A DNA stretch of 64,000 nucleotides, taken from Romanomermis culicivorax (lineage: Eukaryota > Nematoda > Enoplea > Mermithida > Mermithidae). This document shows positions 1 through 64,000 of the stretch, in pieces (position 1 is the stretch's first letter; each line of letters starts with the position of its first letter). The translations under genes were made by a program, and so were the position numbers. Under the pieces are notes generated by a model, which made no database searches, was not told the DNA's origin, and saw only the letters and a list, made by a program, of their open reading frames with translations. The DNA lies in assembly GCA_963922205.1 (NCBI GenBank), contig CAWUHX010000135.1, positions 744,001 through 808,000 on the forward strand, written 5' to 3'.

Positions 1-265
1 ACTGATTTCACTGCTTTTAAGACTACTAACATAGATTTGTTGATCTTTATACTGCTAATTTTGTTTCAATATATGGAAATCGTCATAACGACTCTATCTT
101 GGAAACCTAAATTAGAAAACGTGTAATTTTTGGCATTTTTTGAGCATATTGTTTCGTAAACGTCAAGAAAGCAAGCATCGTTGGCTTCTTTGAGAACGTT
201 TAGGCTTTTTTCAATTGGATTTCGCCGCTTATTAGGTATTCCTAAATTTACGCATCCTTTTTTAG

Positions 266-1389
266 GGGCCAAAATCCTCTACACATTTTGGCTTGTCACG
301 GGAAGGACAACGCCGCGGCGATTTTCAACGTTTTCTTAGAAACGAAACCCGACTACGCTCTAGACATGCGTGACGTCGAAGGAAATACTCGTAAAACAAT
401 TTTTTTCATCAATTTTCCATTTCTTAAGCGGCAAATTTCTCTACTCTTATAGCTTTTCTTTTGGCCTATATGAATGGCAACTTCAGCCTGTGCAAAGCGG
501 TCTTGGCCGCCGGGGCGTGTTTGGCCGTCGTCAATGATCGTTTCGAATCGATTTTCAATTTTCCAACGCCCACGAAACAATTGTTGTTTAGGATATTAGG
601 TGAGTTTTAAATTTTTCAGATTAGAAATCCGCGACAGAATTTCGAAACAACAAGTCATCTAAAATAATAACTGACTCTCGGTCGATCTTTTCACTTGAAA
701 ATCCAAAAATTGATCCTAGAAAGTTCGATAATATAATAATGCTATGGAAAATCGAGCTTCTCTTTAGAAAATGTTTGTTTCGCTATTCAGATAATTCATA
801 ATATTTAAAAAATTTTCGGCCTGTTCAATAGTCGACAAGTTTTCAATTTTTCAATCCAAGTTTCAATGCCATTCATGAATAGGATTTCATAGGATTTCTT
901 ATTCCTCACTCATAGTTAATAAGAAATATGTCCCTTAAATTAGGAAATTTCGTAAAATTTACTTGTTAATTTTATTTTGTTTTGTTTATCTGAAGTTTAT
1001 AATACATTGCATTTTTCTCCAATCCCAGATCAATTGGTCGTGGAACCAAAATGGGCCGAGGGCGACTGTTGTTCGGAATGCAGCGTGAAATTTTCCTTGA
1101 CAGTCCGGAAGCATCATTGGTATTTTGGTTGTGCATAATCCTACCTAGAAAATCTAAACAATCATGGAAAATTTGAAAATTTATAAAAGTCTGGAAATTA
1201 AAAATTTTCAGCTTCTTCTGATGATTTTTTCTTTTATTCTTCATTCTTTTCAGTCGTCATTGCGGTCGACTTCTATGCTCAAAATGCAGTGAACAAACGA
1301 TGCCAATTTTAAAATACGAAATCAACAAACCGGTTCGATTGTGCCAAATTTGTTTCGACGTTTTATCGATGAACGTCAATTCTTCTTGA
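266..1389 (+). CDS. ANKFY1: Ankyrin repeat and FYVE domain protein (ANKFY1/Rabankyrin-5-like), C-terminal exons only
   Basis: Four exons can be read: 266-390, 453-599, 1029-1119 and 1254-1389 (TGA). All junctions are GT/AG and phase-consistent. The first two encode the last ankyrin repeats (LACHGKDNAAAIF, LLAYMNGNFSLCKAV); the last two encode a FYVE zinc finger with CX2C pairs, the basic RKHHCRHCG core and a C-terminal RLCQICFDVL. FYVE fingers bind phosphatidylinositol 3-phosphate on early endosomes; Rabankyrin-5 is a Rab5 effector in macropinocytosis and endosome traffic. The FYVE domain ends nine residues after its last cysteine, as in ANKFY1, and the ankyrin-to-FYVE spacing matches that family. 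The 5' part of the gene (BTB and most ankyrin repeats) lies upstream of the window. Identity rests on remembered family sequence; no search was run. Confidence 0.92.
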
Positions 1390-2155
1390 CGAAGTTCCAT
1401 TTTTTCGCGATTTTGTACAAAAATTCACTTTTGCATAATAACACGTACAACAGGAGTCATTGTATCCAGGTTAGATGATTATGGGTTCAGAATGTTCGAG
1501 AAACGAATGAAAATGTTACGAAAAATTTTTTGAGCTTCTAACTCGGAAGACTTTTTCTAATTTTGTTGAAATTGGTTTTAAAATTTCACAAAGATGGCCA
1601 ATTTTGTATGTTTTCGTCTGTTTGAATATTTATTAGCGTCATATACATTGTATTTATAGAGATATGCATCAAAAACCTGAATCAAAATCGGTGTTTCAGA
1701 TTTTGACACGCGTTCAATGTTCAACTCGAAATCCTGATGTATATGTGGAAAATGGTACCATTATACAAATTAAGAAAAATGTTCTCATGGTTATAAATTC
1801 TCACGATTTTACTGCAAGCGATGTTCATCAACAACGATTTTCAAAGTTTTCAAGATGAAAATCAGTAATTTAATCTAGGAATTTCTAGATTTTGTGATAT
1901 TTATCTTTGGATATAATCTTTCGTTTGGATAAAAGTGTTTCACGAATCTTGAATCATTTCTCTGTGCCAATTTTCCATTGCGATATTTTGCAAAATTTAC
2001 TCGATTTCGGATTCAAGTTATATAATTTGTATACAGTAAAAGCTTATGTACTTATCTTCGTTTTCTACTGTAGTTTTTTATTCTGTAATACTATATTTTG
2101 CGTAAACATTTTTTTCTTTCGTTCAAATTTTTTCAATTTTTAGATATCCCTGAAA
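1390..2155. other. Intergenic spacer, ANKFY1 to POLR3F
   Basis: No supportable coding exon was found. The last bases carry a TTTTTAG acceptor (ending about 2143) 12 nt before the POLR3F ATG. That fits either a spliced 5' UTR or spliced-leader trans-splicing. Both flanking genes are on the + strand, but the spacing is much longer than a typical nematode operon gap. Confidence 0.5.
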
Positions 2156-5100
2156 ATGTCCGCAACCATAAAATCCGAACCGACCGAAGTCGGAACTAGC
2201 GGCGGCGGAGTCGTCGTTACCCAATCGATCGAACCATTAGAATTAGAGGAGAAAATTTATGAATTATGTTCATCGTACGCCGACGGCATATCGGATTCGG
2301 AATTGCAGAATAAAATACCTTCCAATATAGACGCTCAACAGCGGGCGGCGGCCATAAATCGACTTTTGGCCAAATCCAAACTTGAATTGTTCAAAAGCGG
2401 TACAATGTTAATTTATAGGGTAAAATCGTCGAGCGACGGAACTGCCGCCGGCGGCGGTAAAATCGCCGGAGCGACGAACGAAGAGACGGCGGTTTATAGA
2501 TTGATTGAAGAATCGAAAAATAAAGGTTAGGCGTTGATGATATTTTGACGATTAAAAATCGTATAAATTGTCTACAGAATCAGTGACTTTCAGCTGCAAA
2601 ATCCCGGTTTACGTATAATCTAAATTGTCAAAAAAGAAAATAACATTCTGGGAACTGCCATCATCGAAAAACTGAAAATGTCAATTTTTCGTGAGCAAAT
2701 GATCATTCTTGAGCAAACAACGGTCAAAAATGTCAATTTTGTCGGCGCTTTGTGTCAAAAATATACCTTATTTTATGTTTTTTTACTATTTTTCACTATT
2801 TTTTGATTATAATATTATTTTATGAACCCTTTGTCGGATTTTTCAGACAAAAACGATTTTTTCCGTCAATGACTCCCTGAAACTCTGTGCAGTCGATGAC
2901 CCCATCCATAAAAAATTTGCCTGACCCTGCAAACCTCGGAGTATTATACTTATGAATCTATCAAATGTAAAAACGATGTGAAAAGTGTCAACTAGATAGA
3001 ATTCGATTTTGTGAACTTGGTCAATGTAAGTTTCCGAAAGTTGCAAATTCTAAGCAAACTTAAGCTGTCCAACGGTAAAGGGGATCAACTTTTACAAAAA
3101 TTTAGGCAACTACTTTTGACATATAATTTGTTTTCTGAAACATTTCATAGCTGCCGATTAGATTAATTTCGGGAAAATTAATCTAATTATCTCTGAAGTA
3201 TTCTCATTTTATCATTGAATTTCCGGTGCCCATTTACATAGGGTGACCCAGAACAGCGTGATTACAGTAACCAAAGCAATTTGAGGTTCCTTTGTATTTT
3301 TTACCAAAATAACTCTATATTCATGCCGAAACTTTTTGAATGTTCTACATTCACAAACTGGTGGGTAATAGTGTTATGCAAAACCAATATTTTAATGGTT
3401 TTTCATGGAATTTTTTTGGACCAATTCCACAAAAACAAATGAATTTGAGAGAAAATACTGAAAAGTCCACATGTGATTAAAAATGTTCAATGAGAAGAGT
3501 TTAAAAAATAATAAATATTGTTGGAAACGAGTGATCAGATATCGAACGTTCATTGCCTAAGTCCATTAAATTTTCATTGATAATCAAGCATTCTTTATTG
3601 CAGCAGCTCAACTTTCGAGAAATACAATAAAATTGGGATGAAAAGGCAATGCTGTACTATAAATAAGTTTCAGTTCACGAGTGTATACTGTTAGTATAGA
3701 TGAAAAATTTTAAAGTGAGAAACTTGAGCAAATACGAGTAAGCCATCTGATGAACAATATCCGACACTCCAGATTGACTGACTGAGATACCACAAGCCTT
3801 CTAGGCCGTAGAAGTTATATTTTTCGATAAGAAATTTTTTGCATTGCCTAGTAGCAATGAAGGCTTTGACAAGGATACCGAAACACATATCTCGTGATGA
3901 AATCTGAATATTTGTCACATGAGTACGCTTTTCAGTGTTATTTACATAACATTGATTTTGGTTGATTTCCTCAAAAAACGTTCGAATTTGTTTCTTACTT
4001 GCAAATTTTCGATTTGCATTTGATACATAAGCAAATGCCACACATGAGCTAACCGTTTTATGAGTCTTTATCCGATTTTATGGCAGAAATTAACACATCT
4101 GATTGATTTTGACGCGATTTCTTTTAACGTCATAAGCATTTTAATTTAAGGAACATTTAGAATCGAATCTTTTAGTCAATGGTTAGAAAGATAATCCTGT
4201 TATAAGTGCAGATAATGTCTTGAGAATACACTGCACTTGTTAAACTTCAATTTCTGAGTTTTGACGTGACCTATGAATCATAAAATCAGTGCAGTCAAAA
4301 TAAAATGTTCTTTTTTTGGATATTTCGACATGTCGATGTGAAATTTGAACATGTAAACTCAGATTTATATTAGATAAGTCGTTGACTTTTATTACAATAT
4401 TTACTCCAAATCAAGACAACAACAACAGTAAACTTCCATTGATTTTTTCCTGTTCATTTTCTCGCTGACTAAAATTTTGCCGAAAAATGTCGGAGGCATT
4501 TAGTTTGTACATAATTTAGTTAGGAGGAACTGCAACTCAAGTCTAACAAAAAACAGCTGATATGGTGTTGTGTAAATTCAACATCGTGCAAGAATCCTGA
4601 TACTTTCTCTTTTTTTAGTACGTTGTGAACTGTTCGATAAAATCAGTATTGTCTACAAAAACCTTCACTAGAAGCTTTGACTGTAAAATTTTTATCCGAC
4701 AACTTTTGAGCGTTAACACTAAGGTGGGCTCAAAAATGTTCAGTTCGAAACGTTGTATGGTAGCAGAAAATAAAAAAATATGAAATTGCGAGCAAACAGC
4801 AAGCTTCAAATTATTTTTTTGGGTCATATACTCAATTCGCTTTACGATACAGCTGTTTTCAGGTATATGGATCCGAGATATCAAAGAAATTCTCAAATTA
4901 CACGTCAATACTATCAATAAGGTACTGAAAACGTTGGAAAGTCGAAAATTGATCAAAGCTATAAAACCAGTCGGCGCGGCGGCTAGCAAAAAAATTTATA
5001 TGCTTTTCGAATTGGAACCCGATAGTTCGGTAAGCGGCGGCGCTTTCTACAGCGGTCAAGAATTCGATAGTCAATTCGTCGATCTCCTAAATCAACAATG

Positions 5101-7333
5101 TTTAAAATATTTAAAATCGAAAGCTCAAGCGGCGGCCGAAAAATTCCCGAACGATTTTCTAGCGAAGTGAGATTATAAATTATTTTTCTCTTTTTGAAAA
5201 TAATTTTGATATTACAGTTATTCGAAGAATTTTTTGTTTTTGTGTTTGATGCACAAGTCGCTTTAGTTTTTCTAGCCAAATTATCAAATTTAGAGATCTG
5301 TAAATAGAACACCATTTTAAAAAAATTGATTCTACGTCACAATGATCACGGATTCATTTGTAGAAATGGTAATCAAAAAGTGCTATTCTTCATTGTGCTT
5401 ATCTAACCCCTCTCTGTGTAAATTTCTATTCCACGACCTTGAACTAGATTTGTGCAATTAGATTGCATTTCATATTACTGTAGAATCACTCAATTTAGTA
5501 GACTTACGTTAGGTCGAATGATGCCAAATTTGCATATATCAAAATGCGGAATCGGAATTCTTGTGACTAATACGACGTAGGAACAAAGATTTTTGGATTT
5601 CTTCGAATCATCAGTATTTGTTGCATTGCACTGCTCTTAGAAATTCTTCCAGAGAAAGAAGTTAAAGATGCGATCAAAATATTATATCATTATTTGTGCT
5701 GACTTGCAGCAAGCCACAGTTGGTTTGTTAACTAAATCATAGCTTCCAATTAAAGTATTTGGAATAAGATTAGTCTGATATTTTAGAAAGATAAAGAACT
5801 TGAAAAGACTGCAATCTGTACTCATCATGAAAATTTTTTTGTATCCTAATCAGCAAAATAGACACTAGTTGCAAAAAAGACTGCAGTAAAAGTCACAATA
5901 AAAATAGATACGTTACTGGAGGATTGTAAAAAATTTTTACAGAAATTGGTTTGTACAGTCTAGGGAGTCAAACAAATTTTCATGACTCCCGAGATTAAGA
6001 AATCCTTGATTTATTGTACGATTCGCAAGTCCGCTTCTACAGGAATGGTTTATAATCTGATCATACTCGTACTAATATCTTAAATTAAAGCTATGATTTA
6101 GTCACTACACTGTGGCTTCTAAACAAGAATATCATTTTTTTGATTTCAGATTCTAAAGAGCATTTTTTGGTAAACTTGATTCCTGGTGTGGAAAAATTTT
6201 GAACTTTTTTCCCAGAGGTTTCCACCAGGAATGTAATCGCATAAATGCTGATAATTCTAGAAATTCTAAAATCTTCTATTCTAGTATGGTATTAGTGTCA
6301 CAAAATTTTGATATATGTAAATAATCATGCGACCTAACGAAAATATACTAAATTGGGCGATTCTACAGTAATATGAAACTCAAATCAGGTTTATTAATCT
6401 TTTAGTTCAAGATTACGAAGCGGAAATTAACAGAAAAAGTATGGTTAAATGAGCATAAAAAAGAATTGTATTTTTGGATTTTCAATTCTGCGAATAAATC
6501 TATGATTACTGTAATGTACAGTCACTTTTCTGGAATAATATTCTGCTTACAGATGTTCGAGCTTATCGCATTTTAGAATTTTTATTTGCAGCCTAGTCAA
6601 ACAAGTTAGGATTTGTAAATTTTTCAGTAGTTTGCTTCTTGTGAGATCATTTGAATTCCTATTTTAGATCTCATTATTCTATTTCCTGATGAAATTTTAA
6701 GACTTTGTCCATCAGCTTTGCACTTCCACCGTATAATTACTTTTTACCTTGAAGGTTATTATGTTGTTTACACAGAAAACGAGGTTTGCTATAAGTTGAT
6801 TTCTAATTTTTTGCTAATGTAGAATCGTTTTCTTTATACTTTTTGCCAAAGTTTGACAATTTAATTTTATATGTTCCAGAATAGGTATTCTAGATTTTTT
6901 GAAACCCTTTTTACTTTTCTTTCGTTTTTTTCTTCTCTATTTTGTTCTTTTTTCTTTTCTACTTTGTTCTTTTTTCCTTTCTGCCTCTTTTTTCTATTTT
7001 TTTATTTCTAGGCGAAAATCATGCCTCACGTCGTCCAGCGAAATTTTGCAGCACATCAAGGAATTGAAAATCAGCAAAATCGACCTATCTCTAGCCGACG
7101 TGGAAAAAATTTTGGACACCGTCGTCTTCGACGGCAACGCTCAAAAAGAATTGGGCGTCGTCGGCGGCGATACGTTTTACGCGGCGACGAAGACGCCCAA
7201 TTCGCAAACGACATTTTGCACCGGCTTGGTGAAAGCGCCTTGCGCTTTTTGCCCGCTTTTCGAAGATTGCCGCCCGAAAGGTTTAGTTTCGCCGGCAACG
7301 TGTGTCTATTTTAAAGAATGGTTGGCCGAATAA
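2156..7333 (+). CDS. POLR3F: DNA-directed RNA polymerase III subunit RPC6 (RPC34/POLR3F)
   Basis: Three exons, 2156-2525, 4863-5166 and 7012-7333, join in phase to a 331-residue protein (human RPC6 is 316). Residues ~25-100 form the first winged helix (QQRAAAINRLL), ~123-200 the second (IWIRDIKEI, LESRKLIKAIK, then SGGAFYSGQEFDSQFV), and the tail has four cysteines, C302, C305, C311 and C322 (APCAFC, EDC, PATC), matching the family's iron-sulfur cluster ligands. RPC6 is part of the RPC3/RPC6/RPC7 subcomplex that helps Pol III open tRNA and 5S promoters in the nucleus. The ATG was chosen because it follows a TTTTTAG acceptor closely and the N-terminus fits. Introns are long (2337 and 1845 bp). 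Intron 2 ends in a pyrimidine tract of about 110 bp before exon 3. Confidence 0.97.
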
Positions 7334-10300
7334 TTGATCCAAAAAGAACTTTGCCGGTTAGCACGAAAAATTATTTTTCCATAGTACGAATTGATCAGCA
7401 AGTTCGTTCGTAAATTTTTCCCGGTCTTACAGTTTGGAGAATACCAAATTTTTGAATTGCACTTACTGATCTTTTATCGCGAAAGTGACACTGTGGAAAA
7501 GTGACCGCTTGTTAATTTGTTGGAAGATTTTTTATGTTGCTCAATATTGTTTTTTACATTATAAAAAATAGTTTACGAGTCATATCTTCCCTTCACGTTT
7601 TCATTTTTTGAATCATACACATTCCGCATTCTAAATTTCTGTGGTTTCTGTTTTTCTTCCAGCTGCCTTCCGGCACCTTACAGATTGATGCAGTATTGTA
7701 ATATACGTGGTTAAATCATTTATGTGTCTCAGTTTTACATGTATAAATTTTTGCTAACCTGAATCCTTAAAGTCAAGATTTGAAACTCTCGATCAGTGGA
7801 AATTTTTCCTGCTGGATGTAATATCTTATTTGTAAGGCCTTTCAGTGACTGATTATATACTCCTAGAGACTGTCACTTGGGCCTGTCCCCAATACAGCGA
7901 AAGTCAAAATAGGAAGACTCAAAACAGCGAATAGTAAAAAGTTCTATGCGTTAGAGTAAACGCACACATCATTTTTATAATAAATATGCAAACTGGGCAT
8001 ATTAGAACCGTTTTTGCTAGTTGAGAGTCTATGATTAAAATTGTTTTGTATAGAGCTCAATGGCAAAAAATAAATTAATGAAGGAAATAAAACAAAATGA
8101 AATGAATAAAACCATTAAGCAGTAAAGCAAAACAAATAATAAAGAAACGAAAAGTAAATAATGTAATAAAAAGTAGGTAAACAATAGAGCAAAAGTACAC
8201 AACCTGATAAATTTAAACAAAAAGTGGCTTACGAAGAATATAAAAGGGAATAAGACAATAAAGGAAAACAAAAACAAAAAGCATGCACGTAGATACATAC
8301 GTTAATAATAAATTAACCATAATTAAAAGCTGTAATGTCGTGAAAACACATGCTATAGAGCCATAATGTGGGAAATCCGGCGATTCGTGCCAAAATGTGT
8401 GACAACCAGCATCCACCAGATCGAAATGGAGGACCAAATAGGCCTGCCCAATCTACAATGTCTGCCCCGCCCAATCTACATTTTTCCATTCCAAAGAAAA
8501 CTTTTTTGAAAATTCGTTATTAGGAGAATCTGTTTTGAGACTCCGCTACATTCAGGATCGTTGTTTTGAGAATCGCTGTATTGAGTCTCGCTATTTCGAG
8601 TTTCGCTATTGTGTGTTTCGCTGAATAGGGGTGAAACCGTCACTTGAGGCGCCTTTTCCAACAATCTGATCAAAGCAATATCATGTTATGCTAATTTTCC
8701 GTGTTTTTCTCCCATCTTGATGAGTGAGTCAAAGCGGACAATTTTTTTTTGAATTTTCAAAATTTCAAATATGATTGTCTAAAAACATTTTTCTCCAAAT
8801 TTGGCCATTATTATTTAAATCATACATCTAATTGGGGGGAAGTGCTATAGAAACCAGCTGAAATCGTAGGCCTAATGGCTAGCCATTGGGCGACCCCCCC
8901 TGGATTTTCCAATCGTCTGGCTAGCCATATGGTAGTCATAGGAACAGCAAATTATATGGTATAGCCATATGGTAGTCATAGGAACAGTAGGTTCTAAAAA
9001 ACGTCAATTTATTGATGAAAAACGTAAATTTTCTCGACCTTTTCGAGTCACCAATACATTTTTACGGTTTTTTTAGACAAAAATTGGTATTTTTTGAACC
9101 ATTTTTCGGATTTTTTTGTGAAAAAGTCGATTTGTTCCTTCAGAAACCGCCCGTAGATTTTAGGGGAATCACTGACCCCGGCCTAAAATGTCGCAGGACA
9201 CCCTAGACCTCGTCACATGTATGATGGAAATCTGTTAGAGAATAATTCACTAAGAATGGAAATGATTTTGTTAAAATTCTGACACTTGTTAAGTAATTTT
9301 AAATAGCAGAACCGAAACTTGATGCCTTTTCTGCTTACAATGGAAGTGTAGATCTTGTGACTTGACTGTGCCGAAGCGTTTCTTCTTCACTTTACGGCTC
9401 TCCAGCGGAAGTACAGTAAGAGGATCTATCAAGTTACACTTGCTCATCAACTTCTTTGGGCAGTCACGATACTTTTTGAATGATGGGATCACAGAAATTT
9501 ACGATTTTTTCCCCATATTTTGGCAAAATTCACTGCATTTCACACTTTATCCATCACTCAAAAAGCCAGATTATCACTATTTTTTCAAATGTTTATCTCC
9601 TCAAGTCTTGAAAAAAACCGGCCATTGGAAAATCATTAACGACAAAAAAGGTAGTATCTGATGAGCTCTTTCGCTACTCGAAATTTCGGATGCGGAGAAC
9701 CTCTCTTTTTGGATTTCGACGAGAAAATAATATCAGGATAAGGACAATGAAATTTAATTGATTTTTCATTCCGATGTCTACACATATGGAACTGAATAAG
9801 CTGCATTGCGCAAAAAATCTCTAGTGTCGTTTGATCCAAAATTGGAATTTCGGAGCACACGTACACTAATTGAAATTTTTCTAGTACGTTTTCGCGTCTT
9901 GTGGCTTTTTTCCCGTTTTTCAGACTCATTTGCATAATTTGCTGATCTATAGTTTCCTGTATTATAACGTCACTAAAGCATTCGATCGTGTGTTCCACAA
10001 TTTTTAAACTACTTTCTCATTTCAAGAGTTCGATCTTGTTTTTTTTCTATCTGAAGTAGTCAAAATTTCATTAATATTTTCGCATGAGTAGTTCATTTTT
10101 AGTTTAGTGCCGATTTTGGCATCGTTGAATGAAAATCAAATTATGAAACTACGTCATATCTTACTGTAGAAAAGTAATTTTCAAGTTGAATAATGAGTCG
10201 ACTTTTCCATTTTGAAGTTCAATTATTCTTTTATATTGCGATTATCAAAGGCGAAATTCCTGTTCTCAATGTGAAGGTTCTCTGAATTTTCGATTCCGGG

Positions 10301-12171
10301 GTAACTTGGAACATTAGAAATAATTGATTTCAGGAGAATTCGTATAGCGCCTCTAAAATTTGACCAAATCAGATGTTTTTTGTTTCAGATGAAACTTCAT
10401 GGGGTAACATGAAACACCATTGCCATGACCTCCACATGAACTTTTGAAGCTTGAGTTTTTGGGGAGTCGTAGATGACGTAGAGGACACTAACTTTCCAAA
10501 TTTTCAAGTCTGAGACATTCTTGTATCATGTGGGGCACAATGAAGTTTGCAACCCTTAAAAATCAAAAAACTGACTAGCACGTATGAAAGCATGACTAAA
10601 AACTGACATAAAGCAATATGTATAGTAAAACATGTATAATCAGAACATAACATGTTCACAAATGTAAAGTTTTATTTCTTAAACTTTTAAATAAAGTATT
10701 ACGAACACAGTAAACATCCAAAAAACTTTTACAAATCGTTCCAAGTTACCCCGGTAGTTTCAAGTTACCCCGGATGACGGTATCAAGACATATAAATTTC
10801 ATGACTGGATAATAATTAGTAAAGATGATATTTTTTGGGAAATATCTGCTCTCATTTGGATGCTCATCAGTTAAGACTTTATGATCTATGAATATAAAGT
10901 GTGGAAAATACTTTCTGCAATTTGGCGTCGACAAGATGCCTACGGACTGATAGACATATAAGTTACTGTAGTTGTAGGAGACATCAACTCAAAATTTTGG
11001 TCATTCATGATTATGACTTATTACATCCATTCTCATAATAGATTAACGCTTACTGGCATTAAGATACTATCCACTATGTCATCGCAACAAATTTTCGGGC
11101 TGAACTATTTCTGCACATTATACCAGTTCATATAGTTCATTACTTTGAAATGACACACACGCAGCGAGAATCAAAAAAGTTGACTCAACTTGATACACAA
11201 TTTTCATAGAAAGACCACACTGTTTATGCATTTTTGATTTAAATGAACTGTCTTTGTTACTCAAGAAATTTTGACCATTTAACGAGTTTACGGAATGAAA
11301 GTTTTAGCTGCTCCATTTAGTGCTCATGAACGAGAAATTTTCTTTATTCATTACAGTAATAAGCTTAAACGCATACAATAGACTCCATTCATTTTGAACT
11401 GGTCTGTAACGGGGAATGCTAATAAGTTTACTACTGTAATCAATGAAAAATAACCCGGTTAATTGGTCCAAATTTATCGAGTAGCACTTAGGTGTCGACA
11501 CAGTTCTCTCTAGATCAAAAGTGGATAAGCACGATGTATTTCAACAATCTTGGCGTTTCCCATTCTAACTAAAAAACGGTGCTTTTCTACAGTGTAAAAT
11601 TTTCCACTGAGTGAAAATTGCGTTTCAAACTGAACTTACTTTTTTAATTTTTGCTGCATCTATCATTTTATATTAAATGGGTTATACATAGCACCATTTT
11701 CTGCAGCAGTCTATATATCTAAAGTGTTTGATATTGCTGCTTCACAGTATCCATGAAAAATAGATCAAGCAAGGAAAAAAGTAGGTTAAAAGCAAAAAGT
11801 CCAAAGCACACTGAATGTTCACTGGATGAAGTGCATCTCTAAGTATAACACATTTGATATGGGGTCATGATACAAAGATAAACGACTTTAAAGAAGTTCA
11901 GTTCGCCATCTCAATGCATGAAGCTAGAGTAAGCTCCATCAAAAACTGAGATTTCCAATTTGGCATCACATTAATTTTTTGCTGGATTGTATGTATTACA
12001 CGTTTGCAGAGCAGTGTTCGATGATCTATAGTCTGTTTTTTCAAATGCTATATTTCCAGAAAGACTTAAAATTAAGTGCCGTTTCTTAAATTACTGCAGT
12101 CAAAAAATTTTTCGTTGACGGGATAGTTTGGTGTAAAGTTCGCAGCTTCAATTAATGGAACTAAAGAATGG
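7334..12171. other. Gene-free intergenic DNA
   Basis: No exon set that joins in frame was recognised. 8060-8290 is A-rich on the + strand. 8520-8640 has decayed ~15-bp tandem units of the form TTTCGAGTCTCGCTA. Two near-identical 27-bp copies of ATAGCCATATGGTAGTCATA-type sequence lie at ~8923-8990. 10296-10773 is a separate inverted-repeat element. The rest is AT-rich with frequent TACTGTA/TACAGTA words. Confidence 0.5.
10296..10773. repeat. Non-autonomous inverted-repeat element, CCGGGGTAACTTGGAAC ends
   Basis: A perfect 17-bp inverted repeat: CCGGGGTAACTTGGAAC at 10296-10312 and its complement at 10738-10754. A second near copy of the right end follows at 10758-10773 (TTTCAAGTTACCCCGG). A related GGGGTAACATGAAAC stretch lies inside at ~10400. 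There is no coding capacity. The structure suits a MITE-like element, but no clear target-site duplication was identified. Confidence 0.55.
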
Positions 12172-12740
12172 TTGGCAAGAAAGTAATGTCGATCTTTGGT
12201 CATGTGTTATCAATCAACTTTTTCCTCAAAATCCTGCCCAATAAATTGGGTTGTTGATTGTTTGTTTGGAAGAGCAAACATTATTGTTTTGAAAAATGAG
12301 GTAGGTTTTCAGTTGGCTCATACTGTCCATTTTATTGATACCTAAAACAAAGTGTTATCGTCTGGACCATATACATCATTGCATTTTGCATGAGTATGAT
12401 TTGGGCAGAACTGTAACTTAGGCAACAAGAAATATATGGCAAGCATATGGTGAACCTGCTGTGTCTAAACATGCAATCAAACATTGGTTTGCAAAGTTCA
12501 GGACTAACACTCGCAGTATCAAAGATGAACCTCATAGTGGATCACCAGATGAAGTACCAGAAGCAGACATTCAAGAACAGCTGGACCTCGATCCAAAAGT
12601 AACCACTAAGGAAATAGCAGAAGTACCCACACTACTACTAAAAATCAAATAAAGCAGATGAACAAGGTTAGCAAGCTCCAAACATGGGTGCCTCACAAGT
12701 TGAGCGATCACATAATGCAACAGCATGTTATCATTTCCAT

Positions 12741-13092
12741 ATTTTTGAAAAATAGGGTGTAGCAAGGAGTCAAACCTGGGTTACCAGCATTCTGGGCTAA
12801 TGTCCTCACCACATACCAAGAGGTGAACCCAGATTAAGGCGCTTCCCTTGGCTACGATTTTTAGCATAACTCCAATGCTTGGTGGTCATGAACCTACAAC
12901 CTTTGGAAAGTAGCAGCATACCTGCTGCTTTGAACTGCTGACCAATGAAGTTGCTGACTTTTTAGAAATGAAAATTATATGGAATTTTTGGAGTGAAAAT
13001 AAATGAGAAAAATAGGGTGTAGCCAGGTTCGACTCCTGGTTACACCCTACTTTTCAAATTCATTTCCACTCTTAAAATTCCATATAATTTTC
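12741..13092 (-). mobile_element. 352-bp SINE-like insertion nested in the mariner, 13-bp target duplication
   Basis: TTATCATTTCCAT occurs at 12728-12740 and again at 13093-13105. Removing the DNA between them together with one copy makes the mariner reading frame continuous across the join, so this is a real insertion. On the - strand, 12830-12750 resembles the second half of a tRNA: GGTGAGGACA, an anticodon-arm-like stretch, then B-box-like GGTTTGACTCC and TACACCC. The right part is a long palindrome, annotated separately. The duplication length suits an LINE-mobilised SINE, but no poly(A) or other family-typical tail was found, so the class is inferred. Confidence 0.65.
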
Positions 13093-13100
13093 TTATCATT
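12965..13100. repeat. Long imperfect palindrome with a tRNA acceptor/T-arm-like tip
   Basis: GAAAATTATATGGAATTTT (from 12970) is mirrored by AAAATTCCATATAATTTTC (to 13092). At the centre, AGGGTGTAGCCAGG (13014-13027) pairs with CCTGGTTACACCCT (13035-13048) around a TTCGACT loop, with one mismatch. The tip therefore looks like an acceptor stem stacked on a T arm, without D or anticodon arms. Confidence 0.75.
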
Positions 13101-13787
13101 TCCATGTCGTTATTTTCATGGTACAAAATCGAGCCTTTCCGCGGTCGAATCATCACTGGAGATAAAAAGAGTGTTGTGTATGTTGACATCATCCGGAGGC
13201 GACAATGGGTCAGCAAAGGCTCTAAACCAGCACAAGTGCCAAGGCCCAATCTACGCCCACACAAAGTTATGTTATGTGTATGGTGGTCAACCCAGGGAAT
13301 CACTTTGGGTTGCTTCCATCTGGTTTGACCATCACTGCTAAAGTCTATGAAGGCGAGCTTTATTCTGTGCAAAATGCTTTGATTCAAAAGCGGCCTGCAT
13401 TGTTAAACTGCAAAGGAGTACTTCTGCTCCATGACAATGCCTGCCCACATACCACTGCCATTGTCCTGGTAAAAATCCAGGAGTTAAATTGGGAGTTGTT
13501 ACCCCATCCACCATATTCATCGGGCATTGCACGATCAGATTATTATTTGTTCTGGTCATTGCGGAATAGCCTTGTCGATATAGAATTTGAAATACCTGAC
13601 TTTTTTGATTCAAACCACCAAACTTTTTATTATGCAGGCATTGCAAAGCTACCTGCGAAATGGCAAGATGTGATTGATAGTAATGGGACATATTTTCATG
13701 ATTAATTATGCTTCATGCAAATGCAATAAAACTTTGAAAATGTAGTCAAATTTTCGACATTACTTTCTTGCCAAGGGTATACAATGT

Positions 13788-14035
13788 TATAGTCTGTTTC
13801 TTATAAAATGCTTCCAAATGATCAATCTGGAAAGCAAGTACGATTTTACATTTCCAGCATTTTCTACCAAGCCGTTCGTCATGCGGAGCTTAAATTTGGT
13901 GACAATACTCAACTAACATTAGAAATTTTTTGAGTGAAAAAATGTAGAGTAAAAGCTTCATGTGCAGGATTTTCAAGTCACCTAATATTTGTGTCATTTT
14001 TCATTTTAGTAGCATTTTATAAAAAACAGACTATA
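13788..14035. mobile_element. MITE copy 1, TATAGTCTGTTT...AAACAGACTATA ends
   Basis: The ends form a ~25-bp near-perfect inverted repeat (TATAGTCTGTTTCTTATAAA and its mirror). The element begins 14 bp after the mariner right end and has no ORF. Its left 55 bp, including GGAAAGCAAGTAC, match the right end of the copy at 27489-27652 in inverse orientation, so this is a dispersed family. Confidence 0.75.
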
Positions 14036-14821
14036 GTGATGTAACATGAAATTTCCAAATTGGGAAATATTCCTAATACATCTTTTTGTAGATTAGAGTG
14101 TTAGTATAGTAAGATAATCGAGAACTGGATGCAGTGTGCAAGATTATCTCAATCAATGAAACTACAGTAAAGCTACCTGAAAATGAAACACGAAATTTTC
14201 AATTTATCACAGGTTTTTTTTGACACTTCAGTCTTTAGTTGTGTGAAAGTGCAGCGTTTTCTCGATTTTCACCTACAGTACGTTAAGTCACGTGACCACC
14301 GACTCTGGAAGACGAATCTATCGAGCGCCATTTCTCTTCTGGGAAATCACTAAAGTGGCTTTTGTTTCTCACATTTTTCGTCCACTGTACGATATATGAT
14401 ACGAAAATAGCTTTTTTGGTCGAAAAATGGTAGAATCGATATGTCTTTTGAAGAAGTGCTTCGCGAAGAAAACTTTTCGGAGGATATGATCGTTTTTAGT
14501 TCTTAAAAAATCCTATCGATTCAAAGGCGCGTAGTTTATGCAGTACTCAACTTTTGAGACGCATGAGTCCCATTATCCTTCAACATTCTAGGCAAGGTAC
14601 AAAATTGTGTAGCATATCTATCTGCATAAAATATATGCAAATTATTTTTGCAGCTTTTTCCTCCCCACCCGCATTGTCCATTAGCGTTAAGAAGAAGAGA
14701 AGGAAGAAAGATCGCAAATTTTTCTCTTCCTGTATAATACAATAATATCTGTATTTTTGGCCGCCGATAATTTACCGTACAAAAAGGAAAAAAGAAGAAT
14801 CATCAACACCGCATCAGGACC
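14036..14821. other. Upstream region of the calcium channel beta-subunit gene
   Basis: No confident exon. 14651-14735 (after a TTTTGCAG) could be a 5' untranslated exon, since a pyrimidine tract precedes it, but there is no coding evidence. The promoter was not recognised. Confidence 0.3.
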
Positions 14822-17800
14822 ATGCCAATCGTAATCAGTGGTTTAGAAAACGTTAGCGCAGGCCCGGCAGGAACGATAAATTTCAATTTTTCGGTAAGTT
14901 GTGGTAACAAAAGTGTCCGATTTACTGTAGCACGTCAATTTGTCTCACTTGAGCATCAATAATACTGTACAATTAACGCCCGGAAAATTCAATTTGTACA
15001 GTACATACTAATTTGTGACAAAAAAAAATTTCTCATTCTTCTTCTTGGCTCCCGAATTTTCCCTTGAATTTTTTTCGACGAGAAAAATCTTCGACGGAAT
15101 GAACCCAATTTTTAGACAATATTCGAAATTATATTTGATATCGTACAAAAATTTTTCGGTAAGCAGAATGTGTAATTTTTTTCCAAGTACAATTAAAAAT
15201 TCAATTTCTGACTGCACCGTGGTTATTGTAATTGGAAAAAGTAGTTCAGTGTTTCCATGTTATGAGATTTTCGGGCTAAAAATTTGCTCAAATGTAATCA
15301 TGGTGGTAAATTCTACATGCTTCATCTTTACAGTCAATGACCACACATGTTGCGGCATGTACATTGGATAGATGTTGACAGGATAGGGTCAGTGTAGAAA
15401 AAGTCTTACGAAAAATCCATCGATATAGCTTTACTGGACGCTTATTCGCACCGTTTTTTACTTGTAACACTGCTGTTTTTTTATATTTTTTATTTTTACA
15501 GTTCTAATTTACAGTAACTTTGCCCATTAAAAATTGCCTACTAACTTTTCAAAAACCTGCTCATTTAAATAAAATTCAAAATCTGCAATAATTTCTGCAT
15601 GCAGAACTGCGTTTGACTATTTTAACTCGTAATATAATCCAGCAGCACGTGATCTTCTGCGTAAAATTCTGTTAGAAGAATTCCATACTCTTGCTGTTTT
15701 TTGGAAATTTTTGTTCAAAACATCACGGCTTCAAGTTTTTTGAATTCGTAAATTTCTGAGCAATCTAGGCTTTTGTGCATCAAAATATGATCCTATTGTT
15801 AATAAACATCTAAGTATTGCATTTAAAAAAGTCACCATGTTTCAGTCTATCTTTTAAAATTCTGGCTAATCAAATTTTAAGAGGCCAAAAGTCACTTTTT
15901 TCAATAAAAGTATCAAACTCTGAAACGTCATTGTGTCACTAAATCATGTGTGTCGTGGAGATTCTGGAAAATATTTCAATTACCAGTTCTTAAATAACGG
16001 GAAAAAGTTCAAATTAAATCATCTCTTTCAAACTGTCTGTTTCACTTGTTATTTATAAAGTTGATCGCATAGTTTTTAGTATACTATACATAACAGTTGG
16101 GCTGAGGCAGATTGTGACTTCGATATAAGCAGGAACTTTTCGTTTAAAAAATCAAAAGATTCTGGCATATCCATTAATAAGTCTCGTTGAGGTATACTCA
16201 ATAACATGACTTCAAATGGCGTATCTCCATTTTTGACGCAGTTAGTAGTGGTCAAAATTTGGTTGACTTCTCAGATTTACCCTGCAATAAATTGGAGACG
16301 AATCGACAGATCTCATTGAGTTCTATTCAGAAAATGAATTCCATCAGAACCGAGCTGATTTCCCTGAAGTTGAGGATGAACTTACACCATAAGCCCATGC
16401 TGACCTAGGGGGATTATTAAACAAATTTTGAAAAATTGACAAAAATTGACAAAATCAACATGCTTTACAACAGAGAAGTGCAATAAATCAAATCGCGAGA
16501 ACCATAAAACAGCTGGAAACTGCGTTAGAACCGTTTTATCGTGTCCTACATTCTATTACACCAATAATTCCAATCGTTTTTCGATCTGATCAATGACAGA
16601 ATTGATTTCGTTTTGATTTTGGTTTTTTTCCAATTTCAAAACAAAAGCCCTTGATTTTGGCGAAATTTTTCCCCATATTAAAACAAGAAGTTAATGACTT
16701 TAAATTGCGTGTAACTTATAAATCTGCGTGACTCTTATTTGTCATTATGTGTAAAAATCTTCACAAAACTTTTTTCACAATAGGACAACTTTTACTTTGA
16801 TTTCACAATTTTTACTTTCTGAAAAATGACCACTTTTACTAAATTTATGTTAGTACAGTAACCATAAATGCTTGGAGCATAAAATTTGGTTTTTACAGCG
16901 AAGATAAGCAGGGCATTTTAATGCAGCAATCCGCATTAAGAAAGCTTTATCCGTTCAAAAGTTATGGAAGTCAGCACCGAACGCCTTTTTTGGCTCACCC
17001 TGTAGATAAATTAAAATGTAGTAGCAAGTCAAATTTTGACCTAAATTCACCCGATATTGATCTCCAGACGACAAAATTTGACGATTGTACGAAAGCCTTT
17101 GAACTAATGAACCTCTGAACCTCTACCGAAATTTTTCTACAGATAGCTTTTTATGAAGATCTAGAAAGGTTCAGAGCTGTTTGGTGCAAAAGGGTTTGTG
17201 GCGAAGATGAAACATAATTATTAATCATTGATATGATTTCTAATTTGATTTTTTTGGTTCTAGGCAGCTAATAGTCTAAACCTTGCTCATTTTTTCAATT
17301 CCAATGACAGTCCAGATTTTAGATATGTCTGGGTTCCTGTGATTTTTTAACTTGGTCGTCAAAAATTGATTTCAGAGATTTTTTTCAATTCTTAAAAGTG
17401 ATATTCCGGTATCATCTTTCACAAATCAACGCGGCATATTCAAGATTTGTTGGCGAAAGATTCGTGTCATCCACCTTGAAACGAAAAAAGATGACTTTCT
17501 GCTGCTGCTCTGTTTCCCTCTCCTTCTAATCATTCTTCGCTCGAGCACTAATTTGTATATTGAACATTCGCTCACATTCTTGTTGAATTTCTAATTAACT
17601 TGATCATTTTTCGGCTGTGAGGATTACTGTAGTTCATTTTCATTTTTCGTCGGTGATTCCCTGCAGGATAAGCGCCGAAAATTCTACTTCCATGGGTTTT
17701 TTCGCTTAGAAACGTCGCCTGCGAACCCTCAAGGCGTGCACTATAGTTCCATACTCTTTGTCATCAATGTGCTAATCAAATCATATATGCATGTTCTCTT

Positions 17801-20800
17801 CGAGCCTGTCATAGAGTAACCCCAAAAGACTGTTCCAGAATGTTGATTTAAGCTTCAAAAAGGAAATTGACTCCTTCATCAGTTCGTGAATATTTCTGGT
17901 CGGATAAAATTTGCATAATTTTCATTCTTCTAAACTGTTAATTTCGTAATATTTGGCACATCAATGCCAAGATTCAAATTTTTCAAAGTGAATATTCTAT
18001 ATATTTTCCATGGAAAAAATTTTGACCGGATATTTCTCTTGATTCGTGGACCTTTTCAGGGATCCGGAGATTCGGCAAAATCCGAACATTTGAGCAACGA
18101 AACCAAAGAAGCGGCTAAAAGAGAAACGGAGGAGCAGGCCAGGTTACAGTTGGAGAGTGCAAAGGTGAGACACATTAACACAGTAAAGTTTCACATTTTG
18201 AACTCTATACACAATTCACTAAAGTAAACTACTAATCTTATGTCAAACTTTGCATGTAAGTTGAATATCATGATGCAAATTTGTTGAAAACTACAGTAAG
18301 CTTCCAGTTTCTTTATTGCATTAAGTTATTTGTGCTTTAAAATTTGTTCTCTGAATATATGAAACAAGATTTTTCGGACTGTCCGAAAAACCACATGCGT
18401 TGAAAAGTTACAGTATCGATGTATACAGTGTGGATGCAGCTTATCTCATTGTCTGAATCAGGTAAGTCTGGAAATTATGAAAAACAGATACTTATTGAAG
18501 GATTTTGTTTGAAAATTCATGATGAAGTTGTGACTGCATGCTTGTTGACTCGCATTTCATGAGACCAGGCCATGCTCTATTGATAATTTTCAATGAAACT
18601 TGTGTGGTTTTTCGATTTGATTCATTTCATATACTGTCTAGCCATAGCAATTTTTTTTGCTCTTTGTAAGCGTGAAATGTCTGCAATATGACATGACGGG
18701 TAAAATTAGGATCATACCCGCCTATTACTGTATACAAAAAGCAAAATTTTTAAAATCAGGAACCTTGCAGCGAAAAATTTTCTCACTGACGTCAATGTTA
18801 CATAAAATAAAGTTCTACTTTTAGTATAAACCAGTTGCATTTGCCGTAAGAACCAACGTAGCCTATGATGGGGCCTTAGACGATGATGCCCCAGTCACAG
18901 GGAAAGGGCTTTCGTTCGAAGTTCGCGATTTTTTGCATATTAAAGAAGTAAGCCAAAGTGATCTGTTTTTTTGGAAATTTTTTATCGTTTGTATACACGA
19001 CAAGTTGGGTGTAAATCGATAGATCTCGTCGATTTCTACCTATCAATGTAATTTTTGTTACTGTATCATCTCGCAGGATGTTGTGTCTTGAATAATGACT
19101 AGACCAAGGTTAAAATAGATTAGCCTTGGGATAATTGGCAAATATCCAACTCGAACACTAGCTGATAAATAGCTGAGTTTAATAAGGCTAACTGTACAAT
19201 AAATAAGTGAATGGATATACAAAGCAACACCACTTATATAGTGACACGGAAAATCACAGAATATTCTAGAATCTTGTTGAATATAAAAGAATATTATAGA
19301 ATATTTTGGAAGCTTACACCTTACCTTAACTTACCGGTACAATGCAGTATACGAAATGTACCTGCACATCGTATTATGTGATCATACTGTAGGACATGCA
19401 TCAATTGTACTTGCGTATCATATTACGTGATCATACTGTAAGGTATGCATCACTTGTACTTGCACATCATGTAATGTGATCATACTGTAATATGTGTATT
19501 ACAGGAGTAGAATGACTTGAACATCGAATAATACGAGACCCAATTATCCATATTTACAGAAATACAATAACGATTGGTGGATTGGTCGATTAGTTCGAGA
19601 AAACTCCGAATTGGGGTTCATACCTTCGCCGTCCAAATTAGAATCCGTGCGGATTATCGCTGGCGGCAAATCCGGACGTTTATTGTAATTTTGTGGAATA
19701 GACAGAGTGCTCCAAAAAATGATTCATCTAAAAGTGTTATTTTACAGTAGCCCACAAAAATTAAGATTCTCACTATTCGAATTGAACCTTCTGGTTTTTC
19801 ATTCGTCGTTTTCTGACTATTTTTAAGGATGAAAAATTTTGAGGAAAATGTACTATAAAAAGACTAATACCTGATTACTTCATCAAAAATAGTCCGATTT
19901 CAGTTGGTTTTGAACAGATCTGCATGTGAATCACATCGGCAACTCAGATTTCACAGGAAACAACTTTTTCTGGATCGCATTAGCTAATCATCTCCACTTA
20001 TTTTAATATTTTTTTTCAAAAAGTTGCATGGCATTCCCGAAATTATCAATTTAGGGCATTTTCAAGGATTGATGTAATGGTTGCTGCAGCTTACAGGGTA
20101 GTCCAAAAAACGGTTCGCCTTAAAGAGCTGCAGTACAGAAACCAGAGAAGATCTGTAGATCCGGTATTCTGTGTTCGATATAAAAAATTATTCCAATATC
20201 CATACTTGTTGGTGTAGCTTTTTTGAGTTTCTTCACTAATTAGTTTTTAACCGATTCCAAATCAGCGGAAAATTTGGCACAAGATTTCAGTTCCAGAGAA
20301 AAAATCTTTATTGAGATCATTATCTAGATGAAATTTGATTCAAATAGCTTTGAAACCAATTAGGATAGTTCTACAGCGAAGTATTGAGAATTTGAGAGAA
20401 TTGTAAATTTTTCCGAGAACAATATTTTTCTCCTGACTATTAAAATCGATTACTGTAGCTCAGACGTCGAATCCTCAGTCCGTTCAGTATTGATTGATTG
20501 ACGCATTTTCACATTATGCTCACGGAATAGCCGAATATTTCTGATCACTTAATTTTAAAGAAGTTGAAATAAAAATTGGTATCAGTCGTTTACTATAAAC
20601 AAGTGCAGCTTGAGTTATACTGTAGCTATAGGCATGAAATTTTAACTTAATAAAGCGGACTGGATTCGCTATCTAATGAACAAATCCGAACGCTTTATAT
20701 CGACTGACTGAGGTATTTTAGGCTTTTCAGGCAGGTCATTTTGGTCAAAATCCCCATGTGGTTATGGTATGGATCAAAAAAAGAAAATTTTAACTTGACA

Positions 20801-23800
20801 GGATGTCGTATCATAATGCTTTTCGATGAGATTTTTTGGGCCACTCTCTATTCCAAAAAAATTATTCTTCTTGAATATCATTTTTTGTATGCATTACAGT
20901 AAACAAAGCAGTTCGTCGTCGAATTTCGGTTTACTCGAAAATACTTTAACAAATAGAACGTCGCCACCGTCGACACCTGGTAAAATTCATATGTAATGTA
21001 TGAGCAGCGTATAGCAGAAATTTCGAATCCATGCCTTTTAAATCACCAATTCTTAAAAATATTAGTCCATGAAAAACGTGTAAAATTTCAATGCAGGATG
21101 TATTCACGAGTGAATGTGGTTTCTTCAATCAAGTGGTCAAAGTTTTCAACACTGCAATAAAATTTCTATCATGAAATGCATATCAAATTTCTCTAACTGC
21201 ATTTTTCAGAGAAACGAAGTTTCGACGAAAACGACGAGAGTGACCATCACGCGGCCAACAATAATTTGATCAAAGGGCATATCCCATTAACGTTGCACAA
21301 GCACGAAAAGAATAAACTCATGTTCTTTCGAAAAGTTTGTAAAAAAATCTGTTATTCAGAAGTTAACTATCGATTAGTCTGATTTCAAAACTATCTGCTG
21401 ATGAATATTCAACTACAACACAAGGGATGCGTCACACTTTTTTAAAATACCACACTACAGTAAACGTTCATTTTGTACATTTTTCGATTGCCATTTCTGA
21501 CTTGCGAATCTATATTTTTCCGCTCACGCGTCACCCTTTCAGCACGACACTGTGCCTCCTTACGATGTTGTGCCGGCCATGCGTCCCATCATCCTTGTCG
21601 GCCCGTCCCTCAAAGGCTACGAAGTGACGGATATGATGCAGAAGGCGATTTTCGACTTTTTGAAGCATAGATTCGAAGGAAGGTGAATTGAAGACAAAAT
21701 GAGCATGCTTCGGTTTTTGGAAAATGGCTCCAACTTGAAAAATGACAACAACCAAAACTATACCCAAAATCGTATACAAAAAGCATTTAAAGAAAGATTT
21801 TTCATAGTTGCTCACAAATTTGTAGTCTGATGTGACGTACGGTTCAGAAGAAAATGTCAAGAGTTGCTTTTCACTTTTATTATTTAAAAGCATGAATTTC
21901 ATTTTAGAGCTTTTTTGTGTGAATTTACTTTTCTTTTCGTGAAAACAGCTTGCATAATTCAAATTACGAATTTCATTGAATGAACGTAGTTTCCAATACA
22001 CTGAAATGATTTGAAAAATTTAGCCCTCGGATGCCCTACCCATGAAAAAATTCGGCCAGCATTTAACCTAATTGAATATTTAAAAAATGGTACCGTTTTC
22101 TAAAATTGGCATTCGGAAATGCACAAAATAATTTTATCAAGTTGATTAATTGAGAAAAAATTTATACAAATTTCGTCGCAGTATAGGTTAGGGGCGCAGG
22201 TGAAAAACCAAAAATTCAAAATTGGTTAAAATCCAAAAAAGTTTGCGACACTCTACATCAATCATGACTATCAAAAACTAAAATTCTTAGCCTAATTGAT
22301 AAAATTTGTAGAAAAAATAATGTAGCCAAATTTTAAACCCCTGCATGTTTGGACTAGAGAAATCTCAATGCCAGAAACACAGGTTCGACTTTGACTTTAC
22401 AGGCTATAACTGGCAGGGTATCTTCAAATTTCTCACACTGCGGAAAGTTTTACGCAATGTACTATTTATCAGCACCTGAAAGTCACGTGACTAGCTAATT
22501 ACTGTGATCACGTGTACCATTCGGATAGCTTGATTGATTACAATTTTCAACTGGAAGCTTTCATTACTTTCCCTTCCACTTTATAACACTTAATTTATAC
22601 AATTTTAGGATCATCATAACTCGGGTATCGGCCGATATTTCTTTGGCCAAAAAAGCCACGTTGAACAATCCGACAATAAAACGAGCTTTGATGGACAAGG
22701 CTACATCAAAAACGACATTCAATTTGGGTAAGAATGTGCAAATCCACTGCCTATTTTTTGGTAAATCGTCCTCGAATTATTCTACGAAATTCCGATCAAA
22801 ATCGAAATCGGAGTTGTACCTGCACTTCAGATTATATGAGTCTTCAGAATTGGAAATATATGATTGAGTCTTAAACGAATTTCCATGTTGTCATAAACTA
22901 CCTACAGATCTCTGACGGAGTTGGTTCTGTAATGCTTGATTTAATGCAATTATGCTATATGGTTGCAGTGCACATGTTGGACATATCATGCGAATTTTGA
23001 AAAACTCTCATCTGAAGACAGGTTTGGTGCATGAAGCTTGAACTATAGATATTTAGTATGGGTTCTGATCTCTGTATGTACTTTAATATGACTGTATTTT
23101 AAATCGTTTTGATCATGGTAGAATTTTTTCACACTAAAATTGTCAAGCGTCATTTGAGTTAGCTCAGAAATTTAGCTAACTGAAAGGACGCTTGACAACA
23201 ATAATACTTGCTTTCCAGTTTCATTTTTTAGTGCAATTCTACGGAAAACAGTCTATTGATTCTTATACTAGGCTTGAGTTTTATCGACATGAAAATTGAA
23301 CTGTTTCTTTTTAAGATGATCCGATTCTGAACTATAATCTTACAGTGTTCGAAATCAAATTTGACCAGTTTTCAGAAAAAAAGAACATTAAATCCTCTTT
23401 TTGACATTTCAAATTTTTGTTATAGCGGAAGTGCAAGCCGAAATCGAAAGAATTTTTGAATTGGCTCGATCAATGCAACTGATAGCTTTAGATTGCGATA
23501 CGATCAATCACCCGGCTCAATTGCAAAAAACTTCGTTGGCTCCGATCATCGTTTATATTAAAATTACGCAAACAAAAGTTTTGCAAAGACTTATAAAGTA
23601 CAGGGGCAAGGGTCAAGTGCGGAATATGAACGTCCAGATCGTGGCCGCCGAAAAATTGAGCCAATGCAATCCGGTAAATTATAATGAGTGCCCCATTTTA
23701 GACCATTCTTGAATTTTCATTCTTCTCTCTAGGAATTGTACGACGTCCGTTTAGAAGAGGTGAGGATCCTTTTTTATGAAAGCATCATAACTTTCCAAAT

Positions 23801-25985
23801 TTCAGTGTGATGTTCAATGTGCGATTTTATCGGCGATATAGTCGAAGATCAGACCAGAAAACAGATCAGGAAACCTAACATAGATAAGGCCAGAGTTCTG
23901 ATTACAAATAAGACCATAAATCAAATTTAGGTCAGATCAGAAATCCAAATCTTCTGATAAAAGTTCCGATCAGAGCTCACTTCAGTAAGCATACAGAAAG
24001 TCAGATCAAAATTAGATTATATACCAAATCAGAGATTGGACCAGAGGTCTGATCGAGATCAGAAAAGAAGCTTGATCGAGATCAGAGAAAAAATCAGGCA
24101 TCATCGTAGTCGAATCACAGATCAGATTAGAGATTGAATCAGACCATACATGTAATTGGGGTAAGTGCCATAAGATGTCAAATCGAAGATCAGGCAGAAA
24201 CCGGGTCATACGTATTATCTTCAGAGATTCGTCATAAGTTATAATTTGGCTGAGAATCGTAAACATATCAAATAAAACTCGGTTTCCAGTTTTCTGTGAT
24301 CAAATCTCCGATCTGATCTTCGATCTGATCTTTTGCCTTAATTTTGCTTTGAACTTTCTTTTGACCTCTGATATAGAGACTGATTAGAGATCGTACCTGA
24401 TTTCTTATCTCATCTTTGTTTGTATCGTTAATATGACCTCTCATTTGATTTTTTCCTCTGATTTGATCTTTTATCTGATTTTTGATTTTTGATTTGATCT
24501 CCGATGTTGTCTCTGACTTGATCTCTAATTTGACTTCTGACCTGATCTGTTATCTCTGATTTGATTCTTAATTTGATCTTTGATGTGTTTGATCTGATCT
24601 TCGATCTGATTTTTTATCTGATCTTTGATGTGATCTCAGATTTGATCTCTGATTCTATCTTCGCTTTGATATCTGATCTGATCTTTTATTTGATTTGTGG
24701 TCACTGATTTGATCTTTTACCTTATTTTTAATCCTTAATCTAATCTCTGATCGTTGATCTTTGATTTGACCGTTGATCATTGATCTTTGATCTTTTATCT
24801 GATCTTTGATCTTTTATCTGATCTTTGATCTTTTATCTGATCTTTGATCTTTTATCTGATCTTTGATTTGATCTTTGATTTGATCTTTAATCTTATCCTT
24901 GAACTGATTTTTGATATGATCTTTGATCACAACTTGATTTGATCTTTGATCTGATCTTTGATCTGATCTTTGATCTGATCTTTGATCTGATCTTTGATCT
25001 GATCTTTGATCTGATTTTTGATCTGATCTTTGATCTGATCTTTGATCTGATCTTTGATCTGATCTTTGATTTGATCTTTGATCTGATCTTTGATTTGATC
25101 TTTGATCTGATCTTTGATCTGATCTTTGATCTGATCTTTGATCTGATCTTTCATCTGATCTTTGATCTGATCTTTGATCTGATCTTTGATCTGATCTTTG
25201 ATCTGATCTTTGATCTGATCTTTGATCTGATCTTTGATCTAATCTTTGATCTAATCTTTTATATGATCTTTTATCTGCCCTTTGATGTAACCTTTGACAT
25301 GATTTTGATCGAATTTATGGTCAGAAGTAGGATCCGTCTCGACGGCTGATCTATTCCGGATCTAATCAATTGGATTTATGATTTAGTTTTCAATGTAATC
25401 TCTGACCTAATGTATGATCTTGCCTTCGAAATTTAAACTTATTTCTGAAGGATTTATGTGAAAATTAAGATCTATGAGCAGATAAAAAAGTCAGATTAAG
25501 AGAGATAGAAGAGCAGAGATCAGGTCAGATCAGGGATACGATCAGAATGTAGTGATCACAGCTCAATGACGAAATGTCATATGAAATGTACATTTTTGTA
25601 GTTCTTGCCTTAGAATGAGTCTTGAATGCAAGTACAGTAAATAAAGTACATCAGGGAAAAATCAAAGTATTCTAATTTGACTAATAACTGTTATACAATC
25701 TTCTGCCATGATCTGATCTTACTGTGGTTCAGGAAAAATTTTTTCGTCTAGAATTCCCTGGACGACGCTTGCGAACATTTGGCCGAATATTTGGAAGAAT
25801 ATTGGCGGGCGACGCACCCGCCAGTCAAAAGTCCGCCCGTTTTGCGCAAGCATCGACCGCACGGGGTCAACGCGGCTCACGGCAGCACCGCGGCCGCGGC
25901 TGCTACAGTAAGCATGCCGAACGTCATCGGTTATAATAATAACAACAACGACGACAAGTTGACGCAAGGCAAATTTGTCAGATAA
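14822..25985 (+). CDS. ccb-1: Voltage-gated calcium channel beta subunit (CACNB; ccb-1-like)
   Basis: Eleven exons join in phase to 465 residues: 14822-14893, 18060-18164, 18825-18947, 19560-19684, 20900-20979, 21210-21334, 21543-21682, 22609-22727, 23426-23673, 23733-23759, 25752-25985. Residues ~60-130 are the SH3 module ([32 protein letters not shown]); ~142-210 is a serine/lysine-rich linker; ~215-405 is the guanylate-kinase-like module ([49 protein letters not shown]) that grips the alpha-1 interaction domain. The subunit sits under the plasma membrane and sets channel trafficking and gating in muscle and neurons. The start is the first in-frame ATG after a stop in exon 1; other 5' exons may exist, as in other CACNB genes. 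The Ala-rich, Asn-rich tail is lineage-specific. Confidence 0.97.
19357..19505. repeat. Three tandem ~49-bp units in intron 3 of the beta-subunit gene
   Basis: Units beginning TGTAC(C/T)TGC recur at ~49-bp spacing, each containing TGATCATACTGTA and a variant of GGACATGCAT. The copies have diverged by several substitutions. Confidence 0.7.
23140..23198. repeat. Small hairpin, 12-bp perfect arms
   Basis: TTGTCAAGCGTC is mirrored by GACGCTTGACAA, with an inner AGTTAGCT/AGCTAACT pair. It lies in intron 8 of the beta-subunit gene, beside a remnant (to ~23255) of the GTCTGTTTTCC-type MITE end. Confidence 0.6.
23860..25560. repeat. GATC-rich minisatellite, 12-bp unit TTTGATCTGATC, with inverted flanks
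   Basis: From ~24780 to ~25300 the sequence is an almost pure 12-bp array; both strands stay open in one frame, giving artefact ORFs of IFDL or KDQI repeats. 24290-24780 is the same motif in decayed form. To the left (23860-24280) and right (25470-25555) it appears in the opposite orientation (AGATCAGA), so the whole block can fold back. It fills most of the last intron (23760-25751) of the beta-subunit gene. Confidence 0.9.
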
Positions 25986-28562
25986 CGAATATTGTTTTAG
26001 ACTTTGCTTGAATATTTCGATTTTTTCGAATTGTACCTGATTATCGGTCTATTATCGTAATTTTTCGAGATATTTTCTATTCGTGAACGAATTACATTTT
26101 TGTATATTCCCGATCTGCAGGTTTTTTTAAATTTATTTATTTTTGAAAACGACGCCCTTCTGAGGGAAGCTATATTTTTGAAACCTCCGACGTGATATTT
26201 TGTTGTGAAAATTTTACCCTTTGCTCAACATCAATATTTTGTGGTAGATAGAATAAAAATTTCAAAAGGTTAAACTGCGAGTATCAAGAACTTAGCGTCA
26301 ATATACAGTTCGTCATTGAATCTGAAATGACTGGTCTATGAAAAGTTATTTTCAAATTTACGTGGTAGAAAAAGTTACAATAATCACAAATGATGCAGAT
26401 GCACAAATTTCAAAAGTAACACCAAAAAGTTATGTTTTCTTGCGTAGACAGATCGATGATATGGAGCTCCATGATTTTCACAGATATTCTCTATGAAGAT
26501 GTCAATGTCGATTTCTAAAAAGATAAGTCGAAAAACAAGTACTATAGTTTATTTGTCGTGAACAACCAATAAATAATCAAAGTGGAAAGCAAGTACTATT
26601 TCATTTTTTATACTTTCTTGTTAAACCATATGCCACATAGGACTGGAAACTTTTGAGCATAGTCATTTAACCAGCATAATCAATTTTTCAAATGAAAAAT
26701 TCGTCACCTAGACATTGGTATAAATGTCTTATAAATGTCATAATTTTGTCATTTTTCAATTTACAAGTAAACACAGAATTTCGTATTTTTTTCAATTTAC
26801 GACTGATCCACACACAAAATAGAACTGCGAATTTGCGAGCAAACTCGATATACCTTCAAGAGTCTGTGTGGAAAATTCTAAAATAAAGGCCTAAGACTAT
26901 CACTTGAAAATTGAAATGCCTACAATTTCAAAAAAAATTTCATTAATGACTGTCTTTTGAAAGTCTTTCTGTTTCGAGTAATCTGTATCTGACGGATCTT
27001 TAGATATCAGATACTAATCTTGAATCTGATTTATCAATCCACACAAAGTAAAAATCGTCTCTTTTTGATCAATATCTCCACGGTAAAATTTTTCTCATGA
27101 GATAACGGTCCGGGATCTAATTTTTTAGCTTCTTCGATTAATCAATAAGTTTTTTTCAGGACTAATTGATTAATCGAAAATCTTAGCGAATTGAATGTCG
27201 TTTCGAGATCTGTGGAATCAAAGATTAGCAGAACCTTTTTGAGTGTCACTGTTTTTCGATGAATTCTAATCTGTGGTCTATTTTAATAAAATGTTTCTAG
27301 AATGAAGAATTGCCTACAAAGCTCTTACTGTAGAATTTTTTACATGAAAAGTTCTTAATCCTGGAAAACATGAGCTCAAAACATATGCATTTCAAAACCC
27401 TATCGTGTTACTAATATTGATCAGGCAGGTTTGTTTTGTCCGGCTTAGAAATGCGTTAATTTCTGTGCGCACTTGTTAAGGGGTGAATTATAGTCTGTTT
27501 TTTATAAAATGCTACTAAAACGAAAAATGACATAAATATTACATGACTTGAAAATTCTGTACGGTCCGCTTGGCAGAAATTGCCGAAAATATAAAATAGT
27601 ACTTGCTTTCCAGATTCATCATTTGGAAGCATTTTATGAAAAACAGACTGTAATTTTCTCCGCAAAAATGCATTTCCTGTCTATATTGAGGTGCCGTGTC
27701 CCAACCGAGCGCTTCGCCTTGGATAAAAAGAAATTTCTGCTGTTCTTTTTTTGCGAGAAATGTAGCCTTCGAATTAACTCTTATTTTTTTCAGTTTTTCT
27801 GAAGTTCAGAATACGATTATCTTCGAAAATTTTTGAACTAATTTAAAAATTTTCCTTTTTTAGAATTTTGACGGTTATTTTTTCCGGCCCCAATGAAAAA
27901 ATGAGGTGTAAGAAATTTCTTCCCAACCAATTTATGCACACTATTTTGTAGATTTTAGAATATTGATTTTTGAAAAAAGAATCCCTTCTTAAAATCAAGC
28001 GCCTGATCAATTTTTTTTGTTGACGTTTAGGCCGCATGCATAAGGGTTTTTTTAATATGCTTAAAAATTTCCAATTAAAAATTTCCAAAAAATTTCCAAA
28101 GTTTAGTAACAAATTATGAATATGTGAAATAATGATTCCTCTTTCATTATATAGAAATATTTCGAGGAGAATAGACTACAGAATCAACTCCTTAGGCTGA
28201 AATTTCAAATTAAAGAAACTCATGAGGATCTTATTATGGAATTCAATTCCAAAGAATTTTCAGTTTAATGTAGAATGTCCTGAAGCGTTACCTTGATCAT
28301 TTTTCTCCATTACTGTATTTTTGTAAATTTCTCAGGCGCATGAAACTTTTCAGCTCATAGAAGTAAAATTTTCCCTTCGGAAATATTAGAAAGATCAGTT
28401 TATCTTTCCTATAACCAGTAAATCTCTCTCAAATCACCGAAAATACTGTATTTTTCAAATTCATTGACGTTCTCAAAAAAAAAATAGTGCAATAAGACAT
28501 CTCTAAAATACGCCTTGCAAATCAATGAACAATTGTCAAAATCGACACGAATAAAATCCAAA
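25986..28562. other. Intergenic DNA between the beta-subunit and collagen genes (convergent)
   Basis: No exon recognised. It contains AATAAA-type signals after the beta-subunit stop (26252 and 26567 area), MITE copy 2 (27489-27652), and otherwise AT-rich sequence. Confidence 0.45.
27489..27652. mobile_element. MITE copy 2, TATAGTCTGTTTTTTATAAA ends
   Basis: 164 bp with ~25-bp inverted ends (TATAGTCTGTTTTTTATAAA and AGCATTTTATGAAAAACAG). It shares its ends and the GGAAAGCAAGTAC subterminal sequence with copy 1, in the opposite orientation. It is non-coding. Confidence 0.75.
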
Positions 28563-31500
28563 CTATCCAGTATTGTTCCTCCTCTTCGTTTTTTTCTTCC
28601 TATTATTGACGCGCTTTTGGGCGTCGTTCATTCGATGAATCACAACTGAATCTTGTCGCTGCTCCTGTCGTTCGACGAACGGCGACGGCGGCGGCGCCGC
28701 CGCTTGGAAATCCGTCGGGCCGCCGAATGCGTTCGGTTGAGGCAACTGTCGACCGTAAAAGCCGTCGCCGCCGACGGCTTGCGGATATCCGACGCCGCCG
28801 GTGCCCGTGTTTGGGCCACCGTAGACCGGCGGTGGTTGCGGCGCCGGGTAGGACGGTTGGTAGGGGTACAAGGGCGGCGGGTAATAGGGAGCCGGGGTTA
28901 GTCGGGCGTCTTGGCAGGGGCAGTAGCGGGCGTCGTTGCCAGCCGTTCCTTTGTCACCTTGAAAAGCAACCAAAGGGTCTATTCCCAAGTGAGCGATTCC
29001 CAATTGTGCGAATTCCCAAATGAGCGAATTCTCAATTGCCCGATTCCAAACGAGCAATAAATAATGCAATAACATTTTCTTCACATTTTCCTTCTTTACC
29101 GTATATTTTTATTTGTACATATTTACTTTTTATTTTGTTCTGTGTGTGGCAATTATGTTTTCGTTTATGTATGTTTTTGCATTTTTATGTTTTGTCTCTG
29201 CTTTCTTTGATTTTCTTTTTTGTGATCTACTTTTTTCTTCTTTGTTCATGAAACAATACGTTACAAGTTGTCATTTTTAATAAGCATTGTCTCCCAAGTA
29301 ATTATTATACCATTCGCCACGCTCTATTTCCTATTTCATTTTATCTTTTGTGATTTTTTCTTCATTCTTATCTACTTTTCATCTTAGTTTTTTGCTTTTG
29401 TTTCTGTATCTTTCTCTTTTTCTGTTCTTCTGATTCTTTTCTCTTTGTTCTTTTTTCACACTAGTTTTTCTTTCCTCCTTGCTGCTTTCTCTATCTTGCC
29501 CCTTCTTTCTTGTCACTTTTTTCATGTTTTTTTTTCTTTTTCTAATGCTTTTCCACATATCTTCACATATTCTTAATGTCTCCATTTTTGTTGACGTTTT
29601 CTTTCTTTCTGCATTCTTTAGTTTATGTTTTTTATTAAGATTTTCACATTTACAAGGATGAAAGACTCAAGCATGCCGACATGTTCAGGAATTATACGGG
29701 AGATTACGGCTATCTAAAATGACAACTTGCAATGTATTGTATCATGAGCAAAAAAAGAAAAACTTAGATGACAAGATGGAATAAAATGAAACAGAGCTCG
29801 GACAAGAGATGAAAACGTGAAAACATACATAAACGAAAACATGAGCAATACACACAGATAGCGAAAGAAAAAAGAAATACGTACGAAGAAAAATATAAGG
29901 TAAAGAAGGAAAATTTGAAGAAAGTGTTATTACATTCTCGATCGCTCGTTTGGAATCGCCCAATTGGGAATTTGCTCAATCGAGAATCGCTTACATGGGA
30001 ATCGCTCAACTGGGAATTCGCCCACTTGGAAATCGTTCACTTGAGATAGCTCACTTGAGAATCGCTCATCTGGGAATCGCTCACTTGGGAATCGCTCTCA
30101 TGAGCATACCCTGCCACGAAAGTCCTTGCGATTATCAGACCTTACCATATATTGGTTGCAAGGAAAACCAGGGCGATGTCAAGCAAATTTCAGACAAAGT
30201 TTGACCGCCTGTAACTCCGCGAAAAATGAAGCTACATCATTTTAAAGCATTTTCTTGGATAGATCTCAACAAGGCCTATCGATTGACATTAAATATATTG
30301 CGTTTTGGAAAAAACAAAATCCGTACTCGCCTCGAAAAGTCTCAGTGGGATCAAACGCCCGTGATATTTAGCAGTGAAAATTATTTTGAAACTATGGGTC
30401 TGTAAATGATCCTTTTGTCTATTTAAATATTTTTGGTTTCATATGAAAATACTCCATCTTTATTTCTAGTTTTGACATCCATGTGACTCCGAGTTGCACA
30501 TGAGAGTCCTATCATTCACTTACACCTCAAAATGTTCATTCCATTATCCATATTTGATTCAAAAATTTAGACTTCTGCACAGAAATGTATACTATGAATC
30601 AATCACACTCAGCTAGGCGGAACTTCAGAACTTGATTTGTAGGTAAAAACAAAGAATACACAACCTTAGCAGACCATAGCTTGATTATTGAGTCATTGGC
30701 TTTATTTTTCAAATGTATACAGGAACTCATAAACTTCATTTTTCTGGGTTAGAAAATTTTCAGATCAGAAAGTATACAGTAGAAAGAAAAGGTTCTCATT
30801 TACAGTAAACCTTTCGATATTAGTCTTTGATAAACGAATGAAAATTTGGTATCATGGTATTTACTATAGAAAAATCAAGTTTGCTACGCTTGAGCTTGTA
30901 GTCAACAGTTTTTCTTCTTATGGATTAAGAGCCCAATTCTCGATCATATGTTTCAGTTATTGATTTTTATGTTCTATAAGTTTTCATACCGGATTCGAAA
31001 CATGGGTTTGATATTTGCTTTCAGTCGGTAAAATTCAGATTTCAGCCCCTTCTGTCGGCTGCATTGACACGATGTCATTTTTGCCTGGGTCAAATTTCAC
31101 GTTCAGCTTTTTTGATACGAAATTACATCATTAAATCATGGTCACTTTCTTACCTGGCGGTCCCAGAGGGCCTGGCGGTCCAATGTTGCCTTGTGGTCCT
31201 AAAATGTCCTTGAAAATGTGTTCCACATTTCAAATTTCTCAGGTTCATATATCCAGCTTACCTTGTGGTCCTGGTGGCCCTGGAGGACCAGTGAAAAGTT
31301 GATCGGCGTTCTGTCCAGGAGGCCCCGGAGGGCCCTGAAGCCCTGGCCCACCCGGTTCTCCCCGGAGACCTGAAATTTGAAACATGAAGCTTTGATGCTA
31401 TAGAGTTTTTCCTACCTTTGGCTCCTTTTCCGCCGGGTGCATCGTCGCCCTTCCTTCCAGGAGGACCTTAAAAAATTTTACGAGTAAATGGCAAAGTTGG

Positions 31501-32787
31501 AAACTTTCCATGTAACACTTACCCGGATTTCCATCTCGACCCGGAGGACCAGACGAACCATCGGGCCCCGTTTGATAATTATCGACTCCGGGTCGTCCCG
31601 GCGTCCCTTGTTGACCCTGCGGCCCTTTTTGACCAACGGGACCTAAATGAAGGATTTTCGAAAATTATGTCCGGCTCCAATCCCGACCTCACCAGGAGGG
31701 CCGTTATCACCAGCCAGACCCGGTAGACCTTCGGGGCAAAGTTGGCATTCTTCAGTCTGGTTCCCTGAATCGTCCGCGCCATCCCTGCCGGGTTGACCAT
31801 CAACCCTTAAAAAGTCTCGGTGCATCAACGAGATCTAATATGTCTGAAACACGATCATACCCGGGTAGTCCATCTTTGCCATCAATGCCTGGCCCTCCCG
31901 GTTGCCCTGGCGATCCCGCCGGGCATTTGTTCGCTTGGCATACTGTAACAGGAATGGAAGATATAAATCACGCATGATTGTCCGGCACCTGAAAATCTCA
32001 CGGCATTGATCGATCGAGGGCGAAGGTCCACTCCCGTAACTTCCACTGGGGCCGCTATTTCCTCCGTAATTTTGGCTGCTGGTTGGTGTTCCGTAAGAAG
32101 GGACGCCGATAGGACCGTAATTGTTGGGTTCCTCGATAGGAATCGGGAATGGGATGAAGTTTTGAGCTGGTTCCTCTGAAAGATGTTGTTATCTCCTTGG
32201 TCGTGCCTCGCCGGGAGGAGACAAGATTTAAAAGTTCGAGGGTTATGTTCACATTTTCAATCAGTTTTGATTTCGATGGTTACTGTAATGATGTACAGTA
32301 ACCAATTTTCTTATGTTTTTGGGTGACATGACCCCCAAATTCTGATTTTCAAAAATTTTATACCTTGGCGTTTCTGTCTAGAGTACCGCTTGGATACAGT
32401 ATCCATCTCTTCGATCACATGATCAGCATGAACCTGAAAATTTTACAACTCTGGTTTGCAAATTTAAAAATTTCAAAAAATTTCATGCATGTATACATTG
32501 ATGTGCTTCAATTCGTATTGAAATTTCATTTGCATGGTATTCATTGTTTCCATTCCGTAGGGTAATAGTACGCATGATCCAAAAAAGATTAGAATGCTTG
32601 TAATTATAGAGGTTAATGCTGCCAAGAATGCCAGACGATCTAAAAAAATAGATGAAATTCTACTCAATCACGTATTATTCATAAAAAGAAACCTACTTTC
32701 GGCACCATAAACGTCCGCATATTTAATAACATTTGCATATTTGGCCTTGGATTTTATGCAAATTTTGTACAATGTACTAAATAACAT
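28563..32787 (-). CDS. Nematode cuticle collagen
   Basis: Eleven exons on the - strand join in phase to 463 residues: 32787-32697, 32639-32497, 32433-32364, 32175-32002, 31942-31861, 31805-31693, 31642-31523, 31466-31416, 31369-31262, 31198-31154, 28957-28563. Residues ~33-56 are the single membrane segment of the cuticle-collagen N-terminal domain. RQKR at 97-100 is a typical subtilisin cleavage site. Cysteines C159, C161 and C166 precede an interrupted Gly-X-Y domain. The tail starts with YCPC, is rich in Pro, Tyr and Gly, and ends in a basic run (RKKKTKRR). The product would be secreted and cross-linked into cuticle. The ATG is the first in frame upstream of the membrane domain; an extra 5' exon cannot be excluded. 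Introns are short except the last (2196 bp), which carries a foldback element. The exact collagen paralogue is not recognised. Confidence 0.93.
28980..30100. mobile_element. Foldback-type element with arms built of ~15-bp subrepeats, in a collagen intron
   Basis: The outer ends are tandem variants of ATTCCCAAGTGAGCG (28980-29060) mirrored by CGCTCACTTGGGAAT units (29940-30100). Inside, T-rich 29065-29265 is mirrored by A-rich 29745-29960, and CAAGTTGTCATTTT (~29268-29282) by AAAATGACAACTTG (~29716-29730). The unmatched centre is ~430 bp. Long inverted arms of internally repeated units are the mark of foldback (FB-like) elements. The open frames seen on both arms are mirror artefacts. There is no transposase. 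Confidence 0.75.
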
Positions 32788-35224
32788 TCTTCGCAAGCAA
32801 CAATTTTGAGGTCTCGTGCCTTAACTTAAACTAAATTTTCGAGAATTTTTCCACGCAAAAGTTGTACTATTTATTTATACCTAAAAAATGAACTTTATTT
32901 TTCAAGAATTTTTGTCGTAAGTGGGTCGTGGATACGTGCGCAATTTACCTCAAGAGTTTTATTGGAGAGTATTGTAGCAAAAATACAAAGACGTGTAGCC
33001 AGCTCGGGACTTGTTGTTTACGGTAGTTTATCGCAGAGCAAAAACTTACCCATGTAAAAAAATCCACATATGCGACACAATTCCTGGTGAGATAATCAAG
33101 AAGTAAAATCATGCAATATTTCCAACGTAGATCTAAAATTTTCGAACTCGACCAATGAGGACTTTTTCTTGAATATTCAAATCTGTATTCGTGAAATAGG
33201 TTCGAAAATCTAAAACTTTTGATTTCGTAGTTGATATGAACATAACTTTTCTTGGGATTGCGCTTTGGTGTCATGTGGATGACTACTGTTGACACGATTT
33301 CTGGAAGGATTCAGCTTGATTTTGATGAGTAAAAAATTGATCCCATCTGAAAATCGCACATTTGACGTAACTTGATGCGTTGGGAACGAAAATAATTTTC
33401 ATTTTGTCTGAAAATCAATACTCCCATAGCTATAGTAAGCCACAACCGCACACACCTTCTAACTTAAGCAAGTCCAGGTGCGTCAGGCATCGTGTTCTAT
33501 AGACTTACCCAATATAAGACGGATGGACGAGCTACGAATTATTGTAGAATTTGTTAGAATGCGTATTAAGAATACAGCAGTGCTCGAAACAATAAATTTG
33601 GAAAGCGGAAATTACCATTTTTCCACCAAAATCATCAAAAGCACCAAAAATTTACCTATATAGTGCATATTTTACGATTTCTTCTACCTGCTGACAAAAA
33701 CTTACGGAAATTCATGAACTGCTAGAGGGTCGCAGGACTTGCTGTATGAATACCGTCTTATTATTACATTTTCTGATAATTGCGACCTCAATTGTGGACG
33801 AATCACAGCTTGATAAATTTCAAAAATGAGACATTAGAACAAGTTTCGTGTGCTAAATATTATGGTAATGCTCATCTTGCATGAAAAAAAAGATTCGCGT
33901 AGCTACAATACCCCAAAGTTGGTAATTTTCACATTTTTTGGCAATTTTCTGTATATTTACAAGACTTAAGATATCTTGGCTTAAGCACCACTTAGTTCTA
34001 TGTTCGTACTTTGTTAGATGCGGAATACAATGCTTTATAATGTAGTATAAAGATTATTTTCCTATTTTGCGTTTTAAACCATTTAGCAAGTTTTAAAATT
34101 TTGAAAATGAGATGGTAAAAATGGTTAAGAAGCTGATTTTTTCCCAGCAAAAATGAGTATATCTACTGCTAAATAGACATGCACCGCAAGAATTTTCCAG
34201 GGGGAGGGTCCTTGGACTTTTTATCCAGGGGGTTAGGGGGGGGGTCGGTGAGCAAAAAAACAAAAAAAGTTCTGGAAGCTTGTTTTTCATACAAAATATG
34301 CACAAATCATCAAAAAAGTGGTCTCGAAAAAAGTTCAGGGGGGTGTTTGACGATTTTTTAGGCCAGGGAGGGGTGGCCAGGGTCTTAGGTATGGGGGATC
34401 ACCCCATCCTACACCCCTATGTGCATGTATGCTGCTAAAGCTCATAAGGACCGATAATCTCCTTGTGCAGTGGATATTTCACGATGTCTCCAAGATGACT
34501 ACAAAAAATGGCAGAACGCCATGTGCTAGGGCCCTAAATCTACAAAAAAATTCTAACTATTCTAATCGATAAATTTTGATTTGCAATTCTCCATCAACAA
34601 AAGTTGGCTTTTCTCGAAACTTTATGTTTCAGATTAAAAGATAGTAGGGCGTTGGGAGTATACACAAATGATGCTTTTTAAGCAAATCGGTTTGTAATGA
34701 ATTATTTCGGGTCAATTCGAATCATATGGCGTCAGGTAATCTATAGCTTCTGTTTCATATTTCTTGTATAAAAAATGATTTTTTTTCACAAAATGTGCCT
34801 TGATATTTGAGAATGTGATGCCCAAAACTAGGATTTTCGCAACAAAACTTTTTTAGTATCCACAATTTTCATCTTTGACTTTTGGAAAAAGTCGGTGAAC
34901 ATGTTATTTGCTTTTGCTTCTGGTCAGCAATTTTTGGTTTGCAGTTTTGAACGCCGTTTTCCACATCCACAAACATGGAAAATTTTCGCGAATGACACTG
35001 CTCCATGTCTGTTATAGTCTGAATTGTTATGTGATAAACTAAACGCCCTATATGTCGACCTTCTATTATTATTTGAACTGTGTTTTGTTATTTCAGCAGC
35101 CACGAAGTTCTCCATGAAAATTTTTTTTCTTCACAAACCAGATGCAATCTGCTCATATCCATGATTTATATTTGTCTTTCATATTATGATACCATAACCA
35201 CTGATTCTTTTTCCTGTGGATCAA
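32788..35224. other. Intergenic DNA between collagen and toxin-like genes (divergent)
   Basis: No exon recognised. The collagen promoter should lie near 32800-33000 but no motif was identified. 34195-34420 is unusually G-rich (see separate entry). Confidence 0.45.
34195..34425. repeat. G-rich patch with possible G-quadruplex
   Basis: Runs of G on the + strand: GGGGGAGGG at ~34201, GGGGGTTAGGGGGGGGG at ~34226, GGGGGGTG at ~34339 and GGGAGGGG near 34368, closed by CCCC runs at ~34402-34418. This contrasts sharply with the AT-rich surroundings. Confidence 0.6.
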
Positions 35225-38200
35225 ATGGCAGATACACCAGCGCCGAATTATCAAACCCAATTATTTGCTGACCATCACAAATTTGCAACAACATTAGAAA
35301 GATATTTGCATTCTTTCCGTTTCGAAAATGTTCACAATTTAGGAATATATTTTATGCTAATGGGGTATTTTTCCACAATGCCTAAAAATCAAATTTACGA
35401 TCAATCGCTGAAAGATCACGTGAAAATTTTGCACACTTTCGTCGCCGGTTACCACGATCGATTTTTTATATTGTTCATCACTAAAACTTTGATCGACGGA
35501 GAACCGAGTGGAAGATTATTCTATTTTCATTTGAACGAAAATGCCCCGTTTCTAGATCATAATTTTTTACACTTGAATGATTTAGAAAGTATGCTATATT
35601 ATCTAAAGCTCGAAGATCCGAATATGAGCTGGAACGATTGTGCTCAATGGATGAAGAAGATCAAAAATCAATGCCTGTTCGTCAAAGTGAACAGAATTTT
35701 CGGTCGTCAAGTGAGTCCAACGTTCAAAGTTGACGTTAAACTTTATAGAATGGATTTTTTGTTCCAAAATGATCGATCCCTAGAAACAGTATGGCGAAAA
35801 TTGACCGTAATAACTCCCGATCACTTGAATCTTCGTGAAATCGCACAATTTTACATGAGTCTATCCGAAACTATGAAAATTTCGCAATTTTACAAAAGCG
35901 TATCGGAAGCGTTTATCCAAAATTCCGACCGAAATTTGGACGATCCAAATTTTCGGGTCAAATTTCGACTAACCAAAGAAAATTTCATGCATTTTTTCTA
36001 CGGCGCCCTATTATTCCACGTAGGGGCTTTTTACCCAGCGAAAATTACCCCTATTCACAATGGTCGCAATTTGGACAAATTGGCTCTTTTGATCCTAGAC
36101 GAAGAAAAATGGGTAACTCATCTAGAACCCGTACTTTTCAAAGTTTACGAATCCGCAGAAGAAAAATTCGAAAGTAGCGGATTGGAGAATGAAATTTACG
36201 ATTTGCCCGTAGATTTTGCGACAAATTCTTTAAGAGCGTTGGTCAGTTCGTTGACCCTTCGACCGGAAAATAGTGGTCGTGATTTTGATGTCGCAACTAA
36301 AATGATCAATATTGCAAAAGTTAATCATTTGTTGAATTATTTAGAAAAAATGGTCGATCTCGATCCGGATTATTTCTATCAAAATCTGAATCGGTGGAGA
36401 AATGATTTGATACTGCAATTGAATAGGATAGATACATTTCTAGGTTATGACAGTAAAAGAATGACGGGCTTGAAACATTTTTTATTCGGATCTTTGATGG
36501 CACTGGGTGGAGGTAATTTGGCTTTTAAATTGAATAAAAGTAAAATTAAAAAGGACATTTTTTTGATAAAATCGCGAGAAAATGGCATCGTTATCAGTTT
36601 TTCGCCGGAAGTAATGCACGAAACTAAATCCGACGCCATATCTGATCTCATTCTGAGCACAAATTTGAAGAAATTTTTGGTTTTAAGTATCACCGACCGA
36701 CCTTTCTCACATGATATTCTAGACGATGGTACTTTCAGCCCTTTTTTGGGTATGCTAAATAACGAAATCACGATCGATTCAACATCGTCCATCGATTCTT
36801 CAACGTGGAATCTGATCAGAACACATTTTACGGGTAATTTTTTCACAGAAATGCTAATTAATCACAAGAAACAAGTGTCGCGATCGGCAGCCTGGAAAAG
36901 TGAAATGGAATTTCATTCTATGCTACCGAAATTTCATTCGGAATTTCGTGCTCAAGTAAAAGGTATAGTTTCAACGGGGAAGCAGGTTTTCACCCCCTAC
37001 GCCACAACATTGTTGGGATTCACGGTGGAAAAGTATGTACAAGAACAACGTAACTTCAAAGTTCCACTTCTTGTCGGCGATTCTAAAGACACATTCCACA
37101 TAATTTTGCATTTAACTCCTTACGAAACGATAGATCAAGACGATCCTATAAAAACTATGAAGCAATATTTCAAAGGGGCGTTATTGTCGTCCAAATATGG
37201 TAAGGTGAATTCAGCTTTGATCAGAGTTGCACTGTCGAATAACGAGGATGGCTATTTGAGGTTCAATTATTTCGCATCATACCCAAATGGTAAGAATCGC
37301 GATGAATACAAATTATGTAATGAACGTAGCAAAAGAAGTGGTCAAAAATGTCTTAGTCTTGAAAAAGAAGAAGAAAAAAAGCCACTGGTCGAGGGTGAAG
37401 AATCCGTTCATTCTAAAATACCGAGGATAATCAATACCGCTATGTATTTCCAAATGGTCAAAGGTGTCGTTGGATCAATAATCGATGGCGATTATGGAAG
37501 AATGGGCAAAGAGGTGGGTATTCTGGCGGCAACCGTGACGTTAAGCTTCATAGGCGACAAATCCCTCCATTGGGGTCAAAATCTCTTGAAAATTGGCCAA
37601 CTGATCAAAGGCGGATCCGCCTACGTGGGCGGGGCTCTACTTTCCAAAGCGTATTTGGGTTTCATAGCCCAGGATTTGGTGTCCAGGATAAAAACGTTTA
37701 AACTCGACGGCGACAAAGATCAAATTGTCGGCATAGTTGGAGATACGGTCCTATTGTCCATTAACGCCCTATCCACAGGTCTCGAACTTTATTCCACATT
37801 CGCCAGTATAGAAGAAGCGTCCGTGGAGCTTGGTCCCCAAGTTATGATAGCAGAAGCCGTCATTTTTGCCATTATCGACGGATTTTACGCTACTAGGAGT
37901 GTACAGAAAATTCACGAAGAAATCCGTTTGTCCTGGGGCGAAAAAGTGACCCAATGGTTTAGATCATTTTTTGGAGCCCACCCGTCCCAATATATAGAAC
38001 TTTTGATGCAAGAGAAAGTTCTTCTACAAAAAACTGTCGACGACATGGTCCATAAGTTCTCCATGCCGGGAAATACGATCAGATACTACGCAACTCCAAC
38101 TTTATACGTCAATCAGGAAAAGTTGGCCGTTCGAAGAGAAAACAACGTGATCAATATGAATAGGAAGGTTACTATGAAAAGTAGAGTTTGGCCTGAACCG

Positions 38201-39979
38201 AAAGAAAATTTCAAAATTGAATGTGCTGCTAATAAACAACCTGCCACGATTAGCCGATCGAGAAATCTTACTAACAAAATTGGTTTCACATCCGACGGAA
38301 CTTTTCACGAAAGTATTTTCTGTAAAAATATGATTAGTATCAGTTTGTTGGGAAATCTTAGTTATTCTTTAGAATCCGATCTTGCATTGATAGAACTCGG
38401 ATCGGGAGATGATGCAGCAACGGGCTTCCAAAATATGCGCAATTATTTCATATTGAATAGCGGTAAAAAGAGAATCGTGGGTGGAAAATTTGCCGACACT
38501 TTTCTCCTGATTTCTAATAATTCGCATTTATTCGGCAAAATAGATGGCGCCGGAGGAGACAATATCCTCGATACCAGTAAATACTTACTTTTGGAATCAC
38601 TGCTCTACGATCTGGGGAATGAACTTTTGATTCACAGCAACAATATCAGTACTACCATAAAAGGTATGGAACATATTATCGGACGGAAAAAATCCAACGA
38701 TCAAGTTATTTGCGGTTGTCGAACTAAATTTTTAGATCTCAAAGGTGGAAAATCTATTAAAAATCCAGATCAAATATTGATTCCGAATTTGAACTGTATC
38801 AAAAATATTACGATTAAATTGTCGGGCTATATTCAAGTCGAAAATTTTGTTAATGAATCGACTACGATTTTTTTCTTAATTCAAAACAAAAGTACTAGTT
38901 CGGTGAGCAGTGCCTCTAATTTTTCTACAATGATATTCTTTCTACCGATGAAGGTCACAGATTTGGATTCAATTGAGCGTGAAAAGAATAGGATAAGAAT
39001 AAAATGTAAAAAACATAAAATCAAACTTGTTATCAAAAATCAGACTGATAACTGTATATTCATATTCGCCGACAAATTTCGAGTTGTATATCAAAATGGC
39101 TATTTCCATGCTGAACTCTATCAACAGCATGATATCAAAATTGAATTGAGTGAAATTTATCAGTTACTGAGTTATAAATTAAAATTATTCATAAGCATAA
39201 GATCAGAATCTTATAAAAAAATTTTTCAAATTCACAATGCGCCAAATTCCAAAAATCAAGTGATTCATTTCAGCAACCAAGCAAATTATGAAACGCATGT
39301 GATCACAAATAACAACGGTATAAATTATATTCATATGAATGCAAATTGCGCTTTGGAATGTAGGATGCAAGATGTTCACGTATACATCCAAGAAAATTCA
39401 AAGTCCGATTTTATAACCATGGATTTTTCGGCGATAGAAACCTGGCATAAAGCACATAAAATGAAATTTTCCTTGAAAGTAAGTAACTCAAGTCATCATA
39501 AACTACAAATTAAGCTTCGCGAAAAATACAAAACATTCGCTAGAATTCACATCAATTATAAAAATTCTTTTTCGATAAGCAATTCCTGCACAAACATATT
39601 GGTTAACGTGAAAATTTTGACTCAATTGTGCTACGATTCGATGAAACGTGACTTTTTTCTACGACCCATGCCCATAAAAATCGATAGCAATAAATCAGTG
39701 GTAATTTTAAGTGATCAAGATGTGGTGCAAAATATGGCAATTATAATTGGTAAACAAAAAACGAAGATGAAATGCCAGTCGTTCAAAAATTCCTTGATTC
39801 TGACCAACTCTTTCAACGTTCAAAACTATATAAATAGACTCACGTTTATTTTTATCGATTATTTCGCATCCCGGAGACGAGAAATGTTCAATTCGCTTAA
39901 ATTGCGGTTCGAAAATTTCCAGAATGTGGAAGTCGAAAATTTATTGGAAGATTGCCATTTTCTTATCGAATATATATAA
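35225..39979 (+). CDS. Large toxin-like protein, probable TcdA/TcdB-type pore-forming family (intronless)
   Basis: A single 4755-nt ORF of 1584 residues. An upstream GTG at 35216 is not a credible eukaryotic start; the first ATG is 35225. Residues 1-700 are mixed helical sequence without a recognised domain. RSKR at 701-704 is a furin-like site, followed by an acidic/lysine patch. Residues ~733-895 are glycine/alanine-rich and hydrophobic (for example IGQLIKGGSAYVGGALLSKA), as in pore-forming segments of large clostridial-type toxins. Residues ~1058-1122 contain RTX-like turns (GSGDDAATGF, GGKFADTFLL, KIDGAGGDNILD). Residues ~1123-1584 are Lys/Asn-rich. No signal peptide is seen. AATAAA at 40017 lies 38 nt after the stop, so it looks like a eukaryotic transcription unit. 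The family call is from remembered architecture; target and activity are unknown. Lack of introns in an intron-rich locus suggests transfer or retroposition. Confidence 0.7.
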   Translation: MADTPAPNYQTQLFADHHKFATTLERYLHSFRFENVHNLGIYFMLMGYFSTMPKNQIYDQSLKDHVKILHTFVAGYHDRFFILFITKTLIDGEPSGRLFYFHLNENAPFLDHNFLHLNDLESMLYYLKLEDPNMSWNDCAQWMKKIKNQCLFVKVNRIFGRQVSPTFKVDVKLYRMDFLFQNDRSLETVWRKLTVITPDHLNLREIAQFYMSLSETMKISQFYKSVSEAFIQNSDRNLDDPNFRVKFRLTKENFMHFFYGALLFHVGAFYPAKITPIHNGRNLDKLALLILDEEKWVTHLEPVLFKVYESAEEKFESSGLENEIYDLPVDFATNSLRALVSSLTLRPENSGRDFDVATKMINIAKVNHLLNYLEKMVDLDPDYFYQNLNRWRNDLILQLNRIDTFLGYDSKRMTGLKHFLFGSLMALGGGNLAFKLNKSKIKKDIFLIKSRENGIVISFSPEVMHETKSDAISDLILSTNLKKFLVLSITDRPFSHDILDDGTFSPFLGMLNNEITIDSTSSIDSSTWNLIRTHFTGNFFTEMLINHKKQVSRSAAWKSEMEFHSMLPKFHSEFRAQVKGIVSTGKQVFTPYATTLLGFTVEKYVQEQRNFKVPLLVGDSKDTFHIILHLTPYETIDQDDPIKTMKQYFKGALLSSKYGKVNSALIRVALSNNEDGYLRFNYFASYPNGKNRDEYKLCNERSKRSGQKCLSLEKEEEKKPLVEGEESVHSKIPRIINTAMYFQMVKGVVGSIIDGDYGRMGKEVGILAATVTLSFIGDKSLHWGQNLLKIGQLIKGGSAYVGGALLSKAYLGFIAQDLVSRIKTFKLDGDKDQIVGIVGDTVLLSINALSTGLELYSTFASIEEASVELGPQVMIAEAVIFAIIDGFYATRSVQKIHEEIRLSWGEKVTQWFRSFFGAHPSQYIELLMQEKVLLQKTVDDMVHKFSMPGNTIRYYATPTLYVNQEKLAVRRENNVINMNRKVTMKSRVWPEPKENFKIECAANKQPATISRSRNLTNKIGFTSDGTFHESIFCKNMISISLLGNLSYSLESDLALIELGSGDDAATGFQNMRNYFILNSGKKRIVGGKFADTFLLISNNSHLFGKIDGAGGDNILDTSKYLLLESLLYDLGNELLIHSNNISTTIKGMEHIIGRKKSNDQVICGCRTKFLDLKGGKSIKNPDQILIPNLNCIKNITIKLSGYIQVENFVNESTTIFFLIQNKSTSSVSSASNFSTMIFFLPMKVTDLDSIEREKNRIRIKCKKHKIKLVIKNQTDNCIFIFADKFRVVYQNGYFHAELYQQHDIKIELSEIYQLLSYKLKLFISIRSESYKKIFQIHNAPNSKNQVIHFSNQANYETHVITNNNGINYIHMNANCALECRMQDVHVYIQENSKSDFITMDFSAIETWHKAHKMKFSLKVSNSSHHKLQIKLREKYKTFARIHINYKNSFSISNSCTNILVNVKILTQLCYDSMKRDFFLRPMPIKIDSNKSVVILSDQDVVQNMAIIIGKQKTKMKCQSFKNSLILTNSFNVQNYINRLTFIFIDYFASRRREMFNSLKLRFENFQNVEVENLLEDCHFLIEYI

Positions 39980-40016
39980 ATACCAAAATCGATTGAACTA
40001 ACGAAAAGTTGATACA

Positions 40017-40022
40017 ATAAAA
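40017..40022 (+). terminator. Polyadenylation signal AATAAA of the toxin-like gene
   Basis: AATAAA 38 nt after the stop codon, followed by a TTTATTTTTGT stretch. Confidence 0.6.
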
Positions 40023-42744
40023 TTTATTTTTGTACGTGGTTTCCAAAAGGAAAATGGTTTAATCACCTCAGAAATTTTGAAAAAGATCGGCTAATCCAAG
40101 ATTTGTTTTAATTTTTTGATCTGTATAAAAATAACAAAATAAAGAAAAAAATTCAAATAAAACGGAAGTCGAGAAAAGGAAAAATGAAGAACGTATAATA
40201 CGAAAAAAAGTAAAAAGGAACGTGAACTATTTGAAAAATTAAAATATGTAAACTTGAAATGTATACTTTAGAGATAAGACCAAAATAAAGAGGGAATTAA
40301 AAATGAATAAGCAAGTAAGATAGATAAAAAAGTGGAGAAGAAACTAAATAAGAAGATGAAGTAAGTTGAAAAAGGAACTAAAGTACGAGTATAAGGGAAA
40401 AATAGCAGGGAGAAAAAATATGAAATAAGAAAAAAGTTAAATAATCAAGAAACCTGAGTGAAAAACAAAGTAAAAAAGAAACGAAGAAGAGAGTAAAGCA
40501 AGGAAGAAAGTAAGGTAAATAGAAAATTAAAGTATAGAAAAGAGCAAAAAAAGATAATCAAAAACTAAAGTAAAAAAAACCACATCTGAATTTCTCTTCT
40601 ATTTTGTACCATGTTGGAGTTGTATTGTGCTGTTTTATGCTGTTTTCAATTCATTTTTTTACTTTTTTCTTTGTTTCTTTTTTCCTTCATTCCACTCTCT
40701 TTTCCCCTATCTCTCTCTTTCTCTGTCTAGTGTCTTCATCAATAAACTTTTTTTGTAAGTTTTCGTGGAAAAACATAATTTTTCATAAATTTCCTCGAAA
40801 GCTCTCCTCCTCCTCCCATTTAAAGATGAGGTCTTTTTTTCTTCGCTGGAGCTTTAAAATGTGAATGTTATGCTTTATCTCTTTTTTGGCCAATTTTTAC
40901 TTCCCCTTCCTCGGAAAAAAGCTTTCTATCAATCGTCGCAGCGTAAAAATATATAAACTACTCGGATGCTTTAGTAAAAAAATTAATGGTTGCGGATTTG
41001 ATAGACCTTTCTGGAAAAGGCGAGCCAACATAATGCCAAAACTAAGAAGAAGAAAAATCTGCTAACAATAGTATTTTGGCTAATATGGCTCTTGGATGAA
41101 TTTATTTGCGCAAGAATTGTGACACGCCAAAGTATATCTTTTTTCATCGCAGAGTATAATTTACTGACTAGAGTAATTGAATATCCTGTGTGCCCGAGAA
41201 TGGGTAATAATTTATTGGCTACCGATAAAGGTGCTTCGATTTGTCTGCTGATATTGGAGCTCGTAGTCTGTTTTTTTGCTTCTAAATTGAAAACTGACAA
41301 AAATTTGTACTGTCATCTGAACCAGTTAGACAAAACTGTTACTGTAGAACTTTGAACTCAAAAAATTGTGAAAGGTTTGTCGAGTGTGCCTTACAAGTTT
41401 CGATCTCACGTGACCTATGGCTTAGAAAAATTAAAAAATGAAATAGTGCTGGCTCTCCTGTTTACTAATTCAGAAGCATTTCAAGAAAAACATATGCTTC
41501 ATGCAAAGTGTCATCTTATGAACCGTGCTTTATATTTCACAAGGCGTGCATGTTACTCACAGGCATGATTGTTATAGGAGAACGGTTTGACTTTATGCAG
41601 GCTTCCTGTCGACCCCCACACAGAAATGCGGCTCATCGCAGCAGATTTTCACCAGAAATAGATTTTTGAAGACTATCAGTTCAGAAAGCTCTTAATTTTT
41701 TTTAAAATGTATGGAATATTCAACTACATATTCCTACTAAATTTTTTATTAATTATATGTGAGGAAAGCATCTGATAAACTTTTTTATAGCCCAAAAAAT
41801 TTTTGTGATGGAAAAGATGACCCAATGGCAACATTAGATTGTGCTGTTTGTCACGTGGTCCAAAAAAGCACGTCAACTAGCCAAGCTATAGAATGTTCGG
41901 GCGGTTTGATTCCTCATATAAGTGTTGGCTACAGTGTAGTTTGAGCTATACTACCCGTTTACAGTAAACCACTTTGTGAACATACTTTGGTGTCCACATG
42001 GCTTTTGAAATGCAAAACTGAATCATTCAAGTAGCATTTGCAGCTCAACTCACAACATACCACTGTTTTTTGACGTCAATTACTTAATAATACCAAAAAA
42101 CTTCGATATGTTTATCTCAAAATGCACAAGCTGAATCATCAGGTCTGTTAAGGTTACTGTATATAAAATAATAACACTTTTAGGATGAACCTTTGCTCCA
42201 AATAACCTGTATTTCCGTTGAAATCAAAGTCACAATGTTGATAAGAAAATATTTGTAGGATAATTTTTATGCATTGAAAACATGTTTGACTCTTGTTGAT
42301 TGATATATATTTTTAGGATCACCACTTCTTGTTCTACAGGTACAAGGTAAAAAGACATTATATGAGCATTTGAGATCTGGGATTCTTGTTCTTTTCTGCA
42401 GTCAAAACTATTAAATCATTTGTTCTCGAGACTTTTTTATACAACTACTGAATTTTGTGTTTTCGGTAGACTACTGAGAGCTAAATTCAAAAGAATAAAA
42501 AAAATTTGGAACAACATACAGTGCCAGTTTTAGACGACAACATGGTATAAGAGATCTGAGTCCAGTTTCATTTAGGCAAATTACTAGAGCATGTGCAACT
42601 ATAAAATTGAAAATTTTGCAAAATTCTAGTACACAGTGAACGGTACCTTTGTTCCTGGTCAACAACGACTGCACAGCTCCTGAATTCACATTTTAGGATT
42701 TTACTAGATATTGCGCATCGCAGTGCTCGCATTTTTAAAGAGAT
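40023..42744. other. Gene-free DNA: purine-rich then pyrimidine-rich blocks
   Basis: 40110-40580 is strongly A/G-rich on the + strand (AAAGTAAAAAGGAA style); 40590-40760 is T/C-rich. This suggests a decayed foldback arm pair like that in the collagen intron, but no exact mirror was traced. 40770-42744 shows nothing recognisable beyond TACTGTA words. Confidence 0.4.
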
Positions 42745-43790
42745 ACATATATTATAACGCATCTCATGTTATAAAATATCCGGTGGTATAATATGTCTCA
42801 TGTTATAATATATCCCATGTTGAAGCATACACCATGTTATAACATATCGTATGTTATAACATATACCATGTTATCGCATATCCTACATTATAACGTATCC
42901 AGTGTTATAACATACATAAGTTTTTTTGAAACAAAACATGAGGCTATGTTGCAGCAAAAGGCTATGTTATAACATATGCTTCGATAGAGAGAATTTTTTG
43001 AGAAAACCCTTTTTATGTTATTGCATAGGTCATTGTTATAACATAGGCCGTTGTTATAACATAGTGCTATGCTATACCATACGGCGTGATACTCTAGGTA
43101 TATTTAATGTACAGCATGTTTATACATTGCTGTATATGGTGCTTAGGTCGTATTTTGCTTGAAAAGGTATATGTTTTAATAGGCAGCTATATTTTGTGCG
43201 TGGCGACAAATATAACATGACGTATGTTATAACATGTGATATGCTATAACATAGGACGTGTTAAAACATACGAAATGTTATAACATATCCCATGTTATAG
43301 CATATCTCATGTTATACCATACACTATGTTATAAAACACATAATATTATAACATATCTCCTCATGTTATAACATACACTGAGTGATAATATACCGTGTGG
43401 TATAACATAGCTCCTCATGTTATAACGTAGCCCATGTCACACCATGCTCCCTATACTTTGTTATAGCATATCTCATGCTAAAACATGGGCATGTTATATC
43501 ATAGGATATGCTATCACATGGTTTATAAGATTGTATATGCTATAACATAAGGTGCATTATAATATGGGATCTGTTATCACAATGGACTATGTTATAACAT
43601 GTCAGTATGTTATAACATGTCGAAAAATGAAAAAAATTGTATGTTTTAACATAGGACCATGTTATAACATAGGGATATGTTACAACATGGGTCTATTTTA
43701 TATCTATTCTGTAGGTATATTTTATATACAGCATGTTTATACATTGCACTGTATGTTTGATAGTCTCTTATATGCTTTTAAAAAGGTATA
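42745..43790. repeat. Array of palindromic ATGTTATAACAT units
   Basis: Dozens of copies of TATGTTATAACATA or close variants, spaced ~15-25 bp, with interruptions around 42910-42960, 43090-43190 and 43690-43790. Each unit is its own reverse complement. The block is directly abutted by the LTR retrotransposon, whose left TATC target copy lies at 43789-43792. Confidence 0.9.
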
Positions 43791-43792
43791 TC

Positions 43793-44413
43793 TGTGAGAG
43801 CGCCCTAAATCAATCAATAATTAGGAAACTTACAGTAAACGGCGACGCTTCCTCAATCACACACACACCAGGCGAACCTACGTCATCCAATCCTACTGTA
43901 GACGTCGTGCCAAGACTCTTCGATTACGCAATCCAACTTTTTTATTTTCGTACGACTACGCTTATTAAGATTATGATCTAAGATTCTATGAAACTATGAC
44001 GTCAATGCTTCGTTTTTATGTCTTTTTTTATGTCTTTTTATTTATATAAATATGTTGGTTTTGTATGTTAAAATCACTTCAATATTTTATTAATAAATTC
44101 GGCTTCACTGCTTTCTCTGCTCTTTACCATCGTCGTAGGGTCGCTGGATAAATCGTCGATTGTTCCGTCCGGCTTTTGCGATTGTTGGAACCTGGAAGAA
44201 ATATATTTTCGTTGCGAGATTAAGATTTTCCTTTTAATTACCTTGGCGTTTTCCTAAATCGTCGCCGTTGCCGCCCATCCTTTGACGTTTTCGTTGACGA
44301 TTCTGAAGAAGAAAGAATAAATTAAGAACGTTTTAGTATTCAGTCCGATCTGCAGGTTATTCAGCTACAGTAACCTGTATTTTCCATTGACCTAAAAATT
44401 GACAAACCTTACA
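43793..44413 (+). repeat. 5' LTR of element 1
   Basis: TG...CA bounded. It contains a TATA-like TTTATATAAATATG at ~44041 and AATAAA at 44092-44097, suggesting U3-R boundaries in the usual order. It is 99.7% identical to the 3' LTR by eye. Confidence 0.95.
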
Positions 44414-44415
44414 AG

Positions 44416-44433
44416 TGGCGATTCGTGGCAGGA
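44416..44433 (+). other. Putative primer binding site of element 1
   Basis: TGGCGATTCGTGGCAGGA starts two bases after the LTR end and begins with TGG, the complement of a tRNA CCA end. The tRNA identity was not resolved. Confidence 0.6.
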
Positions 44434-44780
44434 CCGTCGACTACAATTTTCGGATCGAATTGGCGTTGAAGAAGCCTGAAAATAAAGAAGAATTAAAGAA
44501 GCACGAAGGCCGACGATTTTATTTGGCGATTTACCTGGCGTTTTTCGAATTTTTCGAGCTTGACGATTTTTTCTTGAAGAACGGCTGAAGAAGAAAATTC
44601 ACTTTTTTCGATTTTTGATAACGTAATCACCCGCGCTCGCCAGAATCCTACAGAATATCGACGAACCAGAAGTGGACGACCATTATTTGAACGTGCACCA
44701 CCAGAAGAAAATTTAGAAGAAGAAAATTTACGAATTTTGGTGAATCAAGAAGATCAAGTTTTAGTTGAAAATAGAGACCA
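44434..44780 (+). other. Leader region of element 1
   Basis: About 350 bp between PBS and the first gag ATG. The gag frame stays open upstream from about 44585 without an ATG, so a non-AUG or spliced start upstream of 44781 is possible but unsupported. Confidence 0.45.
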
Positions 44781-45720
44781 AATGGCCATGGAACAAATCA
44801 ACGATTTGCTACAAAATACAGTGGCTCGAGTTACAGAACTGTATGAAACCCGCCCGACGATTCCCACCGGTCTAGGTGATCTATCTCCATTTGCTGGCGA
44901 CCCGAACGATTTAAATTGGTCAGAATGGGAGAGAAAATTTTCGAGATTAGCGATTTTGGCAGGTGCTACCACCCTAAGTAGAAAAACGGCCCTGCTAGCA
45001 AATTATTTACGAGGCGCTGCGCTCAATTATTTTGGAGAATTAGAAGCAAGACAACCTCCATTGGCTGATTGGGATGCATGGACTGGTGCTTACCTAGCCA
45101 AATTTCCCGATAATCGCCAAATCGACATCAAATATGAGCAGCTAGTCGCCAGAACACAATCGTTGGGAGAACCCGTCGCCGTTTTCGCTGCTGATGTCCG
45201 TCGTCTAGCCAAACGAGCTTTTCCAACCTGGAACGGAGCTGGAGAACCTGATATAATTGTCAAAAATCATTTTATAAATCGGTTAATACCTGACATTCGT
45301 CGTTGGGTCCAAAACGCCGAACCGGATTCATTCGAGGCCGCCGTTGCTGAAGCTGAAAAACAAGAATTACGAGAAAAACAATATCATAGTGAAAATAATC
45401 CCTCATTTCAAGTTTTGGCGAATTCCGTCAGTCAGCTGACCAATTTGGTGCAACAGTTGAGTGCTGTCAACTTGGCCGGAAATTCGAATTCGGAAAGAAG
45501 ATATGAACAAAGGACGAATCAAAATACTAATTTCAACAGATGGCCACGGCAAGAAAATCGTTTTTGGCCTAGGAACAACGCGAGAGGTTTTCAGATTCAA
45601 TCGAACGGTCCCCAAGAGCCCAACAGGATGGGAGGTCGCCCAAATCGCGCGATAAATACCAACTTTAACCCCCAGCCGCTCGTCAGGAAGGTCCTCAGAT
45701 GGAACCGTTTCTTGTTATAG
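44781..45720 (+). CDS. gag: Gag polyprotein of element 1
   Basis: First ATG 44781 (MAMEQINDLLQN); 312 residues to TAG. The core (FAGDPNDLNWSEWERKFSRL, then ALLANYLRGAALNYFGEL) matches the Ty3/gypsy capsid pattern in which a short ORF assembles virus-like particles. The C-terminal part is Asn/Arg-rich and nucleic-acid-binding-like. The zinc knuckle (CYRCGRSGHFSSTC, CX2CX4HX4C) is NOT in this frame but in the overlapping frame of the following ORF, so making a capsid-nucleocapsid protein needs a +1 frame change in the overlap 45656-45720. A C-C-C-C-C run at 45669-45673 in that overlap would allow a CCC-to-CCC slip. A homopolymer sequencing error is the simplest alternative. Confidence 0.88.
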
Positions 45721-48700
45721 ATGTGGTAGAAGTGGGCATTTTTCTTCTACTTGCCCCATGCTCGAACGAAATCAAGATTCCAGATTTTCGAGTTCCCTGC
45801 GTAGCACGTGGCGTGGTGGACCGCCCCGAGTACAGATGCCGGCCCGAGGCGTTTCGAACCCTAGGAGTCCAGGAGATGCCCTTTCTGGAACCCGAGGAGT
45901 CAATAGTCAGCTTTGTCTTGCCGAGGCTAATGGGCCCAACATGTTAGAATTTGATTCTGACACCATCGCAGAACAGTCCGATCCCTGGAATTGCGATGAT
46001 TACGATCTGTATGGAAATTCCAATGTGAGGCCTCAGGCACATGTTTTTATGGCCCGATATAATGAATTTTATTTTGGAACCGGACACTCCACATTGGTGA
46101 GTAGTGGGACAGGATCTGAAGAAATTAGCGATAATCCCACTATTGCCTCCCATGGGTATACTGGCAATTATTATGAAGTCCCAGAACATTTAGAAAATGG
46201 TTATTTAGAAAGTGATTTTGATGAAACTTCTGATTCCGACTATTATGAAGACAGACGGCGCCGTCAGCAATTTGGAAATTCTGGGCAAGTCGAATCAGTT
46301 AAGGTTTTCATGAATACGGCTCAGACTGGAGGTCATAATTCCCACCGTCCCTCTGGAAGCCGCCCCATGGGTGAAGTTTATTTTATTTTTGATGGGCCTG
46401 CTGCAGCCAGTATTTGTAATTTATTTGATATTTTGAATTTTATGCATATGCACGAATTTGTAAGCCAGTCACGACGAGGAGTGATCGCTAGACAAGGACC
46501 CCTGGAATTTACGACAGAAGGATGGATCAATAAGTCGATACCATGGATCGTTCGGAGGCCCGAAGTCACCTCCCCAGAAGATCCCATGCGACATCAGTCA
46601 GCTCAAACTGACTCAAGAACGGATCCAGGAAGGCTAGAAGATTTACAATTTCAATCTAGAGCAGAAGCAGTTCAAAGAAGCAGAAAATGTGCCAGAAGAA
46701 GAGTTCCTCAACACCATTTCCAACAAATTCTCGGAAATTTCGTCTCACTTACCTCTTCTTATTTTTTGTTCGCCGCCGTGTTGTTACTTTTCTTTGTTGT
46801 GGGCTATTCGTTCAGCGAACCTTTCTACCAATGTGGCTCTTCACGAGGCGGTCATGCCTTGATGGTCCCGAAAACAACGCAATGTCGCCCTCCGCCACTG
46901 ATCAAAGCTGAAAAACACGAAATAAAGTTGCATATTTGGTCCACAAATGGACATTTGAATCAAATTATAGCCGTTCGCTGCGTTTTACGAAACCGAACCG
47001 TTTGTACGAACACAGGAGTTTTTGGATCCCGAGGAATTGTATCCGATACCACTTTGCAGAACATTGTCACTCCAGGTTTATGCAGACAAGTCTGGTCTGA
47101 TAAAAGCTATATGGGACGCAACTTAGCAGAAATTCAACCTGGAATTTGGACCACGAATCAGACGTTGCAAGTAGAATTCAAGTGGTGCTGCAAAGATACT
47201 TGTCGATCAGTTCAGAATTTACTCATGGAAGTTGGGACGATAGCAGCTGTTGATCACAAAGTAACTATTAGTGATCTTGGAGACACTGGTGGTTGCCCTC
47301 CTGTTGCTGGACAATGTTTGAATGCTGGAGGAACGATCATTTGGAAGGCCACCACCTTCGAGAATTATTGTCCATTGGCTCTAGTAGGAAATTTCACAGG
47401 ACACATCCTACAAGATCATGTGATAGTGGAAGAAGTTCAAGGAGCTTTTCAGCTCTCCGCGACAATTTCTACATGTCATCTACAAAACGCTTATTCCACT
47501 GAGCAAGGACCTATTCTGCAGTTCGAAGAAGATGTTCATCAACTCTTGGCCGATCGAGAAACATCAAATATCAATCCTGGATCACTCGAAAAAGATCCTA
47601 TGAATTCGAAATTTCAGTTTTTATACGACAAAATGATCGAGCAAGAAAGTCGAATTTTCCAAACTATTTGGACCGAATTATGTCATTCTTCAAAGCAACG
47701 TTTAGTGATGATTTGGCAACTTTTGAAACTCGATCCGACTCTAGGAGCCAGAGCTTTACTCATGCGAAATGACATTATCGCCTCTTTTGCCGGACAAGCT
47801 CTCATGGTTTGGGAATGCGAAAGAATCGTACCAGATCATATATTTTGGGACTACCAAATTAATCAAACCTGCTACGCCTATTTGCCAATTTCATTCCAAA
47901 ATCACACACTTTTTGTGGTTCCCGGAACGAAGGATGTGATTGGAACATCGCCTGTCGTAGATTGCAATCACCATGTGGTTGGTATCTATCATGAAACAGG
48001 AACTGGATGGAGAACATCTACTGGCCCAGTACATGTTGCAACGATCCCTTACGGTATCCAGTGGCAAGGCAGAACTAAATTACAAACTTTCAATACGCCT
48101 TCCTACTTTCACGATCAACAAGCTGGCGTTTTACACACTTTTGGCCTTATGAGAAGCTATTTTTCCAAAATTTCGATCATTGAGAGCGCTTTGAACCGAC
48201 TCACACGATATACAGCAGAACTATCATTGGATCCGACTGTGGTGTATCAGACTTTGGCTGGTACAGGGAAGATGGTAGCAGAAATCACGGAAGGAGCTGC
48301 CAACTCGTTGGAACATATCAGCACTACAGGCATGAAGAATTTAGTCACTACTACGGATTATTTGATTTCTGGCCCCCTACAACTCATCTTTAATATGCTC
48401 ATTGTCCTAGTAGTCCTAATCGTTTTACTCTTGATAGGATATTTTGTTTTTCGTTATTATCTCAAAGCAAGGATTGGGAAATGTTTTGGCTGCCGAAAAG
48501 ATGATCGTGAACCAATTGTTCGATTTTCTGATTTGCAAGAAACGGAAAGAGGAAATGAAGAACAGACGCGAAACGAACGTGCAGATCCCACAGCATCTGA
48601 AGTAGCTTATTCTACCATGCTGAAGAAAGCTTTTTCGCCTTGGCTAAGTCGCAAAACTTCATCAAAAGACGAATCTTCGACTTCGAATTGCAGTATAAGA

Positions 48701-51700
48701 CTCAGCACCCAACCGACTCAAGATCGATGCCCCACCATTGATGTATGGTTGAACGAAGACGTAGAAGAACCCATAACTACATTAGTCGACAGTGGTTCAG
48801 ATATCTCCCTTATTGGTTACAACTTAGCGATAAAAAGAGGATTTCAAATACTCCCCCCGATGATCAAAAGTTACAAGGTTTTTAATAGTCAAACTGCAGA
48901 AGTTACGGCTTCTTGTTGGGTTAGAATCTCGCTTTCAGTAGAGCAAAATTTGTCGTCACCGCCAGAATTTCTTCGAGTACATGTAGTCAAGAATTCCACC
49001 TATGATTTACTATTGGGAACTGATTTCTTACGACGATTCGCAAAAACTGAGCTACATTGGAAAGCCGCCCGTATCGATTTTGGTTCAATCACAGTACCCA
49101 TGAAGAACCCGAAAATTTTCTTACCCGATACCACCCGAGGAATAGTGATCTTGGCCGAGACAGTAGTCATTCCACCCCGAACTATTAATTTTGTGGATGC
49201 CCAGCTAGAGATGCCTTACACTCGATTGAATTCGTTGATTTTTGAACCGTTGTCGAAATTTGTACTCCGTTTTCACCTACAAGTCGCCTCTAGTTTAGTC
49301 AAACCCGACAATGGACTTATTCCGGTCAGCATTCTCAACACTACGGAAAGCCCTATTACCCTTTATCAAGGAATTAAAATTGGAAAAGTTCGAGCCTATC
49401 AGAATTTGTATTCTGATCAACCAACATCCTGCCATCAAAGAGTTTGTTTATCTCAAGATTTTTGCGAAAAGAATGAAGAAGAAAAAGCCGAGATTTTGTT
49501 AGCAAATCCTGAACTTCAGAGTGATATAAGAGAAGCTCACCTGACTGATCTCCAACGTCGCCAATTTTTCAGTCTCCTGGCCCGCTTTTCGACCTTGTTC
49601 GCCACCGACACTGATCTTGGACGAACCACTTTGGTCGAACATCGAATTGAAACCGGCGACAATGTCCCCATTCGACAAATCCCGTATCGAGCGCCTTATA
49701 AACAGAAAGAACAAATAAATGAAGAAGTTCAGAAAATGTTGGACAAAGGAGTTATCACTCCATCTCAAAGTCCATGGGCCAGCCCAGTCGTCTTAGTGCC
49801 TAAGAAGACAGGAGGATTTCGTTTCTGTGTCGATTATAGGAAACTAAATGCCGTTACCAAAAAGGATAGTTATCCATTACCTAGAATTGACGATATTTTT
49901 GATGCTGTTCAAGGAGCTACTCTATTTTCCACCTTAGATCAAGCTTGGGGCTATTGGCAGATACCAGTTGCTCAAAAAGATAAAGAAAAAACAGCCTTTA
50001 TTACCTACAATGGTCTTTACCAATTCGACGTTGTCCCTTTTGGTCTTTGCAACGCTCCTGCGACTTTTCAACGACTAATGGACCTCGTTTTGAGCGGGCT
50101 CCAGTGGTCGACTTGCCTTGTTTATCTTGACGACGTTTTGATCTTTGGTCGAACGTTCGACGAACACCAATCGCGGCTGGACGAAGTCTTTCAACGTTTG
50201 CAGGCGGCTGGTTTAAAACTTCGCCTGGAAAAATGTCACTTTCTAAAATCAAAAATTGCTTACTTAGGACATGAAATCTCGGCGCAAGGAATAAAACCAG
50301 ACGAAAACAAAGTTAGCAGCGTGAAGAACTTTACACCACCAACGAATATTGATCAATTACGCAGCTTTTTGGGCTTAGCAAGCTACTATAGACGTTTTAT
50401 ACAAGATTTCGCGAAAATTGCTTATCCCTTACATTTTCTACTGAAGAAAGCTCAGAAATATGAATGGACGAACGCCTGCCAACAAGCTTTTGACGCATTG
50501 AAAGAAAAATTAACGACTGCGCCACTTTTGATTCATCCGAATTTTCATGCACCTTTTATCCTATATACAGACGCTTCTAATGAAGGATTAGGCGCGGTTC
50601 TATCTCAAAAAACAGAAGACGGAGAGAAACCTATCGCTTATGCCAGCAGAAGCTTAACGAAAGCAGAGAAAAACTACGCAATTACAGAACAGGAAGCTTT
50701 AGCCGTAGTTTGGGCAGTAAAATATTTTCGCCACTATTTGTATCAGCAGCGCGTCACTGTTTTTACGGATCATTCAGCCTTACAGAGCGTTTTTTCAAAA
50801 CCAAACCCTTCCGGTCGTATAGCTAGATGGGGACTAGCATTGCAAGAATTTCAAGAACTTAACATCAAACATCGCGCTGGAAAAGTCAACAAAAATGCAG
50901 ACGCTCTTTCAAGAAACCCAGTACGTGAAGAAAACGACAAGAAAGGCGTAAAATTTCACATCAACGCGATTACCCGCTCACAAAAGTGTAGAAATAGGCC
51001 AAAAGACTCAATTTCCGTTATAGCAGAAGCAGGTTCCGAGAAAACATCGACTATAGCAAGAACTACTCTGGATGAAACTCAACCTACATGCTCGAAAACG
51101 CCTGATAACTTCTTTCCAATTCAAGAAGACGCGAATTTTGAAGAATTTTCAACTATAGAAAGAACTACCTTCGAGAAGAATCGAACTATAGTCACAGAAA
51201 AGGAAGAAAACGAGTTCAACACGAGTAATACAAAGGACTTTCGTAAAGCACAAAGAAGTGATCAATTTTGTAGTCAACTATTAGCTTATTTACAGTCTGA
51301 CTACTTGCCTGAAGATCTTAAGCAAGCCAAGAAAATTGTTTCACTAGCATCCCAATTTACGATAAAAGACGAAATTCTATATTTGGGCGATGCAGACGAA
51401 AACGAATTGAAATTAGAAGTTCCAGTTTCGAAGAAAGAAGAAATTTTAGAAGCTTGCCATGATGACGTTTTTTCTGGACACTTTGGTTTTACGAAAACAT
51501 TAGCAAAAATTCGCTTACGCTACCATTGGCCTACAGTATACCGCGACGTACGAGAACATTGTTTAAATTGTATCAGTTGCAGTATGAGAAAAACATCCAC
51601 AAAAAGAAATCGCGCCGCTCTTATGCCTATACCAGTCACAGGTCCATTTGACAGAGTGGCTATGGATATTTTAGGTCCTTTGCCTATAAGCGAAAATGGA

Positions 51701-52573
51701 AATAAATACGTCATTGTATTCAGCGAATATTTAACGAAATATGTGACAGCAGTGGCTCTACCAGAAACTACGACAGAAAAAGTTGCCCAAGCTTTTATGA
51801 CAGAAATAGTGTTACGTTTTGGCGCACCACTAACATTACTTTCAGATAGAGGAGCGAATTTCTTATCTGATCTAATGTTACGCATTTGTGAAATATGTGC
51901 AACGAGAAAAATAAATACGAGTCCCTACCACCCACAAACAGACGGACTAGTGGAGAGATTCAATAAAACGTTGGCTACAATTATCTCGATGTACATCAAT
52001 AAAAAACACAACGATTGGGATTCCTATCTGCCCTACGCGTGTTTTGCATATAACACGGCCACACAAAAGTCAACAAAGTACTCACCGTTTTTTCTTCTTT
52101 TTGGCCGCCATCCAAATTTGCCAATTGACGCCGCTCTTCATTTCTCGCCGGCTTTTTATCGAATCGATGTTGATGATTACGGCGACAACATCCAACGTCT
52201 TTTGTCCGACGCCTGGCAATCTGCCAAAGAAAACATAAAAATTGCACAGAATGCTCAGAAAAGTGCATACGATAAAAAAGAACATGGAGAAGAATTCGCA
52301 GTAGGAGAAGAAGTTTTTAAATATAGTCCAGTGGTGAAACCCAAACACTCGCCTAAATTTACTTTTCCCTGGACAGGACCATACGTCATTGTTGAAAAGA
52401 AGCATCCGACTTATCTACTGCAATTGAAAGAAAATCCGAGCCGCCCGCACGAAAAAATACATTTCAATATGTTGAAGAAGAAAAAAACAGACGACCATTT
52501 GTCCATGATTCAGACTTCGATTGTACCATCAGACCAGTCTCCAGAAGTCTTATCTACATGTTTGTCCATGTGA
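45656..52573 (+). CDS. pol: NC-Env-like-PR-RT-RNaseH-IN polyprotein of element 1
   Basis: The frame opens at 45656; first ATG 45758, giving 2271 residues. In order: zinc knuckle at ~45690-45755; an acidic low-complexity stretch; env-like module 46740-48480; retropepsin (LVDSGSD at 48783-48803, then DLLLGTDFL); reverse transcriptase (FRFCVDYRKLN ~49815, LVYLDDVLIFG with the DD at ~50126); RNase H (LYTDASNEGLG ~50563); integrase HHCC zinc region ~51460-51580, catalytic Asp ~51664, Asp ~51845 (LLSDRGANF), Glu ~51951 (GLVERFNKT); and the GPY/F module (WTGPYVIV ~52372) typical of Ty3/gypsy integrases. No stop interrupts 2271 codons and the key residues are present, so it may be active. Whether the ATG at 45758 or frameshifting from gag is used is unknown. 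Confidence 0.95.
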   Translation: MPTLTPSRSSGRSSDGTVSCYRCGRSGHFSSTCPMLERNQDSRFSSSLRSTWRGGPPRVQMPARGVSNPRSPGDALSGTRGVNSQLCLAEANGPNMLEFDSDTIAEQSDPWNCDDYDLYGNSNVRPQAHVFMARYNEFYFGTGHSTLVSSGTGSEEISDNPTIASHGYTGNYYEVPEHLENGYLESDFDETSDSDYYEDRRRRQQFGNSGQVESVKVFMNTAQTGGHNSHRPSGSRPMGEVYFIFDGPAAASICNLFDILNFMHMHEFVSQSRRGVIARQGPLEFTTEGWINKSIPWIVRRPEVTSPEDPMRHQSAQTDSRTDPGRLEDLQFQSRAEAVQRSRKCARRRVPQHHFQQILGNFVSLTSSYFLFAAVLLLFFVVGYSFSEPFYQCGSSRGGHALMVPKTTQCRPPPLIKAEKHEIKLHIWSTNGHLNQIIAVRCVLRNRTVCTNTGVFGSRGIVSDTTLQNIVTPGLCRQVWSDKSYMGRNLAEIQPGIWTTNQTLQVEFKWCCKDTCRSVQNLLMEVGTIAAVDHKVTISDLGDTGGCPPVAGQCLNAGGTIIWKATTFENYCPLALVGNFTGHILQDHVIVEEVQGAFQLSATISTCHLQNAYSTEQGPILQFEEDVHQLLADRETSNINPGSLEKDPMNSKFQFLYDKMIEQESRIFQTIWTELCHSSKQRLVMIWQLLKLDPTLGARALLMRNDIIASFAGQALMVWECERIVPDHIFWDYQINQTCYAYLPISFQNHTLFVVPGTKDVIGTSPVVDCNHHVVGIYHETGTGWRTSTGPVHVATIPYGIQWQGRTKLQTFNTPSYFHDQQAGVLHTFGLMRSYFSKISIIESALNRLTRYTAELSLDPTVVYQTLAGTGKMVAEITEGAANSLEHISTTGMKNLVTTTDYLISGPLQLIFNMLIVLVVLIVLLLIGYFVFRYYLKARIGKCFGCRKDDREPIVRFSDLQETERGNEEQTRNERADPTASEVAYSTMLKKAFSPWLSRKTSSKDESSTSNCSIRLSTQPTQDRCPTIDVWLNEDVEEPITTLVDSGSDISLIGYNLAIKRGFQILPPMIKSYKVFNSQTAEVTASCWVRISLSVEQNLSSPPEFLRVHVVKNSTYDLLLGTDFLRRFAKTELHWKAARIDFGSITVPMKNPKIFLPDTTRGIVILAETVVIPPRTINFVDAQLEMPYTRLNSLIFEPLSKFVLRFHLQVASSLVKPDNGLIPVSILNTTESPITLYQGIKIGKVRAYQNLYSDQPTSCHQRVCLSQDFCEKNEEEKAEILLANPELQSDIREAHLTDLQRRQFFSLLARFSTLFATDTDLGRTTLVEHRIETGDNVPIRQIPYRAPYKQKEQINEEVQKMLDKGVITPSQSPWASPVVLVPKKTGGFRFCVDYRKLNAVTKKDSYPLPRIDDIFDAVQGATLFSTLDQAWGYWQIPVAQKDKEKTAFITYNGLYQFDVVPFGLCNAPATFQRLMDLVLSGLQWSTCLVYLDDVLIFGRTFDEHQSRLDEVFQRLQAAGLKLRLEKCHFLKSKIAYLGHEISAQGIKPDENKVSSVKNFTPPTNIDQLRSFLGLASYYRRFIQDFAKIAYPLHFLLKKAQKYEWTNACQQAFDALKEKLTTAPLLIHPNFHAPFILYTDASNEGLGAVLSQKTEDGEKPIAYASRSLTKAEKNYAITEQEALAVVWAVKYFRHYLYQQRVTVFTDHSALQSVFSKPNPSGRIARWGLALQEFQELNIKHRAGKVNKNADALSRNPVREENDKKGVKFHINAITRSQKCRNRPKDSISVIAEAGSEKTSTIARTTLDETQPTCSKTPDNFFPIQEDANFEEFSTIERTTFEKNRTIVTEKEENEFNTSNTKDFRKAQRSDQFCSQLLAYLQSDYLPEDLKQAKKIVSLASQFTIKDEILYLGDADENELKLEVPVSKKEEILEACHDDVFSGHFGFTKTLAKIRLRYHWPTVYRDVREHCLNCISCSMRKTSTKRNRAALMPIPVTGPFDRVAMDILGPLPISENGNKYVIVFSEYLTKYVTAVALPETTTEKVAQAFMTEIVLRFGAPLTLLSDRGANFLSDLMLRICEICATRKINTSPYHPQTDGLVERFNKTLATIISMYINKKHNDWDSYLPYACFAYNTATQKSTKYSPFFLLFGRHPNLPIDAALHFSPAFYRIDVDDYGDNIQRLLSDAWQSAKENIKIAQNAQKSAYDKKEHGEEFAVGEEVFKYSPVVKPKHSPKFTFPWTGPYVIVEKKHPTYLLQLKENPSRPHEKIHFNMLKKKKTDDHLSMIQTSIVPSDQSPEVLSTCLSM
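46740..48480 (+). other. Envelope-glycoprotein-like module inside the element 1 polyprotein
   Basis: A hydrophobic segment (YFLFAAVLLLFFVVGYSF, ~46755-46808) resembles a signal peptide or anchor. It is followed by ~515 residues rich in Cys with five N-glycosylation sequons (NRT, NQT, NFT, NQT, NHT), and then a second membrane segment (~48380-48465, LIVLVVLIVLLLIGYFVF) with a short tail containing KCFGCRK. This layout is that of a viral type I fusion or attachment glycoprotein. No obvious furin site was seen between the two segments, and the virus family of origin is not recognised. In frame with upstream nucleocapsid and downstream protease, it would put both under membrane topology control. 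Confidence 0.7.
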
Positions 52574-53418
52574 AGAAAGAAAAACAAAATAGATAAGTAC
52601 TTGTATATAACACATATTATTTATTGAGAAGGTTCATTTTTATTCTTTTATTGAGTTGTGTCTGCTTAAATATTTTTATATTCTTTCGTCAAAGTATTTT
52701 TCATATATGCTTTTTCGGTAAATTGTTATTTTATTTGTGTGCTCATTTATACTTTGTTATTAACTAATTTTTGCATCTAAAGAACCCAACGTTATACGAA
52801 GAATTTAAGCGAAATTGCGCTCCCGTATCTCACGAATCTATGCGACATATAGAAAAATTGATCGCCGGTCAAAAACATCTTGATTAGGCGATGCTTTACA
52901 GCAACCACCCCATTTGTTGCCGAAGAGAACCGAAAATTTGTCCAAATAACAACCGGAACGCCGAATATTTTCAAACCAAAACCGCCGCCACCGATGAGCA
53001 ATGCCTCAGGAGGTAATGTCCCACTGATTCCTCCTCATGCCCGTGTATCAACGAATGAACATTATTTGATCAATTCAACGCCTGAATCTTTCTTGCAATC
53101 AGTTATATTCTCGTCGACCCAAAATGCACGGTTGAACGTCTCCAGTTTAATGGTAGCTAACATCAAAGGAGCCATTTAGGGAGTCGATAGCCACTTTCGT
53201 TATGCCGCCGTATTATACCGAAATGACGCCCACCGTCACCTACAACGCCAATTGTGACGTGACCCCCGGTTGTTACTCAAACAAATTGGTGCCCTAATGG
53301 CCAAAATTCTACAATATACTTACGAGAACCGCATTGTTCGTCGTCCTCGTCCCCAAATTGCCGTCCCAAATCTTGCCAAATGAGGCTGGGGACAGCCTTT
53401 TCATCAGCGCCGGAAGAA
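52574..53418 (+). other. 3' region of element 1 before the LTR, with decayed coding sequence
   Basis: 52574-52780 is AT-rich and non-coding. 52880-53383 reads as one frame with two in-frame stops (TAG 53177, TGA ~53255), of host-like composition, beginning after a TTTACAG acceptor-like site. A second open stretch in another frame covers 52783-52886. None is recognised. It may be captured host exons or a decayed accessory ORF. No strong polypurine tract was seen just before the 3' LTR. Confidence 0.45.
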
Positions 53419-54039
53419 TGTGAGAGCGCCCTAAATCAATCAATAATTAGGAAACTTACAGTAAACGGCGACGCTTCCTCAATCACACACACACCAGGCG
53501 AACCTACGTCATCCAATCCTACTGTAGACGTCGTGCCAAGACTCTTCGATTACGCAATCCAACTTTTTTATTTTCGTACGACTACGCTTATTAAGATTAT
53601 GATCTAAGATTCTATGAAACTATGACGTCAATGCTTCGTTTTTATGTCTTTTTTTATGTCTTTTTATTTATATAAATATGTTGGTTTTGTATGTTAAAAT
53701 CACTTCAATATTTTATTAATAAATTCGGCTTCACTGCTTTCTCTGCTCTTTACCATCGTCGTAGGGTCGCTGGATAAATCGTCGATTGTTCCATCCGGCT
53801 TTTGCGATTGTTGGAACCTGGAAGAAATATATTTTCGTTGCGAGATTAAGATTTTCCTTTTAATTACCTTGGCGTTTTCCTAAATTGTCGCCGTTGCCGC
53901 CCATCCTTTGACGTTTTCGTTGACGATTCTGAAGAAGAAAGAATAAATTAAGAACGTTTTAGTATTCAGTCCGATCTGCAGGTTATTCAGCTACAGTAAC
54001 CTGTATTTTCCATTGACCTAAAAATTGACAAACCTTACA
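53419..54039 (+). repeat. 3' LTR of element 1
   Basis: Same 621 bp as the 5' LTR, offset exactly 9626 bp, ending CTTACA, followed by the TATC target copy. Confidence 0.95.
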
Positions 54040-54043
54040 TATC

Positions 54044-54368
54044 TTTAGTGTTGTAAACCACACACAAACGGACGCCTGAATTTTAATATTATAGATTAGC
54101 AAAAATATGCTTCAAAGGTATGATATGGAGCTGTTGTAAAAGTGAATTTTCTACCTTATCGTAAACTAGACAAATATAATCTCTGACCCCGGTAAACTCA
54201 TAGCATTCTTGGTGTATCTCAGGCTTAAAGTGCTAAAATCGCATTAATCGACAAGCCTAAAATTTAACCATATCACTGCACATTATCTAATTTTCATACA
54301 ATCATAAATAAATGCTATAAATAATCAGTGATTTACTAAAAGTGAATATAATTTTTTGCAGTAGCTAT
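54044..54368. other. Short spacer between the two retroelements
   Basis: Unique AT-rich sequence; nothing recognised. Confidence 0.4.
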
Positions 54369-55153
54369 TGTCAGAGGGTCAATTCCTCTGACCTTTGGTC
54401 CTCTAACTATCTCACTTTTATTCTCTAAAGCTCCTTTGTTGTTAAAGTGATTTCATTTATTCTTGGGCAAACAAACCAGTAAAACGGTTTGTGTCATATA
54501 CATTTTTGGCTCAAAAATACATAAATGGTGACGTGAATGTTTTGCATGCATCTGGCAAGTCGATGTTAGACGCGTTGCAGTTTTGTTTCATTATTATTAT
54601 TATTACGTCTTATTGTGAGCCGGTCGCGTCTCTTTGGTGTCTTCGAAGAAGACCTGTGGTGACTGTGGAAGGATAGCGGACGCGTTCATTGTTCGTATTG
54701 TTGTACATTTTCGATTTCGCATCGCGGACTCGTCTAGAGGAACTTCCGCGACCTGAGAAGAGCTTTCGACGTTCCAAACTTGGTCGAGGAGAGGAGTGAG
54801 TGTTTGTTCAGCAGGTAGACAGACTATTTTCTTAGGCTTTCAGCTTAGGTCGTGGATTAAGACACCCGAAGGTCCCTGGGACTCTGTGTACAGGGACAGA
54901 AAGAAGGGTCAGCAACTTAGGGAGGAAATCAGTGTTGTGTTTGCATTTTGGCACCAAGTATTCCGTTTATTACTTGCTCACCGTTGTATTCTCACTTTTG
55001 TCATTTCCAAAATAAATATCATTATTTCTCAAGTCTCTGTGACCTGCAGTAGGACTGTATCTAGCACCGGGTTAGCGTCAGGGGCTGTACTAGATTGGAT
55101 CTCCCGAGAACCGCAGCTAGGTAGCCGAGGGCATACGAGCACATGATACGACA
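54369..55153 (+). repeat. Putative 5' LTR of element 2
   Basis: It begins TGTCAGAGG (with CCTCTGAC just after, a small hairpin) and ends GATACGACA. AATAAA lies at 55011-55016. The region has no long ORF and sits directly before a TGG-type primer site. With no 3' copy in view, its start is uncertain by tens to hundreds of bases. Confidence 0.55.
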
Positions 55154-55154
55154 T

Positions 55155-55172
55155 TGGTGACCGTTACAGCTA
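55155..55172 (+). other. Putative primer binding site of element 2
   Basis: TGGTGACCGTTACAGCTA starts one base after the ACA that ends the LTR. The tRNA is not identified. Confidence 0.6.
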
Positions 55173-55184
55173 CGAAGGTAAAGG

Positions 55185-58070
55185 ATGAAGAAAGCATCGA
55201 AACCGAAATTAACGGTACGAAAACAACCTGGCAGACGACCAAAGGTAACATTATTACAAACCGAAGTAAATAAAGAGGATCAAACCGAACGAATGGCAAA
55301 TATGGAGGCGACTATCGAGCAAGTAGTGAAGAAATTTGCGAATTTACCCGAGGATAGTGATAAAGATCAAACTATTGATGCGGAAACATATGATTATGCG
55401 GATCACCGGATACAGATGTCCTCTGATTCAGTATCATCCTTTGAGAAAATTAGTTTACCTCCCGAAACGAATGCGGTATCATTTTATAACTCGAGATATA
55501 CGCCTACAGTACCGAAAACTGACGCGAAGGTCGACATTGAAGCGAAACCAAAAAACGAGATGGAAAGGATAACGAGTGGAAATATACAGGATGTGGCCAC
55601 TTTAGCCATCCTGGAATCCATGCAAAGAGCCGTGGACAAATCAACTAATGCCGTTAATGTGGAAAGAACGAAGGCGGCGTTACGAGAACAAGAAATGTTG
55701 GATCAACTCATGCGGGAAAGAGTGGAACGCAAGTTATGGGAAGAAAAATTTCGTGAACAAGAACAACAAAATTCAAGAAAGATAATGGAAGAAGTTGAAA
55801 AGCAAATGCGGGAACTGATGAAGAAAATGGACAAAAGATCTGACGAAAGAATATTGAATACTGGAGATATGGAAATACTTCCGTCTGAAACGGTCAAAGA
55901 CCATTTAGACAGGAGTTTGGAAAGAAAATTGAACTGGTTCGAAAACCACTTGGCTCAGGCGCAGGCTCAAGGTGCCCAACACCGAATGATGGAAGAAGAT
56001 ATACCAACCACGTCATGGAATCAAGGAAGAGAGCAACCCATATTGGGAGGAAGTCCTCGAAATCGGCAAGAGTATGGAAGATATTGCGAAAATCCTGAAA
56101 AAAGAATGAAGATAATTTTAAGCCGAATGAAAAGTAAAATGGAGGCTGCAGAAATACTCAATTTTTTCGCCTGTTTGGAGGGCACATTCAAGCCTGAAGA
56201 CACAGAAGAACTGAGAATTGAAGTGCTTTGGCGTTGTTGCGATTTTGAAACATCGACTTATGTAGACAAAAATGGCAGCTATGAAGAAGGAAAAGCAAGC
56301 GTAATCAGAATGATCGCCCCCAAAATGGATACTCCTGCACTTAGAAGGGAATTACATGATATGAAAAAACGAAAAGGGGAAACTACAAAGGATTTTTTGC
56401 GACGAATAAAGACGTATGTACATTTATTGAATTACGAAAAAACAGAAAACGAAAGAAATCGAATTGTTATCGAAACATATTTTCACAAGGCTCCAGTATA
56501 CATCCAAACTCGAATGGAAGGTCGGCTCCACGAATTCAAAAATATCGCCTCTTTGGCAGAATTCGTAAATAAATTGAAAGCCGATACGACGGCCTGGAAG
56601 GAATTCAGCGAAGAACAAGAAGACGGCGAAGACAATCGGCTGAATCGAGTCTATGAAAACCGGAGATTTAATAATTTGCAGATTCGTCAGCAGGATAGTA
56701 GTATAGGTCAACAACAACAAATTGCAAGGCCCCAGCAAATTTTTCCACCTCCACCAGCATTTCAAAACCCCGTATCTCAACAAGATATCATGAAGATGGT
56801 CAATGATGCAATCAGGAATCAGGGCCCTCCAGCTCCTAATCGTTGGGGAGTCAATAATAATTCTAACAATGTTCAATACAACAATCTACCTGATCGAGTT
56901 TTGGGAAATCCATATCATCGACCGTATTGTTCATACCATAAGTCCAATAGCCACTCGTCCGAAAACTGTTTTATTCTTCACCCGGAACTGATTCAACCAA
57001 CGGATCAGGGGAGGCCGTGGAATCATGGCAACAATTTCTATAATCGAAATTTCGACCATTGCGGTGGTTTCGTGAATCGTGGACGAGCCGGTTTTGCAAA
57101 TTTTGGTCAACGGATGCCATACCATAATAATATAGAACAAAATCCAAATGCGGCGTATTATTATCGTCAAAATAATGTCCCGCAGCCACCACCGAATATC
57201 GCACCACCAACAACATGGCAACCGATAAATAATCCTCCGAATAATTCCATAAATGTTATAAATTCACAAGAGGCTAAAAAACATGATAAACCAGAAATTA
57301 TAGCCCTAGACGGAGTACTTATAGAAAATTATGAGTTAAGTTTGGCGAATGTTATCAGCTCCACTTCAGAAGCAAAACCTAGACTCACCAATGATAACGA
57401 ACATTTATTTTTGGAAAATTTTTGCAAATGTCAACCACTGTTAATACCCGTCAAAATAGGTGGAGAAGAATTTAAAGCTCTAATCGATACGAGAGCACAA
57501 TCTAGTTTTATGAGGACAGATACAGCGTCGAGATTACTGAACATATCAAAGACAAAATTTCCGATTTAGAATTCAGTAGTAACAGCGGTTGGAAAACGCG
57601 TAACAACATATGGTCCTACATTCATATACGTTGGAACTGGTTTTGGAAATTTTCTTGCTAGATTCGCATTGCTAGATAACCTAAATGAAGGTATTATATT
57701 GGGTCTAGATTTTCTAAGCCATCCTAGTATACAGGCATCTATTGATTTTCGAAATGGCTACATACGCCTAGCGAATGTAGAAAGACAGATAATTAGTGAA
57801 ATGCTATTCGACGATACGCAAATACCGCCGCGGTTGCCAATTCCCGCAAATCCGATGGTTTTGGATTATGTACCCATAAAGGAGGAAATCAAGGAGGAAG
57901 ATTTGCCTGAGTTAGAAAGTGATGACGATCAAGAACAAGTAATGCGAATTACCGAAATGAACGAAGAGACCTTTATTTGGACAAAAAATGGGACATATAT
58001 TCCCCCGAATACCACTTCCTTTGTACAAGCTGTGGTTTGGCCACAGAAAGATTGGACAAAGGGTCCATAG
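55185..58070 (+). pseudogene. gag: Gag-protease of element 2, interrupted by an in-frame TAG
   Basis: ATG 55185. Residues 1-120 are Lys/Thr-rich; ~125-230 is a charged coiled-coil-like helix ([20 protein letters not shown]); ~300-480 is a capsid-like region; then a Gln/Pro/Asn-rich stretch with the zinc-knuckle variant [14 protein letters not shown] (CX2HX4HX4C). The C-terminus enters a retropepsin fold ([11 protein letters not shown]), but the catalytic motif reads DTR instead of DTG, and TAG at 57567-57569 stops the frame. The same frame resumes for 166 codons (LDNLNEGIILGLDFL is the second half of the protease) to 58070. The combination argues for a dead protease unless the stop is suppressed. 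The next ORF is in the -1 frame relative to this one. Confidence 0.85.
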
Positions 58071-61000
58071 TGATAGAAGAAACGGGGAAGAATACTTTGT
58101 TCGATGTTGATGCCTCAATTGTGGATGCCAGGGATAATAATTTCCAGATTCTACTAATAAACGAAACCAACAAGGGGATAAAATTGCGTAGTAACGAGCT
58201 AATAGCGAAATCCAAAACGAAATTCATGGGGCCAGAATTTGACGAAAAGATACATCAACTTCAATCAGAACCGCAAATTCAACAACAGAGCGAGCCAGAA
58301 TTTATCAAAATCATAACGCAGCTAGTGAAGGAATCAAGTATTGATCGACAAGGGCAACAACAGCTCATGAACGTCCTACTTAAACACAGGCACGCATTTA
58401 GTATGAAGAACGACCCTCTGACGATGACTCATGAGGCACAACATAGAATCGACACAGGAGACGCGTTGCCGGTCCAAAAGCACTACTGGAGAGCCCCTAT
58501 AATGCAAAGAGATATTATCCGTGAGCATGTAAAGGATATGATGGAAAAAGGAGTCATTGAGCCCTCTAGAAGCCCTTGGGCCGCACCATTGTTTTTAGTG
58601 GGCAAGAAAGATGGCACGTGGAGACCAGTAGTCGACTACAGAGGAATCAATCAAGTGACAAAGGACGATAAATTCCCGATACCACGAATCGACGATTATT
58701 TAGATGCGTTAGGAGGTGCGCGCTATTTTTCGACTCTGGATCTAAAGTCCGGATATTGGCAGGTACCCATGCACTCAGAATCGAAAGAAAAAACAGCATT
58801 CATATGTCAAGACGGTCTGTTCCAGTTCAAGGTGATGCAGTTCGGTTTAAAAAATGCTCCCCCAGAATTTCAGCATCTCATGGAGCGAATTCTTTATCCA
58901 TATGTGTGGAAAATATGTTTAGTATATATTGACGACGTGATAATCTTTTCAAAAACGGTCGAGGAGCATTTACAAAATATAGAGACTATTTTTCGATGTC
59001 TCACAAACGCAAACCTTACATTGAAACCTGACAAATGCTCCTTTATGCCAGCCAGCGTAAAATTTTTAGGCCACATATTGGACAAAAATGGAATGTCAGT
59101 TGACCCACAGAAAATAGAAGCGGTAAGAAATTTTGAAGTACCCAGGTCCATCAAGCAGCTGCAAAAATTTTTAGGACTAGTACAATGGTCCAAACGATTC
59201 ATACATAATTTAGCTTTTATCGCCCAGCCTTTATTTAAAGCCCTCGTAAAAAAGAATAGGAAAGAGAAGTTTGAACTTTCGGAAGAACAGTTAACGGCTT
59301 TTAAAGGGGTAAAAAACGCCCTAATGACGGCACCCTTTCTGCGGTACCAAGTATTCGATGGATCGGCGAAGTTTGTAATTCAAACGGATGCATCGGGGAC
59401 AGCGATAGGTGCGATTCTATATCAGGAAACGGAAAACGATCGCTGGACGATAGCATATTCGAGTAGAGTTTTAAACGATGCCGAAACAAGGTATTCCACA
59501 ATGGAGAGAGAGTGTTTAGCCGTAGTTTATGGATTCAAACAATATCGACATTACGTTATGGGGTTTAGGGTCACGATCAGAACAGATCACAAACCACTTA
59601 CCTGGCTCTCCGCAGAGAAACAACAAAATCAGAGGCTATTGAAATGGGCTTTATATATTGGACAGTTCAACTACACATTTGAATACGTAGCCGGACGCGA
59701 AAATGCCTTTGCAGACTTCTTATCAAGATCAGAGGAGAAAGAAAAGGTCCGAAACAAGAAACCAGAAGGTAACGAGGAAATCGAAGACAAAAAAGTGGAT
59801 ACGGAACCCGAATGCATGGCGGTAACAAGAGCCATGACAAGACAGATGCTTGAACCAGAGACACAAGAAGTATTTATTGATCCTCCACCACCAACTCAAC
59901 AAGAAATAGACCAAACGCCAGAGGAAGCAAAAAAGGAGTCTGACTTATTCTCTCTGGAACTGATCAAGAAGCAACAGCGATTAGATCCGAAGTTGGTGGA
60001 TATTTTTCGGAATATCGGTGAAAACAGCTCAAAGAAATACTTCAACAGTTTTCACTTGGAAAACGAAGTATTGTATCGGGAAAGTATCCACGGAAGAAGT
60101 CAATTAGTAATTCCTACCAAGCTTAGGCATCTTGTTTTACACCAATACCACGGCGATACCTTGATGGGACATCAAGGGATAGATAGAATCATTGCCGCAA
60201 TTGGGAATAAATTTTGGTGGTCAAATATGGAAGACAACATCATTAAGTGGATAAAATCCTGCGTCGTATGCCAATTGTGTCGCCCAATAGCGAATCCAGT
60301 TCAACCACTAAACCCCATACCTGTTTCCTACCCTTGGGAAATAGTAGCCACCGATGTGGTTAGTATTTCGCCCTTACGAGAAAAGAGGCCATATGTTATC
60401 GTATTCATGGATTATTTCACGAAATGGGTGGAGGCCAAGTGTATCCCCGATCAAAAAGCCGATACTATAGTAAAGGCGTTCATGGAAAAAGTAATTTATA
60501 CTCACGGGGCGCCAAAACACTTGCTGAGCGACCAAGGCTCAGCATACATGTCCGAATTAATGCGCAAGGTGTGTGACCTCCTCAAAATAAAGAAAATAAA
60601 TACGACACCATACCACCCGCAATGTAATGGTATGGTGGAAAGATTTAATAGAACGCTAATTGAGCAGATTAGGAGAGTGGCAATTACCGACCCGGACGAT
60701 TGGCCCCATTATTTGGAACAGATTTTATTTGCGTATCGGATTACGCCTCACAAAACCACGAAAAATTCCCCCCATAGCCTATTATACGGACACGAGGCAA
60801 GGTTCCAGATAGACAACGAGATAGCAAGGCCAGTAATTATTCAGAATAATTACGACACCTATAGATACATGTTAACAGAGCACCTACTTAACATGTATAA
60901 AATCATAAACGAAAACCATAAAAAATCGGCGGCCGAAAGAAAACTACAGTATGATAGGAAGGCTCGCGAAAAGACGTTCCAAACGGGTGAACTTGTCCTC

Positions 61001-61198
61001 TATCAGAAAGGAATTATCAAAGGGAAGGCCGACACTACAAATGACGGTCCCTATGAAGTAATTGAAACACAAAATTTAGATAAGAATGTCATAAAAATTC
61101 GCTGCGCTGGGAAACCAGATTCGCGTGTACAAATAGTTTCCGTAAATCGCGCAATGCCTTTTGTTACGCGGACTCCCGATTTTTACTGTAGCTTGTAA
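57977..61198 (+). CDS. pol: Reverse transcriptase-RNase H-integrase of element 2
   Basis: An open frame of 1073 codons whose upstream limit (a TTG) is not a real start; it overlaps the gag-protease frame by ~95 nt and would be reached by a -1 shift near 58040-58070 (no canonical slippery heptamer seen). It shows RT ([12 protein letters not shown] ~58619, [11 protein letters not shown] with DD ~58929), RNase H ([11 protein letters not shown] ~59380), an integrase zinc finger ([13 protein letters not shown] to CVVCQLC ~60140-60280), catalytic Asp ~60351 (VATDVV), Asp ~60528 (LLSDQGSAY), Glu ~60638 (GMVERFNRT) and a GPY motif (NDGPYEVIE ~61034). All polymerase and integrase residues are intact, so decay is confined to the protease. 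Confidence 0.95.
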
Positions 61199-61594
61199 TT
61201 CATTTTATCGTTTTATTTGTACGTTGTGTTCAAATTTTGTTTTATGTGCCCTTTTTTAATTTTTCCTGTATCATAATTTTCCCCATTTCTTCTCGTTTTT
61301 TCCCTTTGAATTTTTATCATTCTGACTTATTTTTGGCAATTTTATGGCAGTTTTAGGCAGTTGTAAAAAATCACGACGCCGGAAAATCTTAATGGGCAAA
61401 ATTATATTTTTTCACGCGCTCGGTGTGAAGAAATGAAAATGTTTATAAGTCCCGGAAAAAACCCGTCCCGAGGTATAGATCCCATAAAATCGAAGGCGTT
61501 ATGGAGCTATTTTTTAGATTTCATTTGCAAAATATTATAATATTTATTATTATCGTCGACTGGAGGATTTTTGAAGTTCAAGTTCGAACGCGAT
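61199..61594 (+). other. Spacer between pol and the exonuclease gene of element 2
   Basis: ~400 bp, T-rich at first then GC-richer. No LTR match. It would serve as 5' UTR or promoter for the downstream gene. Confidence 0.45.
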
Positions 61595-63621
61595 ATGGCC
61601 ACGTCCAGTTTCGTCGAAGTAGACAATAGTTTCGGGCAACCGCAAGATCGCCAAGATAATACAAATTTCCAACTTAGTAGTAAGTGTGAAAAGGTTAAAA
61701 TATGTGGTAGAAATTTTTTATTCGGAATGAGACTCTAAATTGACCGCGCGGCAATTTATATGCCGAGGATTTTGGGTATTTGAGAGACTGATCAACTCAC
61801 CTATGTCCAAATTTATTCTTGTGCATTTGAGTCGTTTTGTTTCGAAATTATCACAAAAATTGTAGTTAAAAAATTGTATGAAAATTTTAAGATTACAATG
61901 TTCGAAGATTGGTACGCTCAACAGATATTTTTAATTATTTTACGTCGTTGTTCGGTGTGCCTCATGCGGCCATCGAGGAACCGTTATTTCTTGCGCCCGA
62001 GAACATAAAAGCATTTATTAAGGCGATAAATCAGTCAAAATTCAGAGGACGAGTAGTCATCGCATTAGATACCGAAAGTGGGAGGAAACCCAAAACGGCG
62101 TGTTCAAAACCCAGCGACGCCTTGCGGCTCTTGACAATTTCGACCATATGTGGAAAAAACTTTATAATAGATTTAAAGTTCTGGGACAGAGAACATTTTC
62201 ACAAGGTATATAACACAATTTTTCGCGAAGAAAATATTATCGTCGGTTTTCATATCCGAGAAGACATCACGCTAGTCTTGACTAGATTCGGGTATTTAGA
62301 TCAAGAAAAAGAATTAGCCCGAAAAAAGCGTGACAATATCGATTATATCTTGTCTTGCTGCGTTTACGATCTAGAAATTGTGTTAGCCGAGATGAAAGAT
62401 AAAGCAAAGACAAGAATGGTAGGAATTAGCCCGGAAGCCCTGAACTTAAAGGCCTTTATGACGGAAATTTTGTTTTTGTGGGCGGATGCTTTTAAGATTT
62501 CGTGGGGCCAATTGAGCTCACTAGAATTTCGGCAGTTAATGGAAGCGGACAAATTAAACATAGAAGTTTTACGATACGCGATGCTCGATGCGCGCGGGTC
62601 TCTTCTATGTTTCCTGGCGTTGTTACGATACGGGTTCGCCAGTGATGTGCAAAATTGCTTCAAATTATATCCTCACGATACGATGGAGCCAGAGTTGGTG
62701 GCTGATTTAGCCCGAAGGTTCCGAGAAACGTTCGAAGACAAATATACGGACCCACAGTGGAAAGGCGCGTACGGAGTAGAAGAGATGACGGGCAACATCA
62801 ATGCGTTATATTTCATGATGCGCGGGGAAGCAATATCAACTTATAAATTATCCGAAGAGCAAGCGTCGGGAAGTTTCTATTGTCCACCGCATTTCTCGAA
62901 CAGCGAAAAAGACCTGCAACCAGTACCCCGCGGTTGGTACCCGTGGGTAGAAAGAAGAGTAAAAGCATCACGGAAAAGAAAAGATACTGAAGAATCAGAA
63001 GTAACGCCCACCAACGATTGGGATCTAGAAGATATACTAGCTGCACGGCAGTTCGGACGGCCAATAGAGCCACGAGAAATGGAAATGAAACAAGGAAGGT
63101 GGCCTAATAAAGTGATCCATTTTATGAATAACTTGCGAGAACAGGTATCGTCGCTCAAGGACTACTACCATAAAAAGATCAATCGATCAATCGTCCCTGT
63201 GGTCAAGGAGTTGTACGAGAAGAATATAAATCCTCTTATCTATTTCTTGTGGCCTCACTCGGCACAAGAATGGAGATCTTGGGTCCCTGGGTTTACTTCG
63301 GGTATGTGGTCCACCGTATGGAGAAACGAACAAGAGCGAATCGAATTTATGAAATCGATGGGCCAAGATCTTTTGAATAACAAAATGACCGAACAAACAG
63401 AACAAATGATGGAACGATATCCGAAGGTACGCACGCAGAAGTCCGTCCAAAATATTTTCTGTGTACTACCTATAAAATGGATACCGCGCTCCTTGAAAGA
63501 ACCCGAAGAAGAAATAGAAACGGATCTACGCGATAACTCTATTTATTTTTTGAATCATAACTTTTATAACGTGTTTCATTTTTTGCATGTTCACGCGGCT
63601 AGCAAAAATCTCATTTATTGA
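61595..63621 (+). CDS. DEDDy-type 3'-5' exonuclease-like protein carried downstream of pol in element 2
   Basis: Exon 1, 61595-61679 (ATG, 28 codons plus one base), is spliced by a GTAAGT...TTTTAAG intron (61680-61891) to exon 2, 61892-63621. The join is in phase and supplies the ATG that exon 2 lacks before its catalytic motif. The product is 604 residues. Exo I is ALDTES (D88, E90), Exo II IREDI (D153), Exo III YAMLD (Y257, D261): the DEDDy set of RNase D/WRN/MUT-7/EXD-type nucleases that trim nucleic acid 3' ends. Residues ~300-604 are charged and not recognised. A TGA ends the frame, but the same frame is open again to the window end. It lies where env is found in retroviruses. Activity and role are inference. 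Confidence 0.75.
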
Positions 63622-63999
63622 AATGTTTCCGCGTCTATATTCGAGGCGAAGGACCTATGGGTCCCCAGCACCTCTGCAACTTTCAAGTCTGTAACTAAGT
63701 GGGACGATTCGGATCTGTTTCCCCAAGTAGAAGTTGTGGTCCCGGCTAGCCAGGGTCCTACAGAAGAAACTTCGAAGGAGCAGACAGAAGACGTACCCTC
63801 TAAAATCGAGAATTTGAATGTTTCAGGTATCGAAATGGATCAGGAAAAGCCCGTGGAAGTAATCATCGCGGATTCCCCCATGGCCAATGCGCCCGCTGAC
63901 GATAGCAAAAATGTCGTGGAAGAAGAGAAATTGATGGAGATAGTCAAACCCGAATGCGAGATACAGCCCAATGTGGAAAAATTGACGGAGCAGATAAAG
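63622..63999 (+). CDS. Open reading frame continuing in frame after the exonuclease TGA (partial)
   Basis: 126 codons without a stop, in the same frame as the exonuclease, running off the window. The sequence is acidic (Glu/Asp/Val/Pro-rich), low in complexity and not recognised. Three explanations fit: readthrough of TGA, a small intron that removes the stop (a weak GTGTTT donor at 63572 and a TTCGAG acceptor near 63645 would keep the phase), or a nonsense mutation in a longer protein. Confidence 0.5.
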
Positions 64000-64000
64000 G

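What the first reader, a model, noticed from the sequence alone, without database searches (positions are those of the whole stretch)
61595..63999. A retroelement appears to carry a spliced DEDDy exonuclease gene in the env position
Element 2 has a 5' LTR and full pol, and no 3' LTR is seen before the window ends, so the exonuclease-like gene would lie inside it. The nuclease has all five DEDDy residues (D88, E90, D153, Y257, D261) and an intact, phase-consistent intron, like a spliced retroviral third gene. The DEDDy family includes MUT-7, which acts in nematode transposon silencing. A captured relative could interfere with small-RNA defence or process element RNA/DNA ends. The function is speculation; the motifs and position are seen.
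Basis: partly seen in the sequence, partly recalled or inferred. Interest (0 to 1): 0.88.

Follow-up and report, generated by a model that had tools for sequence, protein, structure and literature searches.

The report
Retrotransposon carrying its own exonuclease gene
A jumping gene found in many copies in a mosquito-parasitic worm carries, where retroviruses keep their envelope gene, a gene for a nuclease-like protein that natural selection appears to preserve about as strictly as the element's own replication enzymes.

Summary
Confirmed and extended. The window is very probably Romanomermis culicivorax (assembly size and contig number match v2). Element 2 is a 13.6 kb Ty3/gypsy-type element: CTAT target repeats, 785-bp LTRs (5' 54369-55153; 3' beyond the window at equivalent 67167-67951; 99.0% identical), gag, pol, then the nuclease gene, inside the LTRs. 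LTR pairs enclose the gene in four of five other copies checked. Splice sites: GTAAGT in 40 of 40 alignable copies, TTTAAG in 43 of 43. All five DEDDy residues are intact in 39 of 43 fetched copies (all chosen stop-free). dN/dS of the nuclease region is 0.056 over 44 copies; in four copies 0.035, against 0.055 for pol. This copy is truncated by an in-frame stop; 20 of 43 others read on to about 1389 residues. Pfam does not recognise the domain at its cut-off and AlphaFold failed, so the assignment rests on motif and profile alignment (0 of 200 shuffles score as high). DEDDy third genes are known from LTR elements of bdelloid rotifers (PMC5408684); my paper searches listed none in nematodes. 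Function (RNA processing or counter-silencing) is inferred.

The parts
54365..54368 (.). Left target-site repeat CTAT; the same four bases follow the 3' LTR outside the window
54369..55153 (+). 5' LTR, TG...CA, 785 bp; 8 differences (7 transitions) from the 3' LTR at C135:811167-811951 (window-equivalent 67167-67951)
55185..57569 (+). gag and start of protease, one frame; ends at an in-frame stop inside the protease in this copy
   Evidence: (aspartyl protease match below cut-off, 744-784); Romanomermis models P0007, P0008 match gag
57977..61198 (+). pol: reverse transcriptase, RNase H, integrase (Ty3/gypsy order)
61595..61679 (+). ORF3 exon 1
   Evidence: same exon in Romanomermis gene models; donor GTAAGT in 40 of 40 alignable copies
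61680..61891 (+). ORF3 intron, more conserved than the third codon positions beside it
61892..63621 (+). ORF3 exon 2 as read in this copy, to its stop; DEDDy-like domain about residues 51-250 of the 575 counted from 61894
62068..62076 (+). ExoI motif DTE (D88, E90)
62263..62265 (+). ExoII aspartate (D153), the same in 43 of 43 fetched copies
62575..62589 (+). ExoIII motif YAMLD (Y257, D261)
63622..64000 (+). Same frame after this copy's stop; read through in other copies (charged, then proline/glutamine-rich C-terminal part)

Best explanation
ORF3 is a gene of the element itself: a Ty3/gypsy-type LTR retrotransposon, very probably of R. culicivorax, in which the place after pol holds a DEDDy-type 3'-5' exonuclease gene instead of env. 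SHOWN: position inside paired LTRs; many copies; conserved splice sites; five DEDDy residues kept; strong purifying selection. INFERRED: the full-length genomic RNA keeps the intron and gives Gag and Pol, while a spliced RNA gives ORF3, so the enzyme is made apart from the Gag-Pol precursor and works in the cell as an accessory protein. Its nuclease domain trims RNA (or cDNA) 3' ends, held on RNA or an RNP by the long charged C-terminal part. Most likely substrate: RNA, either the element's own 3' ends or host small RNAs derived from it. I put an active nuclease at about 0.8, RNA rather than DNA as substrate at about 0.65, and counter-silencing rather than self-processing at about 0.4.
For: LTR pair around the gene with target repeat and purine run. 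Other copies checked, five: C27, C19, C574 with pairs at 99.2-99.6%, C237 at 99.4% although its LTR is only 70% like this one; C474 not resolved. 76 scored places at 85-100% identity out of 2947 first-look candidates. Three of 42 annotated Romanomermis proteins join gag or pol pieces with ORF3 pieces in the window's order. Splice sites GTAAGT 40 of 40 alignable (3 did not align), TTTAAG 43 of 43. Catalytic residues kept in 41, 42, 43, 43, 42 of 43. dN/dS 0.056 for the nuclease region over 946 pairs of 44 copies, 0.034 over the 353 pairs below 92% protein identity; in the same four copies 0.035 for the nuclease region, 0.055 pol, 0.058 RT, 0.054 integrase, 0.105 gag. Profile alignment score 27.6 against shuffle mean 13.7, maximum 22.7 of 200, with all five residues in register; a plain multiple alignment puts the same residues together. 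UniRef names two relatives '3'-5' exonuclease domain-containing protein'.
Against: Pfam PF01612 matches only 1 of 26 family proteins scanned, below its cut-off (15.6 against 23.6 bits), and not the ORF3 of one further genomic copy; none of the 80 PF01612 places in the genome coincides with one of the 76 scored ORF3 places. PDB sequence searches gave nothing or one unrelated match at E 0.97. AlphaFold gave mean pLDDT 38. hhalign's own probability is only 12%, and a smaller profile gave 4.5%. In the earlier set of annotated models the last aspartate is kept in 9 of 13 and the ExoI glutamate in 8 of 10. The catalytic residues do not stand out: 62% of the domain's sites are invariant, and the first aspartate varies more than the mean site. 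No RNA data: splicing and expression are not shown. The 43 fetched copies were all chosen from the 51 of 76 places without stops.
Confidence: 0.72

Rival explanations
1. A catalytically idle DEDD fold that binds RNA, as reported for Maelstrom and EXD1 (PMC5408684, passages), used for RNP assembly, nuclear export or regulation rather than cleavage.
For: Very low similarity to active families. Four of 43 copies have one catalytic residue changed. In C. elegans Cer1 a spliced accessory protein is required for genomic RNA export (PMC10309623, passages). The long charged C-terminal part suits binding (inference).
Against: All five residues are kept in 39 of 43 copies, which an idle fold would not need; but most other sites are kept too.
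Confidence: 0.18
2. A host gene that merely lies beside, or was trapped once by, a retrotransposon.
For: Only a 5' LTR was visible in the window.
Against: Paired LTRs enclose it in five of the six copies checked, this one included; 76 scored places; gag/pol-ORF3 gene models elsewhere; dN/dS as low as pol.
Confidence: 0.01
3. The DEDDy reading is a chance motif, and ORF3 is an unknown protein, for instance structural or Env-like.
For: No Pfam, PDB or AlphaFold support at threshold.
Against: Motif in 3 of 200000 shuffles; profile score above 200 of 200 shuffles with the five residues in register; no transmembrane-like segment in the 575-residue part; PF01612 is the only Pfam match of P0014 up to E 10 and spans its ExoI and ExoII (E 0.014, alignment not seen).
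Confidence: 0.08
4. A DNA-directed exonuclease that trims or proofreads element cDNA ends during reverse transcription or before integration.
For: DEDDy enzymes act on single-stranded DNA too (PMC5408684, passages); selection as strong as on pol in four copies.
Against: Expected from a separate spliced RNA, so it would not enter particles as part of Gag-Pol (inference); charged C-terminal part points to RNA (inference).
Confidence: 0.25

Closest known systems
Juno and Vesta LTR retrotransposons of bdelloid rotifers with a DEDDy ORF3 (PMC5408684: I saw parts 1 and 2 of 5 of the text, and passages)
   Same: LTR element; RNase D-like DEDDy gene as ORF3 after pol in place of env; ORF3s said to be expressed from spliced messages; acquired independently at least twice
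   Different: Different phylum; no sequence match among the relatives found, though rotifer sequences were not fetched for a direct test; here about 1389 residues with an internal intron; their motif is DEED; Juno and Vesta pol has a dUTPase, not found here in the parts scanned. Their Discussion says of these ORFs that intragenomic evolution shows no significant departure from neutrality; whether the DEDDy ORFs were tested apart is not clear from what I read
Terminons (Athena-like) of bdelloid rotifers with DEDDy ORFs (PMC6431247, passages)
   Same: Retroelement with an accessory DEDDy gene
   Different: Penelope-like, up to 40 kb
Cer1 of C. elegans with the CERV gene (PMC10309623, passages)
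   Same: Nematode LTR retrotransposon with a spliced accessory protein
   Different: CERV shares the reading frame of gag in exons 1-3 and is required for genomic RNA export; the word exonuclease does not occur in that paper
RNase D / NrnC / diDNase (PF01612) and MUT-7 / Nibbler exonucleases
   Same: D-x-E, D, Y-x3-D signature in register with RNase D and NrnC
   Different: Below the Pfam cut-off; no second MUT-7 domain found; a longer stretch between ExoII and ExoIII

Membership tests
Ty3/gypsy LTR retrotransposon (Metaviridae) | RT-RNaseH-integrase order in pol | tested here: met
Ty3/gypsy LTR retrotransposon (Metaviridae) | Paired LTRs TG...CA, short target repeat, purine run before the 3' LTR | tested here: met
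Ty3/gypsy LTR retrotransposon (Metaviridae) | Aspartic protease between gag and RT | tested here: inconclusive
   Match below cut-off; broken by a stop in this copy
Ty3/gypsy LTR retrotransposon (Metaviridae) | tRNA primer site after the 5' LTR | not tested
   A TGGTGACC stretch follows the LTR; no tRNA was compared
DEDDy 3'-5' exonuclease (PF01612) | Five residues D-x-E, D, Y-x3-D in order | tested here: met
DEDDy 3'-5' exonuclease (PF01612) | Score above Pfam's cut-off | tested here: not met
   1 of 26 scanned family proteins matched, at 15.6 of 23.6 bits
DEDDy 3'-5' exonuclease (PF01612) | RNase H-like fold | tested here: inconclusive
   AlphaFold pLDDT 38; second job not accepted
DEDDy 3'-5' exonuclease (PF01612) | Metal-dependent 3'-5' exonuclease activity | not testable with these tools
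   needs bench work
MUT-7 | Exonuclease domain followed by a Mut7-C domain (recalled) | tested here: not met
   No Pfam match up to E 1 in the 785 residues after the first 575 of another copy nor in the 575
Bdelloid DEDDy ORF3 group | Sequence closer to rotifer ORF3 than to cellular enzymes | not tested
   Rotifer sequences were not fetched; the profile search up to E 1 gave 40 proteins, all named R. culicivorax
Env glycoprotein | Transmembrane anchor | tested here: not met
   No hydrophobic segment in the 575 residues; the part after codon 575 was not tested

The most novel reading that the evidence does not exclude
A high-copy animal retrotransposon depends on a captured, spliced DEDDy exonuclease that works in trans on RNA to blunt Dicer/RdRP siRNA silencing in a nematode without Piwi or 22G-RNAs; and the ORF3 intron, kept in genomic RNA and far more conserved than neighbouring third codon positions, is itself a cis-acting RNA signal (export, packaging or splice balance). 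With the rotifer cases this would be convergent recruitment of one enzyme class by LTR elements in separate phyla.
Probability: 0.22. Interest if true: 0.82.

Novelty: new variant of a known kind. Interest (0 to 1): 0.6.

Why it matters
Rodriguez et al. left open whether such third genes do anything for the elements that carry them. Here 44 copies show the nuclease region under strong purifying selection, and in the four copies compared it is at least as strong as on reverse transcriptase and integrase, in a second animal phylum and with no relative outside R. culicivorax in the searches made (which reach only proteins sharing short exact words). That points to a working part rather than a passenger, and makes its role (RNA end processing or counter-silencing) directly testable in a worm whose small RNAs have been profiled. 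The conserved intron offers a second, independent handle.

Tried and rejected
Host-gene reading: rejected. The 604-residue product as the complete protein: rejected. ORF3 tail as extra spliced exons: the annotated models P0005, P0006, P0007 and P0031 skip parts of this region, but 20 of 43 genomic copies read straight through, so I take those junctions as probably model artefacts. A first hhalign run used a wrong option and found nothing; repeated. AlphaFold on the 575 residues failed. Structured intron: consensus folding energy of 10 sequences is below 200 of 200 column shuffles, but the single sequence is not unusually stable (z -0.58; -0.62, and 0.00 and 0.34 for two other copies), 2 of 53 pairs have changes on both sides and Rfam has no match: structure not established. 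A check for pol just upstream in 40 copies gave 0, but the fetched stretches begin within about 490 bases of exon 2 and cannot reach pol, so it says nothing. No match to ORF3 in the phage collection or NCBIfam; PHROGs gave only weak scattered matches. C474 copy: the downstream piece matches the LTR in part, the upstream piece does not; not resolved.

Full report
What the window is. All 42 relatives of the nuclease found in the protein collection are named Romanomermis culicivorax. The window's assembly has 359,112,060 bases in 595 contigs, the size (359.1 Mb) and scaffold number (595) given for R. culicivorax v2 in PMC10879605 (passages). The window is C135:744001-808000.

Anatomy of element 2. 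The 5' LTR is 54369-55153 and begins TG, ends CA. The 3' LTR lies outside the window at C135:811167-811951, window-equivalent 67167-67951, with 8 differences in 785 positions, 7 of them transitions. CTAT stands on both sides, and a run of purines stands before the 3' LTR. Between the LTRs come gag with the start of the protease (55185-57569), pol with RT, RNase H and integrase (57977-61198), and ORF3. In this copy the gag-protease frame has an in-frame stop and ORF3 has another at 63619-63621; it looks like a fairly young but broken copy. Five other copies were checked. Three had LTR pairs 99.2, 99.4 and 99.6% identical around ORF3. C237, whose LTR is only 70% like this one, had a pair 99.4% identical at 138013-138838 and 150835-151660 around its ORF3. 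For C474 only a partial downstream match was found.

ORF3. Exon 1 (61595-61679) and exon 2 join in phase across a 212-base intron. Six Romanomermis gene models (P0002, P0003, P0004, P0011, P0021, P0037) show the same residues S-N at the joint. In 43 genomic copies, all taken from the 51 of 76 scored places without stops (counted), the acceptor is TTTAAG in 43 and the donor GTAAGT in 40, the other 3 not aligning. Counted from 61894, frames run 1360 codons in 20 of the 43 copies and 599-1358 in the other 23; here 575. With exon 1 the long form is about 1389 residues. After the nuclease region come a part without Pfam match, a charged part rich in arginine, glutamate and serine, and a proline/glutamine-rich end.

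Is it a DEDDy nuclease? By single-sequence search, no: Pfam, NCBIfam and PDB give nothing for the window's protein, and 1 of 26 scanned family proteins reaches PF01612, below its cut-off. By profile, yes: the family aligned to 125 RNase D-like sequences scores 27.6 against 13.7 on average (maximum 22.7) for 200 column shuffles, with D-x-E, D and Y-x3-D in register; a plain multiple alignment does the same. The pattern occurs in 3 of 200000 shuffles, though I wrote the pattern knowing the sequence. hhalign's own probability is 12%, with a shallow profile on the ORF3 side. AlphaFold on 8 sequences failed (pLDDT 38), and a second job with the mixed alignment was not accepted. I hold the DEDDy assignment at about 0.9, activity at about 0.8.

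Is it a gene of the element? Beyond position: 3 of 42 annotated proteins join gag or pol pieces with ORF3 pieces, P0008 with four blocks in the window's order. Over 44 copies dN/dS is 0.077 for 575 codons and 0.056 for the nuclease region; divergence there by codon position is 0.064, 0.027, 0.214. In the window and three complete copies the nuclease region has 0.035, pol 0.055, RT 0.058, integrase 0.054, gag 0.105. The choice of stop-free copies leaves out decayed ones and may lower the values. All five residues are intact in 39 of 43.

The intron. Between this copy and five divergent ones the intron differs at 12.6% of positions, the spacer before exon 1 at 24.9% and third codon positions of the first 200 codons at 43.3%; 61760-61839 is 94-95% identical over nine divergent copies. 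Gapped positions were left out. Genomic RNA must keep the intron, so a cis-acting role is a natural guess; a structure is not established.

How it most likely works. In retroviral fashion the unspliced RNA would serve Gag and Pol and a spliced RNA ORF3. A separately made enzyme with a charged tail most plausibly acts on RNA in the cell. R. culicivorax is reported to lack Piwi and 5'-triphosphate small RNAs, clade I to have an RRF-3-type polymerase, and R. culicivorax to have DNA methylation machinery (PMC4323106 and PMC8821070, passages). So if silencing is the target, it is the Dicer-type siRNA route, shown in that paper for Trichinella, rather than the MUT-7 route of C. elegans. Trimming of the element's own RNA 3' ends is the main alternative. 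Nothing here separates them.

What is known. DEDDy third genes in LTR elements were described in bdelloid rotifers, with the guesses of RNA 3'-end processing and of a silencing role, and a Discussion statement of no significant departure from neutrality for these ORFs (PMC5408684). A 2019 paper calls DnaQ-like exonuclease domains well-known accessories of LTR elements (PMC6338049, passages). In the listings of my searches I saw no report in nematodes (library of open papers only). Hence a new variant of a known kind: new phylum, no relative found outside R. culicivorax, longer and intron-bearing, and under demonstrable selection.

Noticed in passing
43793-54039: Element 1: LTRs 43793-44413 and 53419-54039, 99.7% identical. 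Its second frame (45758-52573, 2271 residues) carries a viral fusion glycoprotein domain (Monjiviricetes_fusion, 8.5e-18, residues 555-768) before the RT, so an env-like part seems to sit between gag and pol in one frame; hydrophobic segments at 324-356 and 867-904.
   Followed up: partly
61680-61891: The ORF3 intron is much more conserved among divergent copies than neighbouring third codon positions.
   Followed up: partly
G000, for example C69:277875-278369, C101:824477-824971, C158:182213-193990: 80 PF01612 places in this genome, all over the cut-off, none at one of the 76 scored ORF3 places; 12 of 80 sit in frames of 608-610 residues, and three on C158 are 5,778 bases apart: a second multicopy DEDDy family, possibly also mobile.
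   Followed up: no
57567-57569: Element 2's protease is broken in this copy by an in-frame stop.
   Followed up: no
L011:4557-4623, L013:4620-4686, L015:4573-4639: A 67-base piece resembling part of the LTR (82%) lies in reverse orientation between ORF3 and the 3' LTR.
   Followed up: no
24293-25310: Overlapping self-matches at 67-75% identity suggest an old tandem array.
   Followed up: no
35216-39979: Open frame of 1587 residues on the + strand without any clear Pfam match.
   Followed up: no
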